Shown here: piece by piece, positions 1 to 37,774 of the stretch
Numbering within the stretch: the first letter of the stretch is position 1
Layout: every line of letters starts with the position of its first letter
From: a virus
Direction: 5' to 3' (one strand)
Virus record (IMG/VR): IMGVR_UViG_3300037119_002477
Location: 1 to 37,774 of that record
DNA length: 37,774 nucleotides
Position numbers and translations under genes: made by a program
Notes under the pieces: model-generated
Told to the model about the DNA's origin: nothing
Databases searched by the model: none
What the model saw: only the letters and a program-made list of their open reading frames with translations

Positions 1-126
1 CGAACACACGGAAAACGAGCGGCTGGCGCAGCTCGACAACTGGTCGGAATGCCTGGTGCATCTGTTCCGCGCGCAAATCGAATTCTGGAAGGCCGGCGAG
101 CGGCCGACGATCGGCGCCACGGTGCG
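1..126. repeat. Terminal direct repeat, left copy
   Basis: Bases 1-126 are identical to 37647-37772; after that the window ends in TC where the left copy reads GC. This is what an assembler leaves when a circular or terminally redundant genome is cut open. The repeat lies inside a gene (the helicase) and the reading frame continues correctly through it. That argues for a circular assembly overlap rather than a dedicated non-coding end repeat. Confidence 0.9.
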
Positions 127-490
127 GCTGTTCAAGACGGCGCTCGGCGACGCGATCGAGGAGACGCGCGCCAAGCTCGCCGCGGCCGGGCTCGGCATGA
201 CGCCGCCGAACAAGAAGCTCGCCGGCGCGACGGTCGGCCGGCATTTGCTGGCGGTCCCAATGAATGCGCGGGGCCGATCGGCGCTCGCGCGCGCCTTCGA
301 TGGCACGGAATGGGCGAGCGGAGGCTGGGCCGGCGCGCTGCGCCAGGCGCCGCCCGACGTGGTGCTGCCGACGCGCGGCCAGGAAAATCTCGTGCGCATC
401 GACGGCTACCCGACGCGCTGCTTCCTGGTCGATCTTGACGCGTTTGAAAAATCGCTGATGGAGGGCGGCGCCGATCCGCCCGCGGTCTAG
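2..490 (+). CDS. Replicative helicase/P-loop ATPase, C-terminal part (gene spans the circular joint)
   Basis: This open frame has no start of its own. It is the 3' end of the gene that begins at 36268 and runs off the right end of the window. Joining the two through the 126-base repeat keeps the frame and gives a protein of about 622 residues. The part here (162 codons, stop TAG) has no catalytic motif. It begins with an acidic, helical stretch (EHTENERLAQLDNWSECLVH), followed by a winged-helix-like tail region typical of the C-terminus of phage primase-helicases. Its stop overlaps by four bases the end of the convergent gene on the other strand. Role inferred from the N-terminal part: DNA unwinding at the phage fork. 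Confidence 0.85.
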   Translation, partial: EHTENERLAQLDNWSECLVHLFRAQIEFWKAGERPTIGATVRLFKTALGDAIEETRAKLAAAGLGMTPPNKKLAGATVGRHLLAVPMNARGRSALARAFDGTEWASGGWAGALRQAPPDVVLPTRGQENLVRIDGYPTRCFLVDLDAFEKSLMEGGADPPAV

Positions 491-705
491 TCCCGCTTTC
501 TCTGCCGTCTGGCGCAGCGCAGCAAGGCTTCGGCGACGGTCGCGGTATCGTTGGGCGTCTCCCATGCCTCGCGCAATTGGCGCAGCGCCTGGGCCGCCTC
601 AGGATCTAATCTGAGCTCCATGATATGGCCGCCGGCGTCGCGAATGCGCGCGCGGGAAACGGTCATGCGGCTGACGCCTTCGGGATGAACGGGGGGGCGG
701 CCCAT
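487..705 (-). CDS. Small ribbon-helix-helix-like DNA-binding protein (candidate regulator)
   Basis: A 72-residue basic protein. Residues 29-66 fit a ribbon-helix-helix (Arc/MetJ/CopG) pattern: a short strand (MELRLDPE), helix A (AAQALRQLREAWE), a turn, then helix B (TVAEALLRCARRQRK). The N-terminus is Pro/Arg-rich. The ATG is preceded at proper spacing by AGGA, which supports this start. It lies downstream of the 771-1217 gene on the same strand and converges with the helicase. A copy of the GTATCTAG motif at 758-765 lies just upstream, so autoregulation is possible. The fold call rests on pattern only; no family match was tested. Confidence 0.6.
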   Translation of the reverse strand: MGRPPVHPEGVSRMTVSRARIRDAGGHIMELRLDPEAAQALRQLREAWETPNDTATVAEALLRCARRQRKRD

Positions 706-721
706 CGTGGTTCCTATGCAA

Positions 722-742
722 AGGCCGGCGCTAGGCCGGCCT
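722..742 (-). terminator. GC-rich hairpin between two minus-strand genes
   Basis: An 8-bp perfect stem, AGGCCGGC pairing with GCCGGCCT, around a 5-base loop. On the minus strand it follows the 771-1217 gene and is followed by TTGCAT rather than a good T run. It may be a weak terminator or an attenuator that separates the two genes. Confidence 0.4.
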
Positions 743-757
743 GGTGTCGCGGGTGAT

Positions 758-768
758 GTATCTAGAAC
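758..768. promoter_or_regulatory. GTATCTAG operator-like site upstream of the RHH gene
   Basis: GTATCTAGAAC is one of five copies of the 8-mer GTATCTAG/CTAGATAC seen in this genome. It sits about 53 bases upstream of the RHH start. CTAG is rare in this GC-rich sequence, which makes the recurrence notable. Autoregulation by the RHH protein is inference. Confidence 0.4.
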
Positions 769-770
769 GG

Positions 771-1217
771 TCAGGTCAGGAACGGAAGCCCGGCGGGCTC
801 GCCGGCGGCCTTCTTCGCCTCATAGGCGAGCTTGGCTGCGACCCACTTGGCGAGCAGGGGCTTGGCCGTCTCGGGGACGCCTTCGCCATACCGATCGGAC
901 CAAGCCAGCGCCTGGGCGCCGTCGGTGTATTCGCCGAGGCCGGTCCAGGCGACGTGGCCGTCCTCGCCGAGGACCATGCACGCCCCGAACCGGGAATAGG
1001 TGCTGCCCTTGGGCTTGTTCCAGACCAGGCCGGGCCGCTTGGGATTGGTGGTCTGCGACATGAACCGGCAGCCATGCTTGGGGCTATATTCGAGCCAATA
1101 CCGGATTTGGCACCGCAGCCGGAACCCGTAGGGGTAATCTTCGACGAGGTAGGCGGTTTCGGGGGAGACGTGGCCACTGAGGATCTTGGAGACGGAGGTG
1201 GGTTCAAGAAACTTCAC
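771..1217 (-). CDS. Phage protein of unknown function
   Basis: A protein of 148 residues, starting at a GTG. AAAGGA stands about 8 bases upstream of that GTG. An in-frame start 57 bases further upstream (1274) would put the coding region across the operator repeats, so I prefer the GTG. The sequence is rich in Tyr and Trp in the middle (YPYGFRL, IRYWLEYSPKHG, RFMSQTTNPK, NKPKGSTYSRFGACMVL) and ends in a helical Ala/Lys-rich tail. It looks like a compact globular phage protein of a type often seen in phage early regions, but I cannot name a function. It is cytoplasmic by appearance, with no signal or membrane segment. Two operator-like repeats sit in its promoter, suggesting repression in the lysogen or early control. 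Confidence 0.75.
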   Translation of the reverse strand: MKFLEPTSVSKILSGHVSPETAYLVEDYPYGFRLRCQIRYWLEYSPKHGCRFMSQTTNPKRPGLVWNKPKGSTYSRFGACMVLGEDGHVAWTGLGEYTDGAQALAWSDRYGEGVPETAKPLLAKWVAAKLAYEAKKAAGEPAGLPFLT

Positions 1218-1236
1218 GGTGTTTTCCTTTCGTTGG

Positions 1237-1274
1237 TGTACTAGATACATATCTAGATACAATATAAAGCGCAA
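1237..1274 (-). promoter_or_regulatory. Promoter with two CTAGATAC operator repeats
   Basis: On the minus strand TTGCGC (1274-1269) is separated by exactly 17 bases from TATGTA (1251-1246), a plausible -35/-10 pair. CTAGATAC occurs at 1241-1248 and again at 1253-1260, a direct repeat with a 12-base period. One copy overlaps the -10 and the other lies in the spacer. This is the arrangement expected of a repressor-controlled promoter. The integrase promoter has the same layout. Confidence 0.5.
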
Positions 1275-1508
1275 GCTCGGTTATATGCGGCAGGATGTCG
1301 CACCACTTGACAGCGCGCCTTATCCCTGCGTCCGTAGATGTTTTGTGCGTCCAAGGCCCAGCGCGCCCGTACCCTTTTGAGGTTGAGAATTGAAGTCGAG
1401 TTTTGGCCTGTACCGCTGCGCTTGCATCGCGGATATATCGGCGTATCGTAGGGACAGGGATGAGCCAGACGGATCCAAGCTCCCCTGCTAAGTATTTGAA
1501 ATCACTCG

Positions 1509-1763
1509 CGTTACACTTTTCGCCAGCAATATCAGCCGCTTACGCGGCCCGTAACATGCGCGTTACAGGCGCGTTACGAAATTCCTCAATCAAATCAACG
1601 TTGTAACGGCGTAACGCGCTCAACGCATGCACGCGTACGCGCGCGCGCGCGCAATCGTACGCGCGCGCGCGTTTGCGTTACACACGTTACATACCCCTCA
1701 ATCCATTGATATAGTTGTTGTAACGTGTAACGCGGGCGCGCGTAACGCGATTTTTTGCGTTAC
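1509..1763. repeat. Cluster of twelve GTAAC/GTTAC motifs (iteron-like), candidate origin or packaging site
   Basis: GTTAC or GTAAC starts at 1510, 1551, 1562, 1573, 1603, 1611, 1677, 1686, 1720, 1727, 1742 and 1759, mostly within CGTTACG/CGTAACG. Three are exactly 11 bases apart (1551, 1562, 1573), one helical turn. Two forward copies (1603, 1611) and two reverse copies (1677, 1686) face each other across the alternating CG tract. The whole 1218-1833 gap holds no convincing gene; a 48-codon frame from 1460 overlaps the motifs and is not supported. The position just before the small terminase gene suits a pac site; the repeat architecture also suits an origin. Confidence 0.65.
1623..1676. other. 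Alternating purine-pyrimidine (CG)n tract, potential Z-DNA
   Basis: About 54 bases are almost entirely alternating purine-pyrimidine, including two long runs of CG repeats interrupted by CAATCGTA. Such tracts favour left-handed DNA under negative supercoiling. The tract lies at the centre of the GTAAC/GTTAC cluster, flanked symmetrically by two motif pairs. Confidence 0.6.
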
Positions 1764-1833
1764 GGTCGAGCTGATGTAGATCAAGCACATAGCATCCGGC
1801 TTGGCCGTGCAGCCCGCGTGATAGGGTGCGAAA

Positions 1834-2427
1834 ATGACCAGAACAGCCAACGGCTCGGGCTCGGCTCTCGGCGCGCTGGCGCAGTCGATCGCGCCGGACC
1901 GGCTTGGCCAGGATGACGACGCGCAGCTCGAGCTCCTCGGTTTCGACGCCGAATCCGATGGGCATTATGCGCGCCACACCGTCGCCGGCGGGCCGCGGCG
2001 GCCGGGCCGGCCGATCGGGCCGCAGGCCATGTCGCGCGACCTGGCGAAGCTGCTGGCGCATCGCGGTTATCGACATCCGGTCGAGTTTTTGAGCTCGATT
2101 CTGTCAATGGATACGCGCGAACTGGCGGCCAAACTTGCGGGTGACGGGGACAAGATCGGGCTCGTGACCTTCGACCAGGCGCGATCGGTGCTCGATTTGC
2201 AGCTCAAGGCTGCGAAAGAGGCGGCGCTCTATGTCGCCCAGCAAATGCCGAAGGCGGTCGAGATGCGGACCGACGCGCCGCGGGCCGTGGTCGTGATCCA
2301 TGAGGGCTCGGCCGAGCTCGAGCGCAGCGATACGCGCGCCATGTCAGCCTTCGAGCCGATCGAGCTTCAGGCCGAGCAATATCAAGGGCTTAGCGACCAT
2401 GATCGGGATAAGTCACAAGAGGGCTAG
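1834..2427 (+). CDS. terS: Putative terminase small subunit
   Basis: A 197-residue protein directly upstream of the large terminase gene, the usual place for TerS. The N-terminal 50 residues look disordered. Then come a basic stretch (RRPGRPIGPQAM, about 55-66), a helical region (DLAKLLAHRGYRHPVEFLSSIL, about 69-90), a second helical block ending LQLKAAKEAALYVAQQMPKAV (to about 142), and an acidic tail. The basic-plus-helical pattern and the 'HPVEFL...' block resemble small-terminase-like proteins of alphaproteobacterial podoviruses. AGGG lies 7-8 bases before the ATG. Its role would be recognition of phage DNA for packaging, perhaps at the motif cluster immediately upstream. The assignment rests mainly on position. 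Confidence 0.6.
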   Translation: MTRTANGSGSALGALAQSIAPDRLGQDDDAQLELLGFDAESDGHYARHTVAGGPRRPGRPIGPQAMSRDLAKLLAHRGYRHPVEFLSSILSMDTRELAAKLAGDGDKIGLVTFDQARSVLDLQLKAAKEAALYVAQQMPKAVEMRTDAPRAVVVIHEGSAELERSDTRAMSAFEPIELQAEQYQGLSDHDRDKSQEG

Positions 2428-2432
2428 TCACA
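2411..2432. promoter_or_regulatory. Two AGTCACA sites at the end of terS
   Basis: AGTCACA occurs at 2411-2417 and 2426-2432, 15 bases apart, spanning the terS stop. The same half-site forms the palindrome TGTGACTAGTCACA at 30703-30716 and recurs at 30472, 30524, 30723 and 31018. The copies thus bracket the structural operon. Confidence 0.35.
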
Positions 2433-2480
2433 CGGGCAGGCTAACATGCTGAATGTGCAACGCTATTCGGAAATGCACCG

Positions 2481-2789
2481 ATGATCCGAGATCATCTGAT
2501 CGAGATCCGAACTGGCTCGAGCCACCCCCTCGAGGAGCTGACCTCGAGCACGCTGACCTTGCAGCAACGTCAACCCCCTCCCCCCCCCTCCCTTCCCGTG
2601 GGGCAGGCTCGGGCCGGCGCTTGGAAAACGGCGCGCCACCTCTCCACCAGGGGGGTATCGTCTCACACTCACAGGAATGAAGTCCGCTTCCAAACCTTCA
2701 TGTGGTTGAAAGGCGAAGAATTTTGGATCGGCGAATGGGGGTGCGGGGCGCGGGTGACAGGATTTGACACCCCAGGACCGCGGCCATGA
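2481..2789 (+). CDS. Doubtful 102-codon frame between terS and terL
   Basis: The gap 2428-2785 contains one open frame whose TGA overlaps the TerL ATG (ATGA). Its N-terminal half is low complexity, crossing a run of C bases near 2575-2590 that encodes consecutive prolines. Only the last 40 residues (containing FMWLKGEEFWIGEWGCG) look protein-like. Codon use is poorer in G/C at third positions than in the neighbours, and no Shine-Dalgarno is evident before the ATG. The overlap with TerL is the only positive sign. The gap may equally be leader sequence or a degraded gene; the C run is also a place where a sequencing error could hide a frameshift. Confidence 0.25.
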   Translation: MIRDHLIEIRTGSSHPLEELTSSTLTLQQRQPPPPPSLPVGQARAGAWKTARHLSTRGVSSHTHRNEVRFQTFMWLKGEEFWIGEWGCGARVTGFDTPGPRP

Positions 2790-4360
2790 CCGTCTTGTCC
2801 CGGGCGCAACTGCGGGAGCTCTGCGGGTTCGAGCCGCCCAAAGATCCGGTCTGGTCGCTGATGCGCTACATTCCGCCCGGCCCGGTCTGCGCCCGCTTCA
2901 TCCGAAGCATGGGACCGATCGACATGATCACCGGGCCGGCGGGCTCGGGAAAATCAGTCGGCGCGGTGTTCAAATCCATCCGGTTTCACGTGTCGGCCAT
3001 GCCGGTCTGCCGCGACGGCGTCATTCGCGGACGGCTCACCGTGCTGCGCGACAATTATCGCGCGCTCTACCGCACCACGCTGCGCACCTGGTTCGAGTTT
3101 TTCCCGCCCGACTATCAGGGTTCCTCCTTCTCGGGCGGCCAGGATCGGCCGGCGCAGCACGTCTTGCGTTTAGAGACCGTGCGCGAAAACAAAACCATTC
3201 CGGTGGATCTGACGGTCGATTTTTTCGCCGTCGGCGACGTCGCAATCGAGGAGCTGCTCAAGGGCTACGAGACGTCGTCGGGCTGGTGCAACGAGGGCGA
3301 CCTTCTCCACGAAAGGGTGATCCCGTTTCTCTATTCGCGGACCGGTCGCTATCCGCCGCGCGATATGCTCGCCGAAGGCGCCATAAGGCCGAGGGTGGTT
3401 GCGGTCGATTTCAACCCGCCCGACGTTGATCATCCGATCTGGCAGGCCGGAGTGCGCGGCACCTTCGATCGAAAAGCCGAAATCGAGGGCGAATCTTTTC
3501 TGCCCGCGATCAATTTTTTTCAACAGCCGAGCGGCCTGTCGAACGAAGCCGAAAATCGGGCGGGCAAGACGCGCGAAGAATACGAATCCGAAGCGCTGAC
3601 CTGGGGCGACCAGGACCGAAGGCGCTTTGTCGAGGGCCGGCCTGGCTACGCGCGCGACGGAAAGCCCGTCTACGAGTATGAATTTGACGAGCGCACGCAC
3701 GTAGCAGACGGCACGCTGAAACCGATTCCGCAGATCCCATTGCATATCGGATTTGACCAGGGCGGCAATCCCGCCGCGGTGCTGTTTCAGATCGATACGT
3801 TCGGCAAGGTGCGCATTTACGCCGAATGTGCGCCTGGTCCAGGGACCGGTATTGAGCGCTTCGCGGCGATGCTGGTGCCGATCCTCTCCTCCGAGCGCTT
3901 TCAAAACTGTCCGCCGGGCAAGTATGGCGCGGACCCGGCCGGCTTTTATGGCGCCGATCGCGAGAATGGCGAGCTCTCCTGGGCGCAGGCGATCGGGCTC
4001 GCGCTGGGCCATCACGTGATGCCGGCGCCCACCAACGAAGTCTCGCCGCGGCTCGAGGCGGTCCGGCTCGCGCTAAACCATGGCATGCTGATCGATCCGT
4101 CCTGCCGCATGCTGATCGGCGGATTTGCGGCGCACTACAAATACCGAAAAATCCGCGACGGGGTGGTCGATCGTTACGACGTCGCGCCGCACAAGAACGA
4201 TTACGCCAACCCGCACGACGCGCTGCAATATGGGCTCTTGCTGGTCCGCGGGCTCGCCGGCACGATCCACCAGGCGGCGAAAGCGGGGCGGCCGGGCAAT
4301 GTGGTCTCCATTGTGAGCGGAAAAACCGCGTCGGCCGATTTCAATGTCTGGCGCGTCTGA
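2786..4360 (+). CDS. terL: Terminase large subunit (packaging ATPase/nuclease)
   Basis: A protein of 524 residues, the normal size for TerL. The ATPase half has a Walker A GPAGSGKS at residues 50-57 and an acidic motif in GWCNEGDL (166-173) that fits the Walker B/catalytic Glu region. The RNase-H-like nuclease half shows three acidic positions: D324 in HIGFDQGGNP, D383 in GADPAG, and D478 in PHDALQYG. The protein pumps phage DNA into the prohead through the portal and cuts concatemers. The N-terminal 'GPAGSGKSVGA...VLRDNYRAL' pattern is that of T7-like/BPP-1-like podovirus terminases. The next gene begins inside its last 17 bases, which suggests translational coupling. Confidence 0.93.
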   Translation: MTVLSRAQLRELCGFEPPKDPVWSLMRYIPPGPVCARFIRSMGPIDMITGPAGSGKSVGAVFKSIRFHVSAMPVCRDGVIRGRLTVLRDNYRALYRTTLRTWFEFFPPDYQGSSFSGGQDRPAQHVLRLETVRENKTIPVDLTVDFFAVGDVAIEELLKGYETSSGWCNEGDLLHERVIPFLYSRTGRYPPRDMLAEGAIRPRVVAVDFNPPDVDHPIWQAGVRGTFDRKAEIEGESFLPAINFFQQPSGLSNEAENRAGKTREEYESEALTWGDQDRRRFVEGRPGYARDGKPVYEYEFDERTHVADGTLKPIPQIPLHIGFDQGGNPAAVLFQIDTFGKVRIYAECAPGPGTGIERFAAMLVPILSSERFQNCPPGKYGADPAGFYGADRENGELSWAQAIGLALGHHVMPAPTNEVSPRLEAVRLALNHGMLIDPSCRMLIGGFAAHYKYRKIRDGVVDRYDVAPHKNDYANPHDALQYGLLLVRGLAGTIHQAAKAGRPGNVVSIVSGKTASADFNVWRV

Positions 4361-4904
4361 CCTCACCCTAGTTCGGCCCGTTCCGTTCGTCGCCGCGCTC
4401 ACGCTGTTGCATCGGGCTCATATCTTGGTCGGGATCAACCGGCTCGCGGCGTCCCTGCAATGCGCCCGCTCCGAGCTCGCCGGCGTCGCCGAGGGCGATC
4501 AATTGATCGCGCTGGCGGGCTTCGCGCCGATGCCGGATGGCGGTCATGAATTGTGGTGCGCGCTCGACCGATCGGCGACGCGGCATCTCAAAACCCTGAT
4601 CAAGCTCGCCCGCTTGACCTTCCCAACCCTGGCGCAAGATGCGGCCCTGGTTGCGCATGTGCGTCTAGGCCATGCGCCGGGGCGCAAATTGGCGACGCTG
4701 GCCGGGTTATCGTTCGCGGGATACGCGAACGATTGTGAACGATGGGAGGCCCGTTATGGGCGCAATCTCGAAAATGTTCTCGGGCAAGGCGGCGCGGGAA
4801 GCCAAGGCGTCGGCGGAGAAAGCGGCGCTCGAATCGAAGCGCGAGCGCCAGGCGTCGCAGGCGGTCCAGCAGCAGGAGGTGCAGGCGAGCGCCCAGGAGG
4901 TTGA
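4344..4904 (+). CDS. T7 gp13/DUF2833-like (GNAT-fold) phage protein
   Basis: The frame encodes 186 residues and starts within the TerL end. Residues about 20-130 resemble the acetyltransferase-like fold of DUF2833 proteins such as T7 gp13. There is a strand pair with a small-residue turn (DQLIALAGFAPMPDGGHELWCAL), then a helix (RHLKTLIKLARLTFPTLAQDAALVAHVRLGH), then KLATLAGL. T7 gp13 is needed for virion assembly. No catalytic residue can be assigned. The last 45 or so residues are a Gly/Ala-rich run that overlaps the next gene by 149 bases in another frame. That tail is probably unselected; the useful protein may end near residue 140. A sequencing frameshift near 4735 would also explain the long overlap. 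Confidence 0.55.
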   Translation: MSGASDLTLVRPVPFVAALTLLHRAHILVGINRLAASLQCARSELAGVAEGDQLIALAGFAPMPDGGHELWCALDRSATRHLKTLIKLARLTFPTLAQDAALVAHVRLGHAPGRKLATLAGLSFAGYANDCERWEARYGRNLENVLGQGGAGSQGVGGESGARIEARAPGVAGGPAAGGAGERPGG

Positions 4905-4983
4905 AAAAGGACTGGGCAAAGCCCGGTCACGGCCGAGGGGTCGGCGCTTGCTGCTCGGCGATTCGACATCGACGCTGGCGTAA
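4756..4983 (+). CDS. Small phage protein upstream of the portal gene
   Basis: A 75-residue protein with ATG at 4756 preceded by GGGAGG. The middle is a long amphipathic Ala/Glu/Lys/Gln helix (residues 12-58), probably a coiled coil. The C-terminus (RPRGRRLLLGDSTSTLA) resembles the Arg-Gly...Leu-rich ends of the small proteins encoded just before the portal in many podoviruses. The function of that family is unknown; a virion or assembly role is inferred from position. It overlaps the Gly-rich tail of the upstream frame and ends three bases before the portal start. Confidence 0.7.
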   Translation: MGAISKMFSGKAAREAKASAEKAALESKRERQASQAVQQQEVQASAQEVEKGLGKARSRPRGRRLLLGDSTSTLA

Positions 4984-4986
4984 CAC

Positions 4987-6588
4987 ATGGCGCGCAAACC
5001 GCCGACCGATACCGAGCTCAAGGCGCACCACGCGCGCTCGCAAAAGGCATGGTCCTCACGCGCCGCCTGGCAAACCCTCTATGACGAAGCCTACGAGTTT
5101 GCGATCCCGTATCGGCGGCCGGCGGACCGCGACGCGCCAGGATCCAACCGCGTCGATCGGCTCTTTGACTCGACCGCGATTGCCTCGACGTTCCGGTCGA
5201 GCGGCCAATTGCAGCAAGATTTATTCCCGCCCGGTCAACCCTTTTTCAAGCTCCGCGCCGGTCCCGTCCTGCGCAAGGGTCTCGCGCCGGACGCGGTGAA
5301 AAAAATCGACGACCAGCTCCAACAAATCTCGGACGTGCTGCAAGCCTTCTGCGGCTCGGAATGGGACGAGGCGACGCAGGAAATGTGCGTCGACCTTCAG
5401 GCCGGCACCGGCTGTCTCCTGACGCTCGAGGGCGATGACGACCGGCCGATTCGCGACATGTGCATTCCGTTCGACGAATGCGCCATCGAGGTCGACGCCT
5501 ATGGCAAGGTGATAGCGCTGTTCTGGAACTCGAAAATCACGCGGCGGCAAATCAAGCTCGCCTTTCCCGACGGCTACTACCCGCCGGATTTTCAAAAGAA
5601 GCATGAGGCCAACCCCGACGAAACCATGCTGTTGCATCAGGATTGGGCGCAGGAAGGCAAACAGTGGCGCTTTATCGCCTATGTCGATGGCTGCGAGAAG
5701 CCGATCAAAGACGGCATGCTGAATACAAAGCCGTTCGTTTGCCCGCGCTATTACCGCGTCCCGGGCGAAGCCTATGGGCGCGGGCCGATACTCTTGGCCT
5801 TGCCGACGATCAAGACCTTGAACAAGGCGGTCGAATTGACCTTGAAGGCGGCGGCGATCGAAATGATGGGCCTTTGGGGTTACAGGCCAGGCGGCGCGTT
5901 TAATCCCGATACGGTGCGCTTTGCGCCGGGCGCGTTCTGGCCGATGACCGCCACCGGCGGCATCATGGGGCCGGACGTCATGCGGCTCAACGCCGCCGCA
6001 GGCAAAATCGACGTGGCGAACCTGATCACCCAGGAAATGCGCCAGCAGGTGCAAATCATGCTGCATGACGACCGGGTGCCGGAAAAGGGCAAGACGCCGG
6101 TCAGCGCCACCGAAATCATGGCGCGGCTCAAACGGATTTCGGAAACCTATCTCGGCGCCTTCGGTCGTCTCGTGAACGAGATTATTCCGGACATGGTGCG
6201 ACGCCGCATCGATATTCTGTATCGCCGCGGCCTGTTGCAAACCAACCTCAAGATTGACGAGCTCCTGTTGCAAATCGATGTGATCTCGCCGATGGCCGCG
6301 GCGCTCAAAGCCAACACCCTGTCCGTCATCACCGATTACATGCAGCTTGTGATTCAGTTGCGCGGCCCGCAGGCGGCCGAACTGATCATCAAATTGAACG
6401 ATGCGCTGGAATATATCGGCAAGGAGATGGGCGTTCCGTCGCCGCTCATGCTCAGCAAGACCGAACGCAAGCAGCTCGAGCAGCAATTGGCCGAGGCCGC
6501 GGCCCAGGCCGCCGCGGCGCAAACCCAGCAGCAAATGGCGGTCGAGCAGGCCAAAGCCGGACCGCAACCCGTGGAGCTCGCGGCGTGA
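4987..6588 (+). CDS. Portal (head-to-tail connector) protein, T7-like
   Basis: The 533-residue length matches T7 gp8-type connectors. The N-terminus has the characteristic helical 'W..LYDEAYEFAIPYR' region, followed by DRLFDSTAIASTFRSSGQLQ and the FPPGQPFFKL segment. The middle holds RYYRVPGEAYGRGPILLALP, a landmark of head-tail connector proteins, and later TATEIMARLKRISETYLGAFGRLVNE-type helices of the clip/stem region. The C-terminal 40 residues are an Ala/Gln-rich coiled coil. Twelve copies would form the ring through which DNA enters and leaves. No strong Shine-Dalgarno is seen; translation is probably coupled to the preceding gene. Its stop overlaps the next start (GTGA). Confidence 0.92.
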   Translation: MARKPPTDTELKAHHARSQKAWSSRAAWQTLYDEAYEFAIPYRRPADRDAPGSNRVDRLFDSTAIASTFRSSGQLQQDLFPPGQPFFKLRAGPVLRKGLAPDAVKKIDDQLQQISDVLQAFCGSEWDEATQEMCVDLQAGTGCLLTLEGDDDRPIRDMCIPFDECAIEVDAYGKVIALFWNSKITRRQIKLAFPDGYYPPDFQKKHEANPDETMLLHQDWAQEGKQWRFIAYVDGCEKPIKDGMLNTKPFVCPRYYRVPGEAYGRGPILLALPTIKTLNKAVELTLKAAAIEMMGLWGYRPGGAFNPDTVRFAPGAFWPMTATGGIMGPDVMRLNAAAGKIDVANLITQEMRQQVQIMLHDDRVPEKGKTPVSATEIMARLKRISETYLGAFGRLVNEIIPDMVRRRIDILYRRGLLQTNLKIDELLLQIDVISPMAAALKANTLSVITDYMQLVIQLRGPQAAELIIKLNDALEYIGKEMGVPSPLMLSKTERKQLEQQLAEAAAQAAAAQTQQQMAVEQAKAGPQPVELAA

Positions 6589-6968
6589 GTGCAGCGCCTC
6601 TCTATGGGCGGCGCCAGGCGCAGCCGATCGACGACATGCTGAGCAGAGTCGACAAGGTGCTCGGCGCGATCGACATGGATTTGAAGCCGCCGAGCCAGCG
6701 CTCGGCCATGACCGAAGAGGACCGCCGCGTCGCCCAGGCCGCGGCGATGATCGCGGCGACCAATGAGGGCATGCTGGTTTTGGAATATCTCGCCGACATG
6801 ACGGTCCGGCGTCCCGTGTTCGTCGCCCACACCAATCTCGAGCCAATGCGCGCCTACGCCCTGGGCTGCCAGCGCGAGGGCCAGAACCAGATTTTTTTCA
6901 CCCTTCTCGCGATGATCCAAAGGGGTCGCGAGGAAACACCCGAATCTCGTGAAGGAGCGATTTCATGA
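6585..6968 (+). CDS. Bbp19-like phage protein
   Basis: A 127-residue protein between portal and scaffold, the position of Bbp19 in the BPP-1-type gene order. Residues 55-112 (EGMLVLEYLADMT...FVAHTNLEPMRAYALGCQREGQ) match the family pattern of a helix, a TxFxxN-like turn and an 'F.EG.R..G' helix. The function of the family is unknown. The start is GTG within the GTGA overlap with the portal stop, with GGAG about 9 bases upstream. The first 50 residues are polar and probably flexible. A role in head assembly is inferred from position only. Confidence 0.65.
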   Translation: MSAAPLYGRRQAQPIDDMLSRVDKVLGAIDMDLKPPSQRSAMTEEDRRVAQAAAMIAATNEGMLVLEYLADMTVRRPVFVAHTNLEPMRAYALGCQREGQNQIFFTLLAMIQRGREETPESREGAIS

Positions 6969-7792
6969 GCACACAAGCAGCTTCGGCCGGCGCCACAGGA
7001 AGCGGCGCTCCGCCTCCGCCGGTTCCGGTCGACGGGCAGGCCCCCGGCGCCGCCGCGCCGCCCCTACCGGCCGGCTATCGTCCGGAGGGCCTGCCTGACC
7101 ACCTCGCCGGTCCCGACGACAAAACCACCATCGACCAGCTCTGGAAGGCGACCAAGGGGTTCCGCGACGCCGAAGCCACAAGGGACGCCCCGCCAAAGGA
7201 GGCCGCGGCCTATACGCTCGGCGATTTCTCGGAAGAGTCGAAGGTGTGGGCGGCCGATCTCGCCAAGGACGAACTCTTCGGCAAGGTCAAGGAAGTCGCC
7301 TTGAAGGCCGGCATTCCGGCGAAAGCGTTCGCTACCTTCGTGCCAGGGGTGTTCGACGCCTTCGTCAAGGCCGGCGCGCTGGAAACGCCGATCGATTACG
7401 AGGCGGAAAAGAACAAGCTGGTGCCGATCGCGTCGCAGCATTTGGACGAAAACGGCAAGGCGGCGGCCGTCTCGGCCCGCGTCGAAGCCAACATCGCGTT
7501 TTTGAAAGCCATGCAAACCCGCGGCCTGGAACAGCCCGCGGCCGAACTCTTGTTGGCGGCTTTGCCTGATAGCTACGCCGGCAATGTCGCGATCGAGTGG
7601 TTCCGGAAGCAGTTGCAGGAAGTCACGCCCGCGACCGCGGCCGGGGTTTCGCCAGGCCAGGTGGGCGAGCAGGATTTCGACCGGCACCTCAGCAAGCCCG
7701 AATCCGACCAGAACCACCCGATGCACAAGCATTGGCAGCTCGAGCGCACCGCTTTGGCCAAAAAGATTTGGGGCGATTCGCCGGTCGGGTGA
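6965..7792 (+). CDS. Capsid scaffolding protein
   Basis: A 275-residue acidic protein immediately before the major capsid gene. The first 45 residues are Pro/Ala/Gly-rich and disordered. They are followed by a conserved-looking segment (YRPEGLPDHLAGPDDKTTIDQLWKA), long amphipathic helices, and a short basic C-terminus (HKHWQLERTALAKKIW) of the kind that binds coat protein. This architecture and location match T7 gp9-like scaffolds, which guide prohead assembly and then leave. AAGGAG stands 8 bases before the ATG, and the start overlaps the previous stop (ATGA). Sequence similarity between scaffolds is low, so the assignment leans on context. Confidence 0.75.
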   Translation: MSTQAASAGATGSGAPPPPVPVDGQAPGAAAPPLPAGYRPEGLPDHLAGPDDKTTIDQLWKATKGFRDAEATRDAPPKEAAAYTLGDFSEESKVWAADLAKDELFGKVKEVALKAGIPAKAFATFVPGVFDAFVKAGALETPIDYEAEKNKLVPIASQHLDENGKAAAVSARVEANIAFLKAMQTRGLEQPAAELLLAALPDSYAGNVAIEWFRKQLQEVTPATAAGVSPGQVGEQDFDRHLSKPESDQNHPMHKHWQLERTALAKKIWGDSPVG

Positions 7793-7853
7793 GCCGGCTT
7801 GACCGTCGCCGATTGAGCGCATGATCGGGGCTAACCGCGGGATGGACCCAGCG

Positions 7854-7891
7854 GCCGCCCGGGGCAATCCCTCAACCGACCCCTGGGCGGC
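7854..7891 (+). other. Stable hairpin in the leader of the capsid gene
   Basis: GCCGCCC plus GGGG pairs with CCCC, T, GGGCGGC, giving 11 pairs including one G-T, with a loop of about 15 bases. There is no T run, so it is not a standard terminator. Its place in the 152-base gap before the most highly expressed gene suggests an mRNA-processing or stabilising element. Confidence 0.35.
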
Positions 7892-7944
7892 GCGTGGCAA
7901 TCGGCCCGAGGCGAACCGTTTTCGCTTCACCGAGGATCAACCCC

Positions 7945-8814
7945 ATGTCTGTCCCCGTCTCCGCCTGGTATCAAAACGCATACATCAAGGGCGCGACCCA
8001 TGTGCTGCAATCCAAGGGCTGGATGCTGAAAGGCACATTCCGCGAACCCGATCGCATTCTCGGCAAGACCGCCTATTGGCGCATTGCCGGCATGGCCGAA
8101 GCCCGCGAAATGTCGCCGGCGATCGAGCAGCTCACCCCGATGAATCTCGACCGATCCACCGTCAACGCCGTGATCAAGGATTGGCAGGCTGCGGATTGGA
8201 TCCGTCACCCCGACATCAACACCATGTCGGAGAACGAGCAGGAGGTGACGCAAAAATCCGCCGCGATGGCGCTGGGCCGGCGCTTTGACCGGACCGTCAT
8301 TCTCGGTCTCGACGCCGACACCAACATTCCGACGATCGGCAACGGTACGGCGGCGATCTCGATCCTCGACGTGATCACAGGCGCGGGCCAAATCATGGGC
8401 TCGGGCTGGGTCGATGAACTCGAACTGTTCTGCGCCCTGCCGCAAGTCATGTGGAACCAGCTCCTGCTGTACCGCGAATTTTCGAGCTCGGACTATAACG
8501 GGCCGGAATATCCGCTGAGCAAAATGACCACGGCGAAAAAGTTCGGATTCGTGACCTACTTCCTGGTCCCCGACTCCGTGCTGACCGCGCCGGCCGCCAA
8601 CCAGCTCGACGCCTATATGTGGGCCAAATCGGCGATCGGCTTTGCGACGAACTACGAGATGCAAAGCCGCATCACCTGGGAGAACCTCTACACGGCCTAT
8701 CTGGCGAACAACTGGATGCCGGCCGCGTCAGTGCCGATTCTCGGCGGCGCGACGGGCGCAATCCGGCGCCTGCGCTTTTCCACCAACACAGCGCTGACCC
8801 GGCCGACGCCGTAA
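7945..8814 (+). CDS. Major capsid protein
   Basis: A protein of 289 residues. ATG at 7945 is preserved by GAGG nine bases upstream; in-frame starts further upstream (7894) encode an Arg/Pro-rich stretch unlike the protein and lack a ribosome site. The sequence shows the pattern of podovirus coat proteins: an N-terminal arm, an extended helical region (SENEQEVTQKSAAMALGRRFDRTVILGLDAD), a strand/loop region, a helix ending ALPQVMWNQLLLYREFSS, and the C-terminal DAYMWAKSAIGFATNYEMQSRITW. The family is thought to have the HK97 fold. It lies after the scaffold and before a small head protein, as in BPP-1-type phages. It should be the most abundant virion protein. Confidence 0.85.
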   Translation: MSVPVSAWYQNAYIKGATHVLQSKGWMLKGTFREPDRILGKTAYWRIAGMAEAREMSPAIEQLTPMNLDRSTVNAVIKDWQAADWIRHPDINTMSENEQEVTQKSAAMALGRRFDRTVILGLDADTNIPTIGNGTAAISILDVITGAGQIMGSGWVDELELFCALPQVMWNQLLLYREFSSSDYNGPEYPLSKMTTAKKFGFVTYFLVPDSVLTAPAANQLDAYMWAKSAIGFATNYEMQSRITWENLYTAYLANNWMPAASVPILGGATGAIRRLRFSTNTALTRPTP

Positions 8815-8843
8815 TCCGCTCAGAGCTCACAGGAGATTTCGCA

Positions 8844-9098
8844 ATGGCATTCATCGCATCGTCGCTCACCAAGATGGGCGATTCAGCCGTGTCGGCGGGC
8901 GTGGTCCAGAATTGTTATTTCTACGCCACCGCCGACGCCGCCGCGACGGTGGCGGCCGCGGGCTACTTCAACGCCGCCCGCAACACCTTGCGCAAGGGCG
9001 ACGTCGTGATCGCCGCGCAAGTCGTCAACGGCACGCCGGCCTATACGACCTACATTCTGACCGCCGTGCCGGCGACCGGAAACGTGACGGCCGCGTAG
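8844..9098 (+). CDS. Small head protein (decoration/cement candidate)
   Basis: An 84-residue protein directly after the coat gene, with AGGAG eight bases before the ATG. It is small, uncharged and Ala/Thr-rich, with alternating hydrophobic residues suggesting a beta-rich fold. The 'ADAAATVAAAGYFNAARNTLRKGDVVIA' block recurs in many phage proteins encoded beside the coat gene. BPP-1 has a jelly-roll cement protein in the same place, but that protein is longer, so homology is uncertain. Possible jobs are coat decoration or a head fibre base. Confidence 0.6.
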   Translation: MAFIASSLTKMGDSAVSAGVVQNCYFYATADAAATVAAAGYFNAARNTLRKGDVVIAAQVVNGTPAYTTYILTAVPATGNVTAA

Positions 9099-9107
9099 GC
9101 CGCTGCG

Positions 9108-9158
9108 GGAGCGCGCGCGGGACTAAGGCACACCTCCCTGGCGCGATGCGCGCGCTCC
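9108..9158 (+). other. Long-range inverted repeat between head and tail genes
   Basis: GGAGCGCGCGC (9108-9118) is perfectly complementary to GCGCGCGCTCC (9148-9158), with a loop of 29 bases. There is no T run. It fills most of the gap between the head protein and the tail tubular gene and may be a partial terminator or RNA-processing site that lowers tail gene expression below coat expression. Confidence 0.4.
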
Positions 9159-9176
9159 ACCCAAAGGATATGAACC

Positions 9177-9797
9177 ATGCCGGACGCCCGTATCCAGATC
9201 GCCAATGCCGCGCTCGCCAAAATCGGCTCGCGCGATATGCAGAGCTGGGACGAGGACACCGAGCGGGCAAGAGCCGTGGTCATCTCGTATGACCTGGTGA
9301 AGGGCGCGTGCTTTGGCCATCCGCATCGCTGGCGCTTTGCCACGCGCACCTTCAAACTCAATCAGCTTGCCGAGACCATCGACGGCTGGCGCTACGCCTA
9401 TGAGCGTCCCGGCGTCGCCTTGAGCGCGCCGCTGCGCGTCATGGGCGCCGCGAAGGATCCGCGCCACCCGCTGCGCGATTTCGATGACGCCGGCAATCGC
9501 CTCTATGCGAACGAGCCGGAGATCTGGGCGAGTTACATCTGCGACGTCGACCCGGAATTTTGGCCCGGCAGTTTCAAGAATTTGTTTGTCACCGCGCTGG
9601 CGGCCGAGCTCGCCATCCCCGAGGCGCAGGACGCCAATCTCTTCGATGCGTTTACGACCGTCGCCTGGGGCGGCCCGCAGGAATTGCGGCTCGGCGGCCT
9701 GGTGCGGGTGGCGATCAATGCCGACATTTCCGGAGGGCCTATGTTGTCGACGCCGGTGGATCCGGATCCGCTGACATCGGCGCGCTTCACATGGTAG
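9177..9797 (+). CDS. Tail tubular protein A (head-tail adaptor)
   Basis: A 206-residue protein. The N-terminus (IQIANAALAKIGSRDMQSWDEDTERARAV...YDLVKGACFGHPHRWRFATR) is the classic T7 gp11-like pattern, in which a helix pair is followed by a 'HPW.FA..R' segment. The C-terminal part continues with WPGSFKNLFVTALAAELA, a helix typical of the family. This protein sits below the portal and forms the upper ring of the short tail. AAAGGA is well placed before the ATG. The stop overlaps the next start by seven bases (ATGGTAG), indicating coupling to tail tubular protein B. Confidence 0.88.
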   Translation: MPDARIQIANAALAKIGSRDMQSWDEDTERARAVVISYDLVKGACFGHPHRWRFATRTFKLNQLAETIDGWRYAYERPGVALSAPLRVMGAAKDPRHPLRDFDDAGNRLYANEPEIWASYICDVDPEFWPGSFKNLFVTALAAELAIPEAQDANLFDAFTTVAWGGPQELRLGGLVRVAINADISGGPMLSTPVDPDPLTSARFTW

Positions 9798-12232
9798 CGA
9801 AACCGGGCGCCATTCAATACTCATGGAACGCCGGCGAACTCGAGCCCGGCGCGGCCGGGCGGGCCGACATCAAGCAATATTACGCCGCGGCCAAAGAAAT
9901 GACGAATGTCGAGCCGCGCCCGCAAGGCGGTTTTCGCTTGCTGCCGCGCTCGAGAGACATCGCCTATGTCAGGGGCGGACTGGAAGCTGTCGAGCCAACC
10001 AGCGTCGTCACCGATCCTGGACCGTTCGCCGGACCGGCGACCGTCATCCAGCTCAATTTCACGGCGCCGGAAACCGTGATCCTGGTCGATATCCTGAATT
10101 ATTTCACCAGCTATCCGGGGAATCTGGTCGATAATCTGCAAATCCAGTGGCTCGATGGCGCGGCCTGGCAAGCCTATTCGCCGGCCTTCGATGTGAGCAA
10201 TGTCACGCAAAATCGCCGCTTCGCCAAAACGCCGGGTTCGCCGATCACCACCACCAGCTTGCGCTTGCAATATCTCGGCGGCGACACCGCGGGCCATACG
10301 TTTTCCGTCGCTGGCATCTACGTCTATCGCGACGCCGGCCTGGGGCCAGGAACGTTCGGCAGACAATTCGCCTTCAATGTCTCGGCGACCGACGCATATA
10401 CGCTGATCGTCACCCCAGGAAACGGCGACATTTTCAAAGGCCCGGCCTATGTCGGCTCGGTCTCTCTGCCCTACTCGACGCAAGCCCAGATCAATGAATT
10501 GCGCCGCACGCAACGGCTCGAGACGCTGTTTTTGTGGCACAAGGATTTTCCGCCCTATCGCATTGTGCGCGTCACCGCCGACTCGGAATGGGAATCGGAA
10601 CCGGTGCCGTTCACCAACATGCCGGAAGTGGATTATGGCGGGTCTTACACCAAGACGAATGACATCTGGCGCCTGAACATCACCTGGTCGGAAGGCGACG
10701 GCTCCGGCATCTGGGTCAATACATCGGTCAATGGCGAGGATTGCGAGGCGCTCTATACCGCCGACGCCGCCTTCACCGGCTTTACCGCGGCGCTGGCGGC
10801 GGCGATCCATGAGCTGCCCAGCGTCGAGGATACCGGCGTTGTCGTCAGCGATCTCTATGGCGGCGCCACCTTCCACTGGTTCCAGATTGAATTTAGCGGG
10901 GCCAACGCCGGCAAGCGCTTCGCCATGACGGCGCGCGCCCAGGGCGGAACCGGCATCGTCGGCGCCAGCATGACCCACCAGCAATTCGGCGACGTCGGCG
11001 GCGAGCCGTTGGAAAGTGCATCCCGCGGTTACGCATCATGCGGGTGCTTCAATGAAGATCGGCTCTGGCAAGGCGGCTTTCGCTCGAAACCCGGCGCCAT
11101 GCTGGCGTCGGTCACGGCGGAGTATTTCGATCTCAATGACGAGATTGAATCGGCGAGCTCGGCCGTGCTGATCAATTTGGATCAGGACGGGGCCGACGAA
11201 ATTCAACACCTGGTCAATTCGCGCTTCCTGACCATCTTCACCAGCTCGGCCGAATATTACGTCTCGACCCGGCCGGTATCGCGCCAGCAACCCATCAACA
11301 TCGTCAATTCCTCACGCTATGGCAGCGCGCGTTATATTCCGCCGGTCGATCAGGAAGGGTCGCTGCTCTACGTCAATGCGGCCCGCACCATCGTTTATGC
11401 CGCGACCTATTCGGATATGTCGCAAGTCATCGAAAGCCAGCCCGTGTCGTTGCTCGCCTCGCATCTGGTGCAGGGCGTCGCCGCCGTCGGCTTGCAGAAA
11501 AGCTCGATCTCCACCGCGGCCGACCGCTATTGGATGGCGCGCGGCATCGAGGGCGCGACCGCCGCGATCCTGATTCGCGGCCAGGAGGTTGCGGCCTTCG
11601 TGCGCTGGCGGACGGACGGCGACGTGCTCGATGTCTCGGTCGACGGGCTCAATCGCTGTTCGATGATCGTGCTGCGCACGATCGGCGGGGTGCAGCGCGC
11701 CTGTTACGAAATCCTCGAGGACGGGTTGCTGCTCGATCAGGCATTCACCCAAACCTTCGGCGCGGCGACGACCGTGGTGGCCGGCCTGCAGCGCCTCGAG
11801 GGCGCAACGGTGTGGGCGATCGCCGACGGATTTCCGGACGGGCCGTTCGTGGTCGCCGAAGGAACCATCACCTTGCATTGGCCCTCGACCGTCGTGACCG
11901 TCGGACGCTGGACGGCGCCGCGGGCCGAAACCTTGTCGCCGACAAGGCTTGTCGCGGAGCGCACGCAAGTCAAAAAGCCGCAGCGCATCGCCGCAGTGCG
12001 CGGCGAATTGAATGGCACGCAATCCCTGGCGATCGCCGCCAATGGCGGGCCGGTCGAAGATGTGCCGCTGAGCGCTTGGGGCGGCGCGACCGATCTGGCC
12101 GGCATCGCCCCGAAATTCGGCCCGTTTGAAAAAACCGGCATCCGCGGCTTTTCCAACGGGGGAACCGTCCTGTTTACCCAGCTCCGTCCTGGCGCGCTCG
12201 ACCTGCGCGACATCACGGTCGAAGCGAAGTGA
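9791..12232 (+). CDS. Tail tubular protein B (tail nozzle)
   Basis: An 813-residue protein starting at ATG 9791. The same frame is open further upstream, but that part is the shadow of the tubular protein A gene. The size matches T7 gp12-like nozzle proteins. The family start is visible: an 'IQYSWNAGELEPGAAGRADIKQYY' type segment, then GGFRLLPRSRDIAYV. Beta-rich repeated modules follow, and a C-terminal GNGG-type strand region ends near ALDLRDITVEAK. Six copies should form the tail tube tip through which internal proteins and DNA leave. It is followed seven bases later by the internal virion genes. Confidence 0.88.
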   Translation: MVAKPGAIQYSWNAGELEPGAAGRADIKQYYAAAKEMTNVEPRPQGGFRLLPRSRDIAYVRGGLEAVEPTSVVTDPGPFAGPATVIQLNFTAPETVILVDILNYFTSYPGNLVDNLQIQWLDGAAWQAYSPAFDVSNVTQNRRFAKTPGSPITTTSLRLQYLGGDTAGHTFSVAGIYVYRDAGLGPGTFGRQFAFNVSATDAYTLIVTPGNGDIFKGPAYVGSVSLPYSTQAQINELRRTQRLETLFLWHKDFPPYRIVRVTADSEWESEPVPFTNMPEVDYGGSYTKTNDIWRLNITWSEGDGSGIWVNTSVNGEDCEALYTADAAFTGFTAALAAAIHELPSVEDTGVVVSDLYGGATFHWFQIEFSGANAGKRFAMTARAQGGTGIVGASMTHQQFGDVGGEPLESASRGYASCGCFNEDRLWQGGFRSKPGAMLASVTAEYFDLNDEIESASSAVLINLDQDGADEIQHLVNSRFLTIFTSSAEYYVSTRPVSRQQPINIVNSSRYGSARYIPPVDQEGSLLYVNAARTIVYAATYSDMSQVIESQPVSLLASHLVQGVAAVGLQKSSISTAADRYWMARGIEGATAAILIRGQEVAAFVRWRTDGDVLDVSVDGLNRCSMIVLRTIGGVQRACYEILEDGLLLDQAFTQTFGAATTVVAGLQRLEGATVWAIADGFPDGPFVVAEGTITLHWPSTVVTVGRWTAPRAETLSPTRLVAERTQVKKPQRIAAVRGELNGTQSLAIAANGGPVEDVPLSAWGGATDLAGIAPKFGPFEKTGIRGFSNGGTVLFTQLRPGALDLRDITVEAK

Positions 12233-12239
12233 GGCTGAC

Positions 12240-12854
12240 ATGGAACTCGCCGCCGCCGCCCTAACCTCCGTCGCCGGCGCGATCGGATCGATTTTTTCCA
12301 CCGCGGCGCCCGCCGCAACCACCGCTGTCGCGGGCGCCGCTCCGGCTGTCGCCGGCGCGATTGGCGCGGCGGCGCCGGTTGCGGCGACGAGCTCGTTCGG
12401 CTGGGGTTCGATCCTCTCCGGCGTGCTCTCGGGCGGCGCGTCGCTCGCCGGCATCATGGGGGCGCAGGCGTCAGCCGCCGAAAAGGCGACGGCCTACGAG
12501 CTCGCGGCCCAGGACGCCGAGGCCGAAATCCCCACCGAAATGCTCAAAGGGACGGAAAAGCGGACATCGATGCGGCGCAGCTTGTTGCAGACGTTCGGCG
12601 AGCGCGACGTCGCCTTCGCCGCGTCCGGCCTGGACATTTCGTTTGGCACGCCGGCGCTGGCCCGCGACGAGGCGGAAGAGGACGCCGAGCGCGCGATCGG
12701 CATCGACACGCAAAGCCAGGAACAGAAGCAAACGAGGCTGCTCGAGAAGGCGGCCAACCTCCGCGCCCAGGGCGGGGCGGCGAAACAGGTCGGATTCTAT
12801 AAATCGCTTGGGCTCGGCCTCGACACCACGGCCCGCTTCCTGCGGCGGGGTTAA
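12240..12854 (+). CDS. Internal virion protein, gp14-like
   Basis: A 204-residue protein. The first 85 residues are a very hydrophobic Ala/Gly-rich region with several potential membrane-spanning stretches. An amphipathic helical part follows (KATAYELAAQDAEAEI), then SMRRSLLQTFGERDVAFAASGLDISFGTPALARDEAE and a basic end. This organisation and position, first of the internal core genes, match T7 gp14-like proteins. Those are ejected from the head and form a pore in the outer membrane. The ATG at 12240 follows AGGCTG; the same frame is open upstream but overlaps the tail tubular gene. Confidence 0.7.
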   Translation: MELAAAALTSVAGAIGSIFSTAAPAATTAVAGAAPAVAGAIGAAAPVAATSSFGWGSILSGVLSGGASLAGIMGAQASAAEKATAYELAAQDAEAEIPTEMLKGTEKRTSMRRSLLQTFGERDVAFAASGLDISFGTPALARDEAEEDAERAIGIDTQSQEQKQTRLLEKAANLRAQGGAAKQVGFYKSLGLGLDTTARFLRRG

Positions 12855-12857
12855 GCG

Positions 12858-15749
12858 ATGGCCAACAAGCGCGCCAATCAGCTCAATGTCTCGGATCCGG
12901 AATACCGGCCCACCATGCCGGAGCCGTTGGCGGCGATAACGCGACCACAGGGCGAAGTCGGCGACGCGATCTACAAGGCAAGCGATGAGCTCGCGACGCG
13001 GGCGAACAAGATCGCCGATGAGTTCGCCAAGATCGAAGGCGCAAGGGCGGGGCAGATCGCCGGCGTGGATGAGAAATGGCGCCCGAATGATTCAACCACC
13101 ATCCGCGGCACAGCCTTTGAGGAGGCCGCAACCACCACCTACACCAACATGCTGGAAGCGAATCTCGATCGCGACATGCGAACCGCGGCGGTCGAATTGC
13201 GCGATAGTCCGGGCGCGCTCACCAAGAAGCTCGATGAAATCAAAGCCGACTATATGCAGCGGCACGTGTTCCCGCAGATCAGGGGACAGTTTGAAACCAA
13301 ATTCGAGCGCACCCGAACCTTTTTGACGGTCGATTCGCTGCAATTGCAAAAGACCAGGACCGAGGAAGCGGCGCGCGCCTCGTCCATCCCGCGGCGCGAT
13401 GCGCTCGACAATCAGCGCAATGACATTCTCGACATGCCGGACGGTCCGGAGAAGGACAAATTACTCGAGGAAAACGATAAGGAGCGCAAACGGACCTACG
13501 AGAACGACGTCAAGAATGGCGGCAGCGCGGTCGACGCGGCCCGCAGCTATTCAAAGGATCAAGAGAACAACGAAATTTTGCGCGTCATGAAGGCGCCGGC
13601 GAAAATCGAGGATCCCGAAGATTACAAGACCGCGGCGACCGCGGCGCTCGAGCAGGCGCGAAGACGCGGCGCGATGTCGCCGGAGACGATTTTCAAGATC
13701 GAGCAGCAAATCGAGGCCGGCTACCGCACCCGGCAAAGCCGCACCGAACACAGCGAGGCCAAGGTCGCGGCTAACATGGATGCGCTGCGGGTGCGCGCCG
13801 CCGAGGGCGCGATCATTCCGGAGGCCGAAAAGCAGACGCTGCGGCTGGCGGCGAAAACCCCGAAGGAAAAGCAGATCGTCGAGGACGGCCTGGCCAAGGC
13901 CGAGGAACTGGCGATCCTGGCGAAAAAGACGCCGGCGCAACTCGACGCCGAAATCGCCAGGCTGCGCGAGAAAGCCCAGGCCCAGGCCGGCGCGAGCGCC
14001 ACCGACGTGCAGCTTTTGAAGGACGCCGAAGTAGTCCGCAAGCACAAGGAGCAAAGCGACGCCGAGCGCGTCCGGAAAATCGAGGCGGGCGAAACCAAGG
14101 TGAAGGAGGGGGTCGATGCGCTGCGCGATCGGTCGGCCGCCAATCAGCCGATCCCCGAGGCCGAAAAGCAGGCGCTGCGTGACAAGGCGAAAACCCCGAA
14201 GGAAAAGGCGCTGGTCGAGGACGGGCTGAAAAAGGCCGAGGAATTGCGCACCCTCTCGGCGAAGTCGCCGGCCGAAATCGACCAGGAGCTCGCGCGCCTG
14301 CAGAAGAAGGCGCAGGAGGGCGGCGCGACGCCGGCCGACAAGCAACTGTTTGATGATCTGATGGCGGTCAAAAAGGCCAAGGAGGCCGGCGCGGCCGAAC
14401 AGGAGCGGCGGGTCAAGGCCGGCGAAACCAAGGTCGAGAAGGTCGTCAAGGATTTCGAGGAACGCGGCAAAGCCGGCCTGCCGATTTCCGACGCGGAAAA
14501 GCAGGCGGCGCTGGCGACGGCGACCACGCCGCGCGAAAAGCAATTGATCATGGCCGGCATCATGCGCGCGGACAATCTGCGCAAGATGGCGGAAATGTCG
14601 CCCGAGCAATTGGACGCCGAAGAGCGCGCCATTCGCGAGCGCGCCAGAAAAACCGGCGCCTCAAGCGCCGAGACGGCGAGGCTGATCGCCGACCTGACCG
14701 AAACCAGGGACGCGCGCAAAAAGGTGCTCGAGAAGGATCCGGTCTCCGATGCGATAAGGACGCGCCAGGTCGATGTCGGGCCGCTCAATCTCAGCCTGGC
14801 GCACAGCGACGCCCCGGACGATAAGACGATGCTCGAGGCGCAATTGCGGGCGCGCAAGCCGATGGACAAATTTACGGAGCAACACGGCGCGCCGGACCGG
14901 AAATTGACCGATACGGAAGTCGCCCAGGGCAAACAGATTTACGAGCGCGGCGGCAAGCCGGCATTCAATCTCGTGACCGCGATCGTCAAAGTCTTTGGCG
15001 ACAAGGCCGGGCCTGTGCTCGAGGAAATCGGCGGCCAGCAAATGAAGGGCGTTGGCGGCCTGGCGATCCTGCCCGGGCCGCCGGAAGCGCGGCACCCGGT
15101 GATCAAGGATGCGGTCAACGGCCAGATGAAATTGAACGACAAGGAGATCAAAGGCAAACTGCCGGCGGAGCCGGACAACCGCGAGGAAATCTTTCGGACC
15201 GAGTTCGGCACCGCGATGAGCGGCGCCGACAAGGCCCGCGTCCAGCAAACCGCATTTCAGATCTACACCGAGCGCGCCTACCGAGCCGGCGTCACCAAGG
15301 ACGACGACAAGGCCAAGGAGATTTACAGGGAAGCGCTGCGCGCCGCGGCCGGCAAGGCGACGATGCCGAGCGGCAATTCGTTCGGCGGGCCGGCGAGCTA
15401 TCAGCCGGGCGGCACCTGGTTTCGCCGAACCACGACCTGGAGTCAGAAAACCATCGTGCCGCCGAATATCCGGACGGACAAATTTCGCGATGTGATCGAC
15501 TCGATCACGGATGCCGATCTCACGGAGTTTAAGCACGAGGACGGCCGGGCGGTGAAGGCCGACGACTTGAAAGAGGCGACGCCGGTCAGAACGCCGAAGG
15601 GCTATATTTTCGTGCGCGGCGATCCGGCGTCGGAGGAGAGTCCCGTAATCGGCGACGTCAAAGGCGGCAAGCCGGTCGTGATTGATTTCGACAAGAAGGA
15701 AGTCGAGCAAAAGTATCGCGACCGCGTGCCCAAGGCGTACACGCCATGA
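12858..15749 (+). CDS. Internal virion protein, gp15-like, with three tandem ~111-residue repeats
   Basis: A 963-residue, highly charged, almost wholly helical protein. Residues about 300-628 consist of three tandem copies of a segment of roughly 111 residues. Each contains an 'EAEKQ.L...A.TPKEKQ' helix, a 'KAEEL..L..KSPA..D.E.ARL..KA' helix and a spacer ending in 'KAGETKV'; the third copy is the most diverged. A C-terminal part (about 660-963) is less charged and more globular. The position between the gp14-like and the giant internal protein matches T7 gp15, an inner core and periplasmic tube protein. The repeats suggest a rod whose length is set by copy number. Start just after the previous stop; end overlaps the next gene (ATGA). 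Confidence 0.75.
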   Translation: MANKRANQLNVSDPEYRPTMPEPLAAITRPQGEVGDAIYKASDELATRANKIADEFAKIEGARAGQIAGVDEKWRPNDSTTIRGTAFEEAATTTYTNMLEANLDRDMRTAAVELRDSPGALTKKLDEIKADYMQRHVFPQIRGQFETKFERTRTFLTVDSLQLQKTRTEEAARASSIPRRDALDNQRNDILDMPDGPEKDKLLEENDKERKRTYENDVKNGGSAVDAARSYSKDQENNEILRVMKAPAKIEDPEDYKTAATAALEQARRRGAMSPETIFKIEQQIEAGYRTRQSRTEHSEAKVAANMDALRVRAAEGAIIPEAEKQTLRLAAKTPKEKQIVEDGLAKAEELAILAKKTPAQLDAEIARLREKAQAQAGASATDVQLLKDAEVVRKHKEQSDAERVRKIEAGETKVKEGVDALRDRSAANQPIPEAEKQALRDKAKTPKEKALVEDGLKKAEELRTLSAKSPAEIDQELARLQKKAQEGGATPADKQLFDDLMAVKKAKEAGAAEQERRVKAGETKVEKVVKDFEERGKAGLPISDAEKQAALATATTPREKQLIMAGIMRADNLRKMAEMSPEQLDAEERAIRERARKTGASSAETARLIADLTETRDARKKVLEKDPVSDAIRTRQVDVGPLNLSLAHSDAPDDKTMLEAQLRARKPMDKFTEQHGAPDRKLTDTEVAQGKQIYERGGKPAFNLVTAIVKVFGDKAGPVLEEIGGQQMKGVGGLAILPGPPEARHPVIKDAVNGQMKLNDKEIKGKLPAEPDNREEIFRTEFGTAMSGADKARVQQTAFQIYTERAYRAGVTKDDDKAKEIYREALRAAAGKATMPSGNSFGGPASYQPGGTWFRRTTTWSQKTIVPPNIRTDKFRDVIDSITDADLTEFKHEDGRAVKADDLKEATPVRTPKGYIFVRGDPASEESPVIGDVKGGKPVVIDFDKKEVEQKYRDRVPKAYTP

Positions 15750-18700
15750 GCACCGGCTTCGCCGCGCGCGCCGGGGTCGTTGAGAGAGCATTCGATCCCG
15801 AAGGCGCAGACTACGATTACGAAGGCGCGAAGGCGGCCGGCATCACGCCGGACGAAACTGGCCATTGGGCCTCGCGCGATCCCAAATCGGGCCTGATCCT
15901 CAAGGGCCGCGGCCACGAGACTTTTGAAAAGACGATGAAGGGCGAGGAGGAGGCGGGCTTCCAGATCGTCAAAAAAGGCGAGCGCTATTATTCCTTTCCG
16001 AAGGACCAGGCCGCCGCCGCTCCCGCCGCCGATGATGAGGAACCGCTGCCCGAGCTCGCCGGCCGCAGAGGCACGACCCGCGCTGATTTTGAAACCGTCT
16101 CGAGCCGCATCGCGCAAGGCGAATCGTTCGATGAGGCGGCGACCGGCTTTCGTTTGTTTCATCCCGAAGTCAGGGAAAAGCGCATGCGGGAACGCGCCGC
16201 CAGCGATACTCAGACGCTCGGCCTGTTTCGCGCCAGCGCGGCGCAGCAGGAAGCCACCGAGCGCGTCATGGCCGACGACAATTTGCGCGCGGATTATTTC
16301 AATACGTTGATCCGCAAGGCCGAGGAGCAGTTCGGCGTCAAGCTCGAGAACCCGACGCGCGGCGGCTACGGTACGGAGGCGCGGAAACTCTACATGGAAA
16401 TGAGCCGCCAGCGCCGGGCGGCGATGCTGCGCGGCGACAAGATCGAAGGCGATCTGCCGCTCGTGCCGGAATTGCGCGAGCAGATCTTCAATCGGGAATT
16501 AAACAAGGCGATCGAAAGCCGGCCGGAGCTCGGCGACCTGGCGGCCGAGGTTCAGATCCAGATGAACCCGCATTTGCAGCGGCGCGCCAGGGAGCAGGAG
16601 CTCGAGCTTCGCCAGGCCGAGGCGGGGCCGATCAAGAGCATGGCGGTCGGGCTTGGCGCGGGAATCTGGACCACGATGCGCGATCCGGTCGAGGGGCCGC
16701 TCAACGCCGTCGTCACCGTCGCCACCGGCGGCGCGTCGCCCGGCGTCCGCATGTTGAGCGCGATCGTCGGCGAAGGGCTGACCAATGTCGGCATCACAGC
16801 CCTGACCTTGCCGCAGATCATCGAGCGCCGAAATGTTTCCGGCATCAAAGCGCCCGGCGGCGGGGCCGAGGTGGCGATGGAACTCGTCACCGCTTTTTTA
16901 ATCGGCGGCTCGATCGGCGGCGCGGTCCAGGGTGTGCGCGAAATGTTCGGGACCGCCGTCCGTTCGATGGCGCTCCCGGCCAATGTCCAGGCGGACATTG
17001 AGGCGAGCATCGCCGGGATTGTGCGCAACGTCGCCGGCGAGGGCCTGCCGCCGGATCTGCACACCGTGGCGCGGTCGCTGTCGCCGGTCCTGGACGAAGG
17101 AACCCAAAAGGAATTGGCGGCGATCCTGCGCACGCTCGAGATCGAGCAGGCGGCCGAAGCGCCGCCGGGCGTCAACCCGCAAACGCACGACATCACGCTG
17201 GGCGCCGCGGTGCGGCACGCCGAGGATCCCGAGGCGACGATCGCGCCGGCGCCGCTGCCGCGGCCGGCGGATTGGGCGGCCGACGACGCGGAAGTGCGCG
17301 CCGCCATCCCGCCCAATGCGACGCTCGAGCAAGCGCTCGCGCCGCTCATCGCCGACGGCCGCCTGGCCTATCTCGCCGCCACCAGCCGGTCGCTGGAGCT
17401 CGAAGCGCTCGGTCGCATCGCCCTGATGGACGAGCGCGCGGCGGCCTTTGCGGTCAATGGGCAAGTGCCAGTCGACCAGGTGGCGCGCGTCTCGGCCCTG
17501 GTCGGCGCGCCGGAGGATCAAATTCTCGTCCTGCAATCGCTGGCCCGCGATGGCGTCGGGACGCTCGAGCAAGTCTCCGAGCGCGTCGCCGCCGAGCTCG
17601 GCGCGACGAAAATCCGCGACGTGGTGCAGACGCTGCTGCCGACGCCCGAGAGGGTGACCGAGATCGCGCCGGCAGAGCCGTCAGGAGGGCCGCCCGTTGC
17701 GAAGACGGAGGCGGGGACGCCCGGAACACCCGCGGCCGGCGAAGCCACGCCTGGCGCATCCCAGGCGGTTCCAGAGGCATCGGCCACAGCGGCGACGGAA
17801 ATCCCGCCGCCGGTCAAACCGATCCGGAGCGCGGCCGACACGCCAGCGCTGAAAGCCGAGCAACCGGCGCGATCGATCGATGAGCTCTATGTTGTCGCGC
17901 CGACGCATCAGAACGAGCTCGGCATGGTTGGGGCGGAGATTGCCGCGGCGACCGGCGCCCGGTTCAAGAACCCGGGCGTGAAGGAAAAGGAAACCACGCG
18001 CCAAAAAATGGTCCGCAAGGACTATCGATCGACCCAGGAATTAACCGACGTGGTGCGGGCCGGCTTCCTGGTCGACGTGCCGAACCAGGGCGACGCCATC
18101 GTGGCGCGCCTCGCCGCCAAATACCCGATTCTCGATGAGGGCTGGAATTTCACCGCGGAGGGATATTTCGACCGCAAGGTGCTGGTGCAATTCGATGACG
18201 GGACGATCGGCGAAATCCAGATTTGGGAGCCGAACCTGTTCAACGCCAAAACCAAGCAGGGCGGCCACGACATGTATACCGAGTCGCGCGCGCTGCCCTT
18301 GGATAATCCGCGCCGGATCTCGCTCGATGAGCAAATGCGAGCGCTCTATGGCGGGGCGCTGGCGAAAGCGACGCCGGAATTTCAGGCGATGATGGATCAG
18401 GGCCGCATGTTGTCGCCGGGCGGCGTTTCCACTGGTTCATCGATCGGCACCGTCACCGCGGGAAACCGCGCGGCGAACGTCTCGACGGTCAGCCAACGGC
18501 CGGACTCGCAGACTTCCACCGGATCGACGGCCTTGGGATCTTCGCCCGGCCTCAGAATGAATGCAGAGGCGTCGGAGCCAATTACGGCCGCGCGCCCTTC
18601 CCAATCAACCAGTTTCACGGAAACCTCCGTTTCTAATCTAGATACGGTTGCCGCTTCTGTCGAGACGCCGGAGGCGCGGCAGGCGGTCGCACGCGTCGAC

Positions 18701-20149
18701 GCGGTCAACCAGCTCAAGGAAGTGCCAGCCTATACGCCGGAAACCGCGCCGCCGCCATCGCCCGGCGAAATGGCCGGCGTGTTCATGTTCGATCCGGCCA
18801 AGCTCAAAGTCGACGCCCAGCGCTTCCAGTTCAAGGAGGAAAGCGACGCCGAAGGGGTGAGCACCCGCCTGCGCGGCGTCACCAAATGGGATCCGGCCAA
18901 GGCCGGGCAATTGATCGTTTGGGAAGCCAAGGACGGGACGCTCTATGTCGCGGACGGCCACCAGCGCACCGGCCTGGCGCGGCGCCTGCAACGCGAGGGC
19001 AAGGTCGGCGACATCGAAATGACCGGCGCGCTCTATCGCGAAACCGACGGCTATTCCCCCGGCGACGTCAAGGCGCTGGCGGCTTTGGTCAATATCTCGC
19101 AAGGCACCGGCTCGGCCCTCGACATCGCCCATGTGCTGCGCAAGCGCCCGGGGGCGCTGGACGAGTCGGTTCCGCTGACCGCCGGCGCCGCCCGCCAGGG
19201 CGCGAACCTGGCCAAGCTCGAGGACGAGCCGTTCCGCATGATCGTCAACAAGGTCATTCCGGAACATTATGGCGCGATCGTCGGCGAGCTCTTGCCGGGC
19301 GACGCGGCCCGCCAGGCCGACGCGATCAAGCAGATCGCCTCGCTCGAGCCGCGCAACGTCAATGAAGCGACCTATCTGGTGCAGCGCGTGCGCGAGTCGG
19401 AAATGCAGCGCGCCGCCGACGCCAGCCAAATGACGTTTCTGGACGATACGCCGGGATCGACGGTCGGCGAGGAAATGCGGATCTTCAACAAGGTCAAGGG
19501 AGAATTGGAAAAGGATAAGACCCTGTTCAAGCGCGTGCTTGCCAATGCCGGACGGATTGAGGAAACAGGGTCGACCATCGCCCGCCCCGAAGCCGAAACC
19601 ATGCTGACCGAATCGGCGCTCGCGGCGAAACTGTTGGAGTCAGGCTTCACGTCGGGGCCGGTGCGCGAGGCGATCAAGGAGGCCGCGACCAATGTCAAAG
19701 CAGGCAACCAAACCCTCGCCGGAGCAACGCGCGACGTTCTCGGGGTTGTCCGACGAGAGGCTGAAACAAATGTTCCGGGAGGGCGCGGCCCTGGCGGAGG
19801 CGTTCAAACGCCTGGATCAGCGCTTACAGAACCCACCGCAGCCGGCGAGCAAACGCTCATCCCCGGCGTCGAACCCGTCACCAACCAAGACCGCATAGCC
19901 GCCCGCGCCGCCGAGCCGATGCGGGGCGGCGCCGAGCCGCTGCCCGCCGGCGGGCTCGATGATTATGACGCGATCAACCAGACCAACCTGTTTGATACGG
20001 GCAAGCCCTTCGAGACCAACGACCTCGCGCAAGCGAAGCCGGTCGCGGCGCCCGACGGCACGGTGCGGCTGTCGACGCCGGAGGACGTCAAGGCCGAGCT
20101 CGAGCGGCCGGCGCACCTCACCGACGTCGTGAAATCCTGCAAGGAGTAG
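15746..20149 (+). CDS. Giant internal virion polyvalent protein: RelA/SpoT-like and ddrB/ParB-like domains
   Basis: A 1467-residue protein. Residues 1-290 are charged and helical. Residues about 298-395 are a long hydrophobic, Gly/Ala-rich stretch suited to membrane passage. Residues 712-886 resemble a RelA/SpoT-type nucleotidyltransferase fold: ELTDVVRAGFLVD, EGYFDRKVLVQF, then GEIQIWEP and GHDMYTESRAL, the usual order of that family's landmarks. Residues about 993-1320 look like the ddrB-type ParB/sulfiredoxin-fold domain, with QRFQFK, KWDPAKAG and VADGHQRTGLA (DGHQR at 1070-1074). Linkers are Pro/Ser/Thr-rich. Such multidomain proteins are known as polyvalent proteins, injected with phage or plasmid DNA to deal with host defences. 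Whether the RelA/SpoT-like domain is active is unknown. The protein replaces T7 gp16 in gene order. Confidence 0.75.
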   Translation: MSTGFAARAGVVERAFDPEGADYDYEGAKAAGITPDETGHWASRDPKSGLILKGRGHETFEKTMKGEEEAGFQIVKKGERYYSFPKDQAAAAPAADDEEPLPELAGRRGTTRADFETVSSRIAQGESFDEAATGFRLFHPEVREKRMRERAASDTQTLGLFRASAAQQEATERVMADDNLRADYFNTLIRKAEEQFGVKLENPTRGGYGTEARKLYMEMSRQRRAAMLRGDKIEGDLPLVPELREQIFNRELNKAIESRPELGDLAAEVQIQMNPHLQRRAREQELELRQAEAGPIKSMAVGLGAGIWTTMRDPVEGPLNAVVTVATGGASPGVRMLSAIVGEGLTNVGITALTLPQIIERRNVSGIKAPGGGAEVAMELVTAFLIGGSIGGAVQGVREMFGTAVRSMALPANVQADIEASIAGIVRNVAGEGLPPDLHTVARSLSPVLDEGTQKELAAILRTLEIEQAAEAPPGVNPQTHDITLGAAVRHAEDPEATIAPAPLPRPADWAADDAEVRAAIPPNATLEQALAPLIADGRLAYLAATSRSLELEALGRIALMDERAAAFAVNGQVPVDQVARVSALVGAPEDQILVLQSLARDGVGTLEQVSERVAAELGATKIRDVVQTLLPTPERVTEIAPAEPSGGPPVAKTEAGTPGTPAAGEATPGASQAVPEASATAATEIPPPVKPIRSAADTPALKAEQPARSIDELYVVAPTHQNELGMVGAEIAAATGARFKNPGVKEKETTRQKMVRKDYRSTQELTDVVRAGFLVDVPNQGDAIVARLAAKYPILDEGWNFTAEGYFDRKVLVQFDDGTIGEIQIWEPNLFNAKTKQGGHDMYTESRALPLDNPRRISLDEQMRALYGGALAKATPEFQAMMDQGRMLSPGGVSTGSSIGTVTAGNRAANVSTVSQRPDSQTSTGSTALGSSPGLRMNAEASEPITAARPSQSTSFTETSVSNLDTVAASVETPEARQAVARVDAVNQLKEVPAYTPETAPPPSPGEMAGVFMFDPAKLKVDAQRFQFKEESDAEGVSTRLRGVTKWDPAKAGQLIVWEAKDGTLYVADGHQRTGLARRLQREGKVGDIEMTGALYRETDGYSPGDVKALAALVNISQGTGSALDIAHVLRKRPGALDESVPLTAGAARQGANLAKLEDEPFRMIVNKVIPEHYGAIVGELLPGDAARQADAIKQIASLEPRNVNEATYLVQRVRESEMQRAADASQMTFLDDTPGSTVGEEMRIFNKVKGELEKDKTLFKRVLANAGRIEETGSTIARPEAETMLTESALAAKLLESGFTSGPVREAIKEAATNVKAGNQTLAGATRDVLGVVRREAETNVPGGRGPGGGVQTPGSALTEPTAAGEQTLIPGVEPVTNQDRIAARAAEPMRGGAEPLPAGGLDDYDAINQTNLFDTGKPFETNDLAQAKPVAAPDGTVRLSTPEDVKAELERPAHLTDVVKSCKE
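19692..19898 (+). CDS. Possible overprinted small gene inside the polyvalent protein gene
   Basis: A 68-codon frame lies in a different plus-strand frame within the giant gene. A perfect AAGGAGG (19676-19682) stands nine bases before its ATG. Third positions in this frame are mostly G/C, as in real genes here. The main frame over 19740-19850 is unusually poor in third-position G/C and encodes a Gly/Pro/Thr-rich linker. The product has one convincing helical part (LSDERLKQMFREGAALAEAFKRLDQRL) and a Pro/Ser-rich tail. I do not recognise a family. It could be a nested virion or regulatory peptide, or chance in a linker region. Confidence 0.4.
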   Translation: MSKQATKPSPEQRATFSGLSDERLKQMFREGAALAEAFKRLDQRLQNPPQPASKRSSPASNPSPTKTA

Positions 20150-20155
20150 CCCATC

Positions 20156-22780
20156 ATGGCGTTTGCCGACTGCATCGCCAACCTGGTCGCCGCCCAGGAA
20201 ATCACCCGGGCCGAAGCGCGGCGCCTGGTCGAAGCCTATGACGAGCTCGCGCGCGAGGCGCAACTCGCCGGTCACGCCGATCCGCGCGGCGCCGCCCGCA
20301 GCCAGTTGGCGCTCAACATCACGGCCGAAGGCGAGGAACAGAAACGCATCGCCCATCTGGCCGACGCGGCGCGGCACCGGATCCTGACGGACATTGCCGG
20401 CTATCGCGTCGGCGCCACCGGCGCGCCGATCGCCGCCCCGCCGTCGGGCGCCGCGGCGGCCGGAGTTCCCCCAGGCGCTGCCGGACCGCCCGCCGCGCCA
20501 GGCGGCACGCCGGGCGTGGTCGCAGCCCCAGGGCCAGCCGGCGGCATCACCCCGCCGGGCGTGCCTGACATCATGGAAGCGTCGATCCGTTTGCTCGAAC
20601 ATTACGGCTTCACCGGCTATAGTTCGGTCGAGGGCCGCTTCAAGGCGATCGTCGGATCCGTGCAAGCCAAGCTCGAGCAGGCGCTGACCCTGTTCGATCG
20701 CTCGGCGCTCGCCGGCACGCGGCGCGAACGGCCCCTGATGCAGGACGTGGTGCGCTCGCTGTTCGGCGAAAATGTTTCCGACATCCGGGCGCAGACGCTC
20801 GCGAAGCAATTCGAGACGGCGTTCGAGGATCTGCGCCTGCGCGCCAACGCGGCCGGCATGTCGATCGGCAAGCTCACCGGCTTCGGCCTGCCGCAAAGCC
20901 ACGATCCGGCGGCGATCATCTCGGCCGGGCGCGATCAGTGGAAACAATTCATCACGCCCCTGCTCGATCGCCAGCGCATGCGCGACCCGCTGACCGGCGC
21001 CGTCATGTCGGACACGCGGCTGTCGGCCGCGCTCGACGTCGCCTACAAGCGCATCGTTTCTGATGGCTCCTATGGCGTCGCGCCGTCGATCGCGACGCAA
21101 GGCCAAGGCCCGTTGTGGAAACAGCGCGCGGAACATCGCTTTTTACATTTTAAAGACGCCGATTCCTGGATGCAGTACGCGACCGCGTTCGCGCAGCCGG
21201 ATCCGTTTGCGACGGCGATGCTGCATGTCAAGGGCATGGCGCGCGACATCGCGGCGATGGAAATACTCGGGCCGAATCCCGACGCGACGATCCACTGGCT
21301 CAAAGGCGTGATCGAAGCCGAGCGCGCCAAATTCCTCGCCGGCGAAACCTCACTCTATCGCGCGAGCTCGACCAACCAGGCGTTCGACAAGGCCGGCCTG
21401 GCGGATTGGCGGCTCGATTCGCTCTGGTCGCAAATCAGCGGCGGCGAAATTGTGTCGGGAAAAGTCGCCATGGGGTTCGCCACGGTGCGCAATCTCATCA
21501 CTTCGGCGGCGCTCGGCTCGACTGCGATCAGCGCGATCGCGACGGATCCGGCGATCGGCAATATCGCCAAGCGATTGTCCGGCATGCCGACGCGCTTCTG
21601 GGTGACGGAAATGGTGCGAACGGTATTCGGCGGCCTATCGCGGCCCGAAGCCATCCGCGCCGGCCTGGTGCTCGAGGACGCCTTGCACCTCGTCGGCGAG
21701 GAAGCCCGGTTCGCCGGCACGCAAGGCGGCGCCACCTGGGCGCGCTGGGCGTCCGATCGGGTGCTGACCTGGTCCGGCCTGACGCCCTGGACGCAGGCCC
21801 GCAAGCATATTTTTGGCACAGATTTTCAGGGGTTCATGGCGGACCAGGCGCAAAAGACCTGGGCCGATCTGCCGCCGCTGATCAAGCGCACCATGAACGG
21901 CTATGGGATTTCGCCGGCGGATTGGGACGCGATGCGCGCCGCGCCGCTCTATACCGTCGGCGGTTCCGCCGGGCTGTTGCGGCCGGCCGAAATCGAGCGC
22001 GTCGCCGGGCGCGAGGTCGCCGAGCGCTATCTTGAAATGATCCTGTCCGAAACCGAGCGGGCCGTCCCGTCCGGCACCAAGCGCAGCAAGGCGCTGATGG
22101 CGGTCGGCGGTCGCGGTACGATCATGGGCGAAGTGGCGCAGGGCGCCTTACAGTTCAAAGCCTTTGGCCTGTCGATGATGACGTTGCAGCTCGAGGCGAT
22201 CCGCCAGGAGCTCGGCCGCGGCGCGGTCCAGGGCGCGGCCTATATCGGGGCGCTGGCGATCTCGACCACGCTCGGCGGCGCCATCGCGGTGCAGCTCCGC
22301 GACATGATTGCCGGCAAGGATCCGCAGGACGTCTCGGATCCAAAATTCTGGTTGAAGGCGGCGCAGACCGGCGGCGGCTTTGGCATCTTTGGCGACTTCC
22401 TGTTCGCCGACGCCAACCGATTGGGCTATTCGATCGGCGAAACCCTGATGGGGCCGACGATCAATTTCGTCAACGACATCGCGAAAATCCCGCTTGGCGC
22501 TTTTCAGAAGCTGGCGGACGACGAAGAGACGTCGGTGATGAAACAGACGATCGCCGCGTTCCGGCGCTACACGCCAGGGGCGTCCCTCTGGTATCTGCGC
22601 GCCGGCTGGAACCGCGTCATCATGGATCAACTGGAATATTTGACGGATCCGCAGGCCCACAAGGCGATGCGGCGGCGCGAGAAGCGATTGCAAAGCACGA
22701 CCGGCCAGGAGTTTTTCTGGCGGCCTGGCCAGGTCGCGCCGGGCCGCGCGCCGGATCTCGGGGCGGCCTGGCCGCAATGA
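20156..22780 (+). CDS. Internal virion protein (podovirus core protein family)
   Basis: An 874-residue protein. Residues 1-90 are helical and charged; residues about 85-140 are a Pro/Ala/Gly linker. The large C-terminal part contains a segment common in podovirus core proteins (HRFLHFKDADSWMQYATAF...MLHVKGMARDIAAMEILGPNP). Hydrophobic stretches near residues 440-465 and 695-720 could insert in membranes. The last residues are basic (HKAMRRREKRLQS). It follows the polyvalent protein and precedes the fibres, so it completes the ejected core. AAGGAG in the end of the upstream gene serves as the ribosome site. A muralytic motif was not found, so cell-wall cutting during entry is not assigned. Confidence 0.7.
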   Translation: MAFADCIANLVAAQEITRAEARRLVEAYDELAREAQLAGHADPRGAARSQLALNITAEGEEQKRIAHLADAARHRILTDIAGYRVGATGAPIAAPPSGAAAAGVPPGAAGPPAAPGGTPGVVAAPGPAGGITPPGVPDIMEASIRLLEHYGFTGYSSVEGRFKAIVGSVQAKLEQALTLFDRSALAGTRRERPLMQDVVRSLFGENVSDIRAQTLAKQFETAFEDLRLRANAAGMSIGKLTGFGLPQSHDPAAIISAGRDQWKQFITPLLDRQRMRDPLTGAVMSDTRLSAALDVAYKRIVSDGSYGVAPSIATQGQGPLWKQRAEHRFLHFKDADSWMQYATAFAQPDPFATAMLHVKGMARDIAAMEILGPNPDATIHWLKGVIEAERAKFLAGETSLYRASSTNQAFDKAGLADWRLDSLWSQISGGEIVSGKVAMGFATVRNLITSAALGSTAISAIATDPAIGNIAKRLSGMPTRFWVTEMVRTVFGGLSRPEAIRAGLVLEDALHLVGEEARFAGTQGGATWARWASDRVLTWSGLTPWTQARKHIFGTDFQGFMADQAQKTWADLPPLIKRTMNGYGISPADWDAMRAAPLYTVGGSAGLLRPAEIERVAGREVAERYLEMILSETERAVPSGTKRSKALMAVGGRGTIMGEVAQGALQFKAFGLSMMTLQLEAIRQELGRGAVQGAAYIGALAISTTLGGAIAVQLRDMIAGKDPQDVSDPKFWLKAAQTGGGFGIFGDFLFADANRLGYSIGETLMGPTINFVNDIAKIPLGAFQKLADDEETSVMKQTIAAFRRYTPGASLWYLRAGWNRVIMDQLEYLTDPQAHKAMRRREKRLQSTTGQEFFWRPGQVAPGRAPDLGAAWPQ

Positions 22781-22842
22781 CGGCTTGACCAACGCCGGCC
22801 TGGCGCATGCTGCGCGCCAGTTTCGCCGGAGAGTTTTCTGCG

Positions 22843-25164
22843 ATGGGCAGCACCTATCCGATTCCGCGCCAGGTTCGCCGCACGGAGTATCTGGCGACGG
22901 ACGGCCAGACCTTGTTCGGGCCGGCGAATTTTAAGGCGTTCGATCTGCTCGACGTCGGGGTTTATCGCAAGGCGGTCGGCGCCGACGTGTTCACCCGGCA
23001 AAATGGTTTGCCGGGCGTCGTCATCACGCTTGCCGCCGCGGCGCCGGCGGCGCCGAGCGTCACCTTTACGCCCGGCCTGACGGCGGGCGAAGAAGTGCGC
23101 GTCCAGGGCGAGCGCCTGCATGAGCGGCAATTCGACGTCACGCGCGCCGGCGTCATCGCCTCGGCCTCGCTCGAGGACGAGCTTGATAAGCAAACCGTCA
23201 TCCTGCAGGAGCTCCGCCGCGATTGTAATGAGTTCGGCGGGCTCGAGGATTTGCTCGAGGAAGTGCTCGAGGCGATCGAGGACGCTGCGGTCGGCATTCC
23301 GGCGGACGATTCCGTCACCAATCAAAAGCTGCGCGACTCGGTCGGGCTCTCGGTCATTGGCCGCGCGGTCAATTCAACCGGCGATCCGGCCGACATTGTC
23401 GCCGCGACCGACGGCGACGTGTTGCAGCGCGTCGGGACGCAATTGAAATTCGCGCCGCCGGTGAGCGGCGCCGTGAGCTCGACCTTGTTCGCCGCGCGCG
23501 CGATCGTCGCCGCCGCGACCATTCCGGCGCCCGTCCTGGCGATCAACACCGCGGGCTACTATGTCGCCGGCGACGGCGGCCAGGCGCTTTACAAGCGCGT
23601 CGGCGCGGATCCTGGCCACGCCGGCAAAGTGCAATCGGCGGATGGCGCCTGGTGGGAAATCGCGCCGGACACCATCGGCGTCAATTTCCGCCAGTTCGGC
23701 GCCAAGGGCGACAGCGTCACTGATGATCGCGCCGCTTGTCAGAGCTGCATCGATTTTGCGCAGCCGCGCAATCTCACGATCATCATTCCGGACGGCGGGT
23801 TCGCGCTCGGCGAAGTCACCACCCCTCTCAATTATTGCTTGAAGCTCAACGGCTGGTCGCATGTGCGCGGCGTCGGCATCGGCTCGCGCCTCATTCCAAT
23901 GGCCGGCGTCAGCGCGACGACGTCGTGCATCTGGCTTGAGCCGCAGGGCGGCGTCTCGCTGTTTGAGTGCGGCGATTTCCAGATTGTCGGCGGTCATGGC
24001 GGCGCGGTGCAGCGCCAGGGCGAGCATGGCATTCTGATTGACACGCGCACCACCGGCAACACGCTGCAAAAACCGATCTTGGAAAATCTCAACATCGGGC
24101 AGGGCTATCACGACGCGACGTCGCCGACGCTGCCCCGCGCGGGCCACGCGATCTTTCACTACAATGATCAAAGCAAGAATCCGGAAGGCGGCATGTTCGG
24201 CGGATTGATCCGCGATTGCCGCGGGCTCGGCGGCGGCGTGCGCCTCTATCAAACCGGCGATCAAAACATCATTCAGAATTGCATCATGTATGGCGAGAAC
24301 AACGACACGATCGGCTACAAGTCGCGCGGCGTGTGGGTGGAGACCTGCACCTCGGACGGCGGCGCCGGCTTCTTCACGATGGAAAACCTGACCATCGTCA
24401 ACAAGGGCGGCGGGTTCCAGATTGACTATGCCGTGAATTTCGAGGCCGAAGGCGTCTATTGCGAATGCTTCGGCGCCGGCGTCGGCTTGCCCTATACGCG
24501 CACCGTTGACGGCAGCGCCGGCCGCGCGCTGGCAATCGTCAATTCGCTGGGGACGACCATCGGCTCGGGTTACATTCAGGGCTGCCGCTTTGCGCCGCAA
24601 GGCGGCGTCTCGACATTGTTGACGTCTAACCTCTACATCGGCAACGCACAGAATATCGTGGTCGAGGATGACAATTCGTTTTACGCGGCGAAGCCAGGCG
24701 CGTTTGCGGTCGAGCTCGACACCAATTCGTTCCGCTGCAAAGTCGGCGACATCAAAACCATAGACTATTCCGGCGCCGGATTTCGCATCGTCGATAACGG
24801 GACGTTCAACGCCTACAATCAAGTTCTGATCGTGACGCCGTTGTCCGGCTTCGCCAATGTTCCCGGCTTCGCCGAATTGCAGGCGAGGCGAAATGATTCG
24901 GGCTCAGTCAAGCTCGCCGGTCGGCTCGGTCATGCCGGCGCGGGGTCCGGCACCATCTTCGCCACCTTGCAAGCGCGCTGGCGGCCGCCGGAAAACCAGA
25001 CCTTCCCCATCTATGCGGTCGCCGGCGCGGTCATCCCGGCTGGCGTCACCGTCGGGGCGGATGGCAATTGCACCTATTATGGCGCAACGGTGACGCAGTT
25101 GGATGTGAGCAGCATCGAGTTCATGGCAGCGCCGGCGCTCATCTCATTGGTGGCGGAACAATGA
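22843..25164 (+). CDS. Tailspike with pectate-lyase-like beta-helix
   Basis: A 773-residue protein; start chosen at 22843 because GGAGAG lies nine bases upstream, whereas the upstream in-frame ATG (22807) has none. Residues 1-120 form the tail-anchoring domain, resembling the N-terminal domain of T7 gp17-type fibres; it is closely repeated in the next gene. A short coiled coil follows. From about residue 232 comes INTAGYYVAGDGGQALYKR, then NFRQFGAKGDSVTDDRAACQ, the signature start of a pectate-lyase-superfamily right-handed beta-helix, running to about 660. Such trimeric spikes bind or cut surface polysaccharide. The substrate and catalytic residues cannot be told from sequence. The stop overlaps the next start (ATGA). 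Confidence 0.88.
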   Translation: MGSTYPIPRQVRRTEYLATDGQTLFGPANFKAFDLLDVGVYRKAVGADVFTRQNGLPGVVITLAAAAPAAPSVTFTPGLTAGEEVRVQGERLHERQFDVTRAGVIASASLEDELDKQTVILQELRRDCNEFGGLEDLLEEVLEAIEDAAVGIPADDSVTNQKLRDSVGLSVIGRAVNSTGDPADIVAATDGDVLQRVGTQLKFAPPVSGAVSSTLFAARAIVAAATIPAPVLAINTAGYYVAGDGGQALYKRVGADPGHAGKVQSADGAWWEIAPDTIGVNFRQFGAKGDSVTDDRAACQSCIDFAQPRNLTIIIPDGGFALGEVTTPLNYCLKLNGWSHVRGVGIGSRLIPMAGVSATTSCIWLEPQGGVSLFECGDFQIVGGHGGAVQRQGEHGILIDTRTTGNTLQKPILENLNIGQGYHDATSPTLPRAGHAIFHYNDQSKNPEGGMFGGLIRDCRGLGGGVRLYQTGDQNIIQNCIMYGENNDTIGYKSRGVWVETCTSDGGAGFFTMENLTIVNKGGGFQIDYAVNFEAEGVYCECFGAGVGLPYTRTVDGSAGRALAIVNSLGTTIGSGYIQGCRFAPQGGVSTLLTSNLYIGNAQNIVVEDDNSFYAAKPGAFAVELDTNSFRCKVGDIKTIDYSGAGFRIVDNGTFNAYNQVLIVTPLSGFANVPGFAELQARRNDSGSVKLAGRLGHAGAGSGTIFATLQARWRPPENQTFPIYAVAGAVIPAGVTVGADGNCTYYGATVTQLDVSSIEFMAAPALISLVAEQ

Positions 25165-28100
25165 GCATCGCCTATCCCATCCCGCGCGAATTGCGGCGCG
25201 CCGACTATGTCGCGACGGCCGGACAAACCGTGTTCGGCCCGACCAGTTTCAAGGCCTTCGATTCGCTTGACGTCGGCGTCTATGTGAAGCCGGCGGACTC
25301 CGACATATTTGTGCGCCAGGAGCTCGGCGTCGCCATCGACCTGACCGCGACGGCGCCGGCGACCGCGCTGATTACATTCGACGCGGGCCAGGCGAGCGGC
25401 GCGACCGTGCGCGTCCAGGGCGAACGGCTGCACGAGCGGCAATTTGATGTGACGCGCGCCGGCACGCTCGTCTCGGCGTCGCTCGAGCGCGAACTCGATA
25501 AGCAAACCGTGGTGCTGCAGGAAGAGCGCCGCGACATCAACGACGCGCTGACGCAGTTCTATGGAAACCTCGCCGAGCTCGATGAACTCGAGGCGGACGT
25601 CGCCGAATTGCAAGGCGACATGACAGCGGTCGAAGCGACCGTCGGCGAGCATACGGCGGCGATTGCCGGCCTGGTCAACAATATGGGCGTGCTCACCGGC
25701 GACATCGCCGGGCTGGCGACGGAAGTCATTGAGCTCGACGCTCGCGTCGATGGGCTCGAAACCGGCGGCGTGGTTGGGCCGCCTGGTCCGCCTGGCCCGG
25801 CTGGCCCGGCCGGAGCCGACAGCACCGTGCCGGGGCCGATAGGACCGCCAGGCCCCCAGGGTGAGCCTGGGACCGATGGCGGAACGGGCGGCGTCGAAGA
25901 GGCTCCAAGCAACGACATCGCTTACGCGCGCTTCAATGAAAGTTGGGTCAACATCGCGCCAGTCTTCGTCAATCCCAGCGCCTATGGCTGGGATGCCGCG
26001 CTTTCGAGCGAATGCTATTTCGACGGCCCATACGATGATTATGCGCATGTTAATGTGGCTTCGTCCGCTACCTGCTATGCGCTGAGCAAAACCGAACGTA
26101 ACGGCGGCGTGATTTACGCCGAAGTGGCGCTGGCCGGCATGAGCGGCAGCGGCGTTTCAATCATTGGCGTTCTCCACAACGTGCTCGAGCAGCACCTTTC
26201 GATCAACACCGAGACCGGCGAGATCATCGATTACAATGGCGTCACTGTCCTCGCCACAGTGCCCGGCGCGCCGTTTGGCGCCGGCGGCGTTATCCGTATT
26301 GCGTTCAATATCCCTGCCAATTTGATATGGTTCACCCACAATGACCAGCCATGGAACGGCGATTACGGCGCCGATCCCATGACTTTGACCGGCGGCATCG
26401 ACAGCAGCGGCGGCGGCGGCGGCGTTTTCAGAATACGCGCCGCGATCAGCGACAGTGTCGACAGTTACGTCCAGTTGTACGACAGCGGCCTGAGCGGCTG
26501 GGCGTGGGGTCCGCCTACCGGCGACATCGCTTATCTGCCTTGGGGCCAGCTTGACCCTGAGGAGGTGTCGCCCGTCCTTGAAGGGCTCGTGCCGGAGGCG
26601 CCGTTCGACGGCGGCACGTACGGCAGGAGGGATGGTTCGTGGGAGAGCATCGGTAGCGTCGTCGGTGGCGATTACCTGCCGCTGGCAGGCGGCACGCTAA
26701 CCGGCAACTTGAATATTACGACTGCTGCTGCTGGCGATCTCTGGATGGGAACGGGCGCTGGCCCTGAAGTAACTATCGGCAGCAGGCGCGGCTCGGATAA
26801 TCGTTGGACGCTCACGCTTACTGATGAAGCCGCGGACGACTTCTGGATCAATCGGTTTAACGACGCTGGCGCGTATGTCGACAGTCCGATCTATGTTGAA
26901 CGCCTTACTGGCAAGACATATTTCGGTGGCCCGGTTGAATTGAAGGCTAACCCGACAGTTCCTCTCGAAGCAGCGACGAAGCAGTACGTCGACAATAGGC
27001 CCGCCGCTCCCGACGCGACAGTTGTCAATACCGGCATCCTCATTCCTTATTATCTGTATCCAAGCCTCCCTTATACGAATCCCGATGTTCAGGGTTTGCT
27101 TGGGATTATGAAATCCAATCCCGACGTGCCGGTGCTGGTGGTCGTCAATGCAGGATCACCCGGCGGACCGGGAACCGTCAACGATGTGAACTGGGACACG
27201 TTTATCGGGATGGTGCACGGCGCGGGTGGAAAAGTTCTTGGGTATGTCGACACCAATTACGCCACCGTAGATGAAGCGTTCGTTAAATCCGAGGTTGACG
27301 GCTGGCTCAGCATCTACCCGACAAATCGTGTCGACGGGATTTTCTTCGACCAGATGCCGTACGAGACCGGACCCGGCGGCGTCGGCACTGACTACGTCGA
27401 TTATTTCAAGCGCCTGACTGATTACTGCCACGACCTGGGTCTTAATCCGGTCGTCGGCAATCCGGGCGGCAATCAACAGCCGGCCTGGTTCGAGACGTAT
27501 ACCTCCGACATCATCGTCGTGCATGAGAACTCCACATGGCCGAGTGAAGCCAGCATGGCGGGCATGTTCGTCGGCGGCCACGCCTTCTACCCGCCGTCGC
27601 GACGGGGCGGCATGGTTTATAATCAGGCCACGCTCGATACCGCCCTGCTGGATACGCTGCGCAAATATGTCCAGTGGGTTTACGTCAACAGCGACGATCT
27701 CCCTAATCCGTGGGATACGCTGCCGCCGTATCTCGACCAGCTGTTTGCTGCGGTCAGTCTGAATGAATCGGCGGGCGGCGGCGGCACGGCTGCAACGACG
27801 ACCTTCGCCCCTGCCGGAAACATCGCGGCGACCAACGTGCAGGCTGCGATCGTCGAACTCGACAACGAGAAGGTTGCGAAGTCCGGCGACACGATGACCG
27901 GCCCGCTGTCTGTTCCAGCAGGATCGAGTACGGCGACTTCAATCAATTTCGGCGTGGCGAATAACGGGCTTTACAGCACAAATCCCGCCGGAAATATCGT
28001 GTTTTCGCTGGCAGGCAATGTGACCATGGCAGTTGATAATACTGCACTGCACATGTTCAATCCAATCAACCTGCCCGCCGATCCAACGACAGCGTTGCAG

Positions 28101-28934
28101 GCCGTCACCAAGCAATATGTCGATGCGGTGCAGACCAGCGCAAACGGCAAGGTGACGAAAGCCGGCGACACCATGACCGGCGATCTCGTCATCGCCAAAG
28201 CCAATCCGATTCTCACCCTCAACAAAGCTGCATCGGGACAGGCCGCCGGTATCACGGGAATGACGAATGGCTTGGCGCGCTGGAACGTCCAGCTTGGCGA
28301 CAATCTCGCCGAGTCGGGAGCGAACGCCGGCTCGCACTTCTACATCAACCGCTACAACGATGCCGGCACCTATGTTGACACGCCGTTCATCATCAACCGG
28401 ACGACCGGCAATGTCGTTTCCCAAAAAATGTTTTATCCGCAAGTCGGCTTCATCTGCCAGCACGGCAGCACGTCGGGCGCGATCAACAATGTCACGGGAA
28501 TCTCCTACGACACCACCAACAACCTGATCATCGAGAGTGGTGGTCTGTGCGTCAGCATGAACCGCAACGCTGCGAATGGCACCATCGCCGCCTTCATGCA
28601 GGCGGCCACGGCGTGCGGCTCGATCAGCGTCGCCAACAGCACCAGCACCGCTTTTAACACCACGTCCGACGAGCGCCTCAAGGAACAGGCCGAGACGTTC
28701 GACGCCGGCTCGATCCTCGACGCCACTGAGGTCTATCACTTCAAGTGGATCGGCCAGGATGTGTGGGCCTACGGCGTCATGGCGCAGGAGGCCATCGAGG
28801 TCTTTCCCGACTCCGTCACCTATAGCGAGGAGCATGACGCATACGGTGTCGATTACTCGAAATATGTCCCGTTGCTGCTGCAGGAGATCAAGGCGCTGCG
28901 GGCGCGCGTCGCCCAGCTCGAGGCCGCGGCATGA
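25161..28934 (+). CDS. Long tail fibre: anchor, collagen-like stalk, GH135/spherulin-4-like domain, S74 chaperone
   Basis: A protein of 1257 residues. Residues 1-120 are the same anchor domain as in the previous gene. A coiled coil (about 125-200) and a collagen-like Gly-X-Y run (about 204-241, GPPGPPGPAGPAGA) follow. Beta-rich stalk modules with LTGNL and TMTG.L motifs come next. Residues about 623-865 resemble spherulin-4/GH135 (Sph3) hydrolases: TGILIPYYLYPS, VPVLVVVNAGSPGGPG, VLGYVDTNY, VDGIFFDQMP. The C-terminus (from S1169 in TTSDERLKEQ) is an intramolecular chaperone of endosialidase type (peptidase S74), which cuts itself off after trimerisation. The fibre probably degrades a galactosamine-containing exopolysaccharide; the substrate is inference. 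Codon use in 26-28.6 kb is less GC3-biased than elsewhere. Confidence 0.88.
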   Translation: MSIAYPIPRELRRADYVATAGQTVFGPTSFKAFDSLDVGVYVKPADSDIFVRQELGVAIDLTATAPATALITFDAGQASGATVRVQGERLHERQFDVTRAGTLVSASLERELDKQTVVLQEERRDINDALTQFYGNLAELDELEADVAELQGDMTAVEATVGEHTAAIAGLVNNMGVLTGDIAGLATEVIELDARVDGLETGGVVGPPGPPGPAGPAGADSTVPGPIGPPGPQGEPGTDGGTGGVEEAPSNDIAYARFNESWVNIAPVFVNPSAYGWDAALSSECYFDGPYDDYAHVNVASSATCYALSKTERNGGVIYAEVALAGMSGSGVSIIGVLHNVLEQHLSINTETGEIIDYNGVTVLATVPGAPFGAGGVIRIAFNIPANLIWFTHNDQPWNGDYGADPMTLTGGIDSSGGGGGVFRIRAAISDSVDSYVQLYDSGLSGWAWGPPTGDIAYLPWGQLDPEEVSPVLEGLVPEAPFDGGTYGRRDGSWESIGSVVGGDYLPLAGGTLTGNLNITTAAAGDLWMGTGAGPEVTIGSRRGSDNRWTLTLTDEAADDFWINRFNDAGAYVDSPIYVERLTGKTYFGGPVELKANPTVPLEAATKQYVDNRPAAPDATVVNTGILIPYYLYPSLPYTNPDVQGLLGIMKSNPDVPVLVVVNAGSPGGPGTVNDVNWDTFIGMVHGAGGKVLGYVDTNYATVDEAFVKSEVDGWLSIYPTNRVDGIFFDQMPYETGPGGVGTDYVDYFKRLTDYCHDLGLNPVVGNPGGNQQPAWFETYTSDIIVVHENSTWPSEASMAGMFVGGHAFYPPSRRGGMVYNQATLDTALLDTLRKYVQWVYVNSDDLPNPWDTLPPYLDQLFAAVSLNESAGGGGTAATTTFAPAGNIAATNVQAAIVELDNEKVAKSGDTMTGPLSVPAGSSTATSINFGVANNGLYSTNPAGNIVFSLAGNVTMAVDNTALHMFNPINLPADPTTALQAVTKQYVDAVQTSANGKVTKAGDTMTGDLVIAKANPILTLNKAASGQAAGITGMTNGLARWNVQLGDNLAESGANAGSHFYINRYNDAGTYVDTPFIINRTTGNVVSQKMFYPQVGFICQHGSTSGAINNVTGISYDTTNNLIIESGGLCVSMNRNAANGTIAAFMQAATACGSISVANSTSTAFNTTSDERLKEQAETFDAGSILDATEVYHFKWIGQDVWAYGVMAQEAIEVFPDSVTYSEEHDAYGVDYSKYVPLLLQEIKALRARVAQLEAAA

Positions 28935-29200
28935 CTGACCTCAAGTCCTGGGTGAAGGACAACCACACCCTGCTGGGGTTCCTCATCCTTCAAGCAATCG
29001 CCATCGTCGCCTATGCAGTGCGGCTCGAGACTCGCGTCAGCATCATGGAGACGCGCGGAGCCGCTTTCACGGTGGCGCGCATGGACGAGATGAAGCAGGC
29101 CATCGCCGTGCTGCAGGAGAAGATCGACAAGAACGAGGACAGCATCAAGAAGATCATAGAAGTGATGACGCGGGGGCTGCCACAAGGAGCACCGAAATGA
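28931..29200 (+). CDS. Membrane-anchored coiled-coil protein, lysis accessory candidate
   Basis: An 89-residue protein. Residues about 13-31 (HTLLGFLILQAIAIVAYAV) form one transmembrane helix; residues 45-80 are an amphipathic helix rich in Lys, Glu and Ile (MKQAIAVLQEKIDKNEDSIKKI), probably a coiled coil. N-terminal anchor plus coiled coil is the architecture of inner-membrane spanins (Rz-type) and of some holin-associated proteins. It lies at the head of a lysis cassette with stop-start overlaps on both sides (ATGA). No outer-membrane lipoprotein partner was found, so a spanin role is only a possibility. Confidence 0.65.
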   Translation: MTDLKSWVKDNHTLLGFLILQAIAIVAYAVRLETRVSIMETRGAAFTVARMDEMKQAIAVLQEKIDKNEDSIKKIIEVMTRGLPQGAPK

Positions 29201-29397
29201 TCGGACTTCTCATAGGACTGCTCGTGATTGGCCTGCTCGTCGGCCTGGTCTGGTATGTCTGCGACGCTCTCACAGTGCCTGAGCCGCTGAACCGAATCAT
29301 CAAGACCGTGTCGGTGGTGATCGGAGTCCTCGCGGTCATCCTGTCCCTGCTGCAACTCGGCGGCTACGACGTCGGCATTCCCTTGAGGCGGCTCTGA
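29197..29397 (+). CDS. Putative holin (two transmembrane segments)
   Basis: A 66-residue, strongly hydrophobic protein. Two membrane helices are visible, about residues 2-22 (IGLLIGLLVIGLLVGLVWYV) and 38-55 (TVSVVIGVLAVILSLLQL), joined by a short polar loop, with a basic C-terminus. This is the form of a class II holin. It is encoded between the coiled-coil membrane protein and the endolysin and overlaps both (ATGA and TGATG). Holin action, opening the inner membrane at a set time, is inferred from shape and place. Confidence 0.65.
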   Translation: MIGLLIGLLVIGLLVGLVWYVCDALTVPEPLNRIIKTVSVVIGVLAVILSLLQLGGYDVGIPLRRL

Positions 29398-30170
29398 TGC
29401 CGTTCGATAGAAAAATGTTCTTCGACTATGTGCGCGGCCCGCTGTTCGGCGGCCGGCTCACCGAGCAACAAGTCCAGGGGATGGAGTTCGACCTGACCTA
29501 TTGGGAGAACGAAATCGACCAGGATATGCGCTGGCTCGCCTATTGCCTGGCGACCGAATACCACGAGTGCGGCGCCCGCATGTGGCCGGTGCGCGAAGGT
29601 TTTAAGGAGACGGATGCGGAGGCCAGGGACTATGTCTCGGCGCAGGGCTACGCCTACGCCAAGCCGGATCCAACAACCGGCGAGGTCTATTATGGCCGTG
29701 GCAAAATTCAGATCACGTGGGCCGAAAATTATGTCAAGGCGTCGGAGCGGCTCGGCCTGACCGGCGAGCAGGATCTCTATCGTCATCCCGACATGGCGCT
29801 CGATCTCGCGATTGCCACCGACAATCTCATGCTCGGCATGATTGAGGGCTGGTACCGCTCCGACAGCGCCGGCAAGCAGACGCTCGCGCGCTACTTCGAC
29901 ATGGATACAGACAACGCCTACGGCGCGAGGGAGATCGTCAACGGCGACAAATCCAAGGTGCCGAGCTGGTCGAGCGGCGTCTCGATCGGCGAGCTCATCA
30001 AGGGCTATCACCTCAAATTCCTGGCGGCGTTGCAAGCGTCCTGGTCGGCAGAGCTCGAGCCCGACGACGTCGAGCCGCCGCAACCGGAACCGGCCGAGAC
30101 GGCGACGATTACCATTGTGATCAAGATCACGGCGACGGGTCCGGTCAATGTCGCGGTGGAGCAAAGCTGA
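29397..30170 (+). CDS. Endolysin, glycoside hydrolase family 19-like
   Basis: A 257-residue protein. The N-terminal 180 residues match the chitinase-19/lysozyme-like fold of phage endolysins. LATEYHECGARMWPVREGF (about 51-69) carries the family's catalytic Glu region (E54 or E57, then E67). YYGRGKIQITWAENYVKAS (98-116) is the hallmark substrate-groove motif. A polar linker rich in Pro and Glu and a short beta segment end the protein. It has no signal peptide, so release depends on the holin encoded just upstream. It would cut the glycan strands of peptidoglycan. Confidence 0.9.
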   Translation: MPFDRKMFFDYVRGPLFGGRLTEQQVQGMEFDLTYWENEIDQDMRWLAYCLATEYHECGARMWPVREGFKETDAEARDYVSAQGYAYAKPDPTTGEVYYGRGKIQITWAENYVKASERLGLTGEQDLYRHPDMALDLAIATDNLMLGMIEGWYRSDSAGKQTLARYFDMDTDNAYGAREIVNGDKSKVPSWSSGVSIGELIKGYHLKFLAALQASWSAELEPDDVEPPQPEPAETATITIVIKITATGPVNVAVEQS

Positions 30171-30183
30171 AGGAGAGAAGCCA

Positions 30184-30396
30184 ATGGTTGACGAAGCCAA
30201 GCAGGCCCAGATCGTGGGCTATCTGCGCGAGCGCCAGGCCGGCAAATGGATTCACGGCGTATCGGACACGGAGCTCTTCAAGGCCGCGGCCGACGCGATC
30301 GAAGGGGTGGTGGATCCGCCGCCGCCCGAGGCGGATCCAGAGGTTGAGGCAGAAGCGGCCGAGACAGAGGAACGTTATCCAAAGCGGAAACGGTGA
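30184..30396 (+). CDS. Small acidic protein after the endolysin
   Basis: A 70-residue protein with a strong AAGGAGAG before the ATG. Residues 1-45 form two or three helices (EAKQAQIVGYLRERQAGKWIHGVSDTELFKAAADAIEGVV). The rest is an acidic tail with Pro and Glu and a basic end (RYPKRKR). It is the last gene before the late terminator. I do not recognise a family or function. Confidence 0.7.
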   Translation: MVDEAKQAQIVGYLRERQAGKWIHGVSDTELFKAAADAIEGVVDPPPPEADPEVEAEAAETEERYPKRKR

Positions 30397-30416
30397 CGCT
30401 CCGCTGCGGATGGAGA

Positions 30417-30449
30417 GCGCCGCCGCCTCCCCCTGGCCGGCGGCGTTTT
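30417..30449 (+). terminator. Rho-independent terminator of the late operon
   Basis: CGCCGCCG (30418-30425) pairs with CGGCGGCG (30438-30445) around a C-rich 12-base loop and is followed by TTTTC. It lies 22 bases after the last gene of the structural and lysis operon, as expected for the late transcript end. Confidence 0.6.
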
Positions 30450-30776
30450 CACCATGTGATTAGCGTGGACAAGTCACAAATCAGCGGGGATAAGCTTCAC
30501 GTGAAACGTCGCGCCTGCGGCCGTGTGACTAGCGCGAATCGAGCGGCGGCGGAGCGGCGCATGAATGACCATCTTTTTTGATAACCTCTCATGGAAGCTA
30601 TTGAAATCATTGGCCGCAGAAATAAGATCGTTACATTTGGATTGGCATATTATTGCGCGCTAAGTCTTTGATTGTATTCACTTGGCACGGTTGATGCTTG
30701 CGTGTGACTAGTCACAAATAGCAGTCACACGATCTTTGCAGGGCTGCACGGCTAAGGTTAGCGCGCATAGGTTCCG
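30450..30776. promoter_or_regulatory. Non-coding control region with TGTGACT/AGTCACA sites
   Basis: No gene is evident between the late terminator and the opposed terminator. The half-site AGTCACA or TGTGACT occurs at 30472, 30524, 30703, 30710 and 30723. Two halves form the perfect 14-base palindrome TGTGACTAGTCACA at 30703-30716. A TTCACGTGAA palindrome lies near 30497. The stretch 30560-30720 is markedly AT-rich for this genome and contains TTGGCACG...GATGC at 30682-30697, which resembles a sigma-54 -24/-12 element. The region could hold regulator operators, the phage attachment site, or both. Confidence 0.45.
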
Positions 30777-30803
30777 CATAATAAGACCCGCCGTTGGGGC
30801 GGG
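30777..30803 (-). terminator. Hairpin terminator of the integrase operon
   Basis: On the minus strand CCCGCC, loop CCAAC, GGCGGG is followed by TCTTATTAT. It lies about 50 bases after the last minus-strand gene (30854-31018). The stem is short but the T-rich tail supports termination of the minus transcript. Confidence 0.5.
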
Positions 30804-30853
30804 CCGTTCTCAATTCGTGCTCTTGATTTGTGACCAGGCCAAATGATGCCGGC

Positions 30854-31018
30854 CTATCCGCCCTCTCTTGCCTGCGCCGTGGGCGAGGTTCGCTCGTCTG
30901 ACGCAGGTGCGGCTTGCGCGGCGGCCTCAAGCGCGGCGCGCATGGCGGCGACCCTGCCTTTCTGGCAGTTGTCGAAGGCCCATAGCGCCGCCTCGACCTG
31001 TGCGTCAGTGATCGGCAT
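30854..31018 (-). CDS. Very small protein, last gene of the integrase operon
   Basis: A 54-residue protein starting MPITDAQVEAALWAFDNCQ. It continues with a long Ala-rich helix (RVAAMRAALEAAAQAA) and a polar tail ending REGG. Many rhizobial and other alphaproteobacterial phages encode short proteins of the form 'ITD.qVEAAL.AF......MRAALEAA'; their function is unknown. The start lies eight bases after the stop of the upstream gene. The TGTGACT site at 31018-31024 overlaps the start codon, so a bound protein could affect its expression. Confidence 0.6.
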   Translation of the reverse strand: MPITDAQVEAALWAFDNCQKGRVAAMRAALEAAAQAAPASDERTSPTAQAREGG

Positions 31019-31026
31019 GTGACTCG

Positions 31027-31215
31027 TCACTCGGGCTTGGCGGCGGCCTTGTCGAGGGCCGCCTGGATCAGTCGGCGGTCCTCATCGGTGAGCTCGAAAA
31101 TTTCGCACTCGCCGGCCAGGATGTCGTCAGCCCACGCCTCATAGCCCCCAGGCTCCGGCTCATAGCGCGCGCGCAGCCAGAGGATCAGTGCGTCGCGTTC
31201 CTTTGGCAAGGGCAT
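31027..31215 (-). CDS. Small protein of unknown function
   Basis: A 62-residue acidic protein (MPLPKERDALILWLRARYEPEP...). It has a helix, a loop containing GGYEAWADDILAG, and a second helix (DEDRRLIQAALDKAAAK). The strong AGGGGAG before the ATG supports translation. No membrane segment or recognisable domain. It is the fifth gene of the integrase strand cluster. Confidence 0.65.
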   Translation of the reverse strand: MPLPKERDALILWLRARYEPEPGGYEAWADDILAGECEIFELTDEDRRLIQAALDKAAAKPE

Positions 31216-31280
31216 GGCAGTCTCCCCTTGAAATTCCTCACTACACCAGTGATGGGGTGTTAGCTGCGGGGCGCAAAAAG

Positions 31281-31305
31281 CGGGCGCAAAATAATTTTGC
31301 GCCTG
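31281..31305. promoter_or_regulatory. Near-perfect AT-core palindrome between small genes
   Basis: A 10-bp perfect inverted repeat: GGCGCAAAAT, one central A, ATTTTGCGCC (31283-31303), extended by a G-T and a C-G pair. GCGCAAAA also occurs as an extra half-copy a few bases before. It lies between the 31308-31619 and 31027-31215 genes and could be a dimer-binding operator or a hairpin attenuator. Confidence 0.45.
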
Positions 31306-31307
31306 GC

Positions 31308-31619
31308 TTAGCTGCCATCGCCATCGCCCTCCGGCGTCCGGTCATGGACATACTTGGAACCATACTCGGCGACGATCCGGTCGCGCGCCCGGAGATAGCG
31401 CGGTCCGCCGGCGACAATGTTCCGCGCCTCGAGCTCCTCGGCGATCTTGTCGAGCGTCCGGCCGAACGTCTCCCCCTGGTCGGCGAGTTCTGCATTAAGG
31501 CCGGCCGCGGCGATCGCGATCGCGTCGAGCTTCTTCACGAGCTGCGCCTCCTGGCGCTCGAGCGCGGTCGCGATGCGGTCCAGGACGGAATAAAGGCCCG
31601 TCGGATCGAGATCCCTCAT
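31308..31619 (-). CDS. Small helical protein of unknown function
   Basis: A 103-residue protein. AAGGAG nine bases before the ATG at 31619 decides the start; the frame is open further upstream but overlaps another gene. Residues 5-70 are helical and coiled-coil-like (LYSVLDRIATALERQEAQLVKKLDAIAI...GETFGRTLDKIAEELEAR). The C-terminal part (GGPRYLRARDRIVAEYGSKYVHDR) is basic. Its start overlaps the upstream stop (ATGA), so the genes are translationally coupled. No function assigned. Confidence 0.65.
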   Translation of the reverse strand: MRDLDPTGLYSVLDRIATALERQEAQLVKKLDAIAIAAAGLNAELADQGETFGRTLDKIAEELEARNIVAGGPRYLRARDRIVAEYGSKYVHDRTPEGDGDGS

Positions 31620-31891
31620 GACCGTGTTCTCCTTGGCCGCGGCGCCTGAAACGCCCTGAGCTTGTCGGCCAGCGCGTCGTTGATCTTCACCAGGCCGGCG
31701 CAACGATGCTGAAACATGTCGCGCTCCGCCGTGAGTTCTCTGATCCGGTCCAACAAATCCTGGCGATCACCTTCCTCTTTCCGCTGGCGATCGATGCCCT
31801 CGACATAGCCGCGCATGGCGGCGAGCTCGGCTTTGAGCCGGGAAATTTCCGTCGATACGCCGGCCTCCTCGAGATGGTCTACGGTTTTCAA
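31616..31891 (-). CDS. Small coiled-coil protein with probable TTG start
   Basis: A 91-residue protein if it begins at TTG 31891, which has GGGAGGAG just upstream and overlaps the previous stop as TTGA. Most of the length is a charged coiled coil (STEISRLKAELAAMRGYVEGI, then DLLDRIRELTAERDMFQHRCAGLVKI). The tail is basic (PRPRRTRS). Longer in-frame starts up to 31975 exist but would overlap the membrane-protein gene fully. The function is unknown; a cytoplasmic partner of the small membrane protein encoded upstream is one possibility. Confidence 0.6.
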   Translation of the reverse strand: MKTVDHLEEAGVSTEISRLKAELAAMRGYVEGIDRQRKEEGDRQDLLDRIRELTAERDMFQHRCAGLVKINDALADKLRAFQAPRPRRTRS

Positions 31892-32007
31892 TCGAACTCC
31901 TCCCATCCGAACAGCCCCATTCCAAACAGCTTGTCGACCACGGCGACGGCCATCAGGAGGATCACCACGAGCCAATACCAGTTCTCGAAATCAATCTGGC
32001 TCATCAT
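31888..32007 (-). CDS. 39-residue single-pass membrane protein
   Basis: A very small gene directly after the integrase, joined to it by a TGATG overlap and to the next gene by TTGA. The product begins MMSQIDFENW. It has one membrane helix (YWLVVILLMAVAVVDKLF) and an acidic end (GWEEFD). A second ATG three bases later could also serve as the start. Short membrane proteins in lysogeny modules sometimes act in superinfection exclusion or toxin roles, but nothing here proves that. Confidence 0.55.
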   Translation of the reverse strand: MMSQIDFENWYWLVVILLMAVAVVDKLFGMGLFGWEEFD

Positions 32008-33236
32008 CACACCTTGCCTGCATACCAGGCCGCCATCTTGGCCATCGCCGTATCGGCCATCTCGGGATGCATGGCGAGATAATGCTTCAGCACGCTGGTG
32101 GCGCTCTCGAGAGAGTGGCCGGAAATGGCGCAGATCTCCGGCACGGTGCAACCCGCCTGCGCCAGCCAGGTGACCGCGGTATCGCGCAGATCCTGATCGC
32201 GAAAACCGGCGAGGCCGGGCGTCGGCGGCACCACCATCACGTCGTCGATCACGACGCCTTCGACCGCGGCCTGCCGAACCTTCGCGAACGTGTGCGAATA
32301 ATGCCAGGACGAAAACGGCGCGTCGGCCTTCTCGTCCCACACCACATGCTTGACGCTGATGTTGGCGCGGCGGACGCGCGCCGCCTTGAGCCTTGCCGCG
32401 AGCTCGGGCGTCTCGACGATGGCGACGCGGGCGCCGGTCTTGTGCTGCACGAACAACAACCGCCCATTGACCAGCCCGTCGAGCTGCAAGGCGAGCCGAT
32501 CGTTCTGGCGCTGGCCGGTGAACAGGCCGAGCATGATCGCGTCGCCGATCTCGGGCCGGCCCAGCGCATCCGCCGCGGCGACCAGGCGCTGCATGTCTCT
32601 TGGCTCGCCAACGCGGAGGCGTTCGTCGGGCTTCGCCATGCGATAACCGTCGACCGGATTTGCTTGCAGGCCGCGGGTCGCGGCATGGCCCTTGATGCGG
32701 CCCCAGGAAATCGCCGCCGAGAGGCTGGACCGGACGCAGCGCGCGATGTGCAGACCGCGCGCCTTCCAGATGCCATTGAATACTTTGTCGAGAACCTCGT
32801 GGTTGAGGTCGATGGCCGGGCCGTCGGCGGCAAGTGGGAAAACGGACTCGAGCACCTTCGCGCCCTGGGCGTAATAGCGCAGCGTGTTGGTGGACAACGC
32901 CTTGCGCTGCATCTTGCCATCGGCGACGCCGGCGAGGTCGGGCGACCGCAGCCAATCATGAAACAGGCGCCGCAGGCTCGCATCGTCCGGGACTTCCCGG
33001 CGCTCGCGGCGGGCGCCTCGCGCCGCCTTATCAGCCGCCGCCTTCTGCACCTTGGCGGCCCAGGCCGCCGCCTCTTGGACGCTGAACCAGCGGCCGTCCC
33101 AATGCTTCAGATCCTTGGGCTTCGCGCCCTTGGCGCGCGCTGACGGGCCGGGCGTATAGCGCGGGCGATACTGGATCTTGCCCGCCGCGTCGGTGTGCGG
33201 GCGCAAGGTGACATTCGGGATTGATAATCTGGCCAC
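32007..33236 (-). CDS. int: Tyrosine recombinase (phage integrase)
   Basis: A 409-residue protein with a GTG start and GAGG about ten bases upstream. The N-terminal 80 residues include an arm-binding-type region (RPRYTPGPSARAKG), followed by a SAM-like core-binding domain (about 85-190). The catalytic domain has R243 (TGQRQNDRL), K266 (VQHKTG), R351 (DLRDTAVTWLAQ), H374 (ISGHS) and the nucleophile Y386 (LKHYL). The usual His before the second Arg is replaced by Gln/Asp, as in many members. It inserts the phage genome at a chromosomal att site. It is divergent from the excisionase-like gene and is followed by coupled small genes. Confidence 0.93.
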   Translation of the reverse strand: MARLSIPNVTLRPHTDAAGKIQYRPRYTPGPSARAKGAKPKDLKHWDGRWFSVQEAAAWAAKVQKAAADKAARGARRERREVPDDASLRRLFHDWLRSPDLAGVADGKMQRKALSTNTLRYYAQGAKVLESVFPLAADGPAIDLNHEVLDKVFNGIWKARGLHIARCVRSSLSAAISWGRIKGHAATRGLQANPVDGYRMAKPDERLRVGEPRDMQRLVAAADALGRPEIGDAIMLGLFTGQRQNDRLALQLDGLVNGRLLFVQHKTGARVAIVETPELAARLKAARVRRANISVKHVVWDEKADAPFSSWHYSHTFAKVRQAAVEGVVIDDVMVVPPTPGLAGFRDQDLRDTAVTWLAQAGCTVPEICAISGHSLESATSVLKHYLAMHPEMADTAMAKMAAWYAGKV

Positions 33237-33447
33237 TGAAACCGTCCTCTACTCGGTTGCGATGGCTATAACGTATCTAGTTAATAACGATTCGGCAAGT
33301 GACTTGGCAAATAATTTTCTCATTGATCAGCATATCCATCTATGCTTTTTGACGTATGTTAACCAACGCCGTCACCCCATCCTAATCCTGATTCACCGGG
33401 CGCGCTAGTGATCTCGGATCACCAGCGCGCGCGAGGAAGGCGACGCT
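33237..33447. promoter_or_regulatory. Divergent AT-rich control region; integrase promoter and GTATCTAG operator
   Basis: For the integrase (minus strand), TTGCCG (33298-33293) is followed after 17 bases by TACGTT (33275-33270). GTATCTAG at 33273-33280 overlaps the -10. The layout copies the promoter of the 771-1217 gene. The region is AT-rich and lies between integrase and excisionase-like genes, where arm-type sites or attP could also lie; no core sequence can be defined without the host. A plus-strand promoter for the early operon was not identified with confidence. Confidence 0.5.
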
Positions 33448-33738
33448 GTGCCCGAACTTGGGTCGCAAGTCCTGACCATCGCCGAGACCGCCGCCGAAGT
33501 GCGGCAAAGCGAATCCAGGTTCCGCCGGAACTGGCCAAACCTGGTCCGCGAGCACGGCTTTCCAGCGCCTTTGCCCGGATTCCAGCGCTGCTTGTGGTCG
33601 CGTGTGAGGGTGCACGGCTGGATCGAAACCGTCGGCGCCGGCCCATCCGACCGGACGCCGCAGGACAGCGTCGCCGCCCGGCGGCGCAACCGGCTGCGCC
33701 AGCATTTAGGATTATCCACTGACGGAGATCCGCAATGA
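33448..33738 (+). CDS. AlpA/excisionase-like helix-turn-helix protein
   Basis: A 96-residue basic protein with GTG start and GAGGAAGG well placed upstream. Residues 7-58 have the winged-helix pattern of the MerR/excisionase superfamily: VLTIAETAAEVRQSESRFRRNWPNLVREHGFPAP, then LPGFQRCLWSRVRVHGWIE. The C-terminus is basic and flexible. It is divergent from the integrase, which fits an excisionase or directionality factor that also controls early transcription. The stop overlaps the next start (ATGA). Confidence 0.75.
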   Translation: MPELGSQVLTIAETAAEVRQSESRFRRNWPNLVREHGFPAPLPGFQRCLWSRVRVHGWIETVGAGPSDRTPQDSVAARRRNRLRQHLGLSTDGDPQ

Positions 33739-34043
33739 GCCGTCGCACCCTGCCGCCCCGCCGCATCAGCCACAATCTCACCCTGGTGCATGACGGAACA
33801 AAAGGCTCGCTGACCTTCTCGCGGTTCGACGAGGACGGGCTCGCCGAATTGTTCGTCGACTACGGCGCCCCCGGCTCCGACGCCCGAGCTTTCGCCCGCG
33901 ACGGCGGGATTTTGATCTCCATGCTGTTGCAGCACGGGATTCCGCCGACCGAGATCGTCGGCTCGCTCACCCATGACGACGCCGGACGGCCCGCGACGCC
34001 GCTCGGCAAGGCCCTCGCCAGCGCGATCGGCATGTGCGTGTGA
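33735..34043 (+). CDS. TSCPD-domain-like small protein
   Basis: A 102-residue protein. The pattern 'LTFSRFDEDGLAELFVDYGAPGSDARAFARDGGILISMLLQHGIPPTEIVGSL' and the end 'PATPLGKALASAI' match the TSCPD-type domain found at the C-terminus of ribonucleotide reductases and as free-standing phage proteins. In the free form the function is unclear; binding of nucleotide or modulation of host reductase is a guess. The Cys residues that name the family are not seen in the expected places. GGAG precedes the ATG, and the gene overlaps both neighbours by 1-4 bases. Confidence 0.65.
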   Translation: MSRRTLPPRRISHNLTLVHDGTKGSLTFSRFDEDGLAELFVDYGAPGSDARAFARDGGILISMLLQHGIPPTEIVGSLTHDDAGRPATPLGKALASAIGMCV

Positions 34044-34714
34044 TGGCGCATGACCCTACGTCAACTAGCGCTAGTCCGCCAAGCGGTAGCCCGTTGAACG
34101 GGGTTCGAGACGCGTCAGACCCCACAAATATGCCGATGGGGCATGCGCCTAGCGCAGTATTCAGGCTCCGGTCAGTCGAGGCGCGGCGGCTCGGAATCGG
34201 CCTGTCGATCGAGAAGCTGTGCGGCCTGGCGGGCATCGCCAGCAGCGGTTACCGCAACGCGCTGGCCGGCAAGCACCAGGTCTCGGACGCGGTGCTGGTC
34301 CGGCTGTCGATGGCGCTCTCCGGTCGGGCGCACGTCGAGCCTTTCACGCCGCCGCCGCCGCCGCGGCCATTGCTGCGCGCCGCCTATGAGGCGTTCCATG
34401 TCGGCGCCTGTCGCATGGTCGGCGTCGATGACGAGAAGGCGCGCGCCGTCGAGCCGGGGCGCGGCGGCATCGAGCTCCGCTTCAAGGCCGGCCTGGCGCG
34501 CCGCATCGCCATCTATGCGCTGGGCGTCAAGTTCAACCTGACAGGCCCGACCATCGCCGACATTGCCGGCGTCACCAAGGAATCGGTCCGGCTCGCCATT
34601 CAAGCGGTGGAGGAAGAGCGCGACCGCAAGGATTTTTCGGAGGCGCTCGACCGCATGGTTGGCGGCGCGACCGGCGAGACGGGAGGGCTGTTCGATGCTC
34701 GCGACGTCGCATGA
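34043..34714 (+). CDS. HTH protein with DnaA domain-IV-like C-terminus (replication initiator/regulator candidate)
   Basis: A 223-residue protein if it starts at ATG 34043 (TGATG overlap with the previous stop); GTGs just upstream and ATG 34131 are alternatives. After a flexible 40-residue start, residues about 42-95 look like a Cro/C1-type HTH (LSIEKLCGLAGIASSGYRNALAGKHQVSDAVLVRL). Following a poly-Pro linker, residues about 107-205 resemble DnaA domain IV. LARRIAIYALGVKFNL...TIADIAGVTKESVRLAIQAVEEE aligns with the 'AR.IAMYL...S...IG...G.RDHTTV..A...I' pattern of host DnaA. It lies before the primase-like gene, so origin binding is likely. The GTAAC cluster is a candidate target. Confidence 0.7.
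   Translation: MAHDPTSTSASPPSGSPLNGVRDASDPTNMPMGHAPSAVFRLRSVEARRLGIGLSIEKLCGLAGIASSGYRNALAGKHQVSDAVLVRLSMALSGRAHVEPFTPPPPPRPLLRAAYEAFHVGACRMVGVDDEKARAVEPGRGGIELRFKAGLARRIAIYALGVKFNLTGPTIADIAGVTKESVRLAIQAVEEERDRKDFSEALDRMVGGATGETGGLFDARDVA
34064..34075. promoter_or_regulatory. Perfect 12-bp palindrome near the start of the initiator gene
   Basis: ACTAGCGCTAGT is perfectly symmetric and lies in the first codons of the HTH/DnaA-like gene, in a part encoding an apparently unstructured peptide. ACTAGCGC also occurs after TGTG at 30527-30534. It could be an autoregulatory operator, or mark that translation really begins downstream. Confidence 0.35.
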
Positions 34715-35807
34715 GCCCGTCCGGCGGTTTCCGACAGTCGCGGAATTGCGCCTCAAGGAGCGGCTGATCGATCGGCTGTCGTCCCTGGTGTCGACACTTC
34801 TGCCCGGCGGCTACATGAGCGGCGGCGATTACATCGCGCCGGATCCGGTTCACGCCCATAAAACGCTGGGCAATTTCCATGTCCGGATGCGCGGCGCGAA
34901 AGCCGGTTCGTTCGTCGATTATGCGGGCGATCATCGATCGTTCCGCGACGGCGGCGACCGCGGCGACGTCATCGATCTGATTGCCTATGTGCAATGCAAC
35001 CGCAGCCGGCGCGAAGCTATTCGCTGGGCGTGCGATTGGCTCGGCATCGACAAAGAAGCTCAGGACGTGTCGAGCCATGACGAACGTCTGGCGACGGCGC
35101 GGCGCGCTCTCGCTCAATCGGAGAAGGTGAGCGAGCAAGCGCGCCGCGATCGCGGGCGGCGCATCTGGCATGACGCGGCGCGACGCATCACCGGCACGCT
35201 CGGCGAAACCTATTTTCGCGAGGCGCGAAAAATTCCGCTCGATGAAATCACTTCGCACACCCGCGACCTGCGCTTTGCGCGGCGCCTCAAACATTGGACG
35301 TCGGGCGAGTTCTTTCCGGCGATCGTCGGTTGCCTGCGCGCCCGCGACGGCTTGATCACCGGCATTCATTGCACCTTCCTGGCGCCGGACGGATCGGGCA
35401 AGGCGCCGGTCGACAATCCCAAACTGATGCTCGGCCAGGTCCGCGGCTCGGTGCTGCGCATTGCGAACGGATCTTCGCGGCTCGGGGCGGAGGATGCGGC
35501 GGCGGCCGAGCGGTCGGGCGTCCTGGCGTTGTGTGAGGGCCTCGAGGACGGCCTGACCATCGCCGCGGCGGCGCCCGAGGCGCGCGTCTGGGCCGCAACC
35601 TCGCTCGGCAATATCGGCAACGTCCCGATCGATCACCCCTGCGTCAGTCACGTGGTGGTCGCGGCGGACAATGACGCGAACGCGCGCGCGGCCGAACAAT
35701 TCGAGCTCGCGATGGATCAACTGCGCCGTCACGGCAAGCCGATCGCCGTGATGCGCTCGCCGATCGGAAAAGACTTCAACGATTGCATCAAGGGAGATGC
35801 GCCATGA
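34695..35807 (+). CDS. Toprim-domain primase-like protein
   Basis: A 370-residue protein; ATG at 34695 lies 20 bases inside the previous gene. Residues about 40-120 resemble the N-terminal primase fold (GGDYIAPDPVHAHKTLGNFHVRM, GSFVDYAGDH, GDVIDLIAYV), but the zinc-binding Cys/His set of CHC2 primases is absent. A helical linker follows. The Toprim domain occupies about 270-365: LALCEGLEDGLTIAAAA with its conserved Glu, VVVAADNDANARAAEQF with the DxD-type acidic pair, and GKDFNDCIKG. It should make or handle primers with the helicase encoded two genes on. The end overlaps the next start (ATGA). Confidence 0.85.
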   Translation: MLATSHEPVRRFPTVAELRLKERLIDRLSSLVSTLLPGGYMSGGDYIAPDPVHAHKTLGNFHVRMRGAKAGSFVDYAGDHRSFRDGGDRGDVIDLIAYVQCNRSRREAIRWACDWLGIDKEAQDVSSHDERLATARRALAQSEKVSEQARRDRGRRIWHDAARRITGTLGETYFREARKIPLDEITSHTRDLRFARRLKHWTSGEFFPAIVGCLRARDGLITGIHCTFLAPDGSGKAPVDNPKLMLGQVRGSVLRIANGSSRLGAEDAAAAERSGVLALCEGLEDGLTIAAAAPEARVWAATSLGNIGNVPIDHPCVSHVVVAADNDANARAAEQFELAMDQLRRHGKPIAVMRSPIGKDFNDCIKGDAP

Positions 35808-36265
35808 CAGGCGAAAATCCGGTCGAGCCTCGCGCCGACATGGCGCTCCTGACGGCGCTCAATGCCGGCTTCGCCGTCTCCGAAAATCCCTACTGGATCT
35901 TTGGCGGCGATCAGCCGGACGATGCGCTATCGAGCCACCAGGCGCAGATTGTGCAGGCCGTGGCGGAGTTCCATCGCAGCGTGCGCGATGGCGTGGCCGA
36001 AACGCTCTATGTCGTGGCGCGCGGGACAGCCGAAAGGCTCGCGCCGAGGTATGTCGGCAAACCCTGGGGCGCTCTGGCGCCGGAAATCCGACGCTCGTTC
36101 CGCGCCTTTCAATCCGCATTGAATGACGTCGATCGCGAAATCGCCGAAGCGCAGCAAGAGCGCGACTATCAGGAGGATCTCAAGCGAGATCCGCCGCCCT
36201 TGCCGGATCCGGAAGGCACGCCATTCGAGCTGACCGGGAGCATCCTCGACCGCGTGCGATACTGA
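35804..36265 (+). CDS. Unknown protein between primase-like and helicase genes
   Basis: A 153-residue acidic, mostly helical protein with AGGGAG eight bases before the ATG. Visible parts are PYWIFGGDQPDDALSSHQ, a helix (QIVQAVAEFHRSVRDGVAETLYVVA), APEIRRSFRAFQSALNDVDREIAEAQQERD, and a Pro-rich tail. I do not recognise a family. It stands between two replication genes with no gaps, so a replication accessory role is plausible but unproven. Confidence 0.65.
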   Translation: MTGENPVEPRADMALLTALNAGFAVSENPYWIFGGDQPDDALSSHQAQIVQAVAEFHRSVRDGVAETLYVVARGTAERLAPRYVGKPWGALAPEIRRSFRAFQSALNDVDREIAEAQQERDYQEDLKRDPPPLPDPEGTPFELTGSILDRVRY

Positions 36266-36267
36266 CG

Positions 36268-37774
36268 ATGTCGACGACGCCGCGGCTCAACCTCGTCAAA
36301 GCTCTGTTTCGCGACGCGGATGATCAGGCCGGCGGCGACGTCGCGCTGTTTGATCCGCAACCGGAGGAGTTGCGCGACGGCTATGGTCCGGGCGCCTGGC
36401 CCGGCGCGCCGTTCAACGCGCTGCCGCCGACATGCCAGGTCGTCCCCTTGGGCTACGATGGAGACACGTCTTACTTTGTCGGGACCAACCGCCAGGTCTG
36501 GGCGATCAGCAATTTCGACAACAACGCATTGTTTGGCCTGTTCGGCCTGACGCCGAATTTTCCACATTGGGCCTGGCCGCGCTTCTCGATGCCGAAGAAG
36601 AACAAACCGTCGCGCATCAACGGGCTCGAATACAACCAGGCCAAGCAATGCCTGCTGCGCGAGGTGCAAAAGTGCGGCGCCTACGATCCGGTCAACAGCG
36701 TGCGCGGGCGCGGCGCCTGGATCGATGACAGCGAGTCATTGCTCTGGCATTCCGGCGATCGGCTCTGGCGCATCGAGGATGGCAAGCGGACATGGTCGCC
36801 GCCGGCGAAGATCGGCAAGCATTTCTATGTCCAGGGGCATCGCACCTTCCACCCGTGGGGAGCGCCGGTTCCGGTCGAGGCGTGTCCGGCGCAGGATATT
36901 TTTCGGGCGCTGCGCTCGTGGCGATGGGGCCGGCCGATCGTGGACCCGATCTTCGCGCTCGGCCTGCTCGGCTGCGGCCTGATGTCCGGCGCGCTGCAAC
37001 ACCGGCCGCATGGTTTTGTCACCGGCGACCGCGGCACCGGCAAAACCACGTTGCAGGATTTTTTCCGCGGCGCCTGGGGCGCAGCCGCGATTGCGCTCGA
37101 GGACGCGACCGAGGCCGGCATTGCGCAACTCTCGCGCTATGACGTGCTGCCGATCAGTTTTGACGAGCTCGAGGCCCGCACCGACAATCGCCGCGGCGAG
37201 TCGATCATTAACCTCGCGCGCATCGCCTACTCGGGCGCGACCCGATTGCGCGGTTCTGGCGAGCATGATGCAAAACTGTTTCGCATTCGCTCGTGCTTCC
37301 TGTTCTCGGCGATCAATCCGCCGCCGATGACCGCCGCCGATCGATCGCGCATGGTCATGCTCCATCTCCATCGCATCACGGTTGACGCGATCCGGCCCGG
37401 ACCGCTGGGCAATCGCGACGATGCGATCGGCCGGCAACTGCTGCGCCGCATGATGGAGGGCTGGCAAGACTTTCAGAAAGGGGTCGAGGATTGGCGCGAG
37501 ATCCTGCGCCAGGCCGGGCTCAACGCCCGCATGCAGGACACCTATGGCGCGCTGCTGGCGATGGCCGAGGTTTTGGTGGGGCCGGAAACCCTCGAGGAGG
37601 CCGGCCTGCCGGTGACCGAATCCGCCGCGCTCGGGCAGATGATCGCCGAACACACGGAAAACGAGCGGCTGGCGCAGCTCGACAACTGGTCGGAATGCCT
37701 GGTGCATCTGTTCCGCGCGCAAATCGAATTCTGGAAGGCCGGCGAGCGGCCGACGATCGGCGCCACGGTGCGTC
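36268..37774 (+). CDS. Replicative helicase/P-loop ATPase, N-terminal part (continues at base 2)
   Basis: The frame starts at ATG 36268 and is open to the window end; in the circle it continues at 2-490, giving about 622 residues. The first 240 residues form a separate domain with Trp-rich motifs (NFPHWAWPRFSMPKK, EYNQAKQCLLREVQK). Walker A is GDRGTGKTT (253-261). Walker B is PISFDELE with D299-E300. A sensor-1 Asn is at about 350 (FLFSAINPPPM). This is the layout of phage and satellite replicative helicases paired with Toprim or AEP primases. Role: unwinding DNA at the fork or origin. No ribosome site is obvious; coupling to the upstream gene two bases away is likely. Confidence 0.85.
   Translation, partial: MSTTPRLNLVKALFRDADDQAGGDVALFDPQPEELRDGYGPGAWPGAPFNALPPTCQVVPLGYDGDTSYFVGTNRQVWAISNFDNNALFGLFGLTPNFPHWAWPRFSMPKKNKPSRINGLEYNQAKQCLLREVQKCGAYDPVNSVRGRGAWIDDSESLLWHSGDRLWRIEDGKRTWSPPAKIGKHFYVQGHRTFHPWGAPVPVEACPAQDIFRALRSWRWGRPIVDPIFALGLLGCGLMSGALQHRPHGFVTGDRGTGKTTLQDFFRGAWGAAAIALEDATEAGIAQLSRYDVLPISFDELEARTDNRRGESIINLARIAYSGATRLRGSGEHDAKLFRIRSCFLFSAINPPPMTAADRSRMVMLHLHRITVDAIRPGPLGNRDDAIGRQLLRRMMEGWQDFQKGVEDWREILRQAGLNARMQDTYGALLAMAEVLVGPETLEEAGLPVTESAALGQMIAEHTENERLAQLDNWSECLVHLFRAQIEFWKAGERPTIGATVR
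37647..37772. repeat. Terminal direct repeat, right copy
   Basis: Identical to bases 1-126. The final two bases (TC) do not follow the left copy exactly (GC), which may be an assembly edge error. Collapsing the repeat gives a circle of about 37,646 bp with the helicase frame intact. Confidence 0.9.

Follow-up and report, generated by a model that had tools for sequence, protein, structure and literature searches.

What is the function of a dense cluster of short repeats that lies directly in front of the terminase genes of a phage, and which protein reads it? The cluster belongs to an IMG/VR virus record of 37,774 nt, which was analysed over its full length and is referred to here as the window. 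A preliminary description of this DNA had considered iterons for an initiator, a packaging (pac) site read by the terminase small subunit TerS, and a supercoil-sensing Z-DNA switch. Of these three, iterons for an initiator are best supported, by the linkage of such arrays to a helicase gene and by their mirror symmetry, and we regard it as likely that the region is a theta-type replication origin read by the phage's own AAA+ helicase.

The pentamer GTAAC/GTTAC was found 24 times in the window, with 12 copies inside positions 1510-1763 and 12 across the other 37.5 kb. At the rate observed elsewhere, a stretch of 255 bp should contain 0.08 copies (Poisson P about 1e-22), so that the genome-wide count places the array far above expectation and the proposed cluster of twelve 5-mers was borne out. 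The longer word GTAACGC occurs 8 times in the window, and all 8 copies are inside the array. The array splits into a left half (1510-1615), with iterons at 1510 (-), 1551 (+), 1562 (-), 1573 (-), 1603 (+) and 1611 (+), and a right half (1677-1763), with iterons at 1677 (-), 1686 (-), 1720 (+), 1727 (+), 1742 (+) and 1759 (-). The spacings of these 6 and 6 sites are 41, 11, 11, 30, 8 / 66 / 9, 34, 7, 15, 17 (mirror P 0.0075), and the halves are nearly mirror images about position 1646, with offsets of 33/33, 41/42, 71/76, 82/83, 93/98 and 134/115. The three sites that had been described as exactly 11 bp apart are those at 1551, 1562 and 1573. It also held true that no gene covers the repeats: the array is intergenic, flanked by a gene on the minus strand (about 771-1217) and by terS (1834-2427, plus strand), the start of which is 71 bp from the end of the array. 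The terS product was searched against Pfam and PHROG and matched neither; its homologs are followed by terL, which in the window lies at 2786-4360.

Two pairs of sites had been said to face each other across a single alternating purine-pyrimidine tract of 54 bases. The facing pairs are present (1603/1611 on the plus strand against 1677/1686 on the minus strand, with a spacer of 61 bp), but the single tract is not, since it is broken at 1653-1656 (CAAT region). The central spacer (1616-1676) is an imperfect palindrome and contains alternating purine-pyrimidine (CG) runs that are Z-DNA-prone. These runs, of 31 nt (1623-1653) and 17 nt (1656-1672), are the two longest in the window, the next one having 13 nt. 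Each half in addition harbors an AT-rich segment, at 1578-1602 in the left half (GC 0.32), a candidate melting region, and at 1691-1719 in the right half (GC 0.34), and the sequence CCTCAATC is common to both. When GC skew was examined across the window, no clear switch was detected at the array.

The first and last 128 bases of the record (1-128 and 37647-37774) are identical apart from one mismatch. Because of this overlap the record, as judged from its sequence, is a circular genome, complete at 37,646 bp. Joining the ends of the circular genome revealed a gene that had been invisible to the preliminary description: an AAA+ helicase of 622 amino acids, the proposed initiator, encoded on the plus strand at 36268-37774 and, after the 128-bp overlap, at 129-490. 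The protein contains the Walker A motif GDRGTGKTT and matched DUF5906/AAA weakly. Its 3' part (2-490, plus strand) corresponds to a C-terminal domain (residues 461-622) that is a predicted winged helix and the proposed iteron reader. Upstream of the helicase, a 160-amino-acid gene and a DNA primase gene (34563-35807, plus strand; DUF7146 and Toprim_3, phrog_510) were found, the latter belonging to the replication module of the helicase. Downstream, 1,020 bp with two small genes on the opposite strand separate the helicase stop codon from the array. The phage is probably temperate, since the genome encodes an integrase-like protein (32007-33236, minus strand; Pfam PF00589, 27.0 bits against a cut-off of 27.1). 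A second small repeat cluster, which contains 5 of the 8 AGTCACA/TGTGACT copies of the window, is located at 30472-30723, close to the lysis genes.

When viral contigs were scanned with the pattern itself, the results pointed towards replication, but several systems were mixed. Dense GTAACG clusters were detected in many unrelated phages, both within initiator genes (Phage_rep_org_N and others) and at the 3' ends of genes for AAA_25 helicases. For bidirectional irregular clusters the counts were 31/115 with GTAACG versus 5/120 with the permuted control hexamer GATACG. Phage_rep_org_N was identified in 11 of 54 cluster-containing genes, PHROG replication-initiation families were found as well, and the neighbours of intergenic clusters include AAA_25 helicases and primases. 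Staphylococcus phage 29, Streptococcus phage SM1 and Enterococcus phage phiEf11 carry 7-9 GTAAC copies within their replisome-organizer genes. For L495, L496, L497 and L498, which are phages of Staphylococcus, Streptococcus, Listeria and Enterococcus, the GTAAC clusters lie within replisome-organizer genes and are probably embedded origins built on this core word. One further locus (L055, 3087-3316) encodes an AAA_25 helicase whose gene carries, towards its 3' end, an array of 12 GTAAC sites without an alternating centre; the gaps of this array, recorded as exactly mirrored (9, 8, 45, 23, 19 / 20 / 19, 23, 46, 8, 9), perhaps mark an independent origin of two times six sites. Two control loci, L464 (3711-4007) and L479 (10769-11065), have 12 copies of CGTATC in bidirectional clusters and are possibly origins of yet another word. 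Over the loci of the family to which the window helicase belongs, a scan for the hexamer GTAACG yielded almost nothing, because the word changes between lineages.

Four phages derived from the motif scans encode homologs of the window helicase, and an alignment of the five sequences was used as query for a motif-free search of viral contigs. At least 553 relatives were confirmed in this way, and 80 loci were kept. A k-mer scan of these loci detected an array in 72 and none in 8, so that a comparable cluster is indeed carried by related phages. The arrays mostly comprise 10-14 copies over about 240 bp, and in 58 of the 72 they lie at most 2 kb downstream of the helicase stop codon, while in 2 they lie upstream. 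With a stricter score, an array was found in 62 of 80 helicase loci compared with 3 of 94 control phage loci, two of these three hits being the control hexamer by which those loci had been selected. The pentamer itself varies by lineage and may be GTAAC, GGAAC, AGAAC, GCAAC, AGACA/GACAC (GACA), CTAAC, GTAGC, GAAAC, GGTAC or others. In L549 and L578 the order is rearranged to array-terS-...-helicase-terL, so that terS and terL flank the replication genes. In three records that have a related TerL and lack this helicase, L606 (4011-4214), L608 (193-393) and L625 (947-1114), the repeats upstream of terL are different and partly palindromic (CCGTA, GTATA, AGGTACCT).

The layout common to the family is modally 6+6, with mirrored spacing, AT-rich gaps in the halves and a central alternating tract. 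Twelve is the modal number of sites, seen in 29 of the scored arrays, that of the window among them. Of 64 non-redundant arrays, 44 have 5-7 sites on either side of their largest gap. The gaps are mirror-symmetric (combined Fisher P 1e-17) and mirror pairs are oppositely oriented in 250 of 361 cases (P 7e-9), although these combined P values overstate independence because the phages share ancestry. Symmetry is well illustrated by L528 (AGAAC; gaps 9, 11, 11, 41, 8 / 79 / 8, 41, 11, 11, 9), L511 (AGACA; 18, 11, 46, 8, 9 / 52 / 9, 8, 45, 12, 18), L523 (19, 11, 45, 9, 8 / 51 / 8, 9, 45, 11, 19) and L520 (GGAAC; 21, 12, 45, 8, 8 / 78 / 8, 8, 45, 12, 20). Across the family, the gaps of 28-65 bp inside the halves have a GC content of 0.46 versus 0.66 locally (P 3e-20), and the array centres, with a GC content of 0.65, are not AT-rich. 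In 58 of 64 arrays the alternating run at the centre is longer than those in other windows of its locus, and in 53 of 64 it is longer than in shuffled versions of its own spacer, with sequences that differ among the arrays. This conservation lends the idea of a Z-DNA switch some indirect weight. A literature search, with many subscription papers outside its scope, found no paper joining Z-DNA, phage, origin of replication and iterons.

This geometry bears on the idea that the repeats are an operator array for a regulator of divergent promoters, serving the gene at 771-1217 and terS. The divergent intergenic position would suit an operator, and one weak sigma-70-like site lies inside the array, but promoter matches are at chance level (1 found, 0.7 expected) and the helix-turn-helix (HTH) protein of the window is missing from most relatives. 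Together with the mirror 6+6 geometry, the AT-rich gaps and the helicase linkage, none of which is expected for operators, this makes a regulatory array very unlikely.

A more serious rival is the pac site, because the array is linked to terS more tightly than to the helicase. Here TerS would bind the pentamers and the terminase would start headful packaging at the array. terS was detected for 61 of the 72 arrays and its frame begins 0-600 bp downstream in 45; it usually lies within about 650 bp, a tighter synteny than that of array and helicase, and it stays near the array even where the helicase is 3-6 kb away or on the other side. The genome moreover assembles as a circle, as a circularly permuted headful genome would, and TerS identity predicts iteron similarity. 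DNA packaging runs one way, however, and a mirror-symmetric site carries no direction. Arrays also occur apart from terS: L188 has an exact 6+6 array between a (primase-)helicase gene and a minor tail gene and is without terS, in L135 the array is beside a predicted antiterminator gene with no adjacent terS, and in L600 it follows the helicase by 155 bp and precedes terS by 1.5 kb. Conversely, three records with a related TerS and no helicase found, which may be fragments, have no array. At the level of single alignment columns, finally, TerS follows the iteron no more closely than TerL or the primase does. The usual adjacency of terS and its covariation with the repeats thus stand, but packaging as the only function is argued against by the symmetry and by the relatives in which terS is not adjacent, and we consider a pure pac site unlikely.

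The site might instead be used twice, with helicase and TerS both reading the array and origin and packaging initiation being coupled. This would agree with the usual position of the array between the helicase and terS genes, and with the finding that TerS and the helicase C-terminus each predict iteron similarity independently. The TerS signal may, however, reflect shared ancestry with the neighbouring DNA, and the array is kept in relatives without adjacent terS; dual use therefore appears slightly less probable still than packaging alone. The replication origin read by the helicase is the reading that is followed below.

To identify the protein that reads the iterons, covariation over phage pairs was analysed. 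With the other proteins controlled for, iteron similarity showed a partial correlation with the identity of the helicase C-terminus (0.108; 6/300 permutations) and with that of TerS (0.129; 1/300 permutations), and no partial correlation with TerL, the primase, the helicase N-terminus or the helicase ATPase core. Columns tied to the iteron class above z 4 make up 20-28% of the C-terminal part of the helicase versus 6-8% elsewhere, with residue 597 giving the strongest signal. Among 50 representatives with less than 70% core identity, Q597 accompanies GACA iterons in 9 of 12 cases versus 1 of 34 for the others. The commonest residue at this position is K in the GGAAC class and A in the GTAAC class; the window helicase has P597, unlike the A that is commonest for its word. 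When only distant pairs were considered, residue 597 reached z 6.0 and a TerL column z 6.5, and since the TerL column scores as high, residue 597 is support and not proof; single-column covariation may partly represent shared ancestry.

The structure of the helicase C-terminal domain was predicted with confidence (pLDDT 87.8). Foldseek returned no match for this domain at E < 0.001, while a second structural aligner ranked TcpK first, weakly (Z 5.5; next unrelated entry 2.8), and residue 597 falls in a predicted hairpin that corresponds to the TcpK beta-wing. Comparison of the helicase profile with PDB sequences, a set that may lack the SaPI Rep/Cch2 chains, gave weak P-loop matches only and no solved relative. 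The preliminary description had proposed another reader, a DnaA-IV-like protein (34043-34714). This assignment did not hold up, as the protein matches Pfam HTH_31/HTH_3 only weakly and homologs were found in 12 of the 80 loci; of 10 records sampled, 9 of them with arrays, a single one had a homolog. A DnaA-box origin with a conserved DnaA-like reader was rejected, the HTH protein being missing from most relatives. The AAA+ helicase, whose gene is divided between the two ends of the contig, is the likelier reader and would act via its predicted winged helix, and, as far as sequence comparison goes, the iteron word probably changes in step with the helicase that reads it.

The following model builds on these results; in it, protein binding, the number of hexamers, the sites of melting, initiation in both directions and any part played by Z-DNA are inferred. 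The C-terminal winged-helix domain of the helicase would bind the twelve pentamers, six per half, and two hexamers would assemble head to head, one on each half-array. Opening of the AT-rich segments within the halves would follow, and the neighbouring primase (34563-35807) would start bidirectional synthesis. The alternating CG tract at the centre would keep the two hexamers apart and may absorb torsional stress by a B-Z transition or a cruciform. In its most far-reaching form, the proposal states that in a large phage family a double hexamer of the helicase is loaded by two six-iteron mirror half-arrays that surround a conserved tract able to form Z-DNA, that a supercoil-driven B-Z transition of this tract gates initiation, and that evolution has repeatedly exchanged the word along with the helicase wing but has preserved geometry and tract; we put this forward tentatively, as a conceivable but rather doubtful extension.

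Three features are new: a 6+6 mirror layout that runs through the whole family, a pentamer that has been replaced repeatedly, and an alternating centre that is conserved. If the interpretation is right, the replication origins of many uncultured phages (at least 553 helicase relatives) can be recognised by one layout, and the family offers a natural series of matched reader-word pairs from which it could be learned how a winged helix picks a pentamer. The 6+6 mirror layout directly predicts double-hexamer loading, and the conservation of the central tract would show by comparison, and with unusual directness, that a Z-DNA-prone element has a function in a phage origin.

Several known systems resemble parts of this arrangement. 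The alpha protein of satellite P4 is a primase-helicase with a C-terminal winged helix that reads the ori/crr iterons, whereas primase and helicase are separate genes in this phage. In origins of the lambda O and 80alpha ORF20 type, iterons are likewise read by a phage initiator, and GTAAC clusters are present in several replisome-organizer genes; the known type, however, sits in the initiator coding sequence, as for 80alpha, the origin of which was placed within a replisome-organizer-type gene by complementation (PMC5499656), while the array described here is intergenic and helicase-linked, and no replisome organizer was found when one was looked for in the window. TcpK of plasmid pCW3, the best though weak fold match of the C-terminal domain, uses the beta-wing of its winged helix to read tandem repeats (PMC6137059; PDB 5VFY/5VFX), but acts at a transfer origin and is not a helicase. 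SaPI Rep and SCCmec Cch2 are initiator helicases the C-terminal domain of which binds iterons downstream of their own genes, and their assembly as two hexamers was proposed (PMC7581432). The phage system shares with them an AAA+ helicase, short iterons downstream of its gene and a C-terminal DNA-binding domain, which in the phage is predicted. It differs in its larger arrays (modally 12 pentamers in a 6+6 mirror), in a pentamer that varies between lineages and in a centre that is a GC-rich alternating tract, with the AT-rich segments placed inside the halves. By analogy, the best reading is a phage origin that would work in the manner of the SaPI/SCC initiator-helicase origins, yet is set apart from their membership.

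Follow-up and report, generated by a model that had tools for sequence, protein, structure and literature searches.

A predicted alarmone synthetase within a candidate podovirus ejection protein, in a gene slot where relatives exchange toxin domains

Here, we describe a viral protein that combines a predicted alarmone synthetase with a ParB-like domain and a hydrophobic module, and whose gene occupies the position of epsilon15 gp16 in a podovirus structural block. The DNA analyzed (IMG/VR record IMGVR_UViG_3300037119_002477; 37,774 nucleotides, referred to as the window) had been read previously from its letters and open reading frames, and this sequence-only reading proposed an injected polyvalent protein. 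We consider it moderately probable that the product is an epsilon15 gp16-type ejection protein with a built-in effector cassette, which would be ejected and make an alarmone in the host early in infection. Related phages carry interchangeable effector cassettes in the same slot, a point that the sequence-only reading missed. We give slightly better than even chances to the broader proposal that, across a large podovirus group, the epsilon15 gp16 slot is a delivery cassette site at which synthetase, Zeta-type kinase, ADP-ribosyltransferase, RNase, and acetyltransferase are swapped within the ejected protein, forming an immunity-free polymorphic virion effector system.

The gene (positions 15746 to 20149, + strand; P0001) is one intact open reading frame of 1467 aa running from ATG to TAG. 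Its ATG overlaps the stop codon of the preceding 963-aa gene, and 7 bases separate its end from the next gene. This frame and every landmark previously named in it are present, far beyond chance: D768 and R771 lie in ELTDVVRAG, E823 and Q825 in GEIQIW, G840 and Y844 in GHDMY, and D1070 in VADGHQRTG. The hydrophobic stretch, earlier placed at residues 298 to 395, spans approximately residues 300 to 405 (16643 to 16960), has Kyte-Doolittle maxima at 337 to 355 and 376 to 394, and is probably membrane inserting. The protein begins with a GHW module of ∼70 aa (residues 11 to 90; 15776 to 16015) that is 67%, 59%, and 55% identical to its counterparts in loci L003, L004, and L005, respectively. Elsewhere, this module occurs in small stand-alone open reading frames and at the N termini of giant phage proteins (L004, L006, and L007; L003, L005, L014, and L016).

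Sequence, profile, and fold comparisons and invariant residues all assign residues 703 to 886 (17852 to 18403) to a predicted RSH alarmone synthetase (SYNTH) domain of the Tas1/Apk1-RelV type, with predicted enzymatic activity. A Pfam search of the whole 1467-aa protein returned no match, and PF04607 (RelA_SpoT) had none in the window; 19 of 45 relatives matched PF04607 at E<0.1. Pfam failed because the protein is too diverged, so profile and fold evidence was used instead, and the missing PF04607 match limits the Pfam label only, leaving the fold and homology results unaffected. Relatives were found stepwise, L002 first and then two Photobacterium genes; an alignment of all these led to 34 loci in genomes and 34 contigs of viruses. 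When residues 685 to 888 were compared with PDB sequences using phmmer, Tas1 (6ox6) was the sole match (E=2.2e-5), and a profile of 27 phage homologues matched Tas1 at 8.5e-17 and a Streptomyces exported synthetase at 2.6e-4. The designed protein 3lg7 (PDB, E 0.04) was rejected as a synthetase relative, being a helix match, and matches of the synthetase stretch to Sibilus and Cornix in a phage collection (E ∼1) were discarded as chance. An AlphaFold2 model of the domain, built from a 45-sequence alignment, reached a pLDDT of 93.1 and a pTM of 0.88, and its top Foldseek matches were RSH synthetases: Tas1 (E=2e-8, probability 1.0), followed by SaEAS, RelQ, RelP, and Rel. The sequence-only reading had made residues 712 to 886 RelA/SpoT-like; structure prediction, used to check for an unrelated fold, returned that of an RSH synthetase, and together with the Tas1 sequence and profile matches, it supports the assignment. 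As a separate observation, two RelV-like synthetase genes lie adjacent to each other in Photobacterium genomes (L019:4785-5585 and L019:5742-6629).

Across 46 phage sequences, K746, D768, R771, D797, Y807, D809, E823, Q825, and K835 are invariant and K754 is nearly so. SaEAS residues D121, R124, E182, and Q184 (numbering from PMC12691689), equated by motif, correspond to D768, R771, E823, and Q825. The synthetase domain evolves under purifying selection, with dN/dS values of 0.07 to 0.21 across seven close pairs.

The window carries portal, capsid, tail tube, tail spike, tail fiber, and lysis genes and a weak internal virion protein match. Preceding P0001 on the + strand are the portal (head-tail connector; 4987 to 6588; PF12236, E 2.5e-64), the major capsid protein (7894 to 8814; PF19821, E 3.5e-44), a tail tube B-like protein whose real start is probably 3' of its listed one (9560 to 12232; phrog_376, E 4e-83), and a gp14-like small internal virion protein with an uncertain start codon (12126 to 12854; 42% identity to the L020 neighbor and a weak match to phrog_418, E 0.002). 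The 963-aa large internal protein (12858 to 15749, +) is assigned to the epsilon15 gp15 slot by position and by weak similarity to its L070 and L020 equivalents, and it matched Piluca_046 at E=0.07. The gene that follows P0001 (20156 to 22780, +) encodes a virion protein like epsilon15 gp17, phiV10 p20, and phiVC8 p19 (phrog_684, E 1e-147; 28% identity to phiV10 p20, E 2e-65), and this identity places P0001 in the slot of epsilon15 gp16, phiV10 p19, and phiVC8 p18. The slot gene likewise adjoins the gp17-like gene on its 5' side in a synteny table of ∼25 loci and in a gp17-based survey of 76 loci. Farther along the window, the tail fiber (25068 to 28934) matches Spherulin4 (PF12138, E 2e-31) and ends in a Peptidase_S74 chaperone. 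Dunaliella viridis virus SI2 (L017; HQ332136), whose host label of a green alga is doubtful, likewise has a block of podophage structural genes in synteny with the window.

An iterated HMM seeded with phiVC8 p18 matched residues 300 to 405 of P0001 (E 3e-18) and no shuffled control, and it gave 87 matches at E<1e-3 in a search set holding 92 slot proteins. These profile matches indicate that the hydrophobic module is homologous between P0001, phiVC8 p18, and most slot proteins. The same HMM found no sequence match to the module in phiV10 p19 (epsilon15 gp16); thus, the epsilon15 gp16 identity is positional, and we rely on epsilon15 for gene order alone. The C-terminal tail of P0001 (residues 1426 to 1467; 20021 to 20146) ends in SCKE and is matched modestly by a tail HMM (E 0.0013); its C1465 (20138 to 20140) is the sole cysteine of the protein. 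Of the 92 slot proteins, 89 have a cysteine among their final 12 residues, and in 70 it is at position −3. The gp17-like protein has an invariant N-terminal cysteine, C6 in the window (20171 to 20173), and a contact or disulfide between the two cysteines is possible.

The earlier placement of the gene among those for the podovirus internal core thus agrees with its position between gp15-like and gp17-like genes and with the shared hydrophobic module. In epsilon15, gp15 and gp17/16 belong to the injection device, as a recent paper states with reference to Guichard 2013 (PMC12391199), and podoviral ejection proteins exit the head ahead of the DNA (PMC8954989). Taking the gene slot and shared modules together, we infer with good reason that P0001 would be delivered at infection. 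A different account has the enzyme act mainly in the phage-producing cell, where alarmone made late would serve host shut-off, superinfection exclusion, or lysis timing and packaging would be incidental. The gene does lie in the late structural block, where we take it to be expressed, and no linked immunity gene was found. However, the carrier of the cassette always has the ejection-slot modules, for which a late cytoplasmic toxin would have no use, and toxic overproduction ahead of assembly would be costly to the phage, so that we regard this account as rather unlikely.

The G-loop in the window is GYFDRK (DxK) and differs from those of proven ppApp synthetases, which have GxN (PMC12226406), and of classical ppGpp synthetases, which have SxH. 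Among bacterial genes, the nearest ones recovered are RelV type and have signal peptides; such homologues in Vibrionaceae have the G-loop GYRDLK or GYRDLN, and tested RelV-type members produce ppGpp (PMC12691689). A supported branch in a tree of synthetase domains has the phage domains on one of its two sides, which distinguishes them from the exported synthetases RelV/VpEAS and SaEAS. Because GYFDRK differs from both GxN and SxH, while tested RelV-type enzymes make ppGpp, we lean only slightly toward ppGpp as the product. The active domain might instead target tRNA 3'-CCA ends in the manner of FaRel2/CapRel, blocking translation with no alarmone made, as other toxSAS enzymes of the same fold modify tRNA 3'-CCA (PMC11782079). 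This is improbable given that the closest solved relatives are Tas1, a ppApp synthetase, and SaEAS, which makes ppApp and ppGpp, and that the nearest bacterial genes belong to the RelV type, in which tested enzymes produce ppGpp.

The second recognizable domain, at residues 1012 to 1345 (18779 to 19780), consists of a ParB/Srx-type N-terminal part with DGHQR and a helical, DNA-binding-like part. This region matched phrog_10691 (E 1.3e-39) and the ParB-like phrog_1033 (E 0.005), as well as 18 relatives. Its AlphaFold2 model is of moderate quality (pLDDT 78, pTM 0.52) and matched Noc/ParB in Foldseek (E 4e-5, probability 1.0) with low TM-scores, pointing to a ParB/Noc-like fold within the ParB/Srx superfamily. 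The sequence-only reading had called the domain ddrB/ParB-like; the ParB-like half of that description holds and the ddrB half does not, as ddrB-ParB (PF18763) gave 0 matches at E<=10 in the window and hhalign against the true ddrB-ParB of sister phages gave a probability of 0.1%. True ddrB-ParB is combined with the same synthetase in four sister proteins (L054, L060, L021, and L022). The synthetase comes before the ParB domain in the window but after it in relatives whose ParB domain is of the same family. Single-sequence scans with the ParB part recovered no viral contig relative, whereas searches with a synthetase alignment and with a gp17-like alignment succeeded.

To survey the slot, a gp17-like profile scan yielded 551 viral relatives, of which the best 80 were kept. 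Among these best 80 of 551 were 72 nonredundant complete slot proteins: 18 carry the synthetase, 24 carry a second module, and 30 carry neither. In 16 of 16 representatives, this additional module proved to be a Zeta toxin kinase (E down to 1e-22), with a match to a PDB zeta toxin at E 1e-7. Over all 92 slot proteins, the synthetase occurs in 35, Zeta in at least 24, and both in 0; some contigs entered this larger set through the synthetase, which leaves the survey counts as the only ones free of that bias. The Zeta-toxin-type P-loop kinase stands in for the synthetase after ParB in L109, L125, L117, and others. Comparing L125 (Zeta) with L126 (synthetase), we found mostly 84 to 100% identity per 50-aa block over residues 51 to 700, 12 to 30% past residue 700 over the cassette, and near-identical tails. 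On a quick tree of the ParB domain, at least 11 switches between synthetase and Zeta are seen, with 9 per label forced by well-supported branches.

Other modules found in slot proteins are GNAT (L139), the nuclease PBECR1 (L122), a phage lysozyme (L098), a separate RelA_SpoT (L159), and, slightly under the curated cutoff, the ADP-ribosyltransferase ART-PolyVal (L087). The occurrence of Zeta toxin, ART, PBECR1, GNAT, and one lysozyme in this slot fits what would be expected of delivered effectors. In L055 (6587-10930), a single slot protein unites ParB-like, ART-PolyVal, and Tas1-like synthetase domains with a weak match to GNAT. The RelA_SpoT domains of L159 (4053-6590) and L160 exceed the Pfam cutoff, occupy this slot in proteins that lack the ParB part, and were apparently acquired independently.

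The L125/L126 swap and the 9 to 11 switches amount to a constant carrier with exchangeable toxin domains, as in polymorphic toxins. No linked immunity gene was found, the slot gene directly adjoins the gp17-like gene, and an HD_4 alarmone hydrolase sought in the window was absent. This search for immunity genes covered part of the small open reading frames elsewhere, and therefore we do not file the system as a classical polymorphic toxin. With neither an immunity gene nor a hydrolase found, cells that make the phage must have another means of withstanding the enzyme. The exchange also bears on whether the SYNTH domain is catalytically dead and instead has a structural or nucleotide-binding role in the ejection machine, or acts as a decoy to keep toxSAS regulators of the host occupied. 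Its G-loop has one substitution at the classical guanosine/adenosine positions (D809 and K811), but every metal- and ATP-binding position is invariant and the synthetase is swapped for unrelated enzymes, so its fold is not needed for assembly, and we hold such a role to be quite doubtful.

In the reading that we prefer, an ejection protein carrying an active synthetase, the constant hydrophobic module and C-terminal tail would place P0001 in the virion core beside the gp15-like and gp17-like proteins, and P0001 would be ejected together with the DNA. Once in the cytoplasm, the SYNTH domain would move pyrophosphate from ATP to a purine nucleotide, for which GDP/GTP or ATP are the likeliest candidates. 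A burst of alarmone, together with depletion of the purine pool, may then slow growth and transcription in the host as infection begins, or disable it for rivals or defense. The ParB-like domain is a probable binder of DNA or a nucleotide and may remain with the incoming genome. Exported synthetases reportedly turn over ∼1e5 per minute (PMC12691689), P22 injects ∼12 copies of gp16 (PMC8402733), and 1 mM nucleotide in 1 fL corresponds to ∼6e5 molecules; by this arithmetic, a few copies could convert the GTP pool in ∼1 minute. Ejection would require a 1467-aa protein to unfold and refold, which would count against this reading, as do the GYFDRK G-loop, the missing PF04607 match, the failure to find an immunity gene or alarmone hydrolase, and the lack of a hydrophobic-module match in phiV10 p19.

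RelA/SpoT domains have already been published in phage polyvalent proteins with DdrB-ParB (PMC5512222) and in MuF toxins (PMC5576092; PMC12226406). In the openly accessible literature, we found no account of alarmone synthetase and Zeta kinase replacing each other in the epsilon15 gp16 slot and nothing specific on an alarmone synthetase in ejected phage proteins, although this is weak evidence of absence. Interchangeable toxins at the same position in related phages suggest a general way to hit the host before phage genes turn on. If this is true, the DNA-channel proteins of short-tailed phages would double as a payload system for nucleotide-signaling and nucleotide-depleting enzymes delivered before phage transcription, the world of T6SS and MuF toxins would be linked to ejection proteins, and the large size variation of gp16-type proteins would be accounted for. 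Natural cassette exchanges such as L125/L126 separate carrier from cargo.

Among known systems, the T6SS ppApp synthetase Tas1/Apk1 of Pseudomonas aeruginosa (6OX6) is the best sequence and fold match, sharing the SYNTH fold, the motif order, and the D/R/E/Q active site; however, it is delivered by T6SS behind a PAAR domain, has a paired immunity protein, and has the G-loop GYSGVN rather than GYFDRK. RelV/VpEAS and SaEAS (PMC12691689) have a close SYNTH domain, and the GYxD G-loop is common to the window and the Vibrionaceae homologues. They are toxic in the cytoplasm and have no immunity gene, a likeness to the predicted synthetase of the window, but they are single-domain, Sec-secreted bacterial proteins. 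The Apk2 MuF polymorphic toxins of temperate phages (PMC12226406; PMC5576092) also join a phage virion protein to an RSH toxin domain as a proposed head passenger. Their carrier is a portal-associated MuF protein, mostly in siphophages, with a C-terminal toxin and linked immunity genes (iapK and aph1), whereas the window has a candidate ejection-protein carrier, an internal cassette, and no immunity gene found. The phage polyvalent proteins with RelA/SpoT and DdrB-ParB (Iyer 2017, PMC5512222) embody the same domain-pair concept, with a virion gene neighborhood and predicted injection; their RelA/SpoT cases come from Spirochaetes, epsilonproteobacterial prophages, and MuF proteins, and that paper has 0 mentions of zeta toxin and describes neither the Zeta exchange nor the epsilon15 gp16 slot. 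Epsilon15 gp16, phiV10 p19, and phiVC8 p18 differ in their length of 390 to 600 aa and in lacking an effector cassette, but they occupy the same slot before gp17 and have the cysteine-containing tail, and phiVC8 p18 shares the hydrophobic module.
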